From contig JABLXX010000005.1 of NCBI GenBank assembly GCA_013177825.1, forward strand, positions 186,001 through 250,000: a stretch of DNA of 64,000 nucleotides, in the 5' to 3' direction. The stretch comes from Syntrophaceae bacterium (lineage in GTDB: Bacteria; Desulfobacterota; Syntrophia; Syntrophales; PHBD01). This document shows positions 1-64,000 of the stretch, piece after piece. The notes under the pieces were generated by a model, which did not search any database, was not told the origin of the DNA, and saw only the letters and a program-made list of their open reading frames with translations. A program made the translations under genes and the position numbers. Position 1 is the stretch's first letter, and every line of letters begins with the position of its first letter.

Positions 1-1
1 C

Positions 2-271
2 AAGGGCGTGGCCTGTGCGAGCTGTCACGGCAAGGCGCTGCCCAAGCCGGATGACACGGTCGAAAACGCCCGCTGCCTGACCTGTCACGGTCCGCTGGAG
101 AAACTGGCAAAGAAGACGGAGCCCAAGGACTTTGCGGACAGGAACCCCCACAAGTCCCACCTGGGGGAAATCGCGTGCACCGTCTGCCACAAGGCCCACG
201 GTCCGTCCAAAGTGTACTGCCTCGACTGTCACACGAAATTCCAGATGAAGATCCCCGGGCAGGCAAAATGA
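2..271 (+). CDS. Multihaem c-type cytochrome, C-terminal part (5' end outside window)
   Basis: The frame is open from the window edge, so the true start lies upstream. Four CXXCH haem-binding motifs are visible in about 90 residues (CASCH, CLTCH, CTVCH, CLDCH), with extra histidines (NPHKSH) that can act as distal ligands. This is the pattern of small tetrahaem cytochromes and of the N-terminal haem domain of periplasmic flavocytochromes. It should be a periplasmic electron carrier. The protein ends shortly after the last haem motif, so no flavin domain follows. A strong hairpin just downstream separates it from the sigma54 regulator, so it belongs to an upstream operon that is not visible. 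The cytochrome call is firm; the exact subfamily is not. Confidence 0.85.
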   Translation, partial: KGVACASCHGKALPKPDDTVENARCLTCHGPLEKLAKKTEPKDFADRNPHKSHLGEIACTVCHKAHGPSKVYCLDCHTKFQMKIPGQAK

Positions 272-277
272 CTTTGT

Positions 278-316
278 TCCGTCCGGGACGGCGGTTCGAC
301 TGCCGTTCCGGACGGA
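278..316 (+). terminator. Hairpin terminator after the cytochrome gene
   Basis: A 9-bp perfect arm (278-286 with 308-316) extends inward by six more pairs, one of them G-U, around a 9-nt loop. A short T/C-rich run follows. It lies directly after the cytochrome stop and before the regulator gene, as expected for a rho-independent terminator, though the T tract is weak. Confidence 0.55.
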
Positions 317-466
317 TTCCTTCCCCGGTACCCTTTTTCCTCCGCGGACACAACCCGGACTCTCTCCACCCAAATCGGTGCCTCTCTTCGTAAAGTGCTC
401 AACACCGGTTGAAAACCGCCGGGAGATTCCTTATGATGAAGCCATCTCACCGTCAATGGCAGGCAC

Positions 467-1840
467 ATGAAACCGACCTTCTCAACGGCCCGGACCGAAA
501 ACATCATCCTCGACTCCATCGCCGACGGCGTGTTCACGGTGGATCGGGACTTGCGGATCACCAGCTTCAACCGGGCGGCCGAGCAGATCACCGGGGTCTT
601 GCGCAGGGACGCCGTCGGCCAGCCCTGCAAGGAGGTCCTGAAGGCGGACATCTGTGAAAAAACCTGCCTGCTGCGGCAGACGCAGGAAACGGGCCGGCCC
701 ATCGTCAACCGTACCGTCCGCATCATCACGGCCTCGGGGCGCCGGATCCCCATCAGCATCTCGACGGCCATCCTGAAAGACGAGGGCGGAAACGCCATCG
801 GCGCCGTCGAGACGTTCCGCGACATCAGCGTGGAGGAAAACCTGCGGAAGAAGATCCGGGGGGGATACTCCTTCGAAGACATCCTGTCGAAGAATCCCCG
901 AATGCACCAGCTGTTCGACATTCTCCCGGATGTGGCCATGAGCGGCAGCACCGTCCTCCTGGAGGGAGAGAGCGGCACGGGAAAGGAGATCTTCGCCCGG
1001 GCCATTCATAACCTGAGTTCCCGGAAAAACGGACCCTTTATCGCGGTCAACTGCGGCGCCCTTCCGGACACGCTCCTGGAATCGGAGCTCTTCGGGTACA
1101 AGGCGGGGGCGTTCACGGATGCGAAGCGGGACAAGCCCGGACGATTCCGGCGGGCGGAGAAGGGGACCCTCTTTCTGGACGAAGTCGGAGACATCTCCCC
1201 GGCGATGCAGGTCCGGCTGCTCCGGGTGCTCCAGGAAAAAGTGTATGAACCCCTTGGTTCCGTGGACCCTGTCCCGGCGGACGCCCGGATCATCGCCGCC
1301 ACCAACCGGAGGCTCGAAGATCTGGTCCGCGAGGGGAAATTCCGGGAGGACCTCTATTACCGGATCAACGTCATCCGCCTGGTCCTGCCGCCCCTGCGGG
1401 AGCGCATGGAAGACCTTCCCCTCCTGGCCGACCATTTCATCCGCCAGATGAATGCCGTGCAGAACAAAGACATCCCGGGCATGTCCGACGAGGCAACGGC
1501 CTGCCTGATGTCCCACGGATTCCCGGGGAATATCCGGGAACTGGAAAACGTCATCGAGCGGTCTTTCATCCTCTGCAAATCGGGCCCGATCCTGCCTCAG
1601 CATCTGCCCGAGTTTCTCTGGGCGCGGGAGACGGAGGAATTGACCGGACTCCCCGCGGAGAACCTGTCCATCAAGCAAATGGAGGCCGTGTTCCTTACGA
1701 ACGTTCTCCGCCGGAACGGATGGAGCCGCGTGAAGACGGCCAGGCAGCTCGGCATTCATAAAAGCACCCTTTTCCGGAAGATCCGGGCACTCGGGATACA
1801 GATCCCGGATCGCAGGGAATCGGACGGCACGGATGCATAA
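467..1840 (+). CDS. Sigma54-dependent transcriptional activator with PAS sensor (GAFTDA variant)
   Basis: The 457-aa protein has an N-terminal PAS domain (about residues 12-120), a sigma54-interaction AAA+ domain (about 140-375; Walker A GESGTGKE near 167, DEVGD Walker B region) and a C-terminal Fis-type helix-turn-helix (TARQLGIHKSTLFRKI). It should sense a small signal and drive RNA polymerase-sigma54 at -24/-12 promoters. The sigma54-contacting loop reads GAFTDA instead of the usual GAFTGA. The PAS domain carries Cys54, Cys63 and Cys67 (C-x8-C-x3-C), a spacing repeated in the second regulator at 19705-21102, which suggests redox or metal-cluster sensing (inference). It precedes the rhodanese/NifX/Mrp genes, some of which have -24/-12-like elements. 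No receiver domain is present, so it is not a classical response regulator. Confidence 0.93.
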   Translation: MKPTFSTARTENIILDSIADGVFTVDRDLRITSFNRAAEQITGVLRRDAVGQPCKEVLKADICEKTCLLRQTQETGRPIVNRTVRIITASGRRIPISISTAILKDEGGNAIGAVETFRDISVEENLRKKIRGGYSFEDILSKNPRMHQLFDILPDVAMSGSTVLLEGESGTGKEIFARAIHNLSSRKNGPFIAVNCGALPDTLLESELFGYKAGAFTDAKRDKPGRFRRAEKGTLFLDEVGDISPAMQVRLLRVLQEKVYEPLGSVDPVPADARIIAATNRRLEDLVREGKFREDLYYRINVIRLVLPPLRERMEDLPLLADHFIRQMNAVQNKDIPGMSDEATACLMSHGFPGNIRELENVIERSFILCKSGPILPQHLPEFLWARETEELTGLPAENLSIKQMEAVFLTNVLRRNGWSRVKTARQLGIHKSTLFRKIRALGIQIPDRRESDGTDA

Positions 1841-1944
1841 ACGCGACTCCGGAACGCGTCCCCTATTCCGACGGATCAGCGTTTTCAGCCGATAAACCCT
1901 CTGATTCTTTCGACATAACAATCATGCGTATGTGCCGGCGATAA

Positions 1945-1960
1945 TGGCACACCTTGTGTA
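1945..1960 (+). promoter_or_regulatory. Possible sigma54 (-24/-12) promoter for the rhodanese gene
   Basis: The sequence tggcacaccttgtgta has a good -24 half (TGGCAC) and a poorer -12 half (TTGTGTA where TTGC is expected), 43 nt before the rhodanese ATG. An inverted repeat TGTGCC/GGCACA overlaps it. It is weaker than the element at 19563-19578 but is the right place for control by the adjacent activator. Confidence 0.4.
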
Positions 1961-2002
1961 TGTCCATTTTTGGGGTATATTGCCCGGGAAAGGAGGAAGA
2001 AC

Positions 2003-2899
2003 ATGAAGCATTCATTTCTTCTGAAAAACCTGCTGCCGGTCCTGCTTTTTCTTGTCCTTTCCGTTCCGGCGGGGGCAAGGGAGATTGCGCCGATCGTCTC
2101 GGTCGACTGGCTTGACGCCAACCTGGACAACCCCCGGCTGATCGTGATCGACGTGCGAAAGGTCGAGCAGTACATGGAAGGCCACATCCCGAACGCCGTC
2201 AGCTCGTTCTACCGTGCCTGGGCCTTCCGGAAGGGGGAACTTTACTCCGAGATCCCGGAAGTGGACGACCTTCAGGAGATGGTCGGCGAGGCCGGAATCG
2301 GCACGGATTCCCTCGTGGTCGTCGCGGGCAGCGTCGCCACGCCCCGGGAAAGCTACCAGAGCGCCCGGGTGGCCTGTACCCTTCAGTACGCCGGGATTCC
2401 GAACGTGGCTCTCCTTGACGGGGGTATCGATGCATGGCTCCGGGGGAAGAAACGGCTCTCCACCTTACTCCGAAAGCCCGCGGCGAAACCCTTCACGGCG
2501 AAGCTCAAGCGGGATTTCATTGCCGACAAGGACTACGTGAAGGCCCGAATGGGAAAGGTCCTCCTCCTGGACGTCCGGGAACCCGAGATTTTCTCCGGCA
2601 AGAAGAAACTCGATTGCATTACCCGGGCCGGCCACATCCCGGGAGCCGTAAACATGCCCACTTCCTGCGCTTTTACCGAGGATGGCACCTTCAAGAGTCC
2701 GGCGATGCTCGCCGCCATTGCGGAGGCGGCCATCGGCAAGGATCTCTCCCGGGAGGTCGTTACCTACTGCGACGTGGGCCAGTGCTGTCCCACCTGGGCC
2801 TTCATCCTGAGAGAGCTCCTTGGTTATCACAGCGTCCGCATCTACGACGGCTCCACTCAGGAGTGGACTGCAGACCCCTCCGCACCGGTCGAGAAGTAA
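2003..2899 (+). CDS. Exported tandem-rhodanese sulfurtransferase
   Basis: Start chosen at 2003, 8 nt after a strong AAAGGAGG; the reading frame is open further upstream but lacks a ribosome site there. The 298-aa product begins with a signal peptide (KHSFLLKNLLPVLLFLVLSVPAGA, cleaved near residue 24) and contains two rhodanese domains. The first (about 30-150) has no cysteine in its active loop and is probably structural. The second (about 175-290) carries the loop CDVGQCC in place of the usual CxxGxR, with two extra cysteines. Rhodaneses move sulfane sulfur from thiosulfate or persulfides to acceptors. The genes that follow (NifX, Mrp, IscU-like) suggest sulfur supply for cluster assembly, but the signal peptide puts this protein outside the cytoplasm, so it could instead handle external thiosulfate. 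Confidence 0.88.
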   Translation: MKHSFLLKNLLPVLLFLVLSVPAGAREIAPIVSVDWLDANLDNPRLIVIDVRKVEQYMEGHIPNAVSSFYRAWAFRKGELYSEIPEVDDLQEMVGEAGIGTDSLVVVAGSVATPRESYQSARVACTLQYAGIPNVALLDGGIDAWLRGKKRLSTLLRKPAAKPFTAKLKRDFIADKDYVKARMGKVLLLDVREPEIFSGKKKLDCITRAGHIPGAVNMPTSCAFTEDGTFKSPAMLAAIAEAAIGKDLSREVVTYCDVGQCCPTWAFILRELLGYHSVRIYDGSTQEWTADPSAPVEK

Positions 2900-2963
2900 A
2901 GGGACGGCCCTTTATGGCAGGATGGCCGGCCGGATACGCCCGGCCGAGAGTCCAGCCTGGTTG

Positions 2964-3004
2964 CATTTATGCATCTCAGCGGGCACCTGACAGGCGCATA
3001 AGTG
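2964..3004. promoter_or_regulatory. Dyad-symmetric sites, possible activator binding region
   Basis: Two short palindromes, TGCATTTATGCA-like near 2963 and CGCATAAGTGCG near 2995, also pair with each other as CATTTATGC/GCATAAGTG (8 of 9). They lie about 95-130 bp upstream of the -24/-12-like element at 3096. This is the normal distance for enhancer sites of a sigma54 activator. No matching copy was recognised elsewhere in the window, so this stays tentative. Confidence 0.3.
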
Positions 3005-3095
3005 CGTCTATTTGGACAACCCCTTGCCTTGCATCCTCCTGCGCCGTCTCTTAAAACCTCATCATTCCATTATGTTATTACCTCATACCGCAATC

Positions 3096-3111
3096 TGGCA
3101 CGCTTTCTGAA
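3096..3111 (+). promoter_or_regulatory. Possible sigma54 (-24/-12) promoter for the NifX-Mrp operon
   Basis: tggcacgctttctgaa has a perfect -24 element (TGGCACG) and CTGAA where TTGCA is expected, at the correct spacing. It is 24 nt upstream of the NifX-like start at 3135 and downstream of dyad sites. Confidence 0.5.
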
Positions 3112-3134
3112 GAGATGCATGCGAGGAAAGTGCC

Positions 3135-3536
3135 ATGAAGATCGCCGTACCGTTCTGGAACGGCCATGTCGCAACCGTCTTCGAGGCGGCCGACGAAATG
3201 GTCGTGATCGAAAACCTGCCCGGGGGGGACCGGGTTCAGCGGATGGAATTCCCGAAAGGCTCTTCTCCTCTTGAGCGGGCGGCTCATCTAAAATCCCTCG
3301 GGATTGACGTCCTGATCTGCGGCGCCCTTTCGAGACCCCTTGCGCACCGGGTCGAGGCGGCGGGCATCCGGCTGATCCCCTTTGTCCGGGGTCCCGTGGA
3401 AGAGGTGGTCAACGCTTTTCGCGAGGAAACACTGGACGGGGAGCGTTATCTTCTACCCGGATGCCGATCCGCATTCAGCAAAAGCGGAGCGCGATGCCGA
3501 CGCCGACGCGGTCGAGCGGAGGCACCGGATTCATGA
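3135..3536 (+). CDS. NifX/NifB-type cluster-binding protein (dinitrogenase FeMo-cofactor family)
   Basis: The 133-aa protein opens with MKIAVPFWNGHVATVFEAAD, typical of the NifX/NafY/ORP fold, which carries metal-sulfur clusters between assembly and target proteins. Family signatures include CGALSRPL (about 56-63) and RLIPFVRGPVEEVV. It is closely related to the first 110 residues of the NifX-zinc-ribbon fusion at 18926-19528 (shared CGA-SR-L, IPFV-G and PGC). Here the C-terminus is a short Arg-rich tail (ARCRRRRGRAEA) rather than a zinc ribbon. GAGGAAAG precedes the ATG. It is the first gene of the set that continues with Mrp ATPase, and the 230-nt gap to that gene leaves room for an internal promoter. 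The cargo cluster is unknown. Confidence 0.85.
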   Translation: MKIAVPFWNGHVATVFEAADEMVVIENLPGGDRVQRMEFPKGSSPLERAAHLKSLGIDVLICGALSRPLAHRVEAAGIRLIPFVRGPVEEVVNAFREETLDGERYLLPGCRSAFSKSGARCRRRRGRAEAPDS

Positions 3537-3768
3537 TTGTCGCCTTTTCACACCTGTTTCGCTCTCGTTGCATCCTTCCTCCTCCGACCTCCCCCGCGCT
3601 ATGGATGGCGGGGGAGGCCCCGCCGGACAGGACCGCAAGCATGCAGAACCGGAATCTTGGTTGACAAAACGGGCAGACAGAGGGAGCAAGGGAACAGGAC
3701 GATCCGGGCGGAAAACGACCGCCGCGGGATTCAGAAAACGATTCAAACCTGAAGGAGGATATGGCGAG

Positions 3769-4629
3769 ATGGAAGATTGCGGGGCAGGCGAAAAGAGGAT
3801 CCCTGAAAAGAGGGAAGCCGATAACAGTGACGAACGGCTGCGGGAGCAGATGAGGCGGATCCGCCACAAGGTCATGGTCCTTTCGGGGAAGGGCGGCGTC
3901 GGGAAGAGCACCGTAGCCGCCAACATCGCCGTGGCCCTGGCCATGGAGGGGAAGATGGTGGGACTTCTGGACGTGGATTTTCACGGACCCAGCATTCCCA
4001 AGCTTCTTAATCTCGAAGGGCCGCCGCCGGTCTCGCAGGGCGCCAAGCTGTCACCGGCCGTCTACGGGGAAAGCCTCAAGGTCATCTCCCTCGGCTTCCT
4101 TCTGCCCGAAAAGGACTCGGCTGTCATCTGGCGCGGCCCGCTGAAAATGGGTGTCATCAAGCAGCTCCTGGCCGACGTTGACTGGGGCGACCTGGATTAC
4201 CTGATCATCGATTTCCCTCCCGGCACCGGGGACGAACCCCTCTCGGTGGCGCAGCTCATTCCGGACAGCAACGGCGCTCTCATCGTCACGACCCCCCAGG
4301 ACCTCTCCCTGTCGGACGTGCGCAAGTCCATCGATTTCTGCCGGAAGGTGAAGTTGCCCGTCCTGGGTGTGATCGAGAACATGAGCGGGTTTGTCTGCCC
4401 GAACTGCAAGACCGTCATCGACATCTTCAAGCGGGGGGGTGGGGAGAGCATGGCGCAATCCATGGGCGTCCCTTTCCTCGGCCGCATCCCCATTGATCCG
4501 CAGATCGTCGAGGCATCCGACAACGGCACGCCCTTCGTGTACCATCACAGCGGCACCGAAGCGGCGGCGGCGTTCCAGCCGATCGTCGGGATGCTTCTCG
4601 ACCTGAAAGAAAAAACGAGGCTCCACTGA
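3769..4629 (+). CDS. mrp: Mrp/NBP35-family P-loop ATPase, Fe-S cluster carrier
   Basis: Start set at 3769, 10 nt after GGAGG; the open frame reaches further upstream without coding character. The 286-aa protein has the deviant Walker A KGGVGKST (about residues 40-47), the switch motif DVDFHGPS, and DFPPGTGDEP. It also has the C-terminal CxxC (CPNC) that in ApbC/NBP35 proteins bridges a [4Fe-4S] cluster at the dimer interface. These ATPases deliver Fe-S clusters to apo-proteins in the cytoplasm. Pairing with NifX-like genes on both sides matches the arrangement in Desulfovibrio ORP loci (established), so a role in loading the NifX-like proteins is likely (inference). The spacing to the next gene is 25 nt. 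Confidence 0.92.
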   Translation: MEDCGAGEKRIPEKREADNSDERLREQMRRIRHKVMVLSGKGGVGKSTVAANIAVALAMEGKMVGLLDVDFHGPSIPKLLNLEGPPPVSQGAKLSPAVYGESLKVISLGFLLPEKDSAVIWRGPLKMGVIKQLLADVDWGDLDYLIIDFPPGTGDEPLSVAQLIPDSNGALIVTTPQDLSLSDVRKSIDFCRKVKLPVLGVIENMSGFVCPNCKTVIDIFKRGGGESMAQSMGVPFLGRIPIDPQIVEASDNGTPFVYHHSGTEAAAAFQPIVGMLLDLKEKTRLH

Positions 4630-4654
4630 AGGAGCGGTACGGAAAGGAGTTTCC

Positions 4655-5005
4655 ATGAAAACAAACGTAACCATCGCCATCCCCGTCAGCGGAGGCAGGC
4701 TCTGCGCCCACTTCGGCCATTGCGACACCTTTGTCCTTCTGGAGGCCGACCGGGACCGCCGAGTCGTTCTCCGCCGCACGGACCTCCAGGCGCCGCCCCA
4801 CGAACCGGGCGTCCTCCCTGCCTGGCTGCAAGAGCAGGGCGCCGACCTGATCATCGCGGGCGGGATGGGGACCCGGGCTCAGAACCTGTTCGCGGCCCGG
4901 GGGATCCAGGTCATCGTGGGCGCTCCGGCGGATGAACCGGAACGGCTCGCAGAGGCCTGGCTGGCGGGAAACCTGGAAATGGGAATCAACACCTGCGACC
5001 ATTGA
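4655..5005 (+). CDS. NifX-like cluster-binding protein
   Basis: This 116-aa protein starts after AAAGGAG and shows the family signature GGRLCAHFGHCDTFVLLEAD, with an AHFGHC motif near residue 20. The middle reads ADLIIAGGMGTRAQNLFAARGIQVIVGA, the typical second half of the dinitrogenase iron-molybdenum cofactor fold. The Cys and His residues around position 15-22 could bind a cluster. It is of the ORP/YjbX-like short type and is distinct from the 3135 protein, which lacks HFGHC. It lies 25 nt after mrp and 22 nt before the IscU-like gene, clearly one operon. It probably acts as a carrier or storage protein for the cluster built on the neighbouring scaffold; the metal is not deducible. Confidence 0.9.
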   Translation: MKTNVTIAIPVSGGRLCAHFGHCDTFVLLEADRDRRVVLRRTDLQAPPHEPGVLPAWLQEQGADLIIAGGMGTRAQNLFAARGIQVIVGAPADEPERLAEAWLAGNLEMGINTCDH

Positions 5006-5027
5006 GGAGGGCCACCGCTTCGAAACG

Positions 5028-5483
5028 ATGATTCCATCCATGCGAGACCGGGGGCCAATCTTCCCGATCGCCGGGCATGTAGGCCACGGGACGGACTTTT
5101 CCGATCGGGTCCTCGATTACGGAACAAACCCCCGAAACTACGGCTCCCTGGACAACCCCGACGGGTATGCAAAATATACGGGGCCCTGCGGAGACACCGT
5201 GGAGATGTTTCTGCTCGCGGCCGACGGACGGGTCACCGGCGCTTCCTTCCGTACGGACGGCTGTACGCCGGCCCTGGCCTCTGCATCGGCCGTCACCGTC
5301 ATGGCGACAGGCAAAACGATCCGGGAATGCGTGAGGATCGATCCGGAGGCCGTCCTGGCACATCTCGGAGGTCTGCCCGACGATTCGCGCCACTGCGCCC
5401 TCCTGGCCGTGAGGACCCTTCGAAGGGCCCTCAGGAACCTGGCGAAAGCCGGGAAACCCGACCGGCAGCCACCTCACCCATGA
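5028..5483 (+). CDS. IscU/NifU-N-like Fe-S cluster scaffold
   Basis: Start placed at 5028; GAGGAGG at 5004 is 17 nt upstream, so the start is slightly uncertain (5040 is an alternative). The product is about 151 aa. The three IscU cysteines and their contexts are present: GPCGD, DGCTPALASAS and SRHCALLA, including the Asp two residues after the first Cys and the His before the third. These coordinate the nascent [2Fe-2S] cluster in IscU/NifU (established). No IscS is encoded nearby; the exported rhodanese is the only visible sulfurtransferase. It sits between a NifX-like gene and a methyltransferase whose ATG overlaps its stop codon (ATGA at 5480), implying coupled translation. It is divergent from housekeeping IscU, so a dedicated scaffold is likely. 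Confidence 0.85.
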   Translation: MIPSMRDRGPIFPIAGHVGHGTDFSDRVLDYGTNPRNYGSLDNPDGYAKYTGPCGDTVEMFLLAADGRVTGASFRTDGCTPALASASAVTVMATGKTIRECVRIDPEAVLAHLGGLPDDSRHCALLAVRTLRRALRNLAKAGKPDRQPPHP

Positions 5484-6508
5484 TGACGAAAGAGGATTTT
5501 TCCGGAACGGTCCGGTCCATCCGGGAACGCCCGCGGGAAGACATCCCCGCCATATGGTGCAACCTGATCCGGTTTCGGGATCTCGTCTTTTTGCAGGGAC
5601 AACTGTGGGTGGAAGAGAATCCGGCGGGCATCTATCGACCCCTTGCGGCCCTCGTCGATCCGCAGGATCCCGTCGAGCCGAAAGGATTCTGGCCTTCCAT
5701 CTCGGCACATCCGGTCAAAGCGTCCGAGGAGACCCGCCTGGTCTCTTTCCTATCCGGCCAGGGCCCGAACGACGTGGAGCTGATCGTTCCGGAAAGGAAC
5801 ACCGCCCGCCTGATGGACTGGAACCGCTTCGACGAGGCCCCGGAATATCCGGTTTATCGAAACCAGATCCACCCGGCCGTCGTCGAGGCCGTGCAAGAGA
5901 TCTGCGACACCATGCCGGCGCGGACAGGAAGTCTCTGCGCCGCTTACCTGTCGGGGTCGGAACGCTCGTCCCTGAAATCCGTGGAGAAGCTGCTCGATGT
6001 CGGGTGCGGCTGCGGAGACCTGATCGAGGCGCTTCTCGGCGGCAATCAGGCCGGTCCGGCGGACTGGAGGCTGTGCGGATGCGGAAACCTCTTCCGGGTC
6101 CCCGACTGCGGCCGGCCGGCGGCTCTCGACTGCCACGGCATCGACGCCAATCCGGACAATGTCGGGGAAGCGCAGCGCAGGCGTCTCGCAAACATCCACT
6201 TCGGCGACGGCGAAGACGTCACCGGATTGCCCGGGGACCTGATGTACGACATCATGATTTTTTGCGGTCTGCTCAATCGCCAGATCCTGTCCCGGGAAAA
6301 GGCGGAAAGGATTCTACGCAAATCCATGACGAGGCTTCGCAGATCGGGACACGTGATCATCACCGGTTATACGTCCTGCCACCTGACGGCGGACGACCTG
6401 TCCCGCATAGGGCTTGCGGTGCTCCGAAAATGCTTCCCCGGCTGCCTGTTCCTGGATTATAACGAGTACCATCTGCGGCAGTTTTACGTTGCCCGAAAGG
6501 ATGCCTGA
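5480..6508 (+). CDS. SAM-dependent methyltransferase with Cys-rich insertion, substrate unknown
   Basis: The start at 5480 overlaps the IscU-like stop (ATGA). The 342-aa protein has a Rossmann methyltransferase core with motif I LLDVGCGCGDLIEALL (about residues 171-186) and the acidic loop DCHGIDANPDN. Between these lies an insertion, LCGCGNLFRVPDCGRP, which adds three cysteines to those already near motif I and could bind a metal. The N-terminal 150 residues match nothing I recognise. The C-terminus (GHVIITGYTSCHL, FLDYNEYHLRQFYVARK) is the usual end of class I enzymes. Methylation of a cofactor or of a partner in the cluster pathway is an attractive but unproven role. The gene is 3 nt from trmO-like 6512. 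Confidence 0.75.
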   Translation: MMTKEDFSGTVRSIRERPREDIPAIWCNLIRFRDLVFLQGQLWVEENPAGIYRPLAALVDPQDPVEPKGFWPSISAHPVKASEETRLVSFLSGQGPNDVELIVPERNTARLMDWNRFDEAPEYPVYRNQIHPAVVEAVQEICDTMPARTGSLCAAYLSGSERSSLKSVEKLLDVGCGCGDLIEALLGGNQAGPADWRLCGCGNLFRVPDCGRPAALDCHGIDANPDNVGEAQRRRLANIHFGDGEDVTGLPGDLMYDIMIFCGLLNRQILSREKAERILRKSMTRLRRSGHVIITGYTSCHLTADDLSRIGLAVLRKCFPGCLFLDYNEYHLRQFYVARKDA

Positions 6509-6511
6509 CCC

Positions 6512-7021
6512 ATGTCAGACCATTTCCTGTTCCGGCCCATCGGCATCATTCATTCGCCCTTTTCCAACCCTGCCGACATGCCCATCCAGCCGACCGGCGC
6601 AAAGGGTGTCCCGGGACGGGCGATCATCGAATCCGCCTACCGGGACGGGCTGAAGGACCTCGAAGGCTTCTCGCACATTCACCTGCTCTATGCCTTTCAT
6701 CTCTCCGAAGGATACGCCCTCCACGTAAAGCCCTTCCTGGATGACCGGCTCCGCGGCGTCTTCGCGACACGGGCCCCCCGGCGACCCAACGCCATCGGCC
6801 TGTCGGTCGTCCGGCTGGTCCGGGTGGAGGGTAATGTTCTGCACATCGAAGATGTGGACGTGATCGACGGAACGCCGCTGTTGGACGTCAAGCCTTACGT
6901 ACCGGCCTTCGACGTCCGGCCTGCGGAGCGGACGGGATGGCTGGCGTCCCGGGCGGAGGGAGCGGCCGACGTGCGGTCGGACCGGCGGTTTGCAGCACCG
7001 GATGAACGGGAGTCCCATTGA
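6512..7021 (+). CDS. TsaA/TrmO-family methyltransferase (tRNA m6t6A37 type)
   Basis: The 169-aa protein begins FLFRPIGIIHSPF and contains FATRAPRRPNAIGLSVVRLVRV and DVKPYVPAFD, the hallmark blocks of the TsaA/VirR/YaeB family. E. coli TrmO of this family N-methylates t6A37 in tRNA-Thr with SAM (established). Many anaerobes have several TsaA homologues in redox or metal loci whose substrates are unknown. The gene follows the SAM methyltransferase by 3 nt and precedes the Hdr-like gene by 46 nt, so it is co-transcribed with cluster genes and may have a role other than tRNA modification. The length is close to the short form of the family, lacking the C-terminal extension of E. coli TrmO. Confidence 0.82.
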   Translation: MSDHFLFRPIGIIHSPFSNPADMPIQPTGAKGVPGRAIIESAYRDGLKDLEGFSHIHLLYAFHLSEGYALHVKPFLDDRLRGVFATRAPRRPNAIGLSVVRLVRVEGNVLHIEDVDVIDGTPLLDVKPYVPAFDVRPAERTGWLASRAEGAADVRSDRRFAAPDERESH

Positions 7022-7067
7022 CAGCAACACACTGAAATGTCATGAAATAAACCGAGAGGAGGGAATC

Positions 7068-8093
7068 ATGTTTCACGAAGACCGATGCGATTTCTGCGGA
7101 GACTGCCTGGCACGGTGTCATTACCTGCCCTTCGACAAAGAGACGGGGGCGGCGGCGTTCCGCAAGTTCGTGGAAGAGGGGCAGGCCGACTGGCTCTACG
7201 ACTGCGTCACCTGCATCGCCTGCAACGAGTACTGTCCGAGAGACGCACGCCCCTTCGACCTGATCCTGCAGAAAATGGAGGAGGCGGGGAACTTTACCGA
7301 CCCCGCCCTCAAGGCCCAGATGGCCGACCGCTTCAAGGCGGAAGGAACTCCCAAGGCCGTCGCTCCGGCCGAACGGGTCATGTCCCTGTGCGTCATGGAG
7401 GGCAGCATGCCCTGGGCCCTCCACGGAAGGCTGTTCGAGGGTCTTCCGCTCCTGAAGGGTCGCCATTACTTCTGCAACGTCCTCTTCGCCCACATGGGGG
7501 ACGAGTCGATCATGCGGGACCGCCTCCAGGGCCTCGTCGACAACCTGGCCCTGTCGGGAGCGAAGGAGATCGTCTTCGTCCATGACGACTGCTATGCCGT
7601 CCTGAAAGGCATGGCACCCGAGTTCGGCGTCACCCTTCCCTTCCGCCCCGTGTCCATCTTCGAGTACCTGCGGGACTACCTGAATGAGCACAAGTCCGAC
7701 ATCAGGCCCCTGAACATGAAGATCGCCTACCAGCGGCCCTGCGCCTCCCGGTACACCCCGGAGAAGGACCCCTTCCTGGACGAGATTCTCGACCTGATCG
7801 GCGTGGAGCGGGTCAAACGGGAGTACGACGGTGTCAACGCCATCTGCTGCGGCGTCGAGCTGGCGGGGCCGAACCTGAAGCTCTTTCCCCGGGGGAAGAA
7901 CTTCGAGCCCTTCCGGGAGAAGAACATCGCCGACGCGAAGGAGCACGGCGCCGAGGCCATGCTGTATCTATGTCCCATGTGCTACAGGACCCTGAGCAAA
8001 AAGGCCAAGGGCGCGGGCCTCGCCAACTACATGATCAGCGACCTGTGCCGGCTCGCCCTGGGCGAAACCCTGCCGGAGGACAAGCCCGCCTGA
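7068..8093 (+). CDS. Heterodisulfide reductase-like Fe-S protein (ferredoxin plus CCG domain)
   Basis: Start set at 7068 after GAGAGGAGGG; upstream codons are non-coding in character. The 341-aa protein has two [4Fe-4S] motifs near the N-terminus (CDFCGDCLARC and CVTCIACNEYC). A C-terminal cysteine-rich CCG domain reads PC-x34-CCG-x40-CPMC, the ligand set that in HdrB holds a noncubane [4Fe-4S] centre (established for HdrB). The architecture resembles HdrD/GlcF/GlpC, except that only the second CCG repeat is complete; an HDDCY remnant marks the first. It should be a cytoplasmic electron-transfer or disulfide/thiol reductase module. No HdrA or dehydrogenase is adjacent. Downstream is the selenoprotein peroxiredoxin, which would be a reasonable electron acceptor (inference). 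Confidence 0.85.
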   Translation: MFHEDRCDFCGDCLARCHYLPFDKETGAAAFRKFVEEGQADWLYDCVTCIACNEYCPRDARPFDLILQKMEEAGNFTDPALKAQMADRFKAEGTPKAVAPAERVMSLCVMEGSMPWALHGRLFEGLPLLKGRHYFCNVLFAHMGDESIMRDRLQGLVDNLALSGAKEIVFVHDDCYAVLKGMAPEFGVTLPFRPVSIFEYLRDYLNEHKSDIRPLNMKIAYQRPCASRYTPEKDPFLDEILDLIGVERVKREYDGVNAICCGVELAGPNLKLFPRGKNFEPFREKNIADAKEHGAEAMLYLCPMCYRTLSKKAKGAGLANYMISDLCRLALGETLPEDKPA

Positions 8094-8184
8094 GACGGGC
8101 CTTGCTGCGGCCGGTCACCCTTTACAGTGAATCCCCGAAGAGGGATGTGGATATAAACCGCATGATTCCGGAAAGGAGGTTCCC

Positions 8185-8910
8185 ATGGCGAAAGAGATGA
8201 AAGTGGGCTGTGCCCGGCCCACGGGGGGCCCCGTGGGCGAGGCCGTGATCGAGGCAACCGGAGGAGAAACCGCGCAACCGCAGCAGAAGGAGGTGAGGCA
8301 GATGGTGACGGTCGGCAAAAAGGCCCCGGATTTTACGGCGCCGGCGTATCAAAAGGGCAAGTTCATCGAGGTGAAACTGTCGGAGTACCTCGGAAAGTGG
8401 GTCGTCCTCTGCTTCTACCCGGGTGATTTCACGTTCGTATGAGCCACGGAGATCTCGGCGGTCGCCGAGAAATACCCCGAATTCAAAAAGCTGGGCGTGG
8501 AGATCCTGTCCATGAGCGTCGACAGCGTCTTCGTCCACAAGATGTGGAATGACCATGAGCTCTCCAAGATGGTCAAGGGCGGCGTCCCCTTCCCCATGCT
8601 CTCCGACGGCGGCGGCAAGGTGGGGAGCGTATACGGCGTCTATCTGGAGGACGCGGGGGTGGAGGCCCGGGGCCGGTTCATCATCGACCCCGACGGGATC
8701 ATTCAGGGCTTCGAGGTCCTGACGCCGCCGGTGGGCCGGAACGTCCTCGAGTCCATCCGCCAGATCCAGGCGTTCCAGGTCGTCCGGAAATCGAAGGGGA
8801 CCGAGGCAACGCCCTCGGGCTGGAAACCCGGCAAGATGACCCTGAAGCCGGGGCCAGACCTGGTCGGAAGGGTCTGGGAAGTCTGGAAAACGAAGATGGC
8901 CTTCGACTGA
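8185..8910 (+). CDS. Selenocysteine-containing peroxiredoxin (UGA read as Sec at residue 86)
   Basis: An ideal AAAGGAGG precedes the ATG. The frame contains one in-frame TGA at 8440-8442 and is otherwise open to 8910 (241 aa). The TGA falls exactly at the peroxidatic position of the Prx motif: [15 protein letters not shown], where AhpC/Prx1 proteins have FYPxDFTFVCPTE. Downstream sequence is intact Prx ([23 protein letters not shown]). A hairpin with a GGUC loop, 17 nt after the TGA, fits a bacterial SECIS. The usual resolving Cys motif VCP before xxWKPG is replaced by EATPSG. The only cysteines are Cys9, in an unusual N-terminal extension ([11 protein letters not shown]), and Cys76. It should reduce peroxides; the reductant is unknown, and the neighbouring Hdr-like protein or Cys9 are candidates. 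Confidence 0.93.
8440..8470 (+). promoter_or_regulatory. UGA selenocysteine codon with bacterial SECIS-like hairpin
   Basis: The TGA at 8440-8442 is followed by a perfect 7-bp stem (8453-8459 with 8464-8470) closed by the tetraloop GGTC at 8460-8463. Seventeen nucleotides separate the TGA from the loop. In E. coli fdhF the SelB-bound element also has a GGUC-containing apical loop about this far from the UGA (established). The conserved G-U of the loop is present. Confidence 0.85.
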
Positions 8911-8935
8911 GGCCTCCCGAAACGATCGGCACCGG

Positions 8936-8965
8936 TTCTCCCCGGTCCGGCCGGTCCGGGGAGAA
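8936..8965 (+). terminator. Hairpin after the peroxiredoxin gene
   Basis: A 10-bp perfect stem (8936-8945 with 8956-8965) encloses a 10-nt GC-rich segment that can pair further. There is no T run, so it may be an attenuator or mRNA-stabilising hairpin rather than a full terminator. The rest of 8911-9156 shows no gene. Confidence 0.45.
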
Positions 8966-9156
8966 CGCCATCCGGTCCTTTGCCACGAACGGAACCGGCA
9001 CCCGATCATCCGGACCGGCCGGCCGGAGACGCGGAGGCGGTTTCTCCGGGCCGACCCGTCACCGGAGCTGCAGAAACGATTTCATGAGGGCAACGGGATG
9101 GAGGAATTCCATCCATCCCTGCGAATCCAATAAGAAGCAGAAAGGAGATGTACCTG

Positions 9157-10113
9157 ATGCAGTCCGTCCCCATCAACGAAGTGGACCGGGTGGAAATCCT
9201 CACCCTCCAGGACAACTACATTGAAATCACCGCCATGGACAACAGCGCAGTGGTGAACCGCGCCACGGCCCTCAAGGACATGGAGTTCAAGAGCTCCATC
9301 CTGGCGGAGCATGGTTTCTCCGCCGTGGTAAAGACCACGACGGGAGACCGGACCCGGACGCTCCTGTTCGACTTCGGCTTCTCCGAAATCGGCGCGGCCC
9401 ACAACGCCCGCGTCCTGGGGGTCGACCTGTCCCAGGTGGAGGCCATCGCCCTCTCCCACGGGCACTCGGACCACACGGGGGGGTTCATCGACATGATGGC
9501 CATGATCGGGAAGAAGGGACTCGAACTGACGGTCCACCCGTCTGTCTTCAAGAAGCCCCGCTACCTGAAGATCGCACCGGAATTCAAGATTCACTTCCCG
9601 AAATTCGACCGTGAAACCGTCGAGAAGGCGGGGCTGAAGGTCGTGGAGTCGAAGGAACCGCGGCCCCTGTTGGACGGGGACGTGCTGTTCCTCGGGGAGG
9701 TCCCCCGGCGGACGGATTTCGAGAAGGGGTTCCCCATCGCCTTCTGCCAGGAGGGGGGCGAGGAGAAGTGGGACGCCATCGAGGACGACACTTCCGTCGT
9801 CATGAACCTGAAGGGCAAAGGTCTGGTGATCCTCTCCGGCTGCGCCCATTCGGGGATCGTCAACACGGCCCTCTATGCCCGGGAGGTGACGGGCGTGGAG
9901 CAGGTCCATGTCGTCATGGGGGGATTCCACCTGAGCGGCCCCCTCTTCGAATCCATCATCGGCCGGACCACGGAAGAGCTGAAGAAGATCAACCCCGCCT
10001 ACGTCATCCCCACCCACTGCACGGGCCGGAAGGCCATCATGGAGATGGAAAAGGAGATGAAGGATGCCTTCATCCTGAACATGTCGGGAACGAAGCTCAC
10101 CTTCGCGGCGTGA
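9157..10113 (+). CDS. MBL-fold metallohydrolase, COG1237 type
   Basis: Start set at 9157, nine nt after GGAG; the ATG at 9148 abuts the ribosome site. The 318-aa protein has the metallo-beta-lactamase zinc motif SHGHSDHTGG, a later SGCAHSGIVN and MGGFHL, and a PTHCTG end. This set defines the group annotated as dihydropterin-type phosphate synthases (COG1237), seen in methanogens and many anaerobes. A second, more divergent member lies at 13990-14829 in the opposite gene set. Members sit in loci for NifX/MinD-type proteins, but the reaction is not established there. It lies 246 bp after the peroxiredoxin and may have its own promoter. Confidence 0.85.
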   Translation: MQSVPINEVDRVEILTLQDNYIEITAMDNSAVVNRATALKDMEFKSSILAEHGFSAVVKTTTGDRTRTLLFDFGFSEIGAAHNARVLGVDLSQVEAIALSHGHSDHTGGFIDMMAMIGKKGLELTVHPSVFKKPRYLKIAPEFKIHFPKFDRETVEKAGLKVVESKEPRPLLDGDVLFLGEVPRRTDFEKGFPIAFCQEGGEEKWDAIEDDTSVVMNLKGKGLVILSGCAHSGIVNTALYAREVTGVEQVHVVMGGFHLSGPLFESIIGRTTEELKKINPAYVIPTHCTGRKAIMEMEKEMKDAFILNMSGTKLTFAA

Positions 10114-10383
10114 CGGAAGGACGTCTCTCTCAAGGAAGAAAGCCACGAGATGCGGCCCGGCGGATTGCTCCGCCGGGCCGCCGGGCGACAGATGAAGCCG
10201 CAGGGACGTCATGTCCTTCCCGGCTGAGCAGCAGGAGAAGCGGACCGGAGTACACGACCGTCCTGGCAGCGGTGGTCTTCGTGGCCTGACTTTCAGCAAC
10301 GAGGGATGCAGAGGAACAGGGCTTGTCGTATCGTCCGCGGAGTTTCCGGCGTCCCAACCTCCAATATCGGCGGCTGGAGAGCC

Positions 10384-10788
10384 ATGGCAGGGCGGCCTCA
10401 CGACACGGATTGCGAGGTCGCCAGAGCATACGCCGAAAGAACCTACAAACGGCTTACCGGCGAGGACCCGGCTGTCACGGGAGCATATGAAAGGACCGAC
10501 CACACGGAAGAGACCCTGGACGCCATCGAGGCCTTCCGGTTCAAGGTCCTGACGCAGCTGCCCGGACGAGGCGGAAACGATTGCAGCATGTGCATGGTCT
10601 GCGAGGAAGGGTGCCCCTCGGGAGCCATGAATGTCGAAGTCGGCGAGGCGGACCGGGGGAAGTGCATTGCCTGTCTGGGTTGCGTCCGGAACTGCCCGGA
10701 AAACGCCCTGAAGATAAACGACATGTCCCCGGGGTGGGCGGGGAAGCGTGGCCCGGTTCGGGTTCGACCTGAACCGCGCCCTGGGTGA
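10384..10788 (+). CDS. Two-[4Fe-4S] ferredoxin-type protein, possibly a truncated relic
   Basis: Two ferredoxin motifs are clear: CSMCMVCEEGCP and CIACLGCVRNCP. The start at 10384 (GGAG 5 nt upstream) gives 134 aa; 10306 is an alternative. The ~65 residues before the first cluster (CEVARAYAERTYKRLTGEDP...) could be the end of a larger flavodoxin- or dehydrogenase-type domain, and the last ~20 residues are Arg/Pro-rich with no family character. Either it is a small stand-alone ferredoxin with sloppy ends or the remains of a longer EFR1-like flavodoxin/ferredoxin. It is the last gene of the plus-strand set, followed by a strong terminator. It probably supplies electrons to cluster enzymes. Confidence 0.65.
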   Translation: MAGRPHDTDCEVARAYAERTYKRLTGEDPAVTGAYERTDHTEETLDAIEAFRFKVLTQLPGRGGNDCSMCMVCEEGCPSGAMNVEVGEADRGKCIACLGCVRNCPENALKINDMSPGWAGKRGPVRVRPEPRPG

Positions 10789-10830
10789 TATCGACAGGGT
10801 GATCTGGGCAAACGGGTCCCGGGCAGGGAC

Positions 10831-10874
10831 AGGGGTCGGATTTGTTTCCGCAAATAAATCCGACCCCTTTTTTT
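10831..10874 (+). terminator. Strong rho-independent terminator between the convergent gene sets
   Basis: A 13-bp perfect stem (10831-10843 with 10856-10868) with a 12-nt loop is followed by seven Ts. It ends the plus-strand set, 37 bp before the end of the minus-strand oxidoreductase. The AGGGGTC...GACCCCT arms resemble other hairpins in the window (48205, 53900). Confidence 0.85.
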
Positions 10875-10911
10875 AAATGGGAACGTTGCAGTCAATCTTT
10901 TGAAGCTCCTG

Positions 10912-12993
10912 TCACTCCTTCCGGCTGATCCGGCAGGGCAGGCTCTTGAGGTTCGGCGTGCCGTATTCCTTCCCCAGCTTCACAACGGAAGTGAGCATGT
11001 TGAAATTGGCCGACTTCCAGTCGTACTGGGCAGCCGGGTCCGCCTCGGGGAACCACCAGCCGTGGGCGGCACAGACCACCCCCGGCATCAGGGCGTCCGT
11101 CAGGCGGGCCGACTGTTCCACCCGCCCGTACTTCGTCTCGATGACCACCGGATCGCCGTCGGCCAGGCCATAGAGGGCCGCCGTCTCCGGGTGGATCTCC
11201 ACGAGGGGCCGGGGCTCCCTCTTCCGTATCTTTTCCACCCACCGGTAGGAGGAGTGAAGGTAATTCCCGCTCTTGGCGCTTGTCAGGACCAGGGGATAAT
11301 CGGAATCGTCCTCTTCCGGCAGGCCCTTCCACTCCGGCAGGGCCGACAGGCGGAATTTCTCCGCCACGCTCAACTTCAGCTCCACCTTCCCCGTGGGGGT
11401 CCTGAAGCCCTTTTCCTTCCAGGAGCCGAAGCGGTCCGCACCCTTCAGGCAGCCCTTCTCCACAAACTGGGCATAGGTCAGTCCGGCGGGCTTCACCACG
11501 TCCTCCAGAAACTGCTCGAAGTCGTCATGCCAGAGCGAGGGATCGCTTACCCGCCTGCCCAACTCGTTCATGATTTTCATGTCGGGCCAGCACTCATCCG
11601 GCGGCTCCACGATCTTCGGCCGCGCCAGGATATAGCCATGGCCGATTCCGTAGTGCCCGATGTCGTTGATCTCGAAGGTGGTGGCCGCCGGCAGGACCAC
11701 GTCCGCCATGGCCGCCGTGGGCGTCATGAAGACATCCGCCACGGCGACGAAATCAAGCTTTCGGAAGGCCTCATGGGTGAGGCGGCTGTCGGCGTAGGAC
11801 AGCATGGGGTTGGAGCACATGCCGTAGAATCCCTTCACAGGGTAGGGAACTCCCTCCAGGACGGCCTTCCGGAAGTAGGCGGGGGCGATGGTCATGAGCC
11901 GCGGGATCACCCGGTGGTGGGCGCTGATCATTTCCTTGCGCTTGTCCGGGATGAGGTCCGCCCGAACGAAGGGGCCGAGGCCCATGATCCGGGGGTCATG
12001 GGCCTCCACGTTGCCGCCGGGGACATCCAGGTTTCCCGTGACGGCCATGAGGCAGATGAGAGCCCGGGTGGCGTCGAAGGTGTGGACCGTGTGCTCCAGC
12101 GGGTTCCCCCACTGGAGCACCGCCGGCTTGGCGGCGGCGTAGGACCGGGCGGCCTCGCGGATGAGTCCCGCCTCGACGCGGGTTATGGCGGAGACTGCCT
12201 CGGGGGTGTATTTTTTCACGTGCTCGGCCAGATCGGCGAATCCCTCTGTCCACTGCTCCACGAATGCCTTGTCGTAGAGGCACTCTCCAATGATGACGTT
12301 CAGGAACCCCAGGGCCAGGGCCGGGTCCGTCCCGGGCCGGATCGGGAGCCAGAACTTTGCCTTCTTCGCCAGATCGATGCGGCGAGGGTCGATGACGATC
12401 AGCTCCGTACCCTCCTTGACCTGATCCAGAAGCAGTTTGCAGATCTCCCCCTCCTCGTTCGTGGACGTGATGTTGCTGCCCCAGAGGACCGCCAGGGCGC
12501 TTTTGTGATGAAAATCAGCCACGGGATAGAAGCCGCAGGTGTGGAGCCCTGTGATCTCCCGGGGGGCGTGGCAGACATCCTGGGAAGCGATGACGTTGGG
12601 GGATCCGAAGAGGTTGGCGAGGCGGATCAGGACGAAGTGCTCCAGTCCCTTGGGCATACCGACTCCGAATGCGACTGCCTTGGGACCATGCTCATCCCGG
12701 ATCTTCCGGAGGCCACCGGCAACCGTCTCCAGGGCCTCATCCCAGGAGATGCGCTCCCACCTTCCCTCTCCTCGGTCTCCCTTTCGTTTCAAAGGATACC
12801 TCAGCCGGTCCGGGTGGGTCAGCCGGTCCGGCGAGGCCACCCCCTTGGGGCAGATGTATCCCCGGCTCAAAAAGCCCTCCGGGTCCCCCTTGACCTGGAC
12901 GATCCGGTTATTCTTCACGCCCACGAGCAGCGCACAGCCGCCGTGGTCCATCCTCGAGCAGTGGGTCTTCACCCAGCGGACACCCTCCTCCAT
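10912..12993 (-). CDS. Molybdopterin-bisPGD oxidoreductase (DMSO reductase superfamily), copy 1
   Basis: Start placed at 12993 after AAGGAGGAGTC. The product is 693 aa with no Tat or Sec signal, so it is cytoplasmic. The N-terminal Fe-S site reads C12-x3-D16-x3-C20-x27-C48: the second ligand of the family's C-x3-C-x3-C pattern is Asp. The expected Mo ligand is Cys141 in QDVCHAPRE, aligned by context with the Cys/Sec of nitrate reductases and formate dehydrogenases. The MPT-binding C-terminus (VVIETKYGRVEQ, HGWWFPEAD) is complete. The paralogue at 21366-23447 has the same length and motifs. There is no adjacent electron-transfer subunit, though ferredoxin genes are near. The substrate is unknown; a role linked to the metal-sulfur genes is inference. 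Confidence 0.88.
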   Translation of the reverse strand: MEEGVRWVKTHCSRMDHGGCALLVGVKNNRIVQVKGDPEGFLSRGYICPKGVASPDRLTHPDRLRYPLKRKGDRGEGRWERISWDEALETVAGGLRKIRDEHGPKAVAFGVGMPKGLEHFVLIRLANLFGSPNVIASQDVCHAPREITGLHTCGFYPVADFHHKSALAVLWGSNITSTNEEGEICKLLLDQVKEGTELIVIDPRRIDLAKKAKFWLPIRPGTDPALALGFLNVIIGECLYDKAFVEQWTEGFADLAEHVKKYTPEAVSAITRVEAGLIREAARSYAAAKPAVLQWGNPLEHTVHTFDATRALICLMAVTGNLDVPGGNVEAHDPRIMGLGPFVRADLIPDKRKEMISAHHRVIPRLMTIAPAYFRKAVLEGVPYPVKGFYGMCSNPMLSYADSRLTHEAFRKLDFVAVADVFMTPTAAMADVVLPAATTFEINDIGHYGIGHGYILARPKIVEPPDECWPDMKIMNELGRRVSDPSLWHDDFEQFLEDVVKPAGLTYAQFVEKGCLKGADRFGSWKEKGFRTPTGKVELKLSVAEKFRLSALPEWKGLPEEDDSDYPLVLTSAKSGNYLHSSYRWVEKIRKREPRPLVEIHPETAALYGLADGDPVVIETKYGRVEQSARLTDALMPGVVCAAHGWWFPEADPAAQYDWKSANFNMLTSVVKLGKEYGTPNLKSLPCRISRKE

Positions 12994-13439
12994 GACTCCT
13001 CCTTCTTCGCATTTATTGAATGGTGACACGATACAGGCTCATGCTAAAAATAACATACTGCATGATCAAAAAAAACCGCAATACCAATCGGCTGCCCGCG
13101 CGTACCGACGCCCGGAATCGAAAGACTCCAAACATACCCAAAGGGAAACAGGGTTTTCCCATGAGATGGCATGAGCGAATCCTCCCGTGGCAGATGTCAT
13201 GAGAAGGAAAGACAACGATTCATTCTTTCGTGCATCGGCCCCCTGCCCCTGTTTCCTTGTATCCGCACTCCCTGATTTACTGCCGGGGTTCCCCGGATCT
13301 TCCAAATCCGCGCCGGGGCCCGGTGAATCCGATCCGCCTGGACTTTGCCCGAAGCTGTCGGGGGCGGCGCACAGGTCCCCGGCAGGACTTCATCTTCGGC
13401 ATTCCCGAAAACCTTCGTTTCTGGCGCAGACGCGAGTTT
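12994..13439. other. Gene-free stretch upstream of molybdopterin oxidoreductase 1
   Basis: About 445 bp without a convincing gene on either strand. An AT-rich island at 13030-13090 contains the candidate promoter described separately; nothing else was recognised. Confidence 0.5.
13041..13069 (-). promoter_or_regulatory. Candidate sigma70 promoter for molybdopterin oxidoreductase 1
   Basis: On the minus strand TTGATC and TAGCAT are separated by 17 nt inside the AT-rich island, about 48 nt upstream of the start codon at 12993. Each hexamer matches four of six consensus bases. Confidence 0.35.
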
Positions 13440-13730
13440 TCAGAAGCTGAACTTGAACTCGGTGACCACTTCCGGCAGGAACGCCTTGATTGTATGGGTC
13501 CTGACATTGCCCGTGGCACCGAGCCCCAGGATGAAATCGATCGCGACTTCATCGCTCGGCGCCTCACAAACGGCCAGGTAATCCCATTCCCCCATGGTCA
13601 TATAAATGCCCTTCACCACACCTCCTTTCTTTTCAAAGGCTTTCTTTGCCTCGTCAATCAACTGGGTCGAATCCTTCACGGTGCGAATCCCCTGGTCCGT
13701 GAGAGTCATGAGAATGATGTAGAGTTGCAT
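13440..13730 (-). CDS. GYD-domain protein
   Basis: Start set at 13730 (MQLYIILMTLTDQGIRTVKDS) after GAAAGGGGGG; the longer open frame upstream is not coding-like. The 96-aa protein matches the GYD family (PF08734-type): an N-terminal LTDQGIR, the TMGEYD/GEWDYLAV block and a C-terminal G-NVRTHTIKAF. These small ferredoxin-like-fold proteins are common in anaerobes and archaea and have no established biochemical role. It sits between the MBL gene and the oxidoreductase in the minus-strand set but is separated from both by more than 250 bp. Confidence 0.8.
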   Translation of the reverse strand: MQLYIILMTLTDQGIRTVKDSTQLIDEAKKAFEKKGGVVKGIYMTMGEWDYLAVCEAPSDEVAIDFILGLGATGNVRTHTIKAFLPEVVTEFKFSF

Positions 13731-13936
13731 CTGTTTTCCCCCCTTTCGTATGCGGATGGGGTGTGCGCCGCCTCTTTTTTCTTCCGGCCTGCGGCGGAAG
13801 CCGACAGCCCGTTTCACATGCGGAAAGCTCATACAACTGTTTCTTCCGCACATTTGTGCAGGGTTGAAGGGGATGGTAACCGGTGAATGAAAAACTCTTT
13901 GGATACAGAATCGAGTCAAAGGGACGTATCCGTTTG

Positions 13937-13980
13937 TGTCTCCCTGACGCATCCCCTAATGGGGATGCGTCAGGGAGACA
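13937..13980. repeat. Long perfect palindrome (20-bp arms)
   Basis: Arms 13937-13956 and 13961-13980 are perfectly complementary around TAAT. No T tract follows on either side, so it is not a standard terminator. It resembles a REP-type palindrome lying between the MBL gene and the GYD gene. Confidence 0.75.
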
Positions 13981-13989
13981 GGCATTTCT

Positions 13990-14829
13990 TCAGGCCTGGA
14001 ACCGGCATCTCAATCCTGCCAAGCCCTGAATGCCCTTGCGCCCAAGGGCATCGAGCAGAACGGCGGATGCGTGTTCGCCGGTGCAGTGGCAGGGGATCAC
14101 CCGGTCCGGATCCAGCGACAGGAGCGCAGACACGGTCCAATCGAGACGTTCGCGGCCGGCGTTAAGCAGATGAAAGCCGCCGATGACGGCCCGGATTCTC
14201 ATCCCGCCGTTCAGCCGCTGTATGTAATGCAGCGTGTTCAAGAGCCCGGCGTGGCAACAGCCGACACAGACGACCAGTCCCCCGTCCGTCCGGATCCAGA
14301 GGGCAAGATCGTCATCGATCGAGTCCGCGAACCGCCCCTCGGGATCGAGATAAAAGGGTCCTCCCGTGTCCTCGAAAGGGTGCTCGCGAGGGATTTCCCC
14401 GGTCAGGCCGACGTTCTCCGACAAGGAAACGGGCTGCCTCACCCAGTGGACGCGGTTCACAGGCAACCCTTCAAGGGACGTCACGGATTGCCTCGGCATG
14501 TGGATCGGCCTTGCCGCGCCGCTCCGGACGCCGTAACGGGGCGACGCGACTCCCGGATGACAGTAGGCCTCGACTTGACCCGCCGCCTGGAGGACCCGGG
14601 GAATTCCTCCCGTATGATCATAGTGCCCGTGGCTCAGGACAAGGGTGTCGGTTCCGGCCAGGTCGATACCGAGGGTCGATGCGTTGGGAACCAGGGCTCC
14701 CCCTTGCCCCGTGTCAAAGAGGAAGCGCCGGCCCGCTGTTTCGATCCAGAGGGAAAGGCCGTGTTCCGCCGTCAAACCGGGGATCGTTCTGTTGTCGACA
14801 AGGATGGTAATGGAAACGGATTGGCTCAT
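13990..14829 (-). CDS. MBL-fold metallohydrolase, COG1237 type, second copy
   Basis: Start set at 14829 (MSQSVSITILVDNR), with only a weak AGGGA upstream. The 279-aa protein carries SHGHYDHTGG, the GCCHAGLLNTLHYIQ block, IGGFHL and PCHCTG, the same motif series as the 9157-10113 protein but shorter in the middle. A DTG-type FLFDTGQGG strand precedes the metal site, as usual for MBL folds. It is the last gene after the MinD/radical SAM series, 70 bp downstream of a MinD-ferredoxin gene. Having one COG1237 enzyme in each of the two facing gene sets suggests the family has a defined step in this system. Confidence 0.85.
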   Translation of the reverse strand: MSQSVSITILVDNRTIPGLTAEHGLSLWIETAGRRFLFDTGQGGALVPNASTLGIDLAGTDTLVLSHGHYDHTGGIPRVLQAAGQVEAYCHPGVASPRYGVRSGAARPIHMPRQSVTSLEGLPVNRVHWVRQPVSLSENVGLTGEIPREHPFEDTGGPFYLDPEGRFADSIDDDLALWIRTDGGLVVCVGCCHAGLLNTLHYIQRLNGGMRIRAVIGGFHLLNAGRERLDWTVSALLSLDPDRVIPCHCTGEHASAVLLDALGRKGIQGLAGLRCRFQA

Positions 14830-14899
14830 GATCGCCGGTCCCTGACATTTCCGCCCCGGAGAAACGGGCTTGCCCGGCGGACCGATTCCCGCCCGCCGG

Positions 14900-15772
14900 T
14901 CATTCGATGGTCGCTTCCCAGACACTCCGCACATCTTCGACACACGGAGCATCGATTTCCACGACGGCCCTTTCCTCGATCTGGGCCCGGGTCACGGAGC
15001 GGTCGTAACGGATTCGGCCGGCGATCCTTGCTCCCATCCCCAACGCCCTTTTCTCGATGCGTTCCGTCATTCCAGGGTTCAGGTCCCACTTGTTCACACA
15101 AACGGCCGCCTGAATCCGGAAATGCTTTGTCAGCGAGAGAACCCGTTCGAGATCGTGCTCCCCGGAAACGGTCGGTTCCGTCACGGCCAGCACCTGCGTC
15201 GATCCGGTCAGGGATGCGATCACGGGGCAGCCGATTCCCGGCGGGCCGTCCACCAGGATCAGGTTTCGGCTCTCCTCCTCCGCGATGCGCCGGGCCTCCC
15301 GGCGAACCGTGGAGACGAGCTTCCCCGAGTTTTCCGCTGCGATGTCCAGTCGGGCGTGAACCATCGGACCGCAGCGGGTTTCCGAGATCATCCACTCTCC
15401 GCAGAGACGCTCCGGGAAATCGATGGCCTCCGCCGGGCAGAAGCGAACGCAGACCCCGCACCCCTCACAGGAAACCGGGTCGATGGTAAACACGGAACAG
15501 CCCGATGGTTCCTCGGTCCTCTTCACGGCCTCGAAACGGCAAACGTCCAGGCACAGGCCACAGTCGATGCAGTCCTCCGGACGGATGACCGCCTCATGAC
15601 CGCTGCGGAAGGCATGCCGCTCTTTTACCCGCGGCGAGAGGACCAGGTGCAGATCCGCGGCATCCACATCGCAATCCGCAATGACCGGCCGGTCCGCCAG
15701 CACGGCGAACGACGCGGCCAGACTTGTCTTCCCCGTCCCTCCCTTGCCGCTGATAATGACGATTTCCTTCAT
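14900..15772 (-). CDS. MinD-superfamily P-loop ATPase with inserted ferredoxin domain
   Basis: Start set at 15772 (MKEIVIISGKGGTGKTS). The 290-aa protein has the deviant Walker A SGKGGTGKT, then two [4Fe-4S] motifs inserted in the ATPase (CIDCGLCLDVC near 68 and CEGCGVCVRFC near 100), then DGPPGIGCPV and the C-terminal MinD core. Tandem genes for such ATPases accompany ORP-type NifX proteins in Desulfovibrio (established association). ATP-driven cluster delivery or electron transfer is the probable role. It pairs with the paralogue at 17130-17978. The 143-bp gap to the upstream radical SAM stop suggests one transcript. Confidence 0.9.
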   Translation of the reverse strand: MKEIVIISGKGGTGKTSLAASFAVLADRPVIADCDVDAADLHLVLSPRVKERHAFRSGHEAVIRPEDCIDCGLCLDVCRFEAVKRTEEPSGCSVFTIDPVSCEGCGVCVRFCPAEAIDFPERLCGEWMISETRCGPMVHARLDIAAENSGKLVSTVRREARRIAEEESRNLILVDGPPGIGCPVIASLTGSTQVLAVTEPTVSGEHDLERVLSLTKHFRIQAAVCVNKWDLNPGMTERIEKRALGMGARIAGRIRYDRSVTRAQIEERAVVEIDAPCVEDVRSVWEATIE

Positions 15773-15915
15773 TCTCCCGTCCTTTCCGGGCCTCCGTTCC
15801 AACGCTCCGGCAACGGGCGGAATCGAACCCGCCGCACCGGTGCATGTGCCGTTCCTCCATCCTGCTTCGCCGGAGAGGCTTCTCCCGTGAGGAAACCTCC
15901 CGTGGCGCTCTTCCT

Positions 15916-16863
15916 TCAGGAATCCGTCGCCCGGTAAACGTTTTTCGCGCCCGAGACAACCCATCGTATGCTTCCGGCCGCAATCAGCCTGTTCAGCCGC
16001 TTGATCGCGTCGGCCACATGAATGCCGAGACCGGTCGCCACCTCCCCGGAGGTACAGGGCCGCCTCCGGAGCAGGGCAAGGATATCCGAGTCTTCGACCG
16101 GGACAGGCGATGCGTCGTTCCCGTTTCCCGCCGTGCGATCGCAGAGGACATCGACCGGCTCCGGGAAGAGTCCCCTAAGGGCCTGCATCTGCCCGTCTGA
16201 AAGCGGAAAAGCGAACTCGTCAGCAGGTGGCCGGCTGACGGTGTTCAGCTGAATCCTGGCCGGTCCGATGCGCGCGGCGAGATCTGCGATTTTCCGCACC
16301 TCGGCCGGCATGCCCGTCACCCCGGCCAACAGGAGGATCTCGAGCCACGTTTCCCCCGGGAAGCGCCGGACGAATTCGGCCATGCCATCCATCACCCGTT
16401 CGAACGAAAGCTCTTCATGCGGCCGGTTGACGGTCTGAAACAGGCGATCATCTCCGGCATCCAGCGAGGGAATCACAAGCTCCGCCTGCATCAGGTCGTC
16501 CTGCACGTCCTTCATCCACAGCAGGGAGCCGTTGGTCAGGACCGCCACGGGCACATCCGTCCGCTCCCGGATCCGTGCGATGACGCGACCGATGCCGGAG
16601 TGCAGCGTGGGCTCCCCGGAACCGGCAAGGGTGATGCAATCCGGGACATCCCCTCCTGCCAGTTTCCTCTCCAGTTCCGCCAGGACCGCATCGACAGGCA
16701 CGTACGCATCCCTTACCAGGGTCCGGTTCGTCGTCCGTCCCAGCTGGCAGTAGACGCAGTCATACGTACAGGTCTTGAAGGGAACGAGATCGACCCCCAG
16801 GGAGCGGCCCAGCCGTCGCGAAGGGACAGGACCATACACGTACTGAAAGGCGCCCAAGCTCAT
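15916..16863 (-). CDS. Radical SAM protein with C-terminal winged-helix segment
   Basis: The start at 16863 overlaps the FmdB-like stop as ATGA, favouring it over 16878. The 315-aa protein has CTYDCVYCQLG, the CxxxCxxC site for the SAM-binding [4Fe-4S] cluster, followed by LAGSGEPTLH and VLTNGSLLW. The last ~70 residues (ILALLRRRPCTSGEVATGLGIHVADAIKRLNRLIAAG) look like a winged helix. It belongs to the COG0731-like group, distinct from NifB because it lacks a NifX domain. In a locus rich in cluster carriers it may do chemistry on the cofactor, analogous to carbide insertion by NifB (inference). It is in an operon with FmdB and MinD genes. Confidence 0.88.
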   Translation of the reverse strand: MSLGAFQYVYGPVPSRRLGRSLGVDLVPFKTCTYDCVYCQLGRTTNRTLVRDAYVPVDAVLAELERKLAGGDVPDCITLAGSGEPTLHSGIGRVIARIRERTDVPVAVLTNGSLLWMKDVQDDLMQAELVIPSLDAGDDRLFQTVNRPHEELSFERVMDGMAEFVRRFPGETWLEILLLAGVTGMPAEVRKIADLAARIGPARIQLNTVSRPPADEFAFPLSDGQMQALRGLFPEPVDVLCDRTAGNGNDASPVPVEDSDILALLRRRPCTSGEVATGLGIHVADAIKRLNRLIAAGSIRWVVSGAKNVYRATDS

Positions 16864-17126
16864 CTTCCTCCCGAACATGGCGAATCGTCACATCGCTCGC
16901 CCCTCCCGCAACAGGTCCTGCCTGTCCGGGCCAGGGAACAGTCCTCCCCGTGCCGCGCCGCCCGCGACGAACCGGCCCCCTTCATGATGAAGCCTCCCCC
17001 GCCGCTGATGAGCCGTCTCACACTGCCGCGACACTCCGGGCATTCCATGAGGGGCGCCTCGCTGATCCCCTGTTTCCGCTCGAACCGGACACCGCACCGG
17101 TCACACTCGTATTCGTACGTCGGCAT
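16860..17126 (-). CDS. FmdB-type zinc-ribbon protein
   Basis: The 88-aa protein starts MPTYEYECDRCGVRFERKQ and continues MECPECRGSVRRLISGGGGFIMKG, the complete FmdB putative regulatory zinc ribbon (CxxC...CxxC). A Cys-rich tail (CSLARTGRTCCGRGERCDDSPC) adds seven more cysteines, more than typical members, and could hold a metal. Its stop overlaps the radical SAM start and it lies 3 nt after the MinD gene, so it is tightly cotranscribed. FmdB was named for formamidase regulation, but a molecular role is not established. Here a small metal chaperone is as plausible as a regulator. Confidence 0.85.
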   Translation of the reverse strand: MPTYEYECDRCGVRFERKQGISEAPLMECPECRGSVRRLISGGGGFIMKGAGSSRAARHGEDCSLARTGRTCCGRGERCDDSPCSGGR

Positions 17127-17129
17127 GAC

Positions 17130-17978
17130 TCAACCCCTCTTGTTCATTTTCCCTTGCATGATTTTCTCAACAAGCCCGTGGAAAAGATTTCCGTATTCCG
17201 GAAGCGCCTCCACGATGAGTTCTCCCCGGGAATACGCCTCGGCGATGCGTCGGTCGTCCGGGATTTCCAGGAGAACCGGGATGCCTTCCTCCCGGCAGTA
17301 GGCATGGACCCGGTCATCGCCGACTCCGACCCGGTTGATCACGACCCCGAAGGGGATCCCGAGTTCCCGCACCGTCTCCACGGCAAGCTTCAAGTCGTGG
17401 AGGCCGAAGGGCGTCGGCTCCGTGACCAGAACGACGAAGTCGACGTCCCGGAGCGTGGCGATCACGGGGCACGACGTCCCGGGGGGCGCGTCCAGGATCG
17501 CGGGGGTGCCGTCCCGGAGGCGGGCCTTCACCGCCCGGATGAGGGGGGGCGCCATGGCCACACCGACATCGAGGCGCCCCTGGATCAGGGTGATGTTCCC
17601 CGTTCGGATCGCCTCGATCACCCCGATGCGCCGGTCGACTTCCCGGATCGCCTTCGGAGGACACACCATCGTGCATCCTCCGCAGCCGTGGCACATCTCG
17701 GGAAAGACGAGGGGAAGGGTCCCGAAGGAAACGATGGCATGGTACTCGCAGAAGGATCCGCAATCGCCGCAGCCGTCGCAGAGGGATTCGTCCACCTGCG
17801 GTACCGGGATGCTGACGGTATCCGCCGCGTTGACACGACCAGGCAGGAACAGATGGGCGTTCGGCTCCTCCACGTCACAATCCAGAAGCAGCACCTCGGA
17901 GCCGAGGACTCTGGCCGCATTCACCGCCACCGTCGTCTTGCCGGTGCCGCCTTTCCCGGATGCAATGGCCAGAATCAT
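17130..17978 (-). CDS. MinD-superfamily P-loop ATPase with inserted ferredoxin domain, second copy
   Basis: Start set at 17978 (MILAIASGKGGTGKT); the ATG 15 nt upstream is an alternative. The 282-aa protein has Walker A SGKGGTGKTT, the switch DCDVEEPNAH, two inserted [4Fe-4S] motifs (CDGCGDCGSFC and CHGCGGCTMVC), then DAPPGTSCPVIATL and NRVGVGDDRVH. It is paralogous to the 14900-15772 protein and probably works with it, as such ATPases usually occur in pairs. FmdB follows after 3 nt; the NifX-like gene 18076-18438 is about 100 bp upstream. Role as for the partner: nucleotide-dependent handling of clusters. Confidence 0.9.
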   Translation of the reverse strand: MILAIASGKGGTGKTTVAVNAARVLGSEVLLLDCDVEEPNAHLFLPGRVNAADTVSIPVPQVDESLCDGCGDCGSFCEYHAIVSFGTLPLVFPEMCHGCGGCTMVCPPKAIREVDRRIGVIEAIRTGNITLIQGRLDVGVAMAPPLIRAVKARLRDGTPAILDAPPGTSCPVIATLRDVDFVVLVTEPTPFGLHDLKLAVETVRELGIPFGVVINRVGVGDDRVHAYCREEGIPVLLEIPDDRRIAEAYSRGELIVEALPEYGNLFHGLVEKIMQGKMNKRG

Positions 17979-18075
17979 TCCGCCTCCCCCCATGTCTTCC
18001 CGACAGGGAATTCATGGCAAGAACTCCCACCGACCCTTGGCTGGAACCCTGAACGGCCTTCGCCGGAGCCGCTTC

Positions 18076-18438
18076 TCACGACCAGTGTCCCTCGACGTTG
18101 GCGGCATCCGCTTCGGTCAGGCCTCCCGCACGGTAGAGCTCCAGGGCCTCCTGAATCGTCGGGGCGCCGGTGTTGAAAATCCGGATCCCGGCGGAGGAAA
18201 GCACGCGAAAGGCCTTGGGCCCGCAGTTTCCGGTCACAACGGCTTTCGCGCCCGAACGCGCCACGGTTTCCGCCGACTGGATGCCCGCTCCCTGAGCCGA
18301 ATCCATGGTCTTCCGGTTATCGATCACCGTGAAGGTTTTCGTTTCCAGGTCATAAATGAGGAACCTCGGGGCCCGACCAAAACGGGCGTCCAGCGGCGCG
18401 CTGAGATTTTCTCCCGACGTTGAAAATGCAATCTTCAC
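18076..18438 (-). CDS. NifX-like cluster-binding protein (GTG start)
   Basis: AAGGAGG precedes a GTG at 18438, which gives the canonical family start VKIAFSTSGENLSAPLDARFGRAPRF; no ATG fits. The 120-aa protein continues AVVTGNCGPKAFRVLSSAGIRIF and NTGAPTIQEAL, the standard single-domain NifX/ORP layout. It contains a single Cys (GNCGP near residue 68). Desulfovibrio ORP is a protein of this size and fold that binds a Mo-Cu-S cluster (established). This is the closest of the four family members here to that length and pattern. It is preceded by the DUF5320 gene, a frequent neighbour of this family. Confidence 0.9.
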   Translation of the reverse strand: MKIAFSTSGENLSAPLDARFGRAPRFLIYDLETKTFTVIDNRKTMDSAQGAGIQSAETVARSGAKAVVTGNCGPKAFRVLSSAGIRIFNTGAPTIQEALELYRAGGLTEADAANVEGHWS

Positions 18439-18531
18439 AAATGGACCTCCTTCCATGTTGGACGGCAATGCCGCCGGTCGCACTGAATGATTGCGACGCT
18501 ACCTGCCCGGAAAGGCCTCCGGCGGCCGTAA

Positions 18532-18894
18532 TCAGGCCTCCGTCCCGGTCTCCATCTCGTTGAGACGCTTTCGAATCAGATTGAGTTCCGATTCCAGGAC
18601 ATCCGCCTGAGTCCGGAGAGTCCGCCTTTCCGTTTCCGGATCTGGATTCGGGTAGGAAGCCGGCTGGCCGTAAGGCGCCGCATAGGCACCAAACCGCATC
18701 CATCCGAAAAACCTGTTTCTCCAACCTCGTCCACCGCCGAAACCCCGTCCGCGACCGAGGCCCATCCCAAACCCGCCGCCCCTTCCGGGCATCGCGCTCG
18801 TGAACCCCGGAACGCCGAAGCCCGCGCAGAAGCCGGCAGCGCGACCGCTCATCGCACCCAGTCCCCTGGGTCCCGTTCCATCTCCTCTTGGCAT
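18532..18894 (-). CDS. DUF5320-type Gly/Arg-rich small protein
   Basis: Start set at 18894, 8 nt after AAGGAGG; an ATG 6 nt earlier is too close to the ribosome site. The 120-aa product has the N-terminal MPRGDGTGPRGLGAMSGRAAGFC typical of DUF5320, a central glycine/arginine-rich, aromatic stretch, and a C-terminal coiled coil (ETERRTLRTQADVLESELNLIRKRLNEME). The family commonly neighbours NifX/MinD genes in anaerobes but its function is unknown. It lies between two NifX-type genes, 31 bp from the upstream one. The disordered N-terminus may dock to cluster carriers (inference). Confidence 0.85.
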   Translation of the reverse strand: MPRGDGTGPRGLGAMSGRAAGFCAGFGVPGFTSAMPGRGGGFGMGLGRGRGFGGGRGWRNRFFGWMRFGAYAAPYGQPASYPNPDPETERRTLRTQADVLESELNLIRKRLNEMETGTEA

Positions 18895-18925
18895 GTTCAT
18901 ATCCTCCTTCCGTCTTGATTTTCCT

Positions 18926-19528
18926 TTATTCTCTCGCCATTTTGGTACCGCATTCCGGGCACTGCCGCATGAAGCAGGGCACACCCCGCTGATGGGGCTC
19001 CCGGTGTCCGCACTGGGGACAGACACACTCACCCGTCGGTCCCGCCATCTTCCGGCCTCCCATGCGGCCCAGTCCCTGACCGGCGCCGCCCTGGCCGCGC
19101 CCGCCGCCCTGACCTCTTCCTCCGCCTCTCCCGTTCATGATGAAATCCTCCCAATTTGTGCCATTCATTTGCCTGAACCGGCCCCGCCCCCTCCCGGAGC
19201 AGCCCGGCATGGCAAAGGCGTCACCCTTCAGGCCGCCCTGGATCCATGCCTGGACGACTTCCCGCAGGTCCCCCGCCACGAAGGGGATCACCCGGATGCC
19301 ATAGGCAATGACCATCCCGTGGAGGGAACGAGAAATCGCGCCGCACACCAGCGTGCCGATTCCCAGCTCCGCGAGGCGCAACGCCTTCTGAACCGGAAGA
19401 TCCCCGGGAAGGACCATCTGTTCTTCCCCGATGATCCGCCCCAAGTCGACCCGGACGAGCAGGACCTGCCGGGCGCTGTCGAAGACCGGCGCAATTCTAT
19501 TGTTCCAGCAGGCAAACGCTGCCTTCAT
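18926..19528 (-). CDS. NifX-like domain fused to a zinc ribbon by a Gly/Gln/Arg linker
   Basis: This 200-aa protein starts with MKAAFACWNNRIAPVFDSAR and keeps the NifX fold to about residue 110 (CGAISRSLHG, IRVIPFVAGD, MPGC). Residues 111-165 are a low-complexity linker with repeated GRGQGG. The C-terminus (168-193) is a zinc-ribbon/rubredoxin-like site with cysteines at 168, 170, 173, 185, 190 and 193 and a conserved HxxGxPC spacing. It is the paralogue of the 3135-3536 protein with an added metal site. It is the first gene of its operon, immediately behind the best sigma54 promoter in the window. A carrier with a built-in metal or redox site is plausible. Confidence 0.88.
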   Translation of the reverse strand: MKAAFACWNNRIAPVFDSARQVLLVRVDLGRIIGEEQMVLPGDLPVQKALRLAELGIGTLVCGAISRSLHGMVIAYGIRVIPFVAGDLREVVQAWIQGGLKGDAFAMPGCSGRGRGRFRQMNGTNWEDFIMNGRGGGRGQGGGRGQGGAGQGLGRMGGRKMAGPTGECVCPQCGHREPHQRGVPCFMRQCPECGTKMARE

Positions 19529-19562
19529 GCAGAGCCCCCGTCACTCTTTTGATCTTGAAAGT

Positions 19563-19578
19563 TGCATTCTCCATGCCA
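19563..19578 (-). promoter_or_regulatory. Sigma54 (-24/-12) promoter upstream of the NifX-zinc-ribbon operon
   Basis: On the minus strand the sequence is tggcatggagaatgca. It has GG and GC at the required 10-bp spacing and matches TGGCACG-N4-TTGCA at all but two positions. It lies 35 nt upstream of the start codon at 19528. The adjacent sigma54 activator gene (19705-21102) is the natural regulator. Confidence 0.75.
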
Positions 19579-19704
19579 GATCATCCGGGCGGAGGAGATC
19601 ATGCTTATCTATTTGTATTATTATATTGTTTTACGATTATTGGGTCCGGAGGGAAGAATTGGACGGTATCTTTACCGCTACCGAATGAAGGATATACAGG
19701 TGCG

Positions 19705-21102
19705 TCAATGCTTCTCTATTCCGGTACCGCTGGAGCGGCCGTCCTGTTTCGGAAGGGAAATCCCGAGTCTTTTCAGTTTCCGGAAAAGAGTGGTCTTGTG
19801 GATGCCGAGTTCCCGAGCCGCCGCCAGGCGATTGTATCCGTTCCTTTCCAGTGCCGCTTTGATGGATTGAATGTCGAGCAGATCATGGGCGGAACGAACA
19901 TCCGCATCGGCGTCCGTCGCAATCGCGCGGGACGTCAATTCGTCGGGGAGGTGGGCGATGCAGATGGATCCCTCCCGGCAGAGTATGAAGGCCCGCTCGA
20001 TCACGTTTTCGAGCTCCCGCACGTTACCCGGCCAGTCGTGGGCCATGAGCAGGGCGACGGCCTCGGCGGTGATTCCCGGGATGGACTTGCCCTGCAGCCG
20101 GTTGAACCGCTGGACGAACTGCTCCGCCAGAAGCGGGATGTCTTCCTTGCGCCGGCGGAGAGGCGGCAATTCGACCCGCACCACGTTTACGCGGTAGTAG
20201 AGGTCCTCCCGGAAGGCGCCCGCACGCATCCGCTCCGCAAGGTCCCGGTTGGTGGCGACAATCACCCGCGCGTCCGCCTTCTCGGTGCGCGTCCCCCCCA
20301 ACGGTTCATAGGTCCGCTCCTGCAGGACCCGGAGGAGGCGGATCTGCAGGGCCGGGCTGATCTCCCCGATCTCGTCGAGAAAGATGCTTCCGCCCCTCGC
20401 CAGTGCGAAACGGCCGGGCTTGTCCTTGCCCGCTCCCGTGAAGGCGCCGGCCTTGTAACCGAAGAGTTCGGACTCGAGAAGCGTGTCCGGCAGAGCACCG
20501 CAGTTCACGGCAATGAAGGGCCCTTCGCGCCGGGGACTCAGATCGTGGATGGTCCGCGCGATCAGTTCCTTGCCCGTTCCCGTATCCCCAAGCACAAGGA
20601 CCGTACTCGGGCTGGCCGCGATGGCCGGCAGGACCTCGAAGACCCTCTGCATCAGGGGGCTCCGGCTCACGAGGTCGCCCACCCGCACCCGGCCCGCCAG
20701 TTCCTGGCGCAGGGCCTCCACCTCGGAGAGGTCCCGGAAGGTCTCGGCGCCCCCGATCACGCGGCCGTCGGCTTCCTTGAGCACCGCCGTGGAGACGCTG
20801 ATGGGGATACGGTTCCCCGCCGCGTCGATGATGTACCCGGATTTTCCGATGACGGGCCTGCCGGTTTTCAGCGTCTTCTGGAGGGCGCAGCCGGCACCGC
20901 ACATGCTGGACCGGAACACCTCCGAGCAGGGACGGCCGACTGCCTCCCGGCGGGGCACTCCGGTGATCTCCTCGGCGGCGCGGTTGAAGGAGGAAATGCG
21001 CCACTCCATGTCCACGGTGAAGACACCGTCGGAGATGCTCTCCAGGATGGCCTCGGTGGGCGTCGTGATCGTTGCCTGTCCACTGGTTTTCCGACGGCCC
21101 AT
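19705..21102 (-). CDS. Sigma54-dependent transcriptional activator with PAS sensor
   Basis: The 465-aa protein has a PAS domain (about 15-125), an AAA+ domain with GDTGTGKE (about 172), canonical GAFTGA (219-224) and DEIGE, and a C-terminal Fis helix-turn-helix (AARELGIHKTTLFRKLKRLGI). It is a clear paralogue of the 467-1840 regulator. The PAS domain repeats the C-x8-C-x3-C pattern (Cys59, Cys68, Cys72). GAGGAGG lies 8-14 nt upstream of the ATG. It is placed just upstream of the NifX-zinc-ribbon gene and its -24/-12 promoter, and downstream of oxidoreductase 2. This follows the sigma54-controlled ORP arrangement in Desulfovibrio (established analogy). Confidence 0.94.
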   Translation of the reverse strand: MGRRKTSGQATITTPTEAILESISDGVFTVDMEWRISSFNRAAEEITGVPRREAVGRPCSEVFRSSMCGAGCALQKTLKTGRPVIGKSGYIIDAAGNRIPISVSTAVLKEADGRVIGGAETFRDLSEVEALRQELAGRVRVGDLVSRSPLMQRVFEVLPAIAASPSTVLVLGDTGTGKELIARTIHDLSPRREGPFIAVNCGALPDTLLESELFGYKAGAFTGAGKDKPGRFALARGGSIFLDEIGEISPALQIRLLRVLQERTYEPLGGTRTEKADARVIVATNRDLAERMRAGAFREDLYYRVNVVRVELPPLRRRKEDIPLLAEQFVQRFNRLQGKSIPGITAEAVALLMAHDWPGNVRELENVIERAFILCREGSICIAHLPDELTSRAIATDADADVRSAHDLLDIQSIKAALERNGYNRLAAARELGIHKTTLFRKLKRLGISLPKQDGRSSGTGIEKH

Positions 21103-21245
21103 TCCGGACGCCTCCTCTTTGGATACTTCGGTTCCCCCGTTGAACGGCAGGCCGATTGCCTCGTCCCGATCGGGACCGCCCCTTTACACGATTCAGCGGG
21201 AGTTCTTTGTCAAGGATGAGCCCCAGGGAACGGAACGCCGGGACG

Positions 21246-21362
21246 ATCTCAAAAAAGCCCGGATGCGAGGCCCCTGAAGTCCCGAGCCGCAAGGCACACT
21301 TTTAGGTGCGTCGAGTGACCCGGGACAGGGGGAACGAAGCAGGCGGGCGTTTTTCAACGTCC
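21246..21362. repeat. Dispersed intergenic repeat, copy 1
   Basis: About 117 bp closely similar to 58786-58900 along the whole length (shared blocks include ggatgcgagg, gaagtcccgagccgc, ggaacgaagcagg and tttttcaacg). Its outer ends are partly inverted copies of each other (caaaaaagcccg and cgggcgtttttca), so it can fold. It fills the gap between the regulator and oxidoreductase 2. Confidence 0.8.
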
Positions 21363-21365
21363 CCG

Positions 21366-23447
21366 CTAAGCCTTTCGGCGGATCCGGCACGGCAGATTCT
21401 TCAGATTCGGCGTACCGAACTCCTTTCCCAGCTTCCCGGCGGAGGTCAGCATGTTGAAGTTGGCCGACTGCCATTCGTACTGGCCCGCCGGGTCTCCCTC
21501 AGGGAACCACCAACCCAGGGAGGCGCTGACAACGAGGGGATGGACGATGTCGGTGACACGGGCCTTCTGGGTGATGGTGCCGTACTTCGTCTCGATGACG
21601 ACGTCGTCGCCGTCCCGGATGTCCAACCGGGCCGCCGTGTCGGGATGGATCTCCACCGTCGGATGGGGGCGCTTCTCCCGAAGCCGCTTGACCCACCGGT
21701 AGGACGAGAGGAGATAGTACCGGCTCTTGGCGCTGATGAGGAGCAGGGGGTACTCCGGATCGTCCTCCTCCGGGAAACCGGTGAACTCCGGCAGCGGCTT
21801 GAGGCCGAACTTTTCCGCCGTGCTGAGGCGCAGCTCCACCTTGCCCGTCGGCGTCGGGAACCCCTTCGCTTCGTAGGAGCGGGCAATCTCCGGACCCTTG
21901 AGGTAGCCTTTCCCGACAAACTCCGGGTAGGTCAATCCCGCCGGGCGGACGAGGTCCTCGAGGAACTGCTCGTGATCCTCGGGCCACAGGTCCGGGGGCG
22001 ACACGCGCTTGCCCAGCTCGTTCATGATCTTCATGTCGGGCCAGCACTCCTCCGGCGGCTCGACGATCTTGGGGCGGGCGAAGATCATGCCGTGGCCGAT
22101 GCCGTAGTGGCCGATGTCGTTCATCTCGTACTGGTGTGCCACAGGAAGGACGATGTCCGCCATGGCGGCCGTGGGCGTCATGAAGATCTCCGCGACGGCC
22201 ATGAAGTCGAGGCTCCGGAAGGCCTCGTGGGTCAGGCGGCTGTCCGCCCAGTTGACCATCGGATTCGTGCACATGCCGTAGTATCCCCGGACAGGGTATG
22301 GAACCCCCTCCAGGACGGCCTTCCGGAAGAAGGCAGGGGCAATGGTCATGAGACGGGGGATCACCCGGTGGTGGGCGCTGATCATGTCCTTGCGCTTGTC
22401 CGGGATGAGGTCCGCCCGAACGAACTGAGCCAGCCCCATGACTTTCGGATCCCGGGCATGAACGTTGCCGCCGGGAACCTCCAGGTTGCCGCAGAGGGCC
22501 ATCAGGCAGGCGAGCGACCGGACGGCGTCGAAGGCGTGGACGTCGTGCTCGATGGGGTTCCCCCACTGGAGCGCCGCCGGTTTCGCCTCGGCGTACATCC
22601 GGGCGGCCTGGCGGATCCTGTCGGCGGGAACCCAGGTAACCGCCGCCATCTTTTCGGGGGAATAGGTCTTCAGGTGCTCGCGGAGATCCTCGAACCCGTG
22701 GGTGTACTTCTCCACGAACTCCCGGTCGTAGAGGGATTCCTCGCAGATCACGTGCATGATCGAAAGCGCCAGGGCCTGGGCCGTACCCGGACGGAGCTGC
22801 AGCCAGAGGTCCGCCCGATCGGCCAGCTCGGTCCGCCGGGGATCCACGACAATCATCCGGGCGCCTTTTTTCAACTGGTCATGGAGGAGGCTGACGATCT
22901 GCCCCTCCTCGTTGGTGGCCGTCAAGTTGCTGGCCCAGAGGAAAAGGAGCCTGGACGGATTGTGCAGATCCGCCACGGGATAGAAGCCGCAGGTATGGAC
23001 CCCCGTGACCTCCCGCGGGGCGTGGCACACGTCCTGGGAGGCGATCACGTTGGGGGATCCGAAGATATTGGCCAGGCGGATCAGGACAAAGTGCTCCAGT
23101 CCTTTGGGCATGCCGACGCCGAATCCGACGGCCCGGGCGCCGTGTTTCTCCTTGATCTTGAGAAGATTCTCCGCCGTCTCCTCCAGGGCCTGGTCCCAGG
23201 AGATGCGCTGCCAGCGTCCTTCCCCCCGTTCTCCGACCCGTTTCAGGGGATGCCGGAGACGGTCCGGGTGCGTGAGGCGGTCCGCCGACACCCGTCCCTT
23301 GAAGCAGGTGTAGCCGTGGTTCAGGTACCCCTCGGGGTCCCCCTTGATCTGGACGATCTCGTTTCCCTTCACACCCACGAGCAGCGCGCAGCCGCCGTGA
23401 TCCATCCTCGCACAATGGGTCTTCACCCAGCGGACGCCTTCCTCCAT
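21366..23447 (-). CDS. Molybdopterin-bisPGD oxidoreductase (DMSO reductase superfamily), copy 2
   Basis: Start set at 23447 (MEEGVRWVKTHCARMDHGGC) after GGGAGGGG; the open frame extends 29 codons further upstream without coding character. The 693-aa product equals copy 1 (10912-12993) in length and aligns without gaps in every block compared. It has the same C12-x3-D16-x3-C20-x27-C48 site and Cys141 in QDVCHAPRE. No signal peptide is present. Differences are scattered substitutions, e.g. CFKG for CPKG at the fourth ligand and YYLLSSYRW for NYLHSSYRW. Two copies bracket the NifX/MinD gene set. They may have different substrates or form a heterodimer; neither is shown. Confidence 0.88.
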   Translation of the reverse strand: MEEGVRWVKTHCARMDHGGCALLVGVKGNEIVQIKGDPEGYLNHGYTCFKGRVSADRLTHPDRLRHPLKRVGERGEGRWQRISWDQALEETAENLLKIKEKHGARAVGFGVGMPKGLEHFVLIRLANIFGSPNVIASQDVCHAPREVTGVHTCGFYPVADLHNPSRLLFLWASNLTATNEEGQIVSLLHDQLKKGARMIVVDPRRTELADRADLWLQLRPGTAQALALSIMHVICEESLYDREFVEKYTHGFEDLREHLKTYSPEKMAAVTWVPADRIRQAARMYAEAKPAALQWGNPIEHDVHAFDAVRSLACLMALCGNLEVPGGNVHARDPKVMGLAQFVRADLIPDKRKDMISAHHRVIPRLMTIAPAFFRKAVLEGVPYPVRGYYGMCTNPMVNWADSRLTHEAFRSLDFMAVAEIFMTPTAAMADIVLPVAHQYEMNDIGHYGIGHGMIFARPKIVEPPEECWPDMKIMNELGKRVSPPDLWPEDHEQFLEDLVRPAGLTYPEFVGKGYLKGPEIARSYEAKGFPTPTGKVELRLSTAEKFGLKPLPEFTGFPEEDDPEYPLLLISAKSRYYLLSSYRWVKRLREKRPHPTVEIHPDTAARLDIRDGDDVVIETKYGTITQKARVTDIVHPLVVSASLGWWFPEGDPAGQYEWQSANFNMLTSAGKLGKEFGTPNLKNLPCRIRRKA

Positions 23448-23668
23448 AACCCCTCCCTCTTTTGATTCGCGGAACCGGCGGCAGAATTGGGACCGCCGTT
23501 TGCAGAACCATACAATACGGACGGGAATCGGCACAATGAATAGTTTGCCCGTTCGCCCGGAGCAGAAGAAGGGAGAGGTTTGGAGCGTGATACGACGTCC
23601 GCGGGGCTGACCGCAGATGGGCCCGTCCGCGACGGAAGGCGCCGGGACGGGCCCGCAGGCAATGCCGC

Positions 23669-24643
23669 CTAGAACAGAAACGTGATGCCGAAGAGGTAGG
23701 TCACGTCCGTTTCCGCTTTGTTCAGGCCGAACTTGACCCCACCGTCCAGCCGGATCTTTTCCGTGACGGCACAGGAGACCCCGCCCAGGGCATAGGCCGG
23801 GTGGGTATCGTCGCCGGGAGCCGGGTTCCGGCTCGCACCGACATCGGCCATCAGCTTCCAGTCCTTTACGACCTCGTACTCCGCCGCCAGGGAGGCGTGC
23901 CAGAGGTCCTGGTGGATCCCTTCGTTATTCGGGGTCCGGAGATAGCCCAGGTTCGCATGGAAGGCGACCGGTCCCAGTTCCCTGCTGCCGATCAGGAACA
24001 GGCGGTAGCTCGTCCGCCCGTCGCCCAGTCCCTTGTCTTCGTTGCCCGTGGGAAAAGTGATGCCCGGTTTCAGCGCCAGCCCCCAGCCTTCCTGTTCGAA
24101 AAACCGCCACTTGACGTCGAGGCCGATGTCGCCGATCCCGCTTTCCCGGGAAACGAGCGCATCGTTTGTCTCCACGGACTGCCAGGCATAGGGAACGGCC
24201 ATGACCAGGTCCACCCGGTCGTGAAGGCCGACCGACATGGACGCCGCGATTTCACCCCCCTCGGACTTGTCGGTCGTCACCGCATCGGCGACGTTCTTGT
24301 GATACCAGAGCTGAGAGCCGATCTCCACCTGCGCCTTCCCCCGCCCGAGGGTGCCCGCGTCGTCCGTGACGAGGGGATGGCCGGCCCAGGCCGCCGTAGA
24401 AGCGAAGAGGAGGCACACGGAAACGACGGCCAGGCGTAGCGGCTTTTTTCCATTCCGCCCGACGTCCTCGGGTGCGCCGACAGGGTGATCCAGGGATTCG
24501 TCACACGTTTTTTCCCCGCTCTTTCCGCAGGCGCAACCGGTGCAGCCCGCACAGGCCCCTTTGAGCCGGAAGAGGGACACATACAGGATCCATCCTGCAG
24601 CCGTGAGGATGGAAACCGCCAGAACAGCATCGAAAATATTCAT
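23669..24643 (-). CDS. FeoB-associated Cys-rich membrane segment fused to an outer-membrane-like protein
   Basis: Start set at 24643 after GAAGGAGG. Residues 1-45 (MNIFDAVLAVSILTAAGWILYV...GACAGCTGCACGKSG) are a FeoB-associated Cys-rich peptide: one membrane helix then CxxCxxCxC. From about residue 68 the protein has a second, internal signal peptide (PLRLAVVSVCLLFASTAAWA). It then has a ~240-aa domain (GHPLVTDDAGTLGRGKAQVEIG... to a terminal F) like the beta-barrel MetA-pathway transporter family. A single in-frame ORF joins the two. An out-of-frame ATG and a run of six A/T (24444-24449) lie exactly at the junction, so one extra base would restore a separate start MEKKPLRLAVV. It may be a true fusion, a slippage site or a sequencing error. 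Confidence 0.7.
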   Translation of the reverse strand: MNIFDAVLAVSILTAAGWILYVSLFRLKGACAGCTGCACGKSGEKTCDESLDHPVGAPEDVGRNGKKPLRLAVVSVCLLFASTAAWAGHPLVTDDAGTLGRGKAQVEIGSQLWYHKNVADAVTTDKSEGGEIAASMSVGLHDRVDLVMAVPYAWQSVETNDALVSRESGIGDIGLDVKWRFFEQEGWGLALKPGITFPTGNEDKGLGDGRTSYRLFLIGSRELGPVAFHANLGYLRTPNNEGIHQDLWHASLAAEYEVVKDWKLMADVGASRNPAPGDDTHPAYALGGVSCAVTEKIRLDGGVKFGLNKAETDVTYLFGITFLF

Positions 24644-24680
24644 GCAAACCTCCTTCAACGATATTCGTTTGGTACTTCTT

Positions 24681-26867
24681 TCAAGCAAGACCGAGCAGGG
24701 CGCCTCCCTGGTAGACAAGAAAGGCCGTCCCCCAGGCGAGAACGGTCTGGTACAGGACGGCGAGGACGGCCCATTTCCAGGTTCCGAACTCCTGGCGCAT
24801 GGCGACGATCACGACGACGCAGGGCATATATAGTAGCACGAAAATCATAAATGCGTACGCAGAAAGCGGCGTAAAGGCTCTTTCGACCGCCGCTCTCAGT
24901 CCCGGCTGCTCCCCTTCTTCCCCGGTGGTCAGACTTGCGACACCGAACGTCAAGACGACGTTCCTCCCTGCCTCCCGGCAGGCCGCCAGGAACGAAGCGC
25001 CCAATTCCTTCAGGTCATCCGCGAGGGGAGGAATCGCTTCCTTCCCTTTCTTTTCGGAATTTTCCGCATATACCTCCGCCATGGTCCCGACGACGATCTC
25101 TTTGGCGATGACGCCGCTGATGAGCGACGCCGACGCCTCCCACGTACCGAAGCCCAGGGGAGCAAATACCGGTGCAACAGCCCGGCCCGCCTTACCCAGA
25201 TAGGAATCCGCTTTCTGGGCAACGCCCCATGGAAGATTCAGCAAAAACCAGACAAAGACGGATACGGCCAGGATGTAAGTCCCCGCCTTGACGAGAAAAT
25301 GCTTTCCTTTTTCCCAGGTGTGGACGGCGAGGCTTTGGGCCGTCGGCATCCGGTAAGGCGGCAGTTCCATGATGAACAGGGGCGATTCACCGCGGAAAAG
25401 CGTTCTTTTGAAGACGAGGCCCATGACGACGGCCATCACGATGCCGAGGACGTAGATGGACCAGAGAACCGTCCCCGCATACCCGGCGAAGAAAGCTCCC
25501 GTGAACACAACATAAACAGGCAACCTGGCACCGCAGGACATCAGAGGGACCAGCAGCGCCGTGAGCGCCTTGTCCCCGGGATTCTCCAGGGTCCGGGTCG
25601 CATAGATTGCCGGTACGTTGCAGCCGAATCCGAGGAGCATGGGAATGAAGGACCGTCCGTGGAGACCGATCGCATGCATGGCCCGGTCCATGACGAAAGC
25701 GGCCCTTGCCATGTAGCCGCTCCCCTCCAGGAACGTAATGAAAAACATCATGGCAAAGATGGCCGGCACAAAGGTCAGGACCATGCCCACGCCGGCAATG
25801 ACGCCGTCGGCGGCCAGTGAGACGGTCCAGTCCGGGGCGCTCAGCCAGACCAGAAGGGCCGACGCCTGGCGGCGGATGGATCCGGATGCGCTCTGGTCGA
25901 TCCAGTCCGTAAAAGGCGCCGTCAGATCGAAGGTCAGCTTGAACACAAGCCACATGGCCAGAAAAAAAACGGGCAGACCCAGATAACGGTTCAGTACAAC
26001 TGCATCAATCCGTTCGGTCATCTCCCTCTTCCTTTTCTCCGGTTTCTTGAGCACCTCCCGAACCAGTCCCGCCGCCAGGCCGTATCGCAGGTCGGCCATC
26101 ACGCTCTCCAGGTCTTCCCCGTGATTCTCCCGGAGGTGGCGGGTCGCCTGCAGGCGACCCGTATCATCCTCACGGATTCCAACGTCCCGGAGGACCTCTC
26201 CGTCACCCTCGATGATTTTCAAAGCCAGCCAGCGGCGGGGATACGCTTCAAAAAGCCCGGCATGATCTGCTTCCAGATCGGCTGGGAGACGGCGAACCGC
26301 ATCCTCGACGTCGCTTCCGTATTGTATCTTCCTCCGCTCCTCCCCATGGAAAGGTTCTGCGGCCGCAACAACGGTTTCGATCAGACGGTCGAGCCCCTCC
26401 CCTCTGCTGGCAACGGTGGGAACAACCCCCGCCCCCAGCATGACCGCCATGGCTCCCGTATCGATGACCAGCCCCTTGTCCTCTGCCTCGTCCATCATGT
26501 TGAGGGCCACGACGACGGGAATGTCGAGTTCCAGAAGCTGGAGCGTGAAATAGAGGTTCCGTTCCAGGTTGGTCGCGTCCACGACGTCGATGATGACGTC
26601 CGGTCTTTCCCGCACCAGATAGTCCCGGGCGATGATCTCCTCCTGGGAATGGGGACTGAGGCTGTAGGTCCCCGGAAGATCGACGAGCTTGATCCATCGA
26701 TCCCGGTATCGAAAATCGGCGGTCTTCTTCTCAACGGTGACGCCCGGCCAGTTTCCGACATGGAGGCGCGCGTCCGCCAAGGCGTTGATCAGCGTTGATT
26801 TTCCCGCGTTCGGATTGCCGGCCACGGCTACAACCAGTTCGTTTGCATTCGCCAACGGTTCTTTCAT
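24681..26867 (-). CDS. feoB: Ferrous iron transporter FeoB
   Basis: Start set at 26867, overlapping the FeoA stop as ATGA. The 728-aa protein has an N-terminal G domain: GNPNAGKST, DLPGTYSL and NMMD. A helical linker follows, and then about ten membrane segments including the Gate motifs (FIPMLLGFGCNVPAIYATRTL and SCGARLPVYVVF). It imports Fe2+ across the inner membrane, driven or gated by GTP. The length is in the usual range. It is in an operon with two FeoA genes upstream and the Cys-rich fusion 37 bp downstream. Fur-box-like sequences upstream of the operon support iron control. Confidence 0.97.
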   Translation of the reverse strand: MKEPLANANELVVAVAGNPNAGKSTLINALADARLHVGNWPGVTVEKKTADFRYRDRWIKLVDLPGTYSLSPHSQEEIIARDYLVRERPDVIIDVVDATNLERNLYFTLQLLELDIPVVVALNMMDEAEDKGLVIDTGAMAVMLGAGVVPTVASRGEGLDRLIETVVAAAEPFHGEERRKIQYGSDVEDAVRRLPADLEADHAGLFEAYPRRWLALKIIEGDGEVLRDVGIREDDTGRLQATRHLRENHGEDLESVMADLRYGLAAGLVREVLKKPEKRKREMTERIDAVVLNRYLGLPVFFLAMWLVFKLTFDLTAPFTDWIDQSASGSIRRQASALLVWLSAPDWTVSLAADGVIAGVGMVLTFVPAIFAMMFFITFLEGSGYMARAAFVMDRAMHAIGLHGRSFIPMLLGFGCNVPAIYATRTLENPGDKALTALLVPLMSCGARLPVYVVFTGAFFAGYAGTVLWSIYVLGIVMAVVMGLVFKRTLFRGESPLFIMELPPYRMPTAQSLAVHTWEKGKHFLVKAGTYILAVSVFVWFLLNLPWGVAQKADSYLGKAGRAVAPVFAPLGFGTWEASASLISGVIAKEIVVGTMAEVYAENSEKKGKEAIPPLADDLKELGASFLAACREAGRNVVLTFGVASLTTGEEGEQPGLRAAVERAFTPLSAYAFMIFVLLYMPCVVVIVAMRQEFGTWKWAVLAVLYQTVLAWGTAFLVYQGGALLGLA

Positions 26868-27091
26868 GGCCGGATCTCCACCTCGATTTTCCCCGCCTCG
26901 GCCTTTCTCAGAGACAGGCGGTATTGTTTGATCCAGACCTCGACGGGATCGCCCAGCGGGGCGATCTTCTCCACGGAGACGGACGTGCCGGGAACGACCC
27001 CCATGTCCATCAGTCGGCGCCTGAGGGGACCCGTGGCCCACACCCCCGTGACTGTCCCGGATTGTCCGGGCTTCAAATCGTTAAGCGTCAT
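26864..27091 (-). CDS. feoA: FeoA-domain protein
   Basis: The 75-aa SH3-like FeoA protein reads MTLNDLKPGQSGTVTGVWATGPLRRRLMDMGVVPGTSVSV, with the conserved RLMDMG and VPG. It is a cytoplasmic accessory to FeoB. Both ends overlap neighbours by ATGA (with the second FeoA at 27091-27088 and with feoB at 26867-26864), so the three genes are translationally coupled. Confidence 0.95.
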   Translation of the reverse strand: MTLNDLKPGQSGTVTGVWATGPLRRRLMDMGVVPGTSVSVEKIAPLGDPVEVWIKQYRLSLRKAEAGKIEVEIRP

Positions 27092-27339
27092 GGTTCTTTC
27101 CTCCTGACATAGATTTTCATGGCGATTCCCCGGCCCAGGGCGATACGCGCTTCTTCAAGGCGCACGACAAGCGGCCCCCGGCCCCGGTTGCTCACCATCT
27201 CCACCCGCTGTCCCGGCCTGAATCCCAGGTCGGAAAGATGCTCCCTCCGGCGGCATCCTTCGAGGAGGGAACGGCGCGGGCCGGCAACGGAAATGATTTC
27301 GGCGGCCTCCCCCTCCTTCAGCAAAGCCAACGGCGACAT
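27088..27339 (-). CDS. FeoA-domain protein, second copy
   Basis: This 83-aa protein has the FeoA pattern (LLKEGEAAEIISVAGPRR, REHLSDLGFRPGQRVEMVSN, ALGRGIAMKIYV) with the extra Arg-Arg-Glu before LSDLGF that marks longer FeoA types. It starts the feo operon after AAAGGAGAGTC. Paired FeoA genes upstream of feoB are common in Desulfobacterota and anaerobes. The division of labour between the two copies is unknown. Confidence 0.93.
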   Translation of the reverse strand: MSPLALLKEGEAAEIISVAGPRRSLLEGCRRREHLSDLGFRPGQRVEMVSNRGRGPLVVRLEEARIALGRGIAMKIYVRRKEP

Positions 27340-27373
27340 TTCGACTCTCCTTTCTGCCGTGGCGGCCCTATTT

Positions 27374-27392
27374 GATATTGATTCCTGTTATC
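27374..27392 (-). promoter_or_regulatory. Weak Fur-box-like site before the feo operon
   Basis: gatattgattcctgttatc matches the 19-bp Fur consensus at 13 positions, with both outer arms conserved. It lies 35-53 bp upstream of the first feoA codon, as expected for an iron-repressed promoter. Confidence 0.5.
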
Positions 27393-27801
27393 ATGTCCCA
27401 TCAACAAAAATCCCTTCCTGCGAGTCGATCCGGCGACTCGTTGTCATTCCGATTCGTGAAAAGCTCTTATGGATCCGTTTCAGAAGACATCGGACGAACG
27501 CGACGGATGCTGCTATGCCTTTTATGCAGGCGGGCTGGGTTTCAGGCCAGACGGAAAGGAATCCGTTCCGGCCGGTTCATGCACGCCGCGTAAACAGCAA
27601 GACGATTTGCCGGGATATCGGCTGCTCGGCATCGGATGGATTCCGATGCCCCGCGCCTTCATCCGTCCGGATATACTGCACGGACGGTAATGCGGACTAT
27701 CGAGGCTACGCAATATCTTCCTGTTTTCGATCCCATCCTCGCGTCACCCCTGCATTCACGGGTGGCCGGCCGAACGGGGAGAATGCATCCGCCGCAGATT
27801 G

Positions 27802-27820
27802 TATAATGACAATCATTATC
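27802..27820. promoter_or_regulatory. Strong Fur box
   Basis: tataatgacaatcattatc matches the 19-bp Fur consensus at 17 positions. It lies just past the fur stop codon and about 460 bp upstream of feoA, so it may drive the feo operon with a long leader. Confidence 0.75.
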
Positions 27821-27839
27821 ACACCATCCCAAAAAAATT

Positions 27840-28277
27840 TTACTCCCCCTTCCCCCGGCATTCCTCACAGTGGCCGTACAGGTACATTTCGTGGTCCAGA
27901 AGAACAAACCCGTGCTGGGCTGCCAGGCGCTGCTGCAACTCTTCGATGACGGGATCGAAGACTTCAACGGTTCGGCCGCAGGCCCGGCACACGAGGTGGT
28001 CGTGATGCTGCCGGCCGTACAGGCGTTCATAGCGCATGACGCCGTCGCCGAAATCGACCTCCCGTGCCAACCCTGCCTCGCACAAAAGTTTGAGAATCCG
28101 GTAGACTGTGGCCTGGCCAATGGTGCGGTCCCGCTTCTTGACGATGTCATAGAGCTCTTCCGCGGTGATGTGCTGCTCACGCTGCAGATACTCGTCCAGG
28201 ACGAGACTTCGCTGCGGCGTCTCGCGGAGGTTTTTCCTGATCAGGAAGTCGTCGAAAATCTGCTTTTCCGTCCTCAT
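27840..28277 (-). CDS. fur: Ferric uptake regulator Fur
   Basis: Start set at 28277 (MRTEKQIFDDFLIRKNLRETPQRSLVL); a much longer open frame upstream is not coding. The 145-aa protein has the N-terminal winged helix (TIGQATVYRILKLLCEAGLAREV). The metal-binding C-terminal domain has HHDHLVCRACGRTVEVFD and the second structural zinc pair HCEEC. It represses iron-uptake genes when loaded with Fe2+. A Fur box 15 nt upstream of the start indicates autoregulation. The feo operon downstream is the obvious target. PerR or Zur cannot be excluded by sequence alone, but the context favours Fur. Confidence 0.93.
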   Translation of the reverse strand: MRTEKQIFDDFLIRKNLRETPQRSLVLDEYLQREQHITAEELYDIVKKRDRTIGQATVYRILKLLCEAGLAREVDFGDGVMRYERLYGRQHHDHLVCRACGRTVEVFDPVIEELQQRLAAQHGFVLLDHEMYLYGHCEECRGKGE

Positions 28278-28631
28278 CACCCAAACAGTCCAATAATGAA
28301 AATCATTATCGAAAGCGTTTCTACAGAAGGTAACGTGCAGTGTCAAGAAAATATTGATCCATGACGAAGATAAGGCCACCGGTTTCACGGGGAGGACTTT
28401 TTCAAAGGCAAAACAGGGGAAAAAGCCTTCTCCGGAATATTTCGCTTCATCGCCGGTCCGTCCCCATTCTCTCCTGTATCTTGCCTGTTCTGATGTCGCG
28501 TGAATCACCTGCGGGAATTTCAAGAAGTTCCACTTGAAACGGCCCGTCCTATCCGTTAACATGCGGGACGAAACGGCCCTCTTGCATGCAGCCGGGCCAT
28601 CTATCAAACCTGGGACAAGATCGACTCGAAC
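28278..28631. other. Fur-MORN divergent intergenic region
   Basis: About 350 bp containing the fur promoter and Fur box at its left end. The frame of the MORN gene stays open for 24 codons upstream of its ATG and looks protein-like (AIYQTWDKIDSN), but has no start codon. The true gene may therefore begin earlier with a frame break near 28590. Confidence 0.5.
28292..28310 (-). promoter_or_regulatory. Fur box in the fur promoter
   Basis: aataatgaaaatcattatc matches the Fur consensus at all but three positions. It ends 15 nt upstream of the fur start codon, consistent with negative autoregulation. Confidence 0.8.
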
Positions 28632-30737
28632 ATGTGGAAGACACTTCAGCGGGGAGTTTCCCCGGAACGGCCCTATCGGGTTTCCTGGTCCGAAACCGGC
28701 TTCGACGGAGAAGGCGCGGCGACGCAGGCCGACGGAAGCACTTACTCCGGCGAATTCCTCAACGGCCGTTTTCACGGATTCGGCGTCTATACCTGGCCCG
28801 ACGGCAGCCGATATGAAGGCTCCTGGGAGGACGGCGTTCCCGAGGGTTCGGGACGGCTGACCCATGCCGACGGGTCGGTCCTGGAAGGAACCTGGACGGC
28901 GGGCAGCAGGGTGATGGAAGAACCGCCTGTCGTTCCGGAAACCGTCGAAACGGCCGAAGAGGAGCCCATCGCCCCGGAAAAGGAGGCGCAACCAGAGCCC
29001 GCAATACCACCTGTCGCGATGGAATTGGAGGGCTCCATCCCCGAAGCAGCCGTCGTGCCCAAACCGCCTGGAGAACCGGAACCGCCGCCCCCGGAAACAC
29101 AGGTTTCTGCGGATATGGAAACTGTTGCTCCGCCGCCTTCGGAGGAACCGGAACAGCCGGTCGATGAAACGCCAGCCCCGGGAAAGGCGTCCAGGAGAGG
29201 AAAACGGGTCGTCGAAGAACTTCCTGCCGTTTCAACAGAGGTCGAAACGGAACCCATCGTACCGGAGAAACGGGAAGGAGCGCTTCCAGAGGAAACGCCC
29301 ATCACCGAACTACCGCCTCAGGAAGAACCGATGATCCGTGTCCTGCCCGAAGCTGCCCCGGAACCGACGGAAGCCGTTCGGGCCGAATCGCTTGCAGAAA
29401 CGGAGCAGCTGGAGCCTGCCGCGGCTGAAACCATCCCCGAGCCCGAAGAAATCCCGGAATCGTATCCCTCCGAAGAGCCGTCCCCCTTGTCCGCGACAGC
29501 CTCCGGACTTGAACGGGAGGCCGTCCTCCCTGAAACGGCCTCCTTGCCCGAACCACTTCAGGAACCCGAAGTATCGGCGGCGGAACCGCTTCAGCCGTTG
29601 GATGAAGAGCCGGAGCAGCCGGTCGAGGAAGAAAGACCCGCCGCAGTACAGGCCGTCCGGGAAGAGCCCCCCGCCGATAACGGGGTGGAAGCAATGCCGG
29701 AGCCGCCGGAATTTGAAGCGGCCGAGATTCCCGAGGACAAGCCCCTCGAAGAACCGGAGATACCCATGGCAGCATCGCCGAGAAAACAGGGACGACAAGC
29801 GCGGGAAAGCGCGAAGGCCGAAGCGCAGGAGGAAGAAAAAGAGCGATTGAAGCCCGCAACGGCACGAGTTGAAAAGCAGGAGCCGCTTGAAGAACCGGCG
29901 CCGACCGAACCGGAGGAAGAATCTCCCCGGCTCCGGGGATCGAAGGCCCGCCGGAAGGCCAAGCCACCGGTGGAGATGGAGGAAGCTCCCGCTCCCCCCC
30001 CTGTTGAGACTCCCAGCGACTTGTTCGAGGATCTGGGCAGGGATCTTGGCGATGAGATGGGAAAGGCGGAACCGGAGGCAGCGGAACCGGAGGCAGCGGC
30101 ACCCGAGCCAACTGCGACGGAACTTCCCGACGGCAGTCTGTACACGGGCGACATGGAAGCGGACCGCCCTCACGGCAGGGGCATCGCGACTCATCCGGAC
30201 GGGCAGAGTTACATGGGGGAATGGCGCGTCGGCTTCCGGGACGGCATGGGAGTCCTTCATTACGTCGATGGAGCCGCCTACATGGGCGGTTGGCGCAACG
30301 ACCGGAAGGAAGGGCTGGGAATCATGACCTACCCCAGCGGCCGCACCTACATGGGAGAATGGCGGGACGATCGCTGCCACGGCCAGGGGACCGATATCTT
30401 CCCGGACGGCATGCGCTACGAAGGACAGTTCGAAAAGGGCAAATTCAACGGGATCGGAACACTGATCCTTCCGGACGGCCGGAAATACATCGGCCGTTTC
30501 GTTGACGGTCTCTTCAGCGGAAAGGGCATCCTGACGTTCCCCAACGGGGACCGCTACGAGGGCGAATTCCGGGAGAACAAGTATCACGGCCTCGGCGTCA
30601 TGACGATGGTGGATGGAAGGAAGTACGTGGGGCAGCTGGAAAACGGCCGTCCCCACGGCGAGGGAACCATGACCATGGCGGACGGACGCCGCCTGCAGGG
30701 TGAGTTCAGAAACGGCAAATTCATCGCCAGGAAATGA
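28632..30737 (+). CDS. MORN-repeat protein with a long acidic Pro/Glu-rich middle
   Basis: The 701-aa protein has about two MORN repeats near the N-terminus (YSGEFLNGRFHGFGVYTWPDG). A ~390-residue region (about 95-490) made largely of Pro, Glu and Ala follows, probably disordered. About eight tandem MORN repeats lie at the C-terminus, from YTGDMEADRPHGRGIATHPDG to GEGTMTMADGRRLQGEF. MORN arrays form beta-hairpin rods that bind lipids or scaffold proteins; bacterial roles are mostly unknown. No signal peptide was found. The start has no clear ribosome site. The second MORN gene follows after 49 bp, so the pair is probably one operon, divergent from fur. Confidence 0.8.
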   Translation: MWKTLQRGVSPERPYRVSWSETGFDGEGAATQADGSTYSGEFLNGRFHGFGVYTWPDGSRYEGSWEDGVPEGSGRLTHADGSVLEGTWTAGSRVMEEPPVVPETVETAEEEPIAPEKEAQPEPAIPPVAMELEGSIPEAAVVPKPPGEPEPPPPETQVSADMETVAPPPSEEPEQPVDETPAPGKASRRGKRVVEELPAVSTEVETEPIVPEKREGALPEETPITELPPQEEPMIRVLPEAAPEPTEAVRAESLAETEQLEPAAAETIPEPEEIPESYPSEEPSPLSATASGLEREAVLPETASLPEPLQEPEVSAAEPLQPLDEEPEQPVEEERPAAVQAVREEPPADNGVEAMPEPPEFEAAEIPEDKPLEEPEIPMAASPRKQGRQARESAKAEAQEEEKERLKPATARVEKQEPLEEPAPTEPEEESPRLRGSKARRKAKPPVEMEEAPAPPPVETPSDLFEDLGRDLGDEMGKAEPEAAEPEAAAPEPTATELPDGSLYTGDMEADRPHGRGIATHPDGQSYMGEWRVGFRDGMGVLHYVDGAAYMGGWRNDRKEGLGIMTYPSGRTYMGEWRDDRCHGQGTDIFPDGMRYEGQFEKGKFNGIGTLILPDGRKYIGRFVDGLFSGKGILTFPNGDRYEGEFRENKYHGLGVMTMVDGRKYVGQLENGRPHGEGTMTMADGRRLQGEFRNGKFIARK

Positions 30738-30786
30738 TCCGCCTCCATGCGGCGGGTTCCCAATACGGCTGACTGGGCAGAGCACC

Positions 30787-31350
30787 ATGAATGAATACTT
30801 AAAAAAGATCACAGATGGAGATCGCATTTCCCTCCTCCGGGAGGACTTCCTGCAGGAAGGCGAGGGAACGATCGCTTTCCCCGATGGAGGAAGCTATACG
30901 GGCTCGTTCCATCCGGGCCGCTTTTCCGGTTCCGGAAAATACACCTGGCCCGATGAGGCCGTTTATAACGGCCAATGGGAGGATGGCCTGCCCAACGGGA
31001 CGGGATGGATGATTCTCCCCGACGGGAGGATTTACGACGGCGAATGGCGGGATGGGATGCCCCACGGCACGGGAACGGAAACCCTGGCCGAAGGAGGCCG
31101 TTACGATGGCGAGTGGCTGATGGGACAGAAATCAGGCAAAGGCATGATGATCTTTGCCGACGGGAAGAAATATGACGGCGAATGGGATCACGATGTCTGT
31201 CACGGGCAGGGGACCCTGCACTTCGCAGACGGATCGCGATATACCGGCATCTGGAAGGATGGGGATTTCTTCGGGAAAGGGACCCTGACCCTGGCCAGCG
31301 GCTCGTCCTTCGAGGGGGAGTGGAAGGGGGAGGAGTTCATCATGCACTGA
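30787..31350 (+). CDS. MORN-repeat protein
   Basis: Start set at 30787 (MNEYLKKITDGDRISLLRED). The 187-aa protein is about seven MORN repeats of ~23 residues (YTGSFHPGRFSGSGKYTWPDE, YNGQWEDGLPNGTGWMILPDG and so on) after a short N-terminal helix. It lacks the acidic linker of its neighbour. No catalytic domain (such as a PIP kinase) is attached, so it is likely a binding or scaffolding protein. It ends 127 bp before the convergent biotin carboxylase gene. Confidence 0.85.
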   Translation: MNEYLKKITDGDRISLLREDFLQEGEGTIAFPDGGSYTGSFHPGRFSGSGKYTWPDEAVYNGQWEDGLPNGTGWMILPDGRIYDGEWRDGMPHGTGTETLAEGGRYDGEWLMGQKSGKGMMIFADGKKYDGEWDHDVCHGQGTLHFADGSRYTGIWKDGDFFGKGTLTLASGSSFEGEWKGEEFIMH

Positions 31351-31477
31351 CGGCGCCCGGCGGTTCTCCAAGGCCCCGTCCGCCTACCGGCAGCCCTGCC
31401 GGGCAGAGCATGTCTCCTTCGCGCCGGATTAAGAAATCATCTGCACGAACAAAACGACCCGCCGGTCCGGAACCGCT

Positions 31478-33235
31478 TCAGATATCCCCGGTGCATACCA
31501 CGATCATGGTGTCGCCCACGTCGACGGAGTCTCCCGGCTCGATCAGCACGTCCGACACCCGGCCGTCCAGCTCGGCGACGACATGGGTGTGCATCTTCAT
31601 TGCCTCCAGATCGATCAGGATGTCGCCCACGAAAACCTCGTCTCCCACATCGACGAGGACGCGGTTGACCTTCCCCTTGATGGACGACTTGATGATCCCT
31701 TCCCGCTTGAGCTCTTCGATTTCCTGGGTCGTCAGGATCCGCTTCTCCAGGAGGCGGCGCGTCCGCTCCTTCCGCTCCCGGTCGTCCGTGATCACGGCCT
31801 GGCCGTGCTCGTCGACGGTCACACTGGTCTTGTAGACCGTCTCCTCCAGGATGTAGTGGTCCAGATCGGGATAGCGAAAAATGGCCGGATGGGTTTCCAG
31901 GTAGGACGTATCGAATTTCCGCGACAGGAAATCGGGCTCGTCGCAGATGGCCAGATACAGGGGTATCGTCGTCTTGGGCCAGACGATGGTGAAGTCCTTC
32001 AACGCCCGCTTCAGCCGCTGCACCGTCTGGTCCCACTGGTATCCTCTAACGATCAGTTTCACCAGGAGCGAGTCGTACACCGTGGGGACCCGGTATCCCT
32101 TGTAGATGGCCCCGTCCACCCGGACCCCGGGCCCGCCGGGGGACTCGTAGATCTCGATCATCTTCCCGCCTTCCGGCAGGAAGCTGCTCTTGGGATCCTC
32201 TGCGTTGATGCGGACCTCGATGGCGATCCCGTTGAACTGGATATCTTCCTGCCTGAGGCCCAATGGATGGCCTTCGGCGATCCGGATCTGGTGCTGGACG
32301 ATATCCTCCCCGGTGATCATCTCGCTGACCGTGTGCTCCACCTGCAGGCGGGTGTTGACCTCCATGAACCAGAACTCGCTGGTCTTCGCATCGACGAGGA
32401 ACTCCACCGTGCCGGCGTTGACGTATCCGGCCGTCACGGCCGCTTTTACGGCGGCGGCATGGATCGCCGCCGTCACGTCGGAAGGCAGTTCCGCCGGCGC
32501 AATCTCCAGGAGTTTCTGATGCCGGCGTTGGATGGAGCAGTCGCGGGTACCCAGGTGAACCACGTTTCCCTGAGTGTCGGCGAGGATCTGGACCTCAATG
32601 TGGCGGGGGTTTACGATGAATTTTTCCGCGTAGATGCGGTCGTCGTGAAACGCGAGCAGCGCCTCCGCCCTGGCCAGGGGCATTTCTTTCATGAGTTCCT
32701 GCTCGTTCTCGATCTTCCGGACTCCGCGGCCGCCTCCGCCGGCCGTCGCCTTGAGAATGATGGGATATCCGCATTGCCGGGCGAAGGCCAGAGCTTCCTC
32801 AATCCCCGCATTACCGGGAGAAAAGCTGTTCGTCCCCGGAATGATTGGAATCCCGGCCTTGTGCATGGTTTCCCGTGCCAGGACCTTGTCTCCCAGGTCC
32901 CGGATGACCGAGGGCGGCGGTCCGATGAACAGGATGCCCGCCCGTTCGCAGGCAGCAGCCAGATTCGGGTTTTCCGCGAGGAAACCGTAGCCGGGGTGAA
33001 CGGCATCGGCCCCGCTCTTCAGGGCTGCATCGATGATCCGTTCAATATTCAGATAGCCCTTGCCCGGTTCGTCGCTGATCTTGATGGCCCGATCGGCGAA
33101 CCGCAGGAAATAGGCGTCGTAATCCGGTTTTTCATAGACGGCGATGGCCTCGATCCCCATCTCCTTGAGAGTATTCATGATTCGGAGAGCGATCTCGCCC
33201 CGGTTGGCAATCAAGACTTTCCTGATCGTCTTCAT
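31478..33235 (-). CDS. Biotin carboxylase fused to a biotin carboxyl carrier domain
   Basis: The 585-aa protein begins KVLIANRGEIALRI, the standard biotin carboxylase start. It has the ATP-grasp Gly-rich loop KATAGGGGRGVRK, the catalytic EVNTRLQVEHTVSE and a C-terminal biotinyl domain with EAMKMHTHV at about residue 550, whose Lys is the biotin site. It carboxylates biotin with ATP and bicarbonate for acetyl-CoA/acyl-CoA or pyruvate carboxylase. The carboxyltransferase subunit is not in the window. The fused form resembles the A subunit of acyl-CoA or pyruvate carboxylases in anaerobes. The gene stands alone with convergent MORN genes downstream. Confidence 0.93.
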   Translation of the reverse strand: MKTIRKVLIANRGEIALRIMNTLKEMGIEAIAVYEKPDYDAYFLRFADRAIKISDEPGKGYLNIERIIDAALKSGADAVHPGYGFLAENPNLAAACERAGILFIGPPPSVIRDLGDKVLARETMHKAGIPIIPGTNSFSPGNAGIEEALAFARQCGYPIILKATAGGGGRGVRKIENEQELMKEMPLARAEALLAFHDDRIYAEKFIVNPRHIEVQILADTQGNVVHLGTRDCSIQRRHQKLLEIAPAELPSDVTAAIHAAAVKAAVTAGYVNAGTVEFLVDAKTSEFWFMEVNTRLQVEHTVSEMITGEDIVQHQIRIAEGHPLGLRQEDIQFNGIAIEVRINAEDPKSSFLPEGGKMIEIYESPGGPGVRVDGAIYKGYRVPTVYDSLLVKLIVRGYQWDQTVQRLKRALKDFTIVWPKTTIPLYLAICDEPDFLSRKFDTSYLETHPAIFRYPDLDHYILEETVYKTSVTVDEHGQAVITDDRERKERTRRLLEKRILTTQEIEELKREGIIKSSIKGKVNRVLVDVGDEVFVGDILIDLEAMKMHTHVVAELDGRVSDVLIEPGDSVDVGDTMIVVCTGDI

Positions 33236-33406
33236 GGCGTGTCCTGTGCTGTTTTCGGAGTGCTTGGAAAATCAAGCAGTGGCGATCACGGATGGTATCT
33301 GCGTGCAAGGCGATCCGCAATCAACGGGCGAGGTGATACCACATTTGATGTCCCCTGACAATCCTTGATTGAAGCAACGGGACAAATTCCGGCCCGGTTT
33401 CTGCAA

Positions 33407-34222
33407 TCAGGGTTCCTGCTTTGTCTCATCGTCCGCCGGTTCTGAAACGGAAGCGGAAGCGGCTCCCGCCGATTCTTCGGACTCAGGAGGGTGCCCGGTT
33501 GCCGGCTCTTCCGGAACGGGCGCATCCGCGGCAACGGGAACCACGGACTGAGGAGGCTCCAGCCCGGCGATCCAGAGCGGGTGGCGGTGCCGGGCATAGT
33601 CGAGGCGGACCGTCCCGGTCAGAATACCCCGGAACATCGGGCGGTTGGGTTTGAGGAGGATGGCCCCGACATGGGCCAGGAACGCAAGGAAGAACAGCAT
33701 GAAGAACACGTTATGCGCCCAAGTGGCCCACAGGAGAACCGTCAGGGACATGTCGGGCGCATAGATATTCTTGTATGTTTTCACCAGCCCCGAGACGATC
33801 AGTCCCGCGATGATCACCGCCATGCCCAGGTAGGCCAGGCGCTGCTCCGGCAGGTATTTGTGAAAGGGCGGCTCTTCCCCCTTGCCGAAAAAGCTCCGGA
33901 TCACCTGCCAGGACTCCCTGAGATCACCCTTGCGCGGCAGGAGGTCATAGTCCCCACGGATGGCATGGTAGATGAGGTGGAAGACCGCCGCGGCGATGAA
34001 TACGACGGATGCCGCGTAATGCACATTCAGAGACGTTATGAAATCGCCCGACCAGGCCAGACCGGGCAGCTTGTTGATGGAATAGCGGGCCGCGACCGGC
34101 AGCTCAAAGATTCCGGAAAGCAGCAGCAGGAGTCCCGAGAGCGCAATCGTCCAGTGCTCCAGAAGCTCCACGAGGCCGTGACGGACCACCCACCCTTTTT
34201 CTTCCAGGATTCGTTCAGCCAT
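33407..34222 (-). CDS. Cytochrome b556-type membrane subunit (formate dehydrogenase gamma-like)
   Basis: The 271-aa protein has about four to five membrane helices with paired histidines suited to haem b (HGLVELLEHW, NVHYAASVVFIAAAVFHLIYHA, WAHNVFFMLFFLAFLAHVG). This is the pattern of FdnI/FdoI-type quinone-interacting subunits. The last ~50 residues form an Ala/Pro/Glu-rich tail unlike normal members. The gene overlaps the end of the Fe-S subunit gene by 8 bp, so both are made together. No molybdoenzyme or other catalytic subunit lies next to them, and the partner is unknown. Confidence 0.85.
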   Translation of the reverse strand: MAERILEEKGWVVRHGLVELLEHWTIALSGLLLLLSGIFELPVAARYSINKLPGLAWSGDFITSLNVHYAASVVFIAAAVFHLIYHAIRGDYDLLPRKGDLRESWQVIRSFFGKGEEPPFHKYLPEQRLAYLGMAVIIAGLIVSGLVKTYKNIYAPDMSLTVLLWATWAHNVFFMLFFLAFLAHVGAILLKPNRPMFRGILTGTVRLDYARHRHPLWIAGLEPPQSVVPVAADAPVPEEPATGHPPESEESAGAASASVSEPADDETKQEP

Positions 34223-35228
34223 CCTGCTTTTCCTCCTCCTTCACACGCTCTTTCCGCTTGGACAGATAACCAAGAGCCCCGGCGATGCCCGCCGCCGCTC
34301 CCGCCACCGGCGAGATGAGAACCGCGCGGCCCAGGCCGTCGGTCTTCTCCATCTTCCGCGGCATCGGGCCGAATCCGGGGCGTCCCTTGCCTTTTGCAAC
34401 CGCCCGGTCAAGAACATTGAAGGGAACCGGCGACACGTAGAGCGTGGACGTGCCCCCGTTCTCCTTCTTCCCGTATAGGTAGCCGCCGGATTTTCCCGCC
34501 CGCTCTTCCGCAAGGGCGAAGATTTTTTCCCGCGGCCCGATCAGAAGGGCCTGGCGGGGACATGCCTCGACGCAGGCGGGCAGGCCGCCGTCTTTCAAGC
34601 GGTCCGCACAGAGATCACACTTGAACATCACGCCGTTGCCGGCCAGCGTCGGCAGAACGTGCAGGTAGATCCCCACGCCCGACTGGCGCTGGGGAATTTC
34701 CCAGGGGCAGACGGTGCGGCACTTGGCGCCGCCGAAGCAGAGATCGGGATCGATGACGACGGCCCCGCTCTCGTTCTTGTGATTGGCCGCGAAGGGACAG
34801 ATGGTGGCGCAGGCGGGATTGTCACAGTGCATGCACCGCCTCGGGATGGAGAGCGTCCGCATTGCTCCGTCGACCTCCACGTCCGCCTTCTGGACGAAGA
34901 TCCGGTTGTAGGGGGTCAACCGGTCATGGACGTCCTGCTTGTTCGACCAGTCCTCGATCCCCTTGTTTCCGACGGGGAAAGGCGCGGGTATGGGATCGAC
35001 CGGTTTCGGAACCTGGGCGTTCCTCGCGGATTTGCATGCAGTAACGCAGGCCGGGACCGGACGATCCGGGCAGCCGTCGCAGAGATTCAGGTCGATCAGG
35101 GTTGCGAGCCGCCCTTCCCTCTGTTCCGCCGTTGCCACACGGGGAACCATAAGTCCGCCCGCTGCGGCAAGTCCCGCCCCTGCCTTGAAAAAGTTCCGGC
35201 GGGATATCCCTTCTTCCTTTTTTTTCAT
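34215..35228 (-). CDS. Tat-exported polyferredoxin subunit (FdnH/HybA-like)
   Basis: Start set at 35228, giving the twin-arginine signal SRRNFFKAGAGLAAAGGL; the longer frame upstream is non-coding. The 337-aa protein has four [4Fe-4S] sites: CDGCPDRPVPACVTAC (an unusual first site), CMHCDNPACATIC, CFGGAKCRTVC and CDLCADRLKDGGLPACVEAC. A C-terminal membrane helix (LISPVAGAAAGIAGALGYL) follows. This is the beta-subunit layout of periplasmic formate dehydrogenases and related enzymes. It passes electrons to the overlapping cytochrome b gene. The missing alpha subunit makes it an orphan module; one of the Mo enzymes elsewhere could use it only if exported, and those seen here lack signal peptides. 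Confidence 0.88.
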   Translation of the reverse strand: MKKKEEGISRRNFFKAGAGLAAAGGLMVPRVATAEQREGRLATLIDLNLCDGCPDRPVPACVTACKSARNAQVPKPVDPIPAPFPVGNKGIEDWSNKQDVHDRLTPYNRIFVQKADVEVDGAMRTLSIPRRCMHCDNPACATICPFAANHKNESGAVVIDPDLCFGGAKCRTVCPWEIPQRQSGVGIYLHVLPTLAGNGVMFKCDLCADRLKDGGLPACVEACPRQALLIGPREKIFALAEERAGKSGGYLYGKKENGGTSTLYVSPVPFNVLDRAVAKGKGRPGFGPMPRKMEKTDGLGRAVLISPVAGAAAGIAGALGYLSKRKERVKEEEKQDG

Positions 35229-35588
35229 GACAGCCACCCTGGATTTCGCTTTCAGATTTTCTATATCTCTACCGATAAGTACGAGTGAAATCATCCGCAC
35301 ATCGTAGGTGAGATGATAGTAAGCGGGATTGGGTTTGTCAAACAGGGCACCCTGCCGTTCCTGTGGAAATGCAGAATCGGCTTGAATATCCTCGGAAAAC
35401 GGGTTATCAGAAGTTTGGTGGATACAGGCGGCAGGACATGCCGCCCGGGCGGGATGCCAGGACCCCGTAATCCGGATCATTCGTTTCGCTCGCCGGAACA
35501 CCGAACGGCCAAGGATGGCGAGGGGAAAGCGGCACGATAACCGTATCTCAACCGCCTGACAGGAACCTTTGATCGAAGGAGGAAGGAT
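35229..35588. other. Intergenic region, no gene seen
   Basis: About 360 bp between the divergent Fe-S subunit and TPR genes. No complete ORF with coding character; it presumably holds both promoters, none assigned. Confidence 0.45.
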
Positions 35589-36062
35589 ATGGCAGCATTG
35601 AAGTTATCGTTCGGTCGCGGAGCGAAGAAGGAAAAAACCCCTGCGCAGACGAACACGGTCCCCGTCAGGAGCAAGACCAAGGACGCCGACTCGCCGGGCG
35701 AGGAATGGCGGATCCGGGGACTTTCCTTCCTGATGAAGGACGACTTCACCAGCGCCATCGAGGCCTTCACCCAGGCCGTTTCCGCCGACCCAAGCTATGG
35801 CCGGGCCTTCCACAATCGAGGTTTCGCCGCCTATAAACTCGAACAGTTCGAGGCAGCCGTCCGGGATTTCGACAAAGCCATCGACCTGGACCCGGGTCAT
35901 GCCGAGGAGGCGGGCAGCTATGTCTACCGGGGCCTGTGCAACGAAAAGATCGGCAGGCACGAGCAGGCCATCGAGGACATGAAACTGGCCGTCACCTTCA
36001 AGAACAAGGATGCCGAGCACTACCTGCTGTGGCTCAGCCGCGGGGGCGATTCACAGCGTTAG
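35589..36062 (+). CDS. TPR-repeat protein
   Basis: A perfect GAAGGAGGAAGGAT precedes the ATG. The 157-aa protein has a basic N-terminal ~40 residues and then about three tetratricopeptide repeats. Typical residues are visible in AIEAFTQAVSADPSYGRAFHNRGFA, AVRDFDKAIDLDPGHAE and YRGLCNEKIGRHEQAIEDMKLAV. It has no signal peptide and is probably a cytoplasmic interaction module with an unknown partner. The DUF3617 gene follows by 72 bp. Confidence 0.85.
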   Translation: MAALKLSFGRGAKKEKTPAQTNTVPVRSKTKDADSPGEEWRIRGLSFLMKDDFTSAIEAFTQAVSADPSYGRAFHNRGFAAYKLEQFEAAVRDFDKAIDLDPGHAEEAGSYVYRGLCNEKIGRHEQAIEDMKLAVTFKNKDAEHYLLWLSRGGDSQR

Positions 36063-36134
36063 GCGCCGGACGGGATGATCCGGTTCGCGATCCTCCCGTT
36101 GGAAACTTGAAATCACAGGAACGGAAGGATTGCC

Positions 36135-36602
36135 ATGAACAGGATGTTCTTCGTTATCATGGCGCTTCTTCCGTTTTTTTTCACTCCCTCCGCCGCAGCG
36201 CAGCCCGCATTTTCCGAGGGATTCTGGGAAATCACGGTAACGATGGAAATTCAGGGGCTTGATCCCGGCCTGTCGCGCCCTCACGTCTACCGGCGTTGTC
36301 TCACCGCGAAGGATCCGATTCCACGGGAACCCGAGCGGGACCAGCACTGCCGCCTCCTCCGGTCAGGCCTCGAAGGCGAAGCCCTCACATGGAGCGTCCA
36401 GTGCGGAATGGAAAGGGGCTCGATGACCGGGAAGGGACGGGCTCTTTTTTACGGGGAAACGCTGAGGGGTGTCATGAGGGGAAAGATCCGGGGAGAGGGG
36501 AAGAAAACCCTTTCCATGATCCAACGGATCGAAGGGAGGCGGATCGGAGACTGCCCGGAGGCTACGGAAGATCCGCGCAGATCCGGGCCACCACATCGGT
36601 AA
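36135..36602 (+). CDS. Exported DUF3617-like protein
   Basis: The 155-aa protein starts with a signal peptide (RMFFVIMALLPFFFTPSAAAQPA) followed by FSEGFWEITVTMEIQG. The pattern 'G-x-WE-(I/V)' near the N-terminus, a C-containing middle (RRCLTAKDPIP, HCRLLRSG) and a final C matches DUF3617 periplasmic proteins, whose function is unknown. The 3' end overlaps the end of the convergent ATP-grasp gene by 41 bp, so one of the two C-termini is probably fixed by this tight arrangement. Confidence 0.75.
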   Translation: MNRMFFVIMALLPFFFTPSAAAQPAFSEGFWEITVTMEIQGLDPGLSRPHVYRRCLTAKDPIPREPERDQHCRLLRSGLEGEALTWSVQCGMERGSMTGKGRALFYGETLRGVMRGKIRGEGKKTLSMIQRIEGRRIGDCPEATEDPRRSGPPHR

Positions 36603-37539
36603 TTCCCAGCCCAGCCTCCCCGGCCGCCGCCAGGAACCCCGCATCCGGCGACAGGCAGGGATTCGTGTTGACCTCCAGCACCCAGGGACGACCGTCCCCG
36701 TCCACACGGAAATCAACCCGCCCGTATCCCCTAAGCCGGAAAACCTCCCAGCAGCGCAGGGCGATTCTCCTCAGGGAGGCCAGCAGGTCCGCATCCGCAT
36801 CCGGGAAGCGAAAACACCTCGGCGTCTGCCGGTACTCGAAGGAATCGGTGTCCCATTTGGCCCGATAGTCCACCAGGCGCAGCTTTCCGGGCGGAAAGTT
36901 CTCAAAGAGAATCTCAGCCGGGGGAAGAACCCGGGGATCTTTTTCATCCGCCAGCAGGGAAAGATTGAATTCCCGTCCCTCGACATAGGCCTCGGCAAAG
37001 CAAGGTCCGCCGATCGTTTCACGGCGGAGGCGGAGGGCCTGCCGGAGTGCGGCGGCTCCGTCCGCGTAAAGGACCGACCGTTCATCGATCCCGATGGAGG
37101 CATGCTCCCAGACGGACTTGAGGATATATCGCCCCGGTGCGACCGGACCGGGAGGATTCTCTTCCACCGCAAGCCAGGGCGGTGTATCGATTCCCTCCAG
37201 GGTCATGATCCGCTTGGCCAGAGGCTTGTTCGACGTCAGGTAGGTTGCATCGGCGGAGGCCCCGGTGAAGGGGATGTTCAGGAAGTCCAGGGTCATCGGG
37301 CCCAGAGCGATGAGGCTCCCCTTCCCTGCCACGGACTCGACGAGATTAAAGGCAAAACGGGGCTGGAGACGGTGGAGGGATTCAATGGCTACCCCAAGGT
37401 CCAGGCTCAGGGGTACGGGAACGGGCCGATGCCCCAGCGCCGCCAGGGCCTGACAGACGGTCTCCACCTCCACCAGCACATCCTGCTCATCCATCCCGGA
37501 ACCGTCGGCGACGGCTCCATGCAGCACGACCACGGTCAT
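36562..37539 (-). CDS. ATP-grasp ligase (D-Ala-D-Ala ligase-like), second of a pair
   Basis: Start set at 37539, overlapping the upstream ligase stop as ATGA. The 325-aa protein shows an N-terminal domain with FNLVESVAGKGSLIALGPMTLDFLNIPFTGAS. The central ATP-grasp lid and the metal-binding end DFRVDGDGRPWVLEVNTNPCLSP follow. These are D-Ala-D-Ala ligase family motifs, but the protein is too divergent to be the cell-wall Ddl. It forms a three-gene operon with another ATP-grasp ligase and a KamA-type aminomutase, suggesting peptide-bond formation on a beta-amino acid (inference). Confidence 0.82.
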   Translation of the reverse strand: MTVVVLHGAVADGSGMDEQDVLVEVETVCQALAALGHRPVPVPLSLDLGVAIESLHRLQPRFAFNLVESVAGKGSLIALGPMTLDFLNIPFTGASADATYLTSNKPLAKRIMTLEGIDTPPWLAVEENPPGPVAPGRYILKSVWEHASIGIDERSVLYADGAAALRQALRLRRETIGGPCFAEAYVEGREFNLSLLADEKDPRVLPPAEILFENFPPGKLRLVDYRAKWDTDSFEYRQTPRCFRFPDADADLLASLRRIALRCWEVFRLRGYGRVDFRVDGDGRPWVLEVNTNPCLSPDAGFLAAAGEAGLGITDVVARICADLP

Positions 37540-38555
37540 CGTCCGGCCCCGCCTTCTCCACCTGCCGTGCGCCGCAGGGCCGACTGCATGATCCGGTCGA
37601 TCAGGTCCCGGTAGGATATCCCGCCGAGGGTGCAGAGAATGGGGAGGTCCGAGTGCTCCGGATGGAGGCCCGCCAGCGGGTTCACCTCTATGAAATGGGG
37701 TTCGCCCCGCTCGTTCGAGCGTATATCCACCCGCCCCCCGTCGCGACAGCCCAGGCCGCGCCACGCATCCAGGGAGACCGCCGCGGCCCGGCGCGCTTCG
37801 GCGTCATCGGCCAGGCGGTACCGGACAAACCGCTCGCAGTACTCCTTGTTGAGGTACGAATAGACCTCCTTTTCCGCCTCCGCAAGCAGCAGAACCTCCA
37901 TGACCCCGACCGTCTCCGCATCTTCTCCGGTGCCGACGACACCCACGGTGAATTCGCGCCCCGGGAGGAACCGTTCCACCAGGACGGGCTGGCCGTAGGA
38001 GCCGAGCAGGCGGCGGCAGACCCTGTCCAGCGCTTCGGGAGATCGGATTACCGACTCTTCCGTGATGCCCTTGCCCGTTCCTTCCGCCACGGGCTTGATG
38101 AAGAGCGGAAAGGGGAGGCCGACGGCAGCGATGTCCGCTTCCTTCTCCACAACGGCGAAGTCCGGTGTGGGAATGCCAAGGTCCCGGATGACCCGCTTGC
38201 ACATGCCCTTGTGGAGCGTCAGAGAGAGAACGAGGGGATCGGAAAAGACATACGGGATGCCGTAGGCCTCCAGCAGGGCCGGCACCAGGCTTTCCCTGCC
38301 ATAGCCCCGGAGACCCTCGGCAATGTTGAAGACCAGATTCCACCGGGCTCCCGCTGCGAGCCGGCCGATGAGAGCGCGGGCATGGCCGATCCGTTCCGTC
38401 CGGTACGACAGGGAGCGGAGTGTGTCTTCGATGGCGTCGATCGTCTCGGCGCGGTCGAACTCCGCCGTCTCCTCTTCCGAGTATCCTTCCGCCAGGTAGT
38501 CGTCGCGAAGGTCGTAGACAAGGCCGATGGTGAGACCCGTTCCAGGAAGCGTCAC
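37536..38555 (-). CDS. ATP-grasp ligase (D-Ala-D-Ala ligase-like), first of a pair
   Basis: The 339-aa protein starts TIGLVYDLRDDYLAEGYSEEETAEFD. It has VFNIAEGLRGYGRESLVPALLEAYGIPYVFSDP, with the ALLE and G-P-(F/Y) features of Ddl-like enzymes. The ATP-binding region FIKPVAEGTGKGI and the Mg-binding end GRVDIRSNERGEPHFIEVNPLAGLHP are intact. It lies 11 bp after the KamA gene and is coupled to the next ligase by ATGA. Two different ligases after one aminomutase suggest sequential condensation of two residues. Both could instead act on separate substrates. Confidence 0.84.
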   Translation of the reverse strand: MTLPGTGLTIGLVYDLRDDYLAEGYSEEETAEFDRAETIDAIEDTLRSLSYRTERIGHARALIGRLAAGARWNLVFNIAEGLRGYGRESLVPALLEAYGIPYVFSDPLVLSLTLHKGMCKRVIRDLGIPTPDFAVVEKEADIAAVGLPFPLFIKPVAEGTGKGITEESVIRSPEALDRVCRRLLGSYGQPVLVERFLPGREFTVGVVGTGEDAETVGVMEVLLLAEAEKEVYSYLNKEYCERFVRYRLADDAEARRAAAVSLDAWRGLGCRDGGRVDIRSNERGEPHFIEVNPLAGLHPEHSDLPILCTLGGISYRDLIDRIMQSALRRTAGGEGGAGR

Positions 38556-38566
38556 GGGAGCCGGCC

Positions 38567-39880
38567 TTAATGGATCTCGTGCCGGACGGGGCCCCCGTCC
38601 GGGTAGCGGAAGACCTTCCCCTCATAATTGCGGATGAGGAGATCCGGACCGTCACGCCCGACCACATATTCGGGCAGGAGGGGGATCTTGCCTCCCCCGC
38701 CGGGGGCGTCGATGACAAAGGTCGGAACGGCGTAACCCGAGGTGTGTCCCCGCAGGCCCTCGATAATCTCGATTCCCCGGATGACCGGAGTCCGGAAGTG
38801 AGCAGATCCCGGGATGGGGTCGCACTGGTAGAGATAGTAAGGCCTGACCCGGATCTTGAGCAGCCCCTGGAAGAGCCGCCGCATCACCTCCACCGAATCG
38901 TTGACGCCGGCCAGAAGCACCGTCTGGCTGCCCAGGGGAACTCCCCCGTCGGCCAGGCGCATGCAGGCCTGGCGCATTTCCGGGGTCAACTCGTCGGGGT
39001 GGGTCACGTGGATGCTGACCCAAAGCGGGTGGTATCGCTTGAGGATCTTTACGAGTTCGGGCGTGATCCTCTGCGGAAGGGTTACGGGGACTTTCGTGCC
39101 GATCCGGAGCATTTCCACGTGCGGGATCCGGCTGAGCCGGGAAAGCAGCCACTCGATCTTGCGGTCGTGGAGGGTCAGGGGATCGCCGCCGGACAGGAGG
39201 ACATCCCGAATCGTCGGATGGGATGCGATGTAGTCGATCGCCTTCTCCCAGTGAGCCCGCAGGCTGCCCTCGGCACCGGAGCGCCCGATGATGCGGGAGC
39301 GCGTGCAGTACCGGCAGTAGGCCGCGCACGTTCCCGTTACGAGAAAGAGGACGCGGTCCGGGTAGCGATGGACCAGGCCGGGCACCGGGCTGTCCTTTTC
39401 CTCATCCAGGGGGTCTTCCTTTTCCCCGTCCACGCGGAAACATTCCTGCATCACGGGAATCACCGAGCGGCGAAGGGGATGGGACACATCCATCGCGTCC
39501 AGCAGACTGGCATAGTAAGGGGTGACGGCCACCGGACGGGGTCCTGCTGCATAGGTCATGGCGCTCCTCTCTTCCTCGGAAAGCCAGACCATCAATCCCA
39601 GGGACTCATGATCGTTGATACGATTCTTCAACTGCCAGCGCCAATCCTGCCAGTCATCCCGGGTAACGCCCGGATAGAAGCGCTTGCGGAAGGCCTGGGA
39701 GCGGCGGCTGTCGGTAAAACGGGAAGGATGCCGTTCGGGGCGGACCGGAACTGCGGTCGGTTGCGAATAGCCGGGTTCGTGTGGAAAAATCAGGTCATGG
39801 GCGGCCTTCTCCAGGCCGGTCAAGCCAGCCAGCGGACCGGGGGGCTCCACTTCTTCACTGAACAGGGACTCGATCTCCAT
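38567..39880 (-). CDS. KamA-family radical SAM aminomutase (lysine 2,3-aminomutase-like)
   Basis: The 437-aa protein has the radical SAM motif CAAYCRYC (near 188), the KamA core (VLLSGGDPLTLHD, HVTHPDELTPE, YYLYQCDPIPGSAHFRT) and the PLP-Lys loop DAPGGGGKIPLLPEY. Lysine 2,3-aminomutase makes L-beta-lysine using PLP, SAM and [4Fe-4S] (established). Without alignment I cannot say whether the substrate is lysine, glutamate or another residue. GGAGG lies 9 nt before the ATG. The two ATP-grasp genes follow closely. Confidence 0.9.
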   Translation of the reverse strand: MEIESLFSEEVEPPGPLAGLTGLEKAAHDLIFPHEPGYSQPTAVPVRPERHPSRFTDSRRSQAFRKRFYPGVTRDDWQDWRWQLKNRINDHESLGLMVWLSEEERSAMTYAAGPRPVAVTPYYASLLDAMDVSHPLRRSVIPVMQECFRVDGEKEDPLDEEKDSPVPGLVHRYPDRVLFLVTGTCAAYCRYCTRSRIIGRSGAEGSLRAHWEKAIDYIASHPTIRDVLLSGGDPLTLHDRKIEWLLSRLSRIPHVEMLRIGTKVPVTLPQRITPELVKILKRYHPLWVSIHVTHPDELTPEMRQACMRLADGGVPLGSQTVLLAGVNDSVEVMRRLFQGLLKIRVRPYYLYQCDPIPGSAHFRTPVIRGIEIIEGLRGHTSGYAVPTFVIDAPGGGGKIPLLPEYVVGRDGPDLLIRNYEGKVFRYPDGGPVRHEIH

Positions 39881-40065
39881 CGTCTGACGCCTCCGGCTCG
39901 TTGAACTTTTTTTTACGGTCTCCGATCAGAATTTCCATTCTGCCGGTGCTGCCATTCAACCCCGGAAAAGCCCGTTATCATGAGCATTTTCTATTGCGTC
40001 TCATAAGGCCAACGGAGACATCTTGTCAACAAAAAAGGCGTCGTAAATTTCACTTTTCTTTTCTC

Positions 40066-40094
40066 TTGACCGGGCGGTCTTCCCGGCCTTACAT
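40066..40094 (+). promoter_or_regulatory. Likely sigma70 promoter of fpg
   Basis: TTGACC and TTACAT are separated by 17 bp and lie about 30 nt upstream of the fpg start codon. Confidence 0.5.
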
Positions 40095-40122
40095 GCCCTT
40101 GAATTCAGAAGGAGTCCTGCAT

Positions 40123-40905
40123 ATGCCCGAGTTGCCGGAAGTGGAGACGCTGCGCCGCCAGTTGGACCGGAAAATCAGGAGAAAAAGGATTCGGGAACTT
40201 GTCGTATACGATGCAAAGCTGGGAGCCGCCCCGAATCTGAAAGGAAGAATGGTCTGCGGCGTCCGGCGGGAGGGAAAGTTCCTGGAGATCATGCTCGACG
40301 ACGGATCCGCCCTCAGGCTTCATCTCCGGATGACCGGCCGCCTGTTCTGGCGTACGGCAAAGAATGCGGAGATACCCGCTCATACGCGGTTCCGTCTGGT
40401 CTTTGCAGGGCACGAAATCCTCGGCGTCGATCCCCGGCGATTCGCCACCCTGACCCTGGTGCAGCCGTCCCGGTCAGGCAGTTCACCGGCGGACCTCCTG
40501 GAAAACCCGGATCCATCGGCCTTTCACCATGCCGCCCGGCGGAGACGCCTGGCAGTCAAGGCATTTCTCCTGGATCAGTCGGTATTCCCAGGCATGGGAA
40601 ACATTTACGCCTGCGAGATTCTCCATGCAGCGGCCGTAGATCCGAGGCGGCCTGCATCAAGTGTCTCACAGCGTGAATGGGGGATAATCGGTCGCGAGGC
40701 AAAACGAATTCTGGATCTGGCCATCCTCTGCCGGGGAACATCCATGTCGGACTGGCGCGACCTCCATGGACACATCGGTGACTTCCAATACCACCTTCAC
40801 GTGTACGGCCGGAAAGGGATCCCTTGCCCCCGCTGCGGGGCCGGTATCGAGCGGATCGCATTGGGCGGCAGGGGGACCTGGTTCTGCCCCGGCTGCCAGA
40901 AATAA
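40123..40905 (+). CDS. mutM: Formamidopyrimidine-DNA glycosylase
   Basis: Start set at 40123 after GAAGGAG, giving the mature catalytic N-terminus PELPEVE, whose Pro2 forms the Schiff base and Glu3 is the acid. The 260-aa protein has LRLHLRMTGRL, the helix-two-turn-helix DQSVFPGMGNIYACEIL and a C-terminal zinc finger (CPRC...CPGC). It excises 8-oxoguanine and nicks abasic sites. It is slightly short for the family (about 270) but all key residues are present. It is monocistronic, divergent from the KamA operon. Confidence 0.95.
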   Translation: MPELPEVETLRRQLDRKIRRKRIRELVVYDAKLGAAPNLKGRMVCGVRREGKFLEIMLDDGSALRLHLRMTGRLFWRTAKNAEIPAHTRFRLVFAGHEILGVDPRRFATLTLVQPSRSGSSPADLLENPDPSAFHHAARRRRLAVKAFLLDQSVFPGMGNIYACEILHAAAVDPRRPASSVSQREWGIIGREAKRILDLAILCRGTSMSDWRDLHGHIGDFQYHLHVYGRKGIPCPRCGAGIERIALGGRGTWFCPGCQK

Positions 40906-41049
40906 CGGGAAGAAACCTGTTTACAATCCTGCATCGCCGTTATTCCCGCCGCCGGATACGATCCTACGCCACCTGGTTGACGGCCGAAAGCTGCCTGGCA
41001 CCAATCTCCATGGTCCGCATGGAGTTGTTTTTCCGAACGATCGCCCCGT

Positions 41050-41709
41050 TCATTCTTTTCTTAGAAGCAGCATGATAATGATCGTAAAAGAGGTTAATAC
41101 AAGAAGAAGAACGGATAATAGTATGAATAAATTGGCAATGCCATAATCGATGACCGTTGCCATGACTCCCCTTACTTCCATCGGGAAGTCAACATAAGAC
41201 GTGTCGCCCGGATAATGAACTCTGTATCTTTTGTCAAATCTTCCCTTGGGAACCGTCGTCCATGAATCCGTCCAGACAATTACGTTAATATCATCTGCCG
41301 GCTGCAGGGAGCCGACGGGTATTTTTCTGTCGTACTTGGAGGATAAAATTACTCTCTCGTTTCTGGTAATCTGGAAGATGCCCTCGAAAGGAACGTCTAA
41401 ATTGATACCGGAAATTTCTTTATCGGTTTGATTTCTTAATGAAAAAACATATAAAGAATTGACTTCGGAAAATCTCTTAACATTCTCTCTTGCCTCAACA
41501 TCATTTATTTTCCAGACTTCCCTCTTTATGGAATCCGGAATGTGATATACGTAATAATGACCGTCTACTTCCAATCCATGAAAGCTTGGTTTGATGAAAT
41601 CATAGAACTGAACTGCGATCCATATGATGCCAAAAAGAACGGATATTCTGAGGATCAGCATCCATATATGACGCAATCTTGTCAGTCCGTTTCCTTCTTT
41701 ATCATTCAT
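41050..41709 (-). CDS. Unknown two-helix membrane protein
   Basis: Start taken as the ATG at 41709; no ribosome site is evident, and an in-frame TTG lies 21 nt earlier. The ~219-aa protein has a hydrophobic helix near the N-terminus (HIWMLILRISVLFGIIWIAVQF) and another at the C-terminus (IANLFILLSVLLLVLTSFTIIIMLLLRKE). Between them is a ~150-residue external domain, YYVYHIPDSIKREVWK...VYFPDEGSYV-like. I do not recognise it. Base composition is clearly AT-richer than neighbours, and the surrounding kilobase is gene-poor, so it was probably acquired horizontally. Confidence 0.7.
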   Translation of the reverse strand: MNDKEGNGLTRLRHIWMLILRISVLFGIIWIAVQFYDFIKPSFHGLEVDGHYYVYHIPDSIKREVWKINDVEARENVKRFSEVNSLYVFSLRNQTDKEISGINLDVPFEGIFQITRNERVILSSKYDRKIPVGSLQPADDINVIVWTDSWTTVPKGRFDKRYRVHYPGDTSYVDFPMEVRGVMATVIDYGIANLFILLSVLLLVLTSFTIIIMLLLRKE

Positions 41710-42756
41710 TCCGTTTGCCGTTCGAACCAATCCTGCAATCTACAAACGCATCTTTATAAGGTGAACCTGAATCCGATGGGAAAAGTAGGAAGAGAATGGC
41801 GGGGTGTTTTTCGAGAAGCAAATAAAGGATTAAACAGAAGTTAAACAATTCATTTTCTCGCCGCCTTCGTTCCATTAACATATATTTACATTTTACCTAT
41901 CACAAACAATAGGGGGTTGCAATGCCGGCAAAAGAAATTGGTTCAGAGTTTAAAGACTGCTGCGATTATGATCATCCAACCCGAAGCACGGTATCAGGCG
42001 ACCTGCCCCCGAATCATGTGCCGCACACGGATATCGGATTCCACCCGTTTGATGGCTCTTTTAATCTCGTTCCAAAAGCCATTGCCTTTCTCATGGCGTT
42101 TCAACTTCTTTCTTCCCTTAAATCCTCCGGGAGGAGTCGACGGTCCGCGGCGAGGAGGCCCGGCGGATTTGCCTGCTTACAGAGGCAACCGACCGACTGC
42201 GAATGGATCTCAAAACCAGCCGGGACCGGAACGATCGGGAAGCAGCCCGGATCTTGACATCATGGGCCAAAACGGAATGATCGGTCACAGGACATAAATC
42301 TCTGGCCATGAGCCTGAAAAAAGGCGGGCTGAAGCGCAGGGAACCTCGGGAAAAGAATACGGGGGAAAGTGACTGCCGATGTGGAAGGATGGGCCAATTT
42401 ACATCCGGGAGCGGTCATCGGGTTTCTGACCGGGACGTAAATGTTGCCGTGCCGAAAAAGGGGGGAAAAGCAAGCCCGCCCACGCGGGAACATGATCCGG
42501 GCTCCCGCTTTTCCTATCATCTATCCCTGTTTGTGTTCACCCTTCGGACGGTTATTTTATACCACACCGTTTGCCAAAAAAGAATGCATATGTGTCAATA
42601 GGTGTTAAATTTAAGTTAACAAACAAGCTATGTCCGTTGTTCTGGCGGTGGCATGAGTTCATTGCCCTGGGATCGAACCGGCTGTAAAAACAGGGAAATT
42701 ACCTGACATTCAGGCTGCGGACCGGGGAAATCTGCGGAAGCGGGTGATAGAAGCGG

Positions 42757-42800
42757 CAAGAAAAGCGAAAGCCCGGTCCATGTTCCCGCATGGCCGGGCT
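42757..42800 (-). terminator. Terminator read on the minus strand
   Basis: A near-perfect stem (42770-42782 with 42788-42800, one unpaired base) is followed on the minus strand by a T-rich run (42757-42769). It may end the acyl-CoA synthetase transcript, about 385 nt past its stop. Confidence 0.55.
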
Positions 42801-43115
42801 CTCTAAATCTCGTTCCAGAGGTTTTGAACACATAACAGGGAAGAGAAGACTTCCGGAACGGACCTGAACGCATTATGCAAATTATGTCATAACTGTCAAT
42901 ACACCTTTCCGGAAAATTTATGAAAATTCGATGACAGTGAAACGCAAGGAAGCCCGCTCCCGGTCCTGCTTGTTTGATCTCTGGCCAACGAGCGTTACGA
43001 TCTGCTGGAAGGATTATCCGCAACGGGGAAGGTTCGTTTAAGAGAAAATACCATAAATGACTCAACTATACGGAAGAGTTCCAATCATGAAGACAGATTT
43101 TCAGGCGATTTTTCA

Positions 43116-43140
43116 GGGGGGAAGGAGCCCCCCCCTTTTT
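43116..43140 (+). terminator. Terminator read on the plus strand
   Basis: A G6/C6 stem with a short loop is followed by five Ts on the plus strand. No annotated plus-strand gene lies within 2 kb upstream. It may therefore end an unseen transcript, or shield the convergent synthetase gene. Confidence 0.6.
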
Positions 43141-43184
43141 CGAACAATGTAAAACAACCAACCCCTTGATATCCGGAAAGCCCG

Positions 43185-45362
43185 TTACTCATTTCCGGCC
43201 CGGGAAAGCCACTTCCCGTATTCCACCATCCGGGCCAGGACCCGGACGGCGCGCTCGGGTGTCGGAAAGGAAATCCCCTTGAGGTTACCGCCGTCGATAT
43301 CCGTCACGATCTTGCCGTTCATCGAGACGCCAAGGATCGGTTTGCCGTATTTTTTCATCAGTTCAATTGTATGGGTGACAAATTGTTCATAAATCCCATC
43401 CAGGATACGGTCGCTGTCTTCCAGCCACTCCGGAACGGCCTCCGGATGAGCCATCTTGAATATACCGGCCTTCTTCGCTCCGAACAATCCTCTTTCACCG
43501 GTCCCGAGATGGAACACGGCGTCGCACCCGTCCCAGGATGCAAGCACCTCCAGCACGCGCAGCGGGAGTTCCAGGTCGGAAACAGCGACCATATCCACGG
43601 GATTCGAGCGGCTCCAATAATCAGGGAGAAGTTCGTTGATTTGCGAAATCAAGTGTTCCGGCAGGGGGGGTATTTCCAGCCCGGATTCGATGCAGGCATC
43701 CGTCGCAACTACGCCCATGCCGCCCCCCATGGTCATGATGGCTACCCGCTTCCCCTTCGGCAAAGGAAGGAAAGAAAAGGCCGCGGCAAGGTCGAACAGG
43801 TCCAGGGGCTGCCTCGCCAGCACGGCCCCTGCCTGCCTGCAGGCCGTTTCAAAAATCCGGGTGTTGGAAGCCAGGGCGCCCGTGTGGCTGGCCGTCGCCC
43901 GCTGTCCGGCTTCCGTCCTCCCCCCTTTCAGGATGATGACCGGTTTTCCCCTGGATACATGGGAGACTTCCTCGAAGAACCGCCGACCGTTCTTGATGCT
44001 TTCGATGAAGAGAACGATCGTGTTTGTCCGGTCATCCTGCGCGAATCCGCTGAGATAATCCTCGATGGTGATCATCGCCTCGTTGCCCGTACCACTGAAG
44101 GCCCGGATTCCATAGTTTTCCTCATCGGCAAAATGCAGGAACAAGGCCCCCATGGTCCCCGATTGAGAAATCATGCTGATGGAACCCGGTTTCGGGCAGT
44201 AAGGAGCCCACACGCAGTTGAATTTTGCATGCGGACTGGAGAGCCCCATGGTGTTGGGGCCCAGGATCACGATACCGGCTTCGTCGGCCTTCCGGACCAG
44301 ATCTCTTTCAAGTGTTTTTCCCTCGCTCCCCACCTCCGCAAATCCGGAGGTCGTGAGAAGCATATGCCGGACCCCCTTGGCCTGGAATTCCGGGATCAAT
44401 CCGGAGACCAGGGCCGCCGGTATCGTCACGACTGCGAGATCGACCTTTCCGGGGATCTCGCCGATTGACCGGTAAACCTCCCTGCCGAAGATTTCTCCCC
44501 CTCTGTTATTCACGAGATGGATCTTTCCTTCGTATCCGCCCGCCAGGACGTTCGTGTAGAGCGCCTCTCCCCATTTCCCGAACTGGGACGAGGCGCCGAC
44601 GAACGCAACGGATTCAGGGACGAAGAACTTGAAAACGTCCCGGACGTCAACAGGGGGACGGGCGGCTGGAGGAGCAGGCCTTTCCCCAAGGACAACCAGG
44701 GCATCGACGGCAGTCACACGTCCGTCGGCGCCGACAATGAGGGGATTGATGTCCACCTCCGTGACATCCGTCAACTCCAGGCCGAGACGGGACAGCCCGA
44801 CCAGTGTCCTGATCATTTCCTCCCTCCGGGCGGGCGCTTCCCCTCTGAAAGCCCGCAGCAGACGGGAGGAATGGAGTTCCTCGATCATCGTCTCCGCCTG
44901 CCCCCCGCTGATCGGGGCGATCCGAAAGACGACATCTTCCAGGGCCTCTGTGAAAATGCCCCCCAGGCCGAACATGACAACAGGGCCGAACTGGGGATCG
45001 CAGAAGAGCCCCGCAACAAACTCGCGTCGTCCGCTTATCATGGGTTGAACGAGATAGCCTTCCAGGTCATTTCCAGCCGCACCGGCCACTGCTCTTGCCG
45101 CAGCAAGAAGCTCTTCTTCGTCTCGGATATTCAGATGGACAAGGCCCTTTTCCGTCTTATGGGTCAGCTTTGCCCCCAGGCCTTTCAGGACGGCGGGATA
45201 ACCGATTTTATTCCCGAGCAGGACCGCCTCCTCGGCTGTATTCGCTGCACCTTCTTCAACAACGGGAATGCCATAGCAACCCAGCATCTGTTTTGATTCC
45301 GCTTCGGTAAGAGTTGATCTGCCTTCATTTTTTGCTTTTTCAACCAGACGCCTTGGATCCAT
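43185..45362 (-). CDS. ADP-forming acyl-CoA synthetase, fused subunits (ATP-grasp first)
   Basis: The 725-aa protein begins with the ATP-grasp (beta) half: KAKNEGRSTLTEAESKQMLGCYGIPVVEE and VMFGLGGIFTEALEDVVFRIAP. It continues with the CoA-binding alpha half: SVAFVGASSQFGKWGEALYTNVL. The ligase segment has ISQSGTMGALFLHFA and the phosphohistidine loop RATASHTGALASN. It interconverts acyl-CoA plus ADP and Pi with acid plus ATP, an energy-conserving step in fermenters and syntrophs. The domain order is the reverse of the archaeal type and is known in bacteria. The TetR gene 45648-46178 upstream may control it. Confidence 0.9.
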   Translation of the reverse strand: MDPRRLVEKAKNEGRSTLTEAESKQMLGCYGIPVVEEGAANTAEEAVLLGNKIGYPAVLKGLGAKLTHKTEKGLVHLNIRDEEELLAAARAVAGAAGNDLEGYLVQPMISGRREFVAGLFCDPQFGPVVMFGLGGIFTEALEDVVFRIAPISGGQAETMIEELHSSRLLRAFRGEAPARREEMIRTLVGLSRLGLELTDVTEVDINPLIVGADGRVTAVDALVVLGERPAPPAARPPVDVRDVFKFFVPESVAFVGASSQFGKWGEALYTNVLAGGYEGKIHLVNNRGGEIFGREVYRSIGEIPGKVDLAVVTIPAALVSGLIPEFQAKGVRHMLLTTSGFAEVGSEGKTLERDLVRKADEAGIVILGPNTMGLSSPHAKFNCVWAPYCPKPGSISMISQSGTMGALFLHFADEENYGIRAFSGTGNEAMITIEDYLSGFAQDDRTNTIVLFIESIKNGRRFFEEVSHVSRGKPVIILKGGRTEAGQRATASHTGALASNTRIFETACRQAGAVLARQPLDLFDLAAAFSFLPLPKGKRVAIMTMGGGMGVVATDACIESGLEIPPLPEHLISQINELLPDYWSRSNPVDMVAVSDLELPLRVLEVLASWDGCDAVFHLGTGERGLFGAKKAGIFKMAHPEAVPEWLEDSDRILDGIYEQFVTHTIELMKKYGKPILGVSMNGKIVTDIDGGNLKGISFPTPERAVRVLARMVEYGKWLSRAGNE

Positions 45363-45647
45363 TTCCCTTCTCCTTCATGCAAACTGTGTCTACTATGTGG
45401 TCCGCTGGGGAGCTTCCCGCCGGGAGGCCCTCCTCTCCGTTTCCCGCCAATGGCAACGCCGGGATCCCACCGTTACCCGGATTTCGTCGGCATCCAACAA
45501 ATCGAGGCCGGTTCTGGCCCGCCCTAATGGACAGTCTTTGCCCGGTGTATTTGCGATGCTGATTTTTTCCAGCTCTGCGATGTAACAGGCAGGATTGATG
45601 CAATGATTCACATCAACATGGTCGGGCGACGTTTTCACAACTCTTTC

Positions 45648-46178
45648 TTATCCGGAGAAAACACTTCGCAGGATGCTTCTGAACTCTTTTTCGTCATAGT
45701 GATGCTTGAGCTGCTGAAGTCCTATGAAAAACGAGTAATCGCGACGAGACAGCTGTTGTGCCTTATCGGCGGACATACCCGATTCCACATACAGTGCCTT
45801 CGCGTATTCCAGCCTGCGCCGGTCCAGGCGATCCTGAAACGTTCTCACCTTTGGATCGTATAACGCCCATGCACGCATGGCCAGTTCCAGTTCGCCCGAA
45901 ATCTGAAAGGCCAGCTTCGTGAGCTTCTTCATTCTTGCATGAGGATCGCCGGCTTCATTTGTCCGTTCCACGACTTCATCCACCATGCTCTTTTCGTGAT
46001 ATTCAAGCAGTGCCTCAATGTAACTGTCACGGCTGCTGAAGTGATGGTAGAAGGAACCCTTCGTTTTCCCGATGGCGAGGGTGAGCCTGTCGATGGAAAG
46101 TGAACTGGGTCCTTCTTTCGCCAGGATTTTCAAACCCTCTTCAAGCCAGATTGTCTTTGTGTCTCTTTCTTTTGACAT
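45648..46178 (-). CDS. TetR-family transcriptional repressor
   Basis: Start set at 46178 (MSKERDTKTIWLEEGLKILAKEG), 4-8 nt after GAGGCAGG; the ATG at 46190 falls inside the operator-like palindrome. The 176-aa protein has a clear TetR helix-turn-helix (LSIDRLTLAIGKTKGSFYHHFSSRDSYIEALLEYHE) and a divergent ligand domain. A perfect 21-bp palindrome sits just upstream, suggesting autorepression. The adjacent ADP-forming synthetase suggests an acyl-CoA or fatty-acid ligand; this is inference. Confidence 0.9.
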   Translation of the reverse strand: MSKERDTKTIWLEEGLKILAKEGPSSLSIDRLTLAIGKTKGSFYHHFSSRDSYIEALLEYHEKSMVDEVVERTNEAGDPHARMKKLTKLAFQISGELELAMRAWALYDPKVRTFQDRLDRRRLEYAKALYVESGMSADKAQQLSRRDYSFFIGLQQLKHHYDEKEFRSILRSVFSG

Positions 46179-46187
46179 GACCTGCCT

Positions 46188-46208
46188 CATACCATACCGT
46201 ATGGTATG
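46188..46208. promoter_or_regulatory. Perfect 21-bp palindromic operator
   Basis: cataccatac-c-gtatggtatg is a 10-1-10 perfect inverted repeat immediately upstream of the TetR start. Its size fits a TetR dimer site. Confidence 0.8.
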
Positions 46209-46486
46209 TTAACCATCACAAAATCCAACCTGCTGAGAATATTTTTTATGCCGGATTTTCCTAACGAATGTTCGATGGCTGCAGCACCAAGATGAATGGA
46301 TAACCTGCCTCCGGGGCCTGCATGGCAACCAGCGGCCGATTGCTGCAGGATGTCCTCTCTGCGGCCATGCTCATGAGGCCTTGAAACGCCGGACCGGTGG
46401 GAGAGTGAGAAATGCGAGAGAAAGGGAACGGACGAATTTAAGCGGGCGGAATATCTCCCCACAAGTCTCAATCGGCCTGGGATGAC

Positions 46487-46591
46487 TTACCGCTCGTTCA
46501 TATCCCGTGCGTCCCGCTCCGGCAAAACGATCAGATCATCGTCCTTCAGGCCGAGGGCCTGCCGGGCTTTCAATGTGCATCGGAAGACCAT
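46487..46591 (-). pseudogene. Short coding-like fragment, unidentified
   Basis: Thirty-four codons beginning ATG-GTC-TTC and ending TAA give a plausible hydrophilic peptide (LKARQALGLKDDDLIVLPERD). There is no ribosome site and the frame is open upstream toward the terminator at 46628, so it is more likely the tail of a lost gene than a complete one. No family is recognised. Confidence 0.3.
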
Positions 46592-46627
46592 GGCACTTTG
46601 CTTGTTCGTGCGATTAAGGAGGGTATC

Positions 46628-46674
46628 CAAAAGAAAAAAGGGCCCAACGGCTGTTTAATACCGTATGAGCCCTT
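46628..46674 (-). terminator. Terminator of the ThiF-like gene
   Basis: Arms 46638-46643 and 46669-46674 are extended by an inner ACGG/CCGT pair. On the minus strand the stem is followed by a T-rich run. It lies 90 bp past the ThiF-like stop. Confidence 0.7.
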
Positions 46675-46764
46675 GATAGCGGAGGTCTCCATCAAATAGG
46701 CATTATACATGCACATTTTTCCCCGAAGATCGTGATCCGACGGCTTCTCGTCTGCTTCATCGTT

Positions 46765-47559
46765 TCACTTTTCCGTGATATCAACCACTTCCATAGCCAT
46801 CCTCAAAAGACAAACTGTAACAAACTTCGGAGCAAAAATGATGTCGCGGTTCACGAGATCTGTATCACGAAGAAGATACGCCAGTACTTCCGACGCAAGA
46901 AGGGCTCCTGATACGGATCCTCCGATACTTGTCGTTGCCAGTTTACCCGTTCTTGCGGCGTTCTCCAGTCGTTTCATTGTGGTAGGCTCGAATTTATCTG
47001 AAACGAAAGAAGGAAAGAAGCCTCCCATGTTAGATTTCTTCTTCAATAATCCCCAAAATTCATCGGGCATCATGCCGTCAGGATGATGGGCGACCAGGAG
47101 AGCACCGAATCCAAACGCACCGGCCGTAAAAAGGGGGATATTAAACCGCATGAGCAATTCTGGGGTCATGGCTTTAACATCTGCACCCTTTTCAACGTCA
47201 ATCACACCCACATAAACATCGCAGCCATCGAGGAATTGCTCAAGATTGCCAACGGTCGTTCCTTCGGGGAACAACTCTAATTGAACCTCAGGATTGATCT
47301 CGCGGGCAAGCCGTTCATAAACTTCAATCTTGGGTTGGCCCATCGTCGAAGCAAAGGCTGCAACCTGCCTGTTCATATCGGGTGGATCAAAGACACCGTT
47401 TTCAGACAATCGAAACCGTTTCACCCCACAGCGGACCAGATTCAAAAAAGCACCTCCGCCGACGCCACCGAGTCCGGCAAAAGCAATCAGCGCGGTTGAA
47501 AGCGCCTCGACCCCTTCCTTCTCTAATAAAGGGAATGTACGATCTAGAAAATCCTGCAT
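46765..47559 (-). CDS. ThiF/MoeB/HesA-family E1-like protein
   Basis: The 264-aa protein has the nucleotide-binding motif FAGLGGVGGGAFLNLVRCGV, the adenylation-site DPPDMNRQVAAF and the FTAGAFGFGALLV region of E1-like superfamily proteins. The zinc CxxC pair and the usual catalytic-Cys crossover loop are not evident. It may therefore only adenylate, or may be a stand-alone E1-like enzyme of unknown substrate. Composition is AT-richer than neighbours. It is monocistronic with its own terminator, and sits next to tRNA-Leu, a typical insertion point for acquired DNA. Confidence 0.85.
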   Translation of the reverse strand: MQDFLDRTFPLLEKEGVEALSTALIAFAGLGGVGGGAFLNLVRCGVKRFRLSENGVFDPPDMNRQVAAFASTMGQPKIEVYERLAREINPEVQLELFPEGTTVGNLEQFLDGCDVYVGVIDVEKGADVKAMTPELLMRFNIPLFTAGAFGFGALLVAHHPDGMMPDEFWGLLKKKSNMGGFFPSFVSDKFEPTTMKRLENAARTGKLATTSIGGSVSGALLASEVLAYLLRDTDLVNRDIIFAPKFVTVCLLRMAMEVVDITEK

Positions 47560-47935
47560 AAATTCAATCTCCCATAAGCCAACAATAACGAGAGTGATCC
47601 GTATAACATACCCAATTGGGGTTTCCTGTCCGAATAAAATGCCATTAGATCGATTGCCAAAGGTGCGACAAGATCTTTATATTCGACTGGTTACGCTATA
47701 AATCGCAGTCTTTCACGGCATCTTTTTGATCGGTATAAGGCAACCTCCTTGATTGTGTCATAGTTTGTGCGTCGGACTGCGAACACCCGCTGGTCCACGA
47801 CGGTTGGCATGGATATGGATCATCGCGGTCTTGACGTCACGATAGTCCTCGCGTTCTTGTACCGTTCTCGCAGGGTGAAGAAAAAGAAAAAGGGCTCGAC
47901 AGCCCTTTGAAACTGCAGAAGCCCTTGATTTCATC
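47560..47935. other. Intergenic region between the ThiF-like gene and tRNA-Leu
   Basis: About 375 bp without a gene. The tRNA terminator (47881-47908) lies at the right end. The remainder shows no recognised site. Confidence 0.45.
47881..47908 (-). terminator. Terminator of tRNA-Leu
   Basis: A perfect 8-bp stem (47889-47896 with 47901-47908) and CGAC loop are followed on the minus strand by a long T-rich run. It lies 28 nt past the CCA end. Confidence 0.85.
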
Positions 47936-48022
47936 TGGTGCCGGAGGTCGGAATCGAACCGACATGACCTTGCGATCGGGGGATTTTGAGTCCCCTGCGT
48001 CTACCAGTTTCACCACTCCGGC
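47936..48022 (-). tRNA. tRNA-Leu (CAA)
   Basis: The minus strand starts GCCGGAG and ends CTCCGGC-A-CCA, with CCA encoded. The anticodon stem GGGGA/TCCCC holds the loop CTCAAAA, giving anticodon CAA. A class II long variable arm (GATCGCAAGGTC) and a normal T arm (TCGGTTCGATTCCGA) are present. Confidence 0.96.
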
Positions 48023-48070
48023 ACGGCGGCGAGATTAGCCGCCGGGGTATGCAAAGTCAAGAGAATTGTA

Positions 48071-48099
48071 TTGACAATGCCGGAAACGCTGTGCTAGTT
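48071..48099 (+). promoter_or_regulatory. Likely sigma70 promoter of tRNA-Ala
   Basis: A perfect TTGACA at 48071 is followed 17 bp later by CTAGTT within TGCTAGTTT (an extended -10 look). It ends 20 nt before the tRNA. Confidence 0.6.
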
Positions 48100-48119
48100 T
48101 CCCGTCCTCTTTGAGACAT

Positions 48120-48195
<76 letters not shown>

Positions 48196-48204
48196 TGAAA
48201 ATCA

Positions 48205-48234
48205 AGGGGTCAGGCTTAAGCCTGACCCCTTTTT
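48205..48234 (+). terminator. Terminator of tRNA-Ala
   Basis: An 11-bp perfect stem (48205-48215 with 48220-48230) around TTAA is followed by five Ts, ten nt after the tRNA. Its AGGGGTCAGGC arm resembles other palindromes in the window. Confidence 0.85.
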
Positions 48235-48604
48235 CGTAGTCACTCAATCGCAACATACTTCGCCCGACCTTCAGGCAGCATTTCCAGCGAGCCTTCCATC
48301 CAACATCTTCCTGGATTCGTTCAAGCCTCCACGGCGGCAACGATCCATCCCGTCTCTCCCGCCCCTCTCGCCTCCACCGCCTCACAGGAACTTATGCCCG
48401 CCAGGCCGTCCAGGCCCACCTTCCGCCTTGACTAAGGGAAGCACCTCGGGCATTTATGGCCGGGATGTTTTGTTTTCGACTTTACTCCAGCGGAGCGGCA
48501 GCGGGAAAACATGGAAACCAGGCTGGAAGACGGCCTTCCGCGGAGCAGCCGAAAGGCGACTTCGATGAACCGTCCCGGCGAAAACGGACAAAGGAGAGAG
48601 CAAC
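48235..48604. other. Intergenic region, no gene seen
   Basis: About 370 bp between tRNA-Ala and the 3-hydroxyacyl-CoA dehydrogenase. Open frames here have no coding character; a promoter for the dehydrogenase is presumed. Confidence 0.45.
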
Positions 48605-49498
48605 ATGAACATCAAGAACATCAGCGTTATCGGATTGGGCACCCTCGGGACCCAGATCGCCGTTCAGGCGGCTTCCTACGGCTGCAATGTCCGGGGTTAC
48701 GACCAGGATCCCGGAATCTTCCAGAAAACAGTGGAAAAAATGACGTTCATGATGGCCGCCATGGGTAAAGGCCCCACGGTTTCCAAGGAAGAATGGGAGA
48801 AGGCGGCGGCTTCCGTGAAACGGACCGGGGATCTCGCCGAGGCCGTGGCGGATGCGGACCTTGTCATCGAGGCCGTTCCCGAGGTCTTGGAATTGAAGAG
48901 GAAGGTCTTCGCCGAGCTGGACGCCCTGGCGCCCAAGACGGCACTCCTGGCCTCCAACAGCTCATCCATCCCGATTTCCCGGATCGAAGACGCCACCAAG
49001 CGTCCTGAGAAATGCCTGAATATGCATTTCTACCAGCCGGCCGTGGGCTTCATCCTCTGCGACATCATGGGCGGCACCAAGACCCCACCTGAAGTGATCG
49101 AGGCAGCCCGGCAGTGGGTCCGCTCCCTCGAACTGATCCCGCTGAAGGTCAACAAGGAGATCCTGGGGTTCTGCTTCAACAGCGTCTGGCGGGCCGTGAA
49201 GAAGCAGGTGCTTTACATGGCCTGCAACGGCTTCGTGGACTACCAGGACATCGACCGCGCCTGGCGGGTCTTTACGGGCATGCCTTATGGCCCCTTTGCC
49301 ATGATGGACATGGTGGGGCTCGACGTGGTCTACGACATCGAGATGTCCTACTACAACGAATCCAAGGATCCGAAGGATTTGCCGCCCCAGGCCTTCAAGG
49401 ACATGATCGAACGGAAAGAACTGGGCGCAAAGACGGGCAAGGGATTCTATACCTATCCCGATGCCGACTGGGCCAAGCCCGATTTCCTCAAGGGATGA
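48605..49498 (+). CDS. 3-hydroxyacyl-CoA dehydrogenase
   Basis: AAAGGAGAGAG precedes the ATG. The 297-aa protein opens with the NAD-binding fold ISVIGLGTLGTQIAVQAASYGC. It has the catalytic-His region LNMHFYQPAVGFILCDIM (family HFFNP) and the C-terminal 3HCDH domain (FGPFAM-type MPYGPFAMMDMVGLDVVYDI). It oxidises 3-hydroxyacyl-CoA to 3-ketoacyl-CoA with NAD. The His context HFYQPA deviates from HFFNPV, as in 3-hydroxybutyryl-like or branched-substrate relatives. It stands alone but is presumably part of the acyl-CoA pathway downstream. Confidence 0.92.
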   Translation: MNIKNISVIGLGTLGTQIAVQAASYGCNVRGYDQDPGIFQKTVEKMTFMMAAMGKGPTVSKEEWEKAAASVKRTGDLAEAVADADLVIEAVPEVLELKRKVFAELDALAPKTALLASNSSSIPISRIEDATKRPEKCLNMHFYQPAVGFILCDIMGGTKTPPEVIEAARQWVRSLELIPLKVNKEILGFCFNSVWRAVKKQVLYMACNGFVDYQDIDRAWRVFTGMPYGPFAMMDMVGLDVVYDIEMSYYNESKDPKDLPPQAFKDMIERKELGAKTGKGFYTYPDADWAKPDFLKG

Positions 49499-49821
49499 TT
49501 CGATCGCGGGGAAGAAGCCTTCGCATGAGCAGCCTTCCTGCACCGGGACGGCTGCATCGGTAAGCCCTGCCACACCGAGGTCGTCCTCGTCATCCCGGGT
49601 CTCAGGGGCTCTGAAATCGTAATTTTCAATCCTGCTCCGGAAGGGGCCGGCATTCCCGCCGGCCTCCTCCGGATCGTTCCGATTCATAGACGATTTTCAA
49701 GCGGTCTGTTCCCGGATCCGCGCCGGATTGTTCATGGGAAGGATGCCACGAAACCGGACCGACCGGAATCCGCAGACGGGCGATTTAGCGGCCGGGAAAG
49801 GCCAGGCCGGGGTGTGATTTT
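49499..49821. other. Intergenic region, no gene seen
   Basis: About 320 bp between convergent genes, with only a short GC-rich inverted repeat near 49650. No feature assigned. Confidence 0.45.
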
Positions 49822-51405
49822 CTACAGATGCTTCTGCGTGATCACTTCAACGGCCATATCGCGCAGATCTTCCATTTGCAGGCACTGGCTTTCCGTGAGG
49901 AGAGGCCCGCTCTCGTTCCGGTCTGCATAAAACAGACCGAGGCACTTTCCCTTGATGGTAAGCGGATAGACAAGAAAAGCCGGCGCCGCGACGGACGCCT
50001 GATACCATGCAGGAAGATTCTGGATAATATTGGGGGCATTGGCGTCGGCGATGATGATCCCCCGGCCCTGCGAAATAGCGATGTTGAAAATATCGGAGGC
50101 CTGGCCGATCTGGATCTGAAACAGCGCCACCATTTCTTCCGACCTTTCGCCGAGACCGAAGCGCCCGGTTACCTTTTTCCCGCTCACGTCCCGCAGGCAG
50201 AAGATGACCCGATTGAACTCAAACCCCCGGTACATCGTCTCCAGGATCATGTATATGACGTCGCTTAAGTTGTATGAACCTTTCATAACGTCTGCAATTT
50301 CGCTGATGCCGCTCGTGACGATCCGTTTCTTTTCCTGGGCGAGGACGGCCGCCGATTTGGGTGGCGATTGCATCATTCCGGCGGCAATTTCCTTTTGCGG
50401 CCGTTGATCATCAGGCGTTCCGGAGGGCAGTTCCTTTTCATCGGTCTTGCGGTGTGCGGATAGTTTGTTCAGGAGTGTGCTGGATTTCTTATCGAGGTTC
50501 ACAACCCCTGAGAAATTATCGATTTTCACCGCCGCCGAATCCAGGAGAGTCTCCATCTGCTGCACGGGCAGTGGTATGACTTTCTGATAGCGGATCGACA
50601 TCTCGGACATGGCCGCCCCCCATCCGTCTTCCTGGGAGGTCGATACGGCCGCGCATAGATCATGGGCATAATGGGTAAGGTACCGCATACGCTCGAGTTC
50701 CGTCATCGGAGGTTCAATGATGCCCGGGGGAGGACTTTCCATGCTCCGGACGATCATGTCCGGAAAGTTCCAGGACCGCGAAACGGCCATGCCCAGCTCA
50801 TTGAACGAGATGCCGATGATGGCGCGAGCGGCCTTGTCCTCAACCAGCCCCTTTTCCCGGATCTCCTCTTTGATCGCTTCGTATTCTTCAGGGAAATAGC
50901 AGATTACAAGCAGTTTCCCGAGGTGGTGAAGCATGGCGCAAATGAACGCCTCTTCAGCCCGGCCCATTTTCATTTTATCGGCGAGATCCATGGCGATGAC
51001 ACCGCTCAGAAAAGACTCCATGGCAACTTCTTTCAACTCCGCTGCCTGGCTTTTGTTCTGAAGGTGCTCGAAGATCATCAGGGCCGTGGCAATCATGCGC
51101 ACCTTTTCGAATCCCAACAGCATCACAGCCTTGGAAACGGTCGTCACCCTGCCCGCAAGATTGCCATAGACGGCGGAATTGACAATCTTGAGGAGTTTGT
51201 TGGTCAGAGAAAAATCCTTCAGGATGATCTTGGCCAGATCCCCCGTGGCGGAAAGGGTGATTGCCTTCAGGGATGAGAGCTTGCTGTTGATCTCGACGAT
51301 GTGCTTGGAAAATGCGGGAAGGTCTCCCTTGTGGCGCATCCGCCTCAGGAGAAACTCGACTGTTCCATGTGCGCTCTGGGCATTCGTTTCATTCTGGTTC
51401 GTCAT
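49822..51405 (-). CDS. HDOD-GAF signalling protein
   Basis: The 527-aa protein has an HDOD domain in its N-terminal half (about 20-230). Typical features are visible in LPAFSKHIVEINSKLSS, ILKDFSLTNKLLKIVNSAVYG, TVSKAVMLLGFEKVRMIA and LHHLGKLLVICYFPEEY. A ~70-residue linker and a C-terminal GAF domain (about 370-527; GFEFNRVIFCLRDVSGKKVTGRFGLG, FLVYPLTIKGKCLGLFYADR) follow. Catalytic HD residues are largely absent in HDOD proteins, which act as signal adaptors. The GAF domain probably senses a ligand. It has no obvious partner here and is convergent with the dehydrogenase gene. Confidence 0.9.
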   Translation of the reverse strand: MTNQNETNAQSAHGTVEFLLRRMRHKGDLPAFSKHIVEINSKLSSLKAITLSATGDLAKIILKDFSLTNKLLKIVNSAVYGNLAGRVTTVSKAVMLLGFEKVRMIATALMIFEHLQNKSQAAELKEVAMESFLSGVIAMDLADKMKMGRAEEAFICAMLHHLGKLLVICYFPEEYEAIKEEIREKGLVEDKAARAIIGISFNELGMAVSRSWNFPDMIVRSMESPPPGIIEPPMTELERMRYLTHYAHDLCAAVSTSQEDGWGAAMSEMSIRYQKVIPLPVQQMETLLDSAAVKIDNFSGVVNLDKKSSTLLNKLSAHRKTDEKELPSGTPDDQRPQKEIAAGMMQSPPKSAAVLAQEKKRIVTSGISEIADVMKGSYNLSDVIYMILETMYRGFEFNRVIFCLRDVSGKKVTGRFGLGERSEEMVALFQIQIGQASDIFNIAISQGRGIIIADANAPNIIQNLPAWYQASVAAPAFLVYPLTIKGKCLGLFYADRNESGPLLTESQCLQMEDLRDMAVEVITQKHL

Positions 51406-51805
51406 GGATGAACAATTCCTTCGTGTTCAAAAGAATAGGGGAGTGAGCGCATTTGTGTCAAGACAATTCAGGGTGCGCGGCACGGACAGAAATGGCATAA
51501 TAAGTCCTGTTTTCATATGTTTCCAGAAGCCAGGGTTGCATCTGAACGATCGTCCGGAAACAGGTTGTTCCACGCCGGCAAAGATGCTGCCAATAATCGG
51601 GGGGAAGGTTCGGGATCCGGCGATCGGATGAATACGACAGGGACGTTTCAAATCGACGGCAACCGCCGATCCAGTCTCCAACCAACGGGGTCCCGACAAA
51701 GGGAAGAGCCGGATCTTCGAGAAACCGGCAGCGATGATTCTCCGTTGTCTCAAAAAAGGACAGGGCCGGCCTCAATGAAAACAGGAGCAGCGGGGTGCCC
51801 TGCTT
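51406..51805. other. Intergenic region, no gene seen
   Basis: About 400 bp between the HDOD gene start and the QueG-like gene end. No coding or structured element recognised. Confidence 0.45.
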
Positions 51806-52936
51806 TCACATTCCTCCGGCTGATCCGGCCATGGCGTGCTCCATCTCCTCCTGCAGGATTTTCCCGGAGCAGTCCGACACCCGCCGGAGGGCCTTCCCCG
51901 CCTCCTCACCCCCGATCCGTGCCAGCGCCCACACGGCCATCCCCCGCACCCGCTCGTCACCGTCCTCCTCCAGCACGCGAGCGAGGTCCCGGACGTAAGC
52001 CGGATCGAGGCTGTTTCCCATGGCCCGGGCCGCGTTCATTTTCCAGCGCCACAATTCTTCCGGCGGCATGTAGAACATGTGCGGCCAAACCCGGCTTTCA
52101 AAGTAGGACCTGTCCATATGGAGAAGGCTTGACAGGTTGAGGAAAGGCGCCTTGGCGGCCGCGCGGGCATTGGGGGGTCGCTCCCGAACCGACCATGGCT
52201 CATTGCGGGGACAGACATTCTGGCACCGGTCGCATCCATAGACATACAGCCCCATAGGCTCCCGGAGTTCACGGGGCGTGATCCCCTCGCCGAAATACGT
52301 CAGGTAGGAGATGCACTTGCGGGGATCCATCCGCCCGTTCCCCTGCAGGGCTCGCGTCGGGCAGGCAACGACGCAGGTGCTGCGGCACCATTCGGGACAA
52401 CCGATGGAAACGGTCGGCTCATCCGGCGGAAACTCCCGATCGAGAATAAGCGTAATCGGCAAAATCCAGGAGCTCCCGCCAACGGCCCTGTTGGCGTAGA
52501 GTAGGCAGTTCTTGCCGAAAGTCCCCAACCCGGCCCGGGCTGCGGCGAGGCGATGGGGGAGATGGGGAGGCACACGCGATCCGATACCGCGCTCCTTCAT
52601 AAAGTTCCGGAAGGCCCTGATCCTGGGGGCAAGGCTGTCCTGGGTGATCCGGTCGTCGTCCAGGTAACAGCGCCCGAAAAGCCTCTCCAACTGGGGAGGA
52701 AAAGACTCCCGGAAGTATCCTTCCAGAAGGACGAGGATGGTCTTCGCACCCGGCATGATCGCGCCGGGATCGATTCCGGACAGCAGGGATATCCCTTTCG
52801 TCTCGGCCCACTGATATTCGTCCTGATGCTCCAGCAGATAGTCCCGGTGAGACTGGAAGGGTTCGGCGCTCGTGAATCCGGCATCCACAAATCCAAGCCT
52901 TGCCGCTTCCATCAGGATTTCCTCTCTTGTCAGCAT
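51806..52936 (-). CDS. QueG-like double-[4Fe-4S] reductase with C-terminal HEAT-like region
   Basis: The 376-aa protein follows the epoxyqueuosine reductase plan. The N-terminal corrinoid-binding part has GIDPGAIMPGAKTILVLLEGYF and RAGLGTFGKNCLLYANRAVGGSSW. Two Fe-S motifs follow (CPEWCRSTCVVACPTRAL with CISYLTYFGE, and YGCDRCQNVCPRN). The C-terminal ~70 residues look like a HEAT repeat (VRGMAVWALARIGGEEAGKAL). QueG reduces epoxyqueuosine to queuosine in tRNA using cobalamin. Such proteins in anaerobes have also been annotated as general Fe-S reductases, so the substrate is not certain. It is divergent from the TetR gene 53219. Confidence 0.85.
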   Translation of the reverse strand: MLTREEILMEAARLGFVDAGFTSAEPFQSHRDYLLEHQDEYQWAETKGISLLSGIDPGAIMPGAKTILVLLEGYFRESFPPQLERLFGRCYLDDDRITQDSLAPRIRAFRNFMKERGIGSRVPPHLPHRLAAARAGLGTFGKNCLLYANRAVGGSSWILPITLILDREFPPDEPTVSIGCPEWCRSTCVVACPTRALQGNGRMDPRKCISYLTYFGEGITPRELREPMGLYVYGCDRCQNVCPRNEPWSVRERPPNARAAAKAPFLNLSSLLHMDRSYFESRVWPHMFYMPPEELWRWKMNAARAMGNSLDPAYVRDLARVLEEDGDERVRGMAVWALARIGGEEAGKALRRVSDCSGKILQEEMEHAMAGSAGGM

Positions 52937-53162
52937 TACAGTCCCGCCTCCGCAAGGAATCGTCGTTCAAGAACCGCCCAGGAACAGCCAAGGCGATATA
53001 CCATGAAATGCAAACGTGTGAAACGGCGCCGTTCCCGGTATCAATCACTCGTTCCTGCAAATACGTCCCGGCCCGCATTTTGACTGCCCGTCCGGTCGTG
53101 CGGCCGGAGATCGGTATTCCATGCCGCCCTCAGGCACAATCAGACTTTCGTCTTGACTTTGG

Positions 53163-53204
53163 TCTGATTATCCAAATAAAATTTAAGGATAATTTGTTAT
53201 CAGA
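53163..53204. promoter_or_regulatory. Nested inverted repeats upstream of the TetR gene
   Basis: TCTGAT (53163) pairs with ATCAGA (53199), and ATTATCC (53167) with GGATAAT (53187), in an AT-rich stretch 15-56 bp before the start. This is a probable operator for the downstream regulator. Confidence 0.5.
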
Positions 53205-53218
53205 TAGAGGATATATTC

Positions 53219-53854
53219 ATGAGAACACCATTGGAAAAAGCCAAAAGAGATCCGGAATCAACCAAAGCAAGAATCCTGAAAGTCGCCAGAAAGATCTTCG
53301 GCGAATACGGCTATCACGGGGGGACGACCCGGATGATCGCCGAAGAGGTGGGGATCGATCTGTCCACTATTCATTACCACTGGGGTGAAAAAAAAGACCT
53401 TTACGAGGCGGTCGTTCTCGACATCAACAACGACCTGGGACAAATGCTCCGGAACGTGGAGAAAAAGGCCCAGGGCTGTTCGTTGGATGAGCGCATGCGG
53501 ATCGCCTTCGACATGATGACGGATTACCTGCTCGACCATCCGGAGATATCGAACCTGATTCTTCTGAACTATTTCTCGAAAACGCGCATCGATTCCAGCC
53601 TCGACGTTGCGGTGCCCGAGTTCACCAGCGACATCGTCAGGGCCATGGGGCTCACGAAGGGGAAAAAAGAGGCATCTCCCAGGGCCATGCTGGAAGTCAT
53701 GATCGTCATGAACGCGGTTCACGGCCTGATATCCGGCGAAAGTTTCTTTCTGAAAGTACTGAATATTGACCGGGATGCCTATACAAAGCTGGTCAAGGAA
53801 ACCCTGAAGTTCGTCCTGATTCCCGGATTTACGGCCAGGGAAAACGGAGATTAG
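53219..53854 (+). CDS. TetR-family transcriptional regulator
   Basis: The 211-aa protein has the TetR helix-turn-helix (STKARILKVARKIFGEYGYHGGTTRMIAEEVGIDLSTIHYHWGEKKDLYEAVV) and an all-helical ligand domain. TetR regulators beside acyl-CoA degradation genes usually respond to acyl-CoA. The convergent acyl-CoA ligase cluster is the likely target (inference). AGAGG lies 8 nt before the ATG, after nested dyads. Confidence 0.92.
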   Translation: MRTPLEKAKRDPESTKARILKVARKIFGEYGYHGGTTRMIAEEVGIDLSTIHYHWGEKKDLYEAVVLDINNDLGQMLRNVEKKAQGCSLDERMRIAFDMMTDYLLDHPEISNLILLNYFSKTRIDSSLDVAVPEFTSDIVRAMGLTKGKKEASPRAMLEVMIVMNAVHGLISGESFFLKVLNIDRDAYTKLVKETLKFVLIPGFTARENGD

Positions 53855-53899
53855 GACAGTCTGTCAAAGGCCATCGGCGACGCTTCCTGTTTCAGGGTG

Positions 53900-53931
53900 A
53901 AAAGGGGACAGACTCGAGTCTGTCCCCTTTT
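53900..53931. terminator. Bidirectional terminator between TetR and the acyl-CoA ligase
   Basis: A 32-bp perfect palindrome (16-bp arms) starts AAAAGGGGACAG and ends with its complement. Outer A and T runs let it terminate both convergent genes. Its GGGGACAGAC core recalls other palindromes here. Confidence 0.9.
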
Positions 53932-54048
53932 CCTGTGATGCACGCCCCATGGCCCGCAATGCAGGGTGCATGGCATCCGCCACCTTTTTGAACGGCCCGA
54001 AAATGCGATCCGGCCGGTTGCCGGGAGAGTCAAAGATACGGGAAACGA

Positions 54049-55674
54049 TCAGTCCTCCGCTATGCCGGGATGTGTCCTGTCTGTTGATTCATCCCTGTAT
54101 TTCTTCCTCAGGACGGATTTCTGAACCTTGCCGATCGCCGTCCGGGGAAAGTCGTCCACAAAATCGACGGACTTCGGAATCCGATATCCGGCCATCTTCC
54201 CCCGGCACCACTCGATAATTTCCCGGGCCGTCGATGTCTTCCCGGGCTCCAGACGGATGATCGCCTTGACGCTCTCCCCCCATTTTTCGTCGGGAACACC
54301 GATCACGGCAATCTCCGCAATAACAGGGTGCCCGATCATGACGGCCTCGATCTCGGCCGGATAGATGTTCATGCCTCCGCTGATGATCATGTCGGATTTC
54401 CGGTCCACTATATAGACGTACCCTTTGTCGTCCATATAGCCCATGTCGCCGATGCCCATGAAACGGTCGTGGAAAGCCTGCCGGTTGGCTTCCGGGTTCT
54501 TGTTGTATCCCCGGGTTACCATGGGACCGGCGACGCAGATCTCTCCCACCTGGTTGCGGGGAAGGTCCCTGCCGTTCATGTCGATGATCTTCACTTCCTG
54601 CCCCAGGGCGGTTCGACCGCAGCTTCCAGGGTACTTCAGGACTTCATTCGGTTTCAGGCAGGTGGCCACGCCCATTTCCGTAGCCGAGTATTCGACGTAA
54701 AGCACGCCGGGACCAAAGAGATGAACCGCCTTTTCCCTCGTCCGCTGCGGGGTGGGCGCCCCGACGGAGACGAGGGTGCGAACGCTGCTCACGTCGTACT
54801 TGCCCGGTGACGCCTCCAGAAAGGCGTTGATGAAATCGATCATGATGGGGGCCATGGTCATATGGTTGATCCGTTCCCGATCGATGATCTCGAGAATTCC
54901 CACAGGATCGAACGGAGGCAGCGGGGCGATGAAAAGGGTGCCGCCGTGGAACAGCGTCGCACCCCAGTCATAGGCTATTCCCGCCGAGCTGTACGACGGC
55001 ATCGCATGAAGGCCGTGATCCTCTTCGCGGTAGTTGTGGATGAAACAGATCTGATAGAGGATGCCGCCGATGTGGCGGTGACTGAAGAGCACGCCCTTCG
55101 GACGGCCCGTGGTCCCTCCGGTCTGGGCCAGCCCCACGAGATCTCCCTCCCAGACGTCGATGTCCGGCTCCCGGTCGGCCGCCGAGTCCAGGAGGCCTTC
55201 GTAACGAAGCATATCAGGGGGAAGCGCTCCATCGCTCCGCATGACGATGACATGCCTGGTGCGGAGTCTGTCGGAAATGCCGGTGATCACGTCCAAAAGG
55301 GGGGCATCCACGAAAACGGCCACGGCCTCGTTGAATGTGAGGATATACTCCACCTCGTGCCCGACCAGGCGGAAATTGATCGGGATGAAGATCCCGCCCG
55401 CCTTGGCGATGGCCATGGCCGCCTCGACGTAACAGTCGGAGTTGTGGGCGAACACGCCGATGCAATCGCCTTTCTTGATCCCCAAGGTGATCAGGCTGTT
55501 GGCCATCCGGTTCACACGGGCATTGAATTCTTCATAGGTATGCCGGCGATTCCGATAGACGACCGCCGGCCGATCCGGATAGCGTTCCGCATTGCGGCGC
55601 AGGATCTCGCCCAGGACCAGTTCCCTCGGATACTGAATGTCCTTCTCCTTCGCTCGGTACCATTCTTCCACCAT
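54049..55674 (-). CDS. AMP-forming acyl-CoA synthetase, copy 1
   Basis: Start set at 55674 after GAGGAGG; the frame is open further upstream but not coding-like. The 541-aa protein has the ANL motifs: AQTGGTTGRPKGVLFSH (P-loop), MIISGGMNIYPAEIEAVM and a C-terminal PRTAIGKVQKSVLRKKY with the catalytic Lys. It activates a carboxylic acid to acyl-CoA via acyl-AMP. It could act on medium- or long-chain, or dicarboxylic or aromatic, acids. It is the last gene of a minus-strand series with acyl-CoA dehydrogenases and a hydratase. Confidence 0.9.
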   Translation of the reverse strand: MVEEWYRAKEKDIQYPRELVLGEILRRNAERYPDRPAVVYRNRRHTYEEFNARVNRMANSLITLGIKKGDCIGVFAHNSDCYVEAAMAIAKAGGIFIPINFRLVGHEVEYILTFNEAVAVFVDAPLLDVITGISDRLRTRHVIVMRSDGALPPDMLRYEGLLDSAADREPDIDVWEGDLVGLAQTGGTTGRPKGVLFSHRHIGGILYQICFIHNYREEDHGLHAMPSYSSAGIAYDWGATLFHGGTLFIAPLPPFDPVGILEIIDRERINHMTMAPIMIDFINAFLEASPGKYDVSSVRTLVSVGAPTPQRTREKAVHLFGPGVLYVEYSATEMGVATCLKPNEVLKYPGSCGRTALGQEVKIIDMNGRDLPRNQVGEICVAGPMVTRGYNKNPEANRQAFHDRFMGIGDMGYMDDKGYVYIVDRKSDMIISGGMNIYPAEIEAVMIGHPVIAEIAVIGVPDEKWGESVKAIIRLEPGKTSTAREIIEWCRGKMAGYRIPKSVDFVDDFPRTAIGKVQKSVLRKKYRDESTDRTHPGIAED

Positions 55675-55905
55675 CCTGCCGCCCTCCTCGAATGCGCCTT
55701 TCACGAATCCCCGCAGCGGTCGGTCGCACGCGGGTAATTCAAAAATCATGTTCCCGCAAAACCGGAAGTCATGAATTCCCCGCACGGCCGATCTCACGCA
55801 ATGCGACCCTCCCGGCGGACCGGAACAGCGCCGCCAAAACCTGCATGACATTCTTGAGATGATAACGGTCAGAGATAAAAAAGACGATGATCCGCCTGCC
55901 GCTGC

Positions 55906-57771
55906 TCAGGCGGCAAAGCATTCCTCGGGGATATCGATCATGGAGAGATCCCCGCTCCGGATGGACTTCACCGCCGCTTCCACTTCGGGCAGAACGTGTT
56001 TTATGAAGTATGTCGCCGCAGCGATTTTTCCGACATAGAAGGCGGCATCGGCATGGTCTCCGGACAGCGAGGCGAGGGTCTTTGCCGTCACCGGCTCCGT
56101 CCCTTTCCAGCCGCACAGGTTTTCCAGCCTTTCCTGGGCCACTCCCGCCTCCCAGAGGAGCAGCCAGGCCATGACAACCTTTCCCATCATCATGAGGAAC
56201 GGATAGGCGTTACCGACGGGTATCAGATACTTTCCCGACCCGGCGCTTTCGGAAAAGTACGCCGCCGTCTCCACCAGGACGTTTACCGCCCGCCTGACAT
56301 CATCGGCCATCGCTTTCAGGGCGGGGTTCTCCCCGTATCGATCCGCCGAAGCGTTCATCTCGCCGACCAGGCCCAGAAAGCAGAGCCCCTTCTTGAGCCC
56401 CAGTTTTCTCCCGACGAGATCCAGCGCCTGGATGCCGTTGGCTCCTTCATAGATCGACGCGATCTTCACATCCCTCAGGAACTGTTCCACGGGGTATTCG
56501 GCACAGTAGCCGTACCCTCCGTAAACCTGGACTGCGAGTTCCGTAACCCGGAAGGCCATGTCGGAGCAATAGGCCTTGCAGATCGGCGTCAGGATCTCCA
56601 CGATCCCCATGCGCTTTTCGCGCTCTTCCTCCGTCTCGCAGGCATGGGCCAGATCGAGGCAGTAGGCGGCGTAGTACGTCAGCACCCGAAACCCCTCCAC
56701 GTGAGCCTTCATCCACAGGAGCATCCGGCGAATGTCGGCATGACGGATGATCGGGACCCGGGGGGCCTCGGGGTTCCGGACGTCGCTGAGCGAGGAGCCC
56801 TGGATGCGTTCCCTGGCGTATTGGAGTGCGTGAAGATAAGCGATGCTCCCCGCAGACAGTGACTGGATTCCCACACCGATTCGGGATTCGTTCATGAGCT
56901 GGAACATGATCCTGATTCCCTGGCGCTCCTCGCCCAGGAGCTCGGCGTAGCAGTCGCCGTTGTCTCCCATGTTCATGATGCAGGTGGCACTCCCGTGCAG
57001 CCCCATCTTCTCCTCGATGCCGCCGATGGTGTAGTCGTTGCGGCGGCCCAGGGACCCGTCTTCACGGACCAGGTACTTGGGGACCAGAAAGATGGAAATG
57101 CCCCCGGTCCCCGGAGGGTCTCCCTCGATCCGGGCCAGGACGGGGTGGATGATATTCGTAACCAGGTCGTGGTCGCCGCAGGTGATGAACTGTTTCGTCC
57201 CCTGAAGGCGGAACGTCCCGTCGGGTTGACGCACGGCCTTTGTCCTCAGACTTCCCACGTCGGTACCTGCCCCCGGCTCCGTCAGGGCCATGGACCCTCC
57301 CCATTCACAGGCGTACATCCTGTCCATGTATTTTCGCCTCTGCTCCTCCGTTCCGTACACCTCGATCAGATGGGCGGCGCCCTCCGTGATATGGGGATAA
57401 CAGATCATGGCGAAATTATGGATGAACCACTCCTTGGCCGCCGAGGCCATCACCAGGGGGAAGCCCTGGCCGCCCGCCTCCGGCGACACGCTCATGGTGC
57501 CCCAACCGCCTTCCCGGTAGAGTCGAAACGGCCGGTGGAAGCACGCGGGCACCCGTACCTCTCCGTTTTCGAGCCTGCATCCCACCCGGTCGCCTTCCGC
57601 CAGTGTCGGGAAAAGCACCTCCGTTCCGAACTTCTCGCCTTCCGCCAGAACCATGTCAAAGGTCTCCCGCGAAAAGTCCGCGAATTTTTTCGTCCGGAAG
57701 AGGTTTTCAACCTGGAGCAATTCGTAAAGAACAAATTTCTGATCCCTTGCGTCTACAATCAAACCGGCCAT
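55906..57771 (-). CDS. Large acyl-CoA dehydrogenase (~620 aa type)
   Basis: The 621-aa protein has the acyl-CoA dehydrogenase fold with MALTEPGAGTDVGSLRTKA and GVGIQSLSAGSIAYLHALQYARERIQG. The catalytic-base segment is ASIYEGANGIQALDLVGRKL (Glu in YEG). A ~150-residue C-terminal extension of the PF12806 type follows. Such long forms oxidise acyl-CoA or dicarboxylic acyl-CoA with FAD. Electrons would go to ETF, not present here. It lies between the ligase and the enoyl-CoA hydratase, 85 bp from the latter. Confidence 0.92.
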   Translation of the reverse strand: MAGLIVDARDQKFVLYELLQVENLFRTKKFADFSRETFDMVLAEGEKFGTEVLFPTLAEGDRVGCRLENGEVRVPACFHRPFRLYREGGWGTMSVSPEAGGQGFPLVMASAAKEWFIHNFAMICYPHITEGAAHLIEVYGTEEQRRKYMDRMYACEWGGSMALTEPGAGTDVGSLRTKAVRQPDGTFRLQGTKQFITCGDHDLVTNIIHPVLARIEGDPPGTGGISIFLVPKYLVREDGSLGRRNDYTIGGIEEKMGLHGSATCIMNMGDNGDCYAELLGEERQGIRIMFQLMNESRIGVGIQSLSAGSIAYLHALQYARERIQGSSLSDVRNPEAPRVPIIRHADIRRMLLWMKAHVEGFRVLTYYAAYCLDLAHACETEEEREKRMGIVEILTPICKAYCSDMAFRVTELAVQVYGGYGYCAEYPVEQFLRDVKIASIYEGANGIQALDLVGRKLGLKKGLCFLGLVGEMNASADRYGENPALKAMADDVRRAVNVLVETAAYFSESAGSGKYLIPVGNAYPFLMMMGKVVMAWLLLWEAGVAQERLENLCGWKGTEPVTAKTLASLSGDHADAAFYVGKIAAATYFIKHVLPEVEAAVKSIRSGDLSMIDIPEECFAA

Positions 57772-57856
57772 ATCTTTTCTTTCTCCCTTGACGTCGCCCT
57801 GCGGGCCCGTCCTCTTTCAGGTCGGAGAGAAGAACCGGCGGACGGGATGAAACCCC

Positions 57857-58642
57857 TCACCTGCGCCGGAACACGGGAAACCGTTTCTCCACGAAGGCGC
57901 CCGCCCCCTCCCTGATGTCTTCCGTCATGAACAGGTCGGCGACCAGCCCCGCCTCGAAAACAAGGCCATCCTCCAGAGACATTTCCACCCCCTCATTGAT
58001 GGCCCTCTTTCCCGCCTCGACGGCGAGTGGGGCGTTGGCGAGAATGCTGCCGGCCAGTTTTTTCGCTTCAGCAAGGAGATCCGCCGCCGGAACGACTTTT
58101 TCCAACAGCCCCATTTGAAAGGCATCCCGGGCACTGAAGAAATCACCCGACAGGACCATCCATTTGGCCCTTCCTTTCCCCAGCAGCCTGGCCAGCCGCT
58201 GGGTGCCGCCCGCCCCGGGGATCAGTCCCAGCTTGACCTCCGGAACGCCAATGATGACATTGTCGGCGGCGATCCGGATGTCGCAGGCGGCGGCCAGCTC
58301 ACAGCCGCCCCCGAGGGCCAGGCCGTTGATGGCGGCGATGACGACCAGGCGCGAGTTCTCGATCTTCGAGAAGCAGTCCTGCATGCCCCTGGCTCCCTCG
58401 AAAACCGCGTCCCGGTGACCGATGATGTCCTTGAATCCCTTGATGTCCGCACCGGCGACGAACGCCTTTCCGCCTCCGCCGGTGAGAATGGCCACGCCGA
58501 TCTCCGTGCGGAGCTCCAGTTCATCAAACACCGCACCGAGCTCTTCGACGACCGGCCGGCTCAGGGCATTCATCTTCGGGTTGCTGATCGTCACCATCGC
58601 CAGACGGCCTTCCACTTCATACGTCACGTGCGTTCTCTCCAC
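57857..58642 (-). CDS. Enoyl-CoA hydratase/isomerase (GTG start)
   Basis: A GAGGAGGAG sits before a GTG at 58642; the ATG upstream is non-coding in context. The 261-aa protein has the crotonase signatures AFVAGADIKGF (oxyanion hole), NGLALGGGCELAAACD with the first catalytic Glu, and GVPEVKLGLIPGAGGTQRL with the second. It hydrates trans-2-enoyl-CoA. Gly-rich loops and length are normal. Confidence 0.95.
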   Translation of the reverse strand: MERTHVTYEVEGRLAMVTISNPKMNALSRPVVEELGAVFDELELRTEIGVAILTGGGGKAFVAGADIKGFKDIIGHRDAVFEGARGMQDCFSKIENSRLVVIAAINGLALGGGCELAAACDIRIAADNVIIGVPEVKLGLIPGAGGTQRLARLLGKGRAKWMVLSGDFFSARDAFQMGLLEKVVPAADLLAEAKKLAGSILANAPLAVEAGKRAINEGVEMSLEDGLVFEAGLVADLFMTEDIREGAGAFVEKRFPVFRRR

Positions 58643-58785
58643 GTTCGGACTCCTCCTCTTTTCTTCGGTTCCGCCTGCAGCCGCTCTCCCCGGCTCGCCG
58701 GTACATCGAACGGTAAAGGATGCAGAGCAATGGAGCAGACGGATGTCTTTCAACGGCCCGCCAATGACGTCATCTTCCCGGGCTG

Positions 58786-58900
58786 TTCAAGAATGTCTGC
58801 ATGCGAGGCCCCCGAAGTCCCGAGCCGCGAGGCGTACTTTTTCGTACGTCGAGCGGCAAGGGACGAGGGAAACGAAGCAGACGGGCATTTTTCAACGGCC
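58786..58900. repeat. Dispersed intergenic repeat, copy 2
   Basis: About 115 bp similar over its length to 21246-21362. Outer ends are imperfect inverted repeats (gttcaagaatgtctgc and gcagacgggcatttttcaac), and an inner CGTAC hairpin (58832-58849) is present. It lies in the gap between the hydratase and the dehydrogenase. Confidence 0.8.
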
Positions 58901-58905
58901 TTGGG

Positions 58906-60039
58906 CTATAGCTCGAGACGGACCGCCACCCTCTCCCTGTGCACATCGCCATGTCCCAGCTGGAGGTCCCCCGTCATGGACCGTTTATGGTAGAGGTGCA
59001 TGTCATGTTCTTTGGTAAAGCCGATGCCCCCGAAAATCTGGTGCCCCTGGAGCGTGACCCGCCGGAACGCCTCCCCGATCCGCGCCTTGGCCATGGCCGC
59101 CTCCATCCCGGCCTCCATGCCCTCGCTGATTTTCCACGCGGCCTTGTACAGAAGGTAGCGGGAGCCGTGAATGTCCATCCACATGTCGGCCAGGTAGTGC
59201 TGAATGGCCTGGAAACTGCCGATGGGATGGTTGAACTGTACCCTTTCCCGGGCATACCGGAGGCTCATCTCCAGGACCGCCTGCGCGCCGCCGATCATCT
59301 CGGCGCACAGGACTACGGAGGCCTTCTCCAGCGTATTCTCCACGACCGGCCATCCCAGGTCCGACTTCCCGAGAACGCTGTCTTTTGGCACCCGGACATC
59401 TTTAAACAACAATTCACACTGCCGGTCCCGAACCAGCGTCTTGAGGCCTGTTTTCTGGATTCCCGGGACTCCGTTTTTCACCACGAAAACGGTGATGCCG
59501 TCCCCGGCGTTCTCCCCGTGGCCGGTTCGCCCCACCCACAGTATGGAGTCGGCATGCTCCCCGTATGGAACAAAGAGCTTGACGCCACCGAGACGGAATT
59601 CGTCTCCGGCAGGGGTCGCACCGGCCATTATGGAGGAGGCGTCCCCGTTGGAATCCGGCTCGGCAAGGGCCATCGTCATCAGATGTTCACCCCTGGCGAT
59701 TGCCGGCAGGATCGCTTTCTTCTGTGCCTCGCTTCCCGCCGCCAGAACCGGCAGGGCGCCCAGAACAACCGTTGAGAAAAACGGCCCCGGACAGATATGG
59801 AACCCCATCACCTCGAACAGGACTGTCAGATCCAGGAATGAGCCGCCGCTGCCTCCGTATTCTTCCGGGATGATCAGTCCCATCCATCCGAGCCCCGCCA
59901 TCTTTCGCCACAACTCCGGAGGATACGCCTCGCCGGTTTCTTCGAATTCCCGCACCCGTTCCCTGGGGCATTCCCGAGCCAGAAAATCGCGGGCCGATTC
60001 CTGGAGCAGCTTCTGTTCCACGGTCAGATCAAAGTCCAT
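58906..60039 (-). CDS. Acyl-CoA dehydrogenase, ~377-aa subunit
   Basis: The 377-aa protein has the N-terminal FDLTVEQKLLQESARDFLARECP, the FAD site LAEPDSNGD and the C-terminal GHQIFGGIGFTKEHDMHLYHKR. Residues around the usual catalytic Glu do not match the YEGT pattern. The neighbour 60076-61272, 36 bp away, is a second dehydrogenase. This resembles heteromeric alpha2-beta2 dehydrogenases such as PimC/PimD or actinobacterial FadE pairs. Electrons leave through FAD to ETF. Confidence 0.9.
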   Translation of the reverse strand: MDFDLTVEQKLLQESARDFLARECPRERVREFEETGEAYPPELWRKMAGLGWMGLIIPEEYGGSGGSFLDLTVLFEVMGFHICPGPFFSTVVLGALPVLAAGSEAQKKAILPAIARGEHLMTMALAEPDSNGDASSIMAGATPAGDEFRLGGVKLFVPYGEHADSILWVGRTGHGENAGDGITVFVVKNGVPGIQKTGLKTLVRDRQCELLFKDVRVPKDSVLGKSDLGWPVVENTLEKASVVLCAEMIGGAQAVLEMSLRYARERVQFNHPIGSFQAIQHYLADMWMDIHGSRYLLYKAAWKISEGMEAGMEAAMAKARIGEAFRRVTLQGHQIFGGIGFTKEHDMHLYHKRSMTGDLQLGHGDVHRERVAVRLEL

Positions 60040-60075
60040 GACGTCACCCCTGTATTCATTCCTGTAATCGGCATG

Positions 60076-61272
60076 TCACTTTCGCGGCATCCCCAACCCC
60101 CGGGTGGCGATGATCCCCCGCTGCACCTCGGACGTACCGGCCCCGATGGCCCCGGAGATGGAATCCATGTATCCGAGGTTCATCAATCCCCGCAGTGGCG
60201 CCCACTTGGAGCCCCGTTCCAACTGGCCGCAGGGTCCCAGGATTTCCATGGCCGTCCCGGCAAGCCGGCGGCTGAGCTCCGTTCCGAACAGCTTCAGCGC
60301 CGAGGCTTCCGGTTCCGGGGCCTGCCCCCGATCCATCATCCAGGCGGTCCTCCAGTAAAACCCGTACAGTGTCTCGATCTCGATGGCCATGGCCGCCAGT
60401 TTGTTCCGGATCAGCGGATCTTTTCCCATGGTCATTCCCTGCCGCTTCGTCTCCTTCACATAGAGGACAAGCTCCTCCAAAACCCGCCGGAACGCCCCCA
60501 TCCCGACGAAAAGCCGCTCGTACTGCAGGGCAAGCATGACGCAGTAAAATCCCTGGTTGATCTGGCCGACAACATTTTTCTTGGGGACACGGACATCGTC
60601 GAAGAACACCTCGTTGAAGGAGTGGATGCCGCAAATATTGATGATGGGACGGATGGTGATGCCCGGGGTCCGGTTGTCTACGAGCATCAGGGTCTCCCCC
60701 CTGTACCTCGCCGCATTCATGTCCGTCTTGGCCAGCACCCACCCGTAATCGGCAATGTGGGCGCCGCTGCTCCATATCTTCTGGCCGTTGAGGACAAACG
60801 CATCCCCGTCATCGTCGGCCCTTGTTTTTATGGATGCGAGATCGGATCCGGCATTGGGTTCGCTATAGCCCAACCAGAAGCGGAGCTCCCCGGCGGCAAT
60901 CCGCGGCAGCCACTCCTTTTTCATCTCGTCGCTGGCGATGAGCGCCAGGGTCGGAGCGGCGATGGCCGTGGACACGTCGCCGCCCGGCGCCCGGTGATAG
61001 CTCATGACGTCGTCCAGGATGACGTGCCGGGTCATGGAATTCATGCCGCCGCATTCCTTCGGCCAGCCCAGGCTGAGCCATCCTTTCCGGCCCAGCTTGC
61101 GGAGCAGTTCGTCGTACATGTCCTTGAACGACGCCTCGATCCCGGGAAACGTTCCATACCCCGCAGGCCAGTACAGGGCCTTCTCATCCCAGTCGGGCGG
61201 GAGTTCCGTCCGCGCAAAATCCTCGACTTCCTCCCGGAAGGCCTTTTCCTCATCGGTGAAATCAAACCTCAT
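60076..61272 (-). CDS. Acyl-CoA dehydrogenase, ~398-aa subunit
   Basis: The 398-aa protein reads FDFTDEEKAFREEVEDFARTELP at the start, then LGYSEPNAGSDLASIKTRA (FAD/acyl site). The C-terminal segment is ISGAIGAGTSEVQRGIIATRGLGMP, where Ala replaces the Glu of the common YEGTSE motif. The PimC-like segment MTRHVILDDVMSYHRAPGGDVSTAI is typical of large subunits of two-component dehydrogenases. Together with 58906-60039 it probably forms one enzyme. Confidence 0.9.
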   Translation of the reverse strand: MRFDFTDEEKAFREEVEDFARTELPPDWDEKALYWPAGYGTFPGIEASFKDMYDELLRKLGRKGWLSLGWPKECGGMNSMTRHVILDDVMSYHRAPGGDVSTAIAAPTLALIASDEMKKEWLPRIAAGELRFWLGYSEPNAGSDLASIKTRADDDGDAFVLNGQKIWSSGAHIADYGWVLAKTDMNAARYRGETLMLVDNRTPGITIRPIINICGIHSFNEVFFDDVRVPKKNVVGQINQGFYCVMLALQYERLFVGMGAFRRVLEELVLYVKETKRQGMTMGKDPLIRNKLAAMAIEIETLYGFYWRTAWMMDRGQAPEPEASALKLFGTELSRRLAGTAMEILGPCGQLERGSKWAPLRGLMNLGYMDSISGAIGAGTSEVQRGIIATRGLGMPRK

Positions 61273-61383
61273 GTCTTTTCCACCCCCATTGATTGATGAG
61301 CTTCCCTTTTCTCACCGTCAGCGGATTCCCGGAGACGCCCATGATCCCTGTCCGTCCAGGCTTCCCCTATATTGCCCGGGTAT

Positions 61384-62997
61384 TCAGGACTTCTGCGCCG
61401 CGAGATCTTTGTATTGCTTTCTCAGTTCCTTCTTCAGGATCTTGCCGGTCGGGTTGCGTGGAAAGTCCTCCACGATCAGGATGTATTTCGGCACCTTGAA
61501 TCGCGGCAGCTTCGCCCGGCAGTATTCCAGCATCTCCTCTTCCCCGAGCGTTTCTCCAGGCTTGGGGATGATGGCAACCGTCAACACCTCCATCCACTCC
61601 GGATGGGGAATTCCGAAGGCCGCACACTCCGCAACCTTCGGGTGCGTACTGATGAAGAATTCCACACCCGCCGAGGAGATGTTTTCGCCGCCGCTTTTCA
61701 CCATGTCCTTGATCCGGTCCACGAAGAAGACATCGCCATCCTGATTCATCTTCCCCACGTCGCCCGAGTGGAACCAGCCTCCGGCAAAGGTCTCGCGGCT
61801 TTTCTCCTCGTTTCCGAAATAGCCCTTCATGACGCCGGGTCCCCGGAAGACCATTTCTCCCGCCTCTCCGGGCGGGACATCGTTGCCGTTCATGTCCACG
61901 ATTCTCAGCTCGAGTGCGGGGGCCGGCTTTCCGACCCAGTTCATATCCCCGCCGGGGATTTCCCCGATCCGCCGGAAACTCCCGCAGGTCCCCAGCGCGG
62001 TGAGTTCGCTCGACGCATAGAGGGACACCCACTCGACATGGGGAGCAATCCGGTTCCAGTTGACGATCATCTGCTCCGGAATCGTGGCGCCGAAAGAGAC
62101 GCACTTTCTCAGCGACTTCACGTCACTCTCGATCCCCGATATCTGCAACAACCGGTTGTAGAGCGTCGGAGGAAGAACCGTGTACGTCGCCTCGTAGGTT
62201 CGTATCAGCGCCGCGAGCGTTTCAGCCTGGGGCATGTAGACCAGGATGACCGTCCCGGCCAGCATGAGACAGAATGTCGCCACGGCGATGCCACCCGTGT
62301 AAAACAGGGGCAGGGCCTGCAGGCCGATATCGTCCTGCCGGACATCGAGATAATATCCCGTCTGCACGGAAGAGACGGCGGCATGGTAATTCCCGTGCGT
62401 CAGCATGACCCCCTTGGGAAGGGCCTCCGTTCCGCTGGTATAGGTGATGGTGGCGACGTCTTCCGTGTCGATCTCCACCTCCGGCTCCTGATCGGAAGCG
62501 TGATCGAGCAGCTCCGCCATGTCGATCCATCCGTGGGGCTTCTTTTTCAGGCCGGTGACGCCGATGTATCCGGGACGGACGCCGGGCAGACCCGCCAGCA
62601 CAGGATTCATGTGATCGATGAAGGTATCCTCGATGAAGAGGATCTTTGCCCCGGAGTCATTCACGACAAAGCGGATGTCATCCTCCTTGAATGTGACATT
62701 GACGGGCGTGATTGCAGCGCCGATCTTGGCCAGGCCATAGATGAGAAAGAGGAATGCAGGACAGTTCAGGGAATAGACCGCAACCTTGTCACCCTTTCCG
62801 ATGCCCAGGGACAGAAGGCTGTTGGCAACCCGGTTGATCGTCCGGTTCAGTTCATCCCAGGTGTATCGAAAAACCTCGCCGCCGGGGGCGGGAAAGATCA
62901 AGGCCGTCCGGTTCCCGAATCTTTTTGCATTCCTGCGGAAGGCATCGCCCAGGGCAAATCGCCGCAGGAGATTCATTCTTCTGGCTTCCAGTTCCAT
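61384..62997 (-). CDS. AMP-forming acyl-CoA synthetase, copy 2
   Basis: Start set at 62997 after GGAGGGG; an in-frame ATG 33 nt earlier is less favoured. The 537-aa ANL protein has ITYTSGTEALPKGVMLTH, the DIGLQALPLFYTGGIAVATF substrate pocket, VKSGGENISSAGVEFFI and C-terminal PTGKILKKELRKQY. It activates an acyl acid; comparison with copy 1 (54049) suggests a different chain or ring preference, not deducible here. Note STGLEPLPKG in place of SGTTGxPKG: the second glycine-rich loop is atypical (TSGTEALPKG). Confidence 0.9.
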   Translation of the reverse strand: MELEARRMNLLRRFALGDAFRRNAKRFGNRTALIFPAPGGEVFRYTWDELNRTINRVANSLLSLGIGKGDKVAVYSLNCPAFLFLIYGLAKIGAAITPVNVTFKEDDIRFVVNDSGAKILFIEDTFIDHMNPVLAGLPGVRPGYIGVTGLKKKPHGWIDMAELLDHASDQEPEVEIDTEDVATITYTSGTEALPKGVMLTHGNYHAAVSSVQTGYYLDVRQDDIGLQALPLFYTGGIAVATFCLMLAGTVILVYMPQAETLAALIRTYEATYTVLPPTLYNRLLQISGIESDVKSLRKCVSFGATIPEQMIVNWNRIAPHVEWVSLYASSELTALGTCGSFRRIGEIPGGDMNWVGKPAPALELRIVDMNGNDVPPGEAGEMVFRGPGVMKGYFGNEEKSRETFAGGWFHSGDVGKMNQDGDVFFVDRIKDMVKSGGENISSAGVEFFISTHPKVAECAAFGIPHPEWMEVLTVAIIPKPGETLGEEEMLEYCRAKLPRFKVPKYILIVEDFPRNPTGKILKKELRKQYKDLAAQKS

Positions 62998-63155
62998 ACG
63001 CACCCCTCCATGACCTGCTGGGGAAATCATGTGGAATGTCCGAGATGCTCGATTGGGAAAGGAGATCCCGCCGGATGTTCAGCCCTGCCTTTTTAAAAAA
63101 TGGTTGCCCCGTCTTGCGTTTATCTGCCCCGCTCGCAGGCGGAAGAATTCGTCGT

Positions 63156-64000
63156 TTACAGGTTTCTTCCCGCATGGAACCCCTCATGGATCGCTTCAAA
63201 GGCCTTCCGGGGAGACTTGGCGTCCCCGATGATCAACACGTCCCCGCCCAATCCCTTCCAGGCACCGTTCGGGCGAACCGAGCGCGTTCCGCAGGCAAGA
63301 ACGACCGTCCGGCAACGGATCACTTCCATCGCTCCATTCCGGGATACGACCAGTCCCTCCGGAGTCATCCTTTCGGCTTTGGTCCCCGTTCTGATCTCGA
63401 TCCCGCAGCGTTTCAGCATCCGCAGCGCGACCCAGCGCGTGGAGATCCCCATGTCGGCGGCAATCCGCGGCAGCATCTCGACAATCGTCACTTTTCCCGA
63501 CGTCTTCGTGGCCAGGTCCCGCAACGTATCCGTGTCTTCCGCTCCCGAGAGGAAGAGAAACCGCAGGGTCTGCGCATCGATCGTTCCCGCTTTCGCCATG
63601 TGAAGGGCCGTCTCCACGCCGACGGCCCCGCCCCCAATGATCACGATCTCTTCCCCCAGGGGAGGCACGTTCTGCAGTGCATCCCAGGCCTGAACGACAT
63701 GGCCGTGTTCCATGCCCTCGATGTCGGGCCGGACGGGAGATCCGCCGGTGGCGACAACGACGGCGTCGGGCCGGTTCTCCCGGATCAGACGTCTGCTCAC
63801 CGTTTTGCCCGTCCTGATCCTGACTCCCGAGCTTACGGCCTGCCTTCTGAATGCCTCCACGAGGAGCTTGAAATCTCCCTTGCCCTCCGGCGAGCCGGCC
63901 ACGCGGAACTGGCCGCCGAGGCCATCCGACTTTTCATAAAGGGTCACACGATGCCCCGCTGCGGCAGCCGTTTTTGCCGCGGAAAGTCCCGCCGGCCCTC
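63156..64000 (-). CDS. Flavoprotein C-terminal part, 2,4-dienoyl-CoA reductase-like (5' end outside window)
   Basis: The minus-strand frame is open to the window edge and reads GPAGLSAAKTAAAAGHRVTLYEK before the longest in-window ATG. This is the nucleotide-binding half of an Old Yellow Enzyme-type 2,4-dienoyl-CoA reductase (FadH-like). Visible motifs are FAD/NAD-binding GGQFRVAGSPEGKGDF, VVVATGGSPVRPDIEGMEH and VIIGGGAVGVETALHMAKAGTI. The N-terminal FMN/[4Fe-4S] domain lies beyond the window. It should help degrade unsaturated acyl-CoA in this pathway. Identification rests on the visible ~280 residues. Confidence 0.8.
   Translation of the reverse strand, partial: GPAGLSAAKTAAAAGHRVTLYEKSDGLGGQFRVAGSPEGKGDFKLLVEAFRRQAVSSGVRIRTGKTVSRRLIRENRPDAVVVATGGSPVRPDIEGMEHGHVVQAWDALQNVPPLGEEIVIIGGGAVGVETALHMAKAGTIDAQTLRFLFLSGAEDTDTLRDLATKTSGKVTIVEMLPRIAADMGISTRWVALRMLKRCGIEIRTGTKAERMTPEGLVVSRNGAMEVIRCRTVVLACGTRSVRPNGAWKGLGGDVLIIGDAKSPRKAFEAIHEGFHAGRNL

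Follow-up and report, generated by a model that had tools for sequence, protein, structure and literature searches.

A partnerless acetylene-hydratase-like clade of predicted bis-MGD proteins with aspartate in the N-terminal Fe–S motif

Introduction

Among Mo/W enzymes, acetylene hydratase of Syntrophotalea (Pelobacter) acetylenica has been described as the single non-redox example known, its relatives being called uncharacterised (PMC12096430). It is a single-subunit protein (structure 2E7Z) in which the Fe–S motif is Cys9-x2-Cys12-x3-Cys16 with Cys46, the metal ligand is Cys141 and Asp13 is catalytic (PMC12096430). Uncharacterised acetylene-hydratase-like lineages and other Cys-coordinating lineages have already been noted (PMC10100899, PMC12096430). 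Among the described relatives, the metallopterin-dependent ergothioneine synthase has an acetylene-hydratase-like bis-MGD module with a Cys ligand, four Cys in its N-terminal motif and a fused cysteine desulfurase, giving a chain of about 1136 aa (PMC9516567). The catechol dehydroxylases of Gordonibacter and Eggerthella are acetylene-hydratase-related and include small cytoplasmic forms, but are encoded with a 4Fe-4S partner and, in Eggerthella, a TAT/membrane anchor (PMC7028382). In another branch of the superfamily, the structurally solved [4Fe-4S] centre FS0 of anammox nitrite oxidoreductase is ligated by Cys67, Asp71, Cys75 and Cys115 (PMC8387239).

Here we analyse a 64,000-nucleotide stretch of DNA from a Syntrophaceae bacterium, referred to throughout as the window, which encodes two proteins with an Asp in this motif. 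From their sequences, they appear to belong to a separate subfamily among the acetylene-hydratase-like proteins of the DMSO reductase superfamily, whose members are stand-alone and cytoplasmic, with predicted bis-MGD binding. We found no description of the Asp motif in acetylene-hydratase-like proteins in the openly licensed literature; within that literature, the apparently undescribed part is the partnerless Asp-motif clade, Asp ligation of FS0 being already known from nitrite oxidoreductase.

Results

Both genes lie on the minus strand, copy A at 10912..12993 and copy B at 21366..23447, and each encodes 693 aa from an ATG start, with a Shine–Dalgarno-like purine-rich stretch (GGAGGA, GGGAGG) shortly 5' of the gene. 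A first-pass annotation, silent on strand, had reported these two open reading frames and, in both, the motif C12-x3-D16-x3-C20-x27-C48 together with Cys141, all of which we confirm. In copy B the codons for C12 to C20 occupy 23388..23414 (Asp16 at 23400-23402), with Cys48, the fourth Fe–S position, at 23304..23306 and Cys141, the presumed Mo/W ligand, at 23025..23027; the corresponding minus-strand positions in copy A are 12934..12960 (Asp16 at 12946-12948), 12850..12852 and 12571..12573. The Asp16 codons of the two copies are GAC and GAT, from which any Cys codon is two base changes away, so that the motif Asp is no sequencing slip. Comparison with the orthologues of a sister species (HGW-Deltaproteobacteria-19, locus L009; L and G numbers are our own handles for loci and genomes) gave dN/dS values of 0.14 (copy A) and 0.10 (copy B), and both are therefore maintained proteins under purifying selection. 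The source genome (4.24 Mb in 25 contigs) encodes MoeA; it contains no close copies beyond these two, and the scores of its remaining bis-MGD proteins are far lower. An Fe–S motif that begins at residue 12 leaves no space for an export signal, and neither copy has a partner-subunit gene beside it in the same operon, as the annotation had also stated.

The Molybdop_Fe4S4, Molybdopterin and Molydop_binding domains (PF04879, PF00384, PF01568) all score above cut-off in these proteins, which places them in the DMSO reductase (MopB) superfamily. By contrast, the scores for named families fall well under the curated cut-offs: 318 bits against 666 for TIGR01591 (FdhA), 307-310 bits against 694 for NF012032 (thiosulfate reductase PhsA), and likewise for others. 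Among solved structures, acetylene hydratase is the best match by sequence, at about 29% identity. An AlphaFold model built from 117 sequences has a mean pLDDT of 95.2, and Foldseek and VIA-align both put 2E7Z first (Z 44.1, rmsd 1.9, 680 of 693 residues; runner-up Z 37.9). Nitrite oxidoreductase and transhydroxylase are not near the top of this structural ranking, which was not used as a test. The chain ends after the Molydop_binding domain, with no C-terminal cysteine desulfurase such as that of ergothioneine synthase. The catechol dehydroxylases were set beside the clade by description and not by sequence.

The resemblance to acetylene hydratase extends over the whole length of the fold and includes the single-subunit state, three of the four Fe–S cysteines, Lys48 (Lys50 in the Asp clade) and the metal ligand, Cys141 aligning with its Cys141 in 76/76 dereplicated homologues. 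The Fe–S motif itself differs, Cys12 being replaced by Asp16 and one extra residue being present in the loop. In all 76 sequences the catalytic Asp13 is replaced by His17 (PMC12096430). Further replacements, each again in 76/76, are Ile142 by His142, Trp179 by Glu180 and Arg606 by Lys574, and Glu146, Glu181, Asp444 and His447 are additional clade-specific invariants of this set. As far as alignment can tell, the acetylene hydratase fold has been kept and the pocket rebuilt. Escherichia coli FdhF (formate dehydrogenase H) shares the fold, and its Lys44, Sec140 and His141 match Lys50, Cys141 and His142; it differs in having four Cys. Arg333 of FdhF, which is needed for formate chemistry, is Asp or Glu in 70/76 of the Asp-clade sequences.

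Homologues were drawn from GTDB contigs, 60 relatives and about 300 genomes of the phylum. The motif C-x3-D-[HQ]-G-G-C-x27-C was found in 108 distinct proteins, with the Asp invariant, and in the dereplicated set Asp16, the three motif cysteines and Cys141 are present in every one of the 76. Outside the Asp clade, the position equivalent to Asp16 is Cys in 49/51 rows, with a gap at position 13, and relatives at about 40% identity and below carry C-x2-C-x3-C. In the nearest four-Cys clade the sequence is CRMCHGGC, in the Asp clade CARMDHGGC; the change therefore amounts to one Cys-to-Asp replacement plus one inserted residue. The phylogeny that the first-pass annotation had proposed as a check was run here, by maximum likelihood on 74 sequences. 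In this tree all Asp proteins fall together (support 100/95) in a group that is uniformly Asp and includes both window copies; the group is recovered again after removal of the N-terminal 75 residues. On this sequence evidence the Asp arose once, inside a large acetylene-hydratase-like group. Among the 108 Asp-clade homologues no replacement invariant Cys occurs close to the motif in sequence; the other invariant or near-invariant cysteines are C153, C468 and C687. An apparent Cys member within the clade, fragment L065, proved to be an artefact of a missing N-terminus. Of 294 genomes sampled in the phylum, 47 have the Asp clade, almost always as one copy and as two in some Syntrophales; it also occurs in Syntrophomonas-type Bacillota (mostly MAGs). 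The family is widespread among syntrophic and sulfate-reducing bacteria.

From the equal lengths and paired positions of the two genes, the first-pass annotation had suggested a recent duplication with division of labour. The copies are indeed 71% identical, on the same strand and close together. In the tree, however, copy B falls in a subclade with Syntrophaceae and Syntrophomonadaceae sequences while copy A groups elsewhere, and forcing the window copies together (with the sister-species copy A) costs 192 log-likelihood units, with an AU p value of 3.2e-5. Each copy, its own sister-species orthologue excepted, is nearest to sequences from other genera, and two Asp copies occur on separate contigs in several genomes (e.g. 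G005, G038, G043, G053 and G058). By these sequence comparisons the copies are members of different old subclades common to other genera, and the duplication is old; the equal length of 693 aa accordingly reflects family-wide length conservation and not recency. Nor is the division of labour borne out, as position 165 is the only one that consistently separates the B subclade from the others. We therefore reject the recent duplication, which retains hardly any credibility.

The four-Cys sister clade (L118, L131-L158), a large and uncharacterised group from Desulfobacterota, provides a comparison for the lack of a partner. It shares about 40% identity and the same domains with the Asp clade, is cytoplasmic, and has likewise a His at the Asp13 position and a Cys metal ligand. 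It differs in its C-x2-C-x3-C motif, in having Tyr or Phe for His142 and in usually having a ferredoxin subunit encoded directly downstream, by a gene that overlaps or lies just beyond. Among loci flanked on both sides by 900 bp or more, a same-strand downstream ferredoxin-motif ORF was found at 22/27 loci of the CRMCHGGC sister clade as opposed to 1/96 Asp-clade loci (Fisher p 1.5e-18); because the loci are related, this contrast represents one clade-level evolutionary event and not 123 independent ones. At that level the difference is clear: an electron-transfer subunit usually accompanies the genes for the four-Cys relatives, whereas those for the Asp proteins lack one. Absence of a partner does not by itself require the Asp, since all four Cys are retained in acetylene hydratase, which has no partner either; a soluble partner may also be encoded elsewhere.

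Eight genes of an ORP/NifX-MinD-like cluster sit between copies A and B, all on the minus strand. They encode a GYD protein (13440-13730), a metallo-beta-lactamase fold protein (13990-14829), a MinD-ferredoxin ATPase (14900-15772), a radical SAM protein (15916-16878), another MinD-ferredoxin ATPase (17130-17993), two Nitro_FeMo-Co (NifX-type) proteins (18076-18438 and 18926-19528) and a PAS-containing σ54 activator (19705..21102). The other arm of the cluster, on the plus strand (467..10788), encodes a σ54 activator, a rhodanese, an MrpORP-like ATPase, a NifX-type protein, a methyltransferase, TrmO, an HdrD-like Fe–S protein, a peroxiredoxin, a metallo-beta-lactamase protein and a small ferredoxin. 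In Desulfovibrio, MrpORP passes Fe–S clusters to ORP proteins (PMC6345978); the ATPase encoded here (3769-4629) scores 396.5 bits with NF041136 (MrpORP), below the cut-off of 450, and only the P-loop part is there. The peroxiredoxin gene (8293-8910, plus strand) has an in-frame TGA (8440-8442) at the peroxidatic Cys position (FTFV-U-ATE) and is open when TGA is read as U, so that it probably encodes a selenoprotein.

No neighbour gene is universal across Asp-clade loci; instead, three settings recur. One is a Mo island, in which formate dehydrogenase and the Asp-clade gene, sometimes with moeA directly downstream, are followed by fmdE-modCBA; parts of it are seen in L010-L014, L019, L022, L031, L044, L046, L049, L052 and L060. 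The presence of moeA, modABC, fmdE and formate dehydrogenase beside the gene in relatives fits a metal-loaded enzyme. On another contig of the source genome the FDH-modABC-fmdE island is also present, but no Asp-clade gene lies in it. This island (G000:C16:1-20000, L206), of the kind that carries the Asp enzyme in relatives, contains two formate dehydrogenase genes adjoining modABC and fmdE, each with a stop after about 190 codons that is probably read as Sec. A further setting is the ORP-like operon (NifX-type, MinD-ferredoxin, MrpORP-like, TrmO, HdrD-like and rhodanese genes), found in the window, L009, L035 and L059 and partially in L016, L045 and L071; the bracketing of a cluster by the two copies, to which the first-pass annotation had drawn attention, is this setting. 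At L059, a NifU_N-like fragment (PF01592; 9727-9978) overlaps the start region of the Asp-clade gene. In deep lineages DUF169 (PF02596) and/or DUF6125 (PF19620) genes stand next to the gene (L017, L018, L074, L171, L194, L195; also L036). No particular substrate is indicated by gene context. We considered σ54 control of the Asp-clade gene and discarded it, as sites occur in 7/103 upstream regions against 4.2 expected. No Rfam elements, Moco riboswitches included, were detected around the two window genes.

Discussion

The annotation had described a bis-MGD enzyme with Asp at the second-Cys position and a Cys ligand to Mo or W, a description supported, as a prediction from sequence, by the Pfam domains and the alignment. 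By analogy with nitrite oxidoreductase, Asp16 is likely to ligate a [4Fe-4S] cluster. That enzyme, the nearest precedent, has an Asp-ligated [4Fe-4S] centre; the destabilisation of such centres by Asp, which the annotation had raised from other proteins, is hypothetical here. The NXR-A subunit (7B04) shares C-x3-D-x3-C and the distal Cys, this spacing being reached in the Asp clade by the inserted residue. It differs in belonging to another branch of the superfamily, in having an Asp Mo ligand where Cys141 stands here, and in being a 1148-aa component of a multi-subunit enzyme with haem and Fe–S partners; only a short stretch of it was aligned in a sequence search of solved structures. Given the different branch and metal ligand, the two motifs are convergent. 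The alternative is that Asp16 is not a cluster ligand, the three Cys holding a [3Fe-4S] cluster or no cluster being bound, and that it acts in acid/base chemistry like Asp13 of acetylene hydratase, a catalytic residue of the same loop (PMC12096430). Although a one-residue insertion could re-register the loop in this way, the RM[C/D]HGGC alignment sets Asp16 on acetylene hydratase Cys12 and His17 on Asp13, and ligands with the identical spacing have been proven to hold the [4Fe-4S] cluster of nitrite oxidoreductase (PMC8387239). We regard a non-ligand role for Asp16 as rather unlikely.

The explanation that we consider best, with a probability of about 0.5, is a partnerless cytoplasmic bis-MGD subfamily in which an Asp-altered cluster accompanies non-respiratory chemistry on a polar substrate. 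Cys141 would bind Mo- or W-bis-MGD, and Cys12, Cys20 and Cys48 together with Asp16 would hold an N-terminal FS0-type cluster, presumably the Asp-ligated [4Fe-4S] form. The single-origin Asp clade, unlike its four-Cys sister, has no electron-transfer subunit in the operon; the cluster has therefore probably lost the function of a wire between the metal and a dedicated partner. Its task may now be to set or stabilise the oxidation state of the metal during a non-respiratory reaction with a closed cycle, such as hydration/dehydration or hydroxyl or sulfur transfer; alternatively, it may accept occasional electrons from a diffusible donor. The polar pocket (His17, His142, Glu146, Glu180/181 and Lys574) suggests that the substrate is polar or anionic and not acetylene. 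The cluster ligation, the identity of the metal (Mo or W) and the non-respiratory chemistry are all predictions from sequence and analogy, to be set apart from the observed sequence, fold class, single origin, old duplication, absent partner and conserved pocket residues.

One point against a non-redox reading is that His142 matches formate dehydrogenase, a redox enzyme. The main rival to our explanation is an oxidoreductase of a small polar substrate, whose tuned, Asp-ligated cluster would exchange electrons with a soluble ferredoxin or a local Fe–S protein; in the window the candidates would be the 134-aa ferredoxin (10384-10788) and the HdrD-like protein (7068-8093). The superfamily is mostly redox and includes, in nitrite oxidoreductase, a redox enzyme that shares the FS0 motif (PMC8387239). 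An HdrD-like gene recurs nearby in L016, L045, L059, L071 and the window, in L071 as the same-strand gene immediately upstream. The 134-aa ferredoxin, however, is on the opposite strand and beyond the window was found in the sister species only, and the lack of a conserved partner and of the formate dehydrogenase Arg333 also tells against this rival, which we judge somewhat unlikely while still giving it serious weight. The residues shared with FdhF, and the formate dehydrogenase operons that flank the gene in L010-L014, L022, L044, L049, L052 and L060, could be taken to indicate a formate dehydrogenase-like or CO2-reducing enzyme, or a formate dehydrogenase accessory. The operon association is largely confined to the B subclade, though, and the Asp or Glu at the Arg333 position, the low FdhA score and the better structural match with acetylene hydratase make such a function very improbable.

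Better placed, if still improbable, is sulfur transfer in the manner of ergothioneine synthase, an acetylene-hydratase-like bis-MGD enzyme that forms a C–S bond (PMC9516567), with sulfur supplied by rhodanese or persulfide carriers. A rhodanese gene lies just upstream in L035 and is also present in the window, the upstream region of L059 holds a CoA-disulfide-reductase-like gene with a rhodanese domain as well as the NifU-like fragment, and similar reductases are found near L055, L062, L063 and L194. Against this, the Asp-clade proteins have no fused desulfurase and ergothioneine synthase has C-x2-C-x3-C; moreover, most loci lack sulfur-related neighbours, and those present could belong functionally to the Fe–S cluster operon instead.

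Returning to the partnerless, non-respiratory enzyme that we favour, we suggest tentatively, and as an unlikely rather than an expected outcome, that the Asp clade may constitute an unrecognised enzyme class of anaerobes: a bis-MGD protein cut off from electron transfer, with a polar acid-base pocket and a non-redox or sulfur-transfer reaction in Mo, Fe–S or thiol metabolism. The Moco/Mod/FDH and ORP-NifX-rhodanese settings, which recur around the gene, hint at a role in such metabolism. The clade offers a natural contrast between sister groups, which either have or lack the fourth Cys and either have or lack a ferredoxin partner; this allows one to test if the N-terminal cluster serves as a wire, as a structural element or as a potential-setter. 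The gene is moreover conserved, and sometimes duplicated, in relatives of Syntrophus and Syntrophomonas, which are important in methanogenic degradation.

Some other members of the wider group depart from the common architecture. Three acetylene-hydratase-like proteins of 1160-1240 aa (L177:3245-6964, L178:1550-5029 and L179:4061-7771) have an extra Cys-rich N-terminal region. Two related proteins (L125:2269-4620 and L126:6237-8531) begin with what looks like an export signal, of twin-arginine-like type in L125, and have lost the N-terminal Fe–S motif entirely. Elsewhere in the window (29331-31350, plus strand), two MORN-like repeat proteins were recognised by eye, one of them following a Glu/Pro-rich region.
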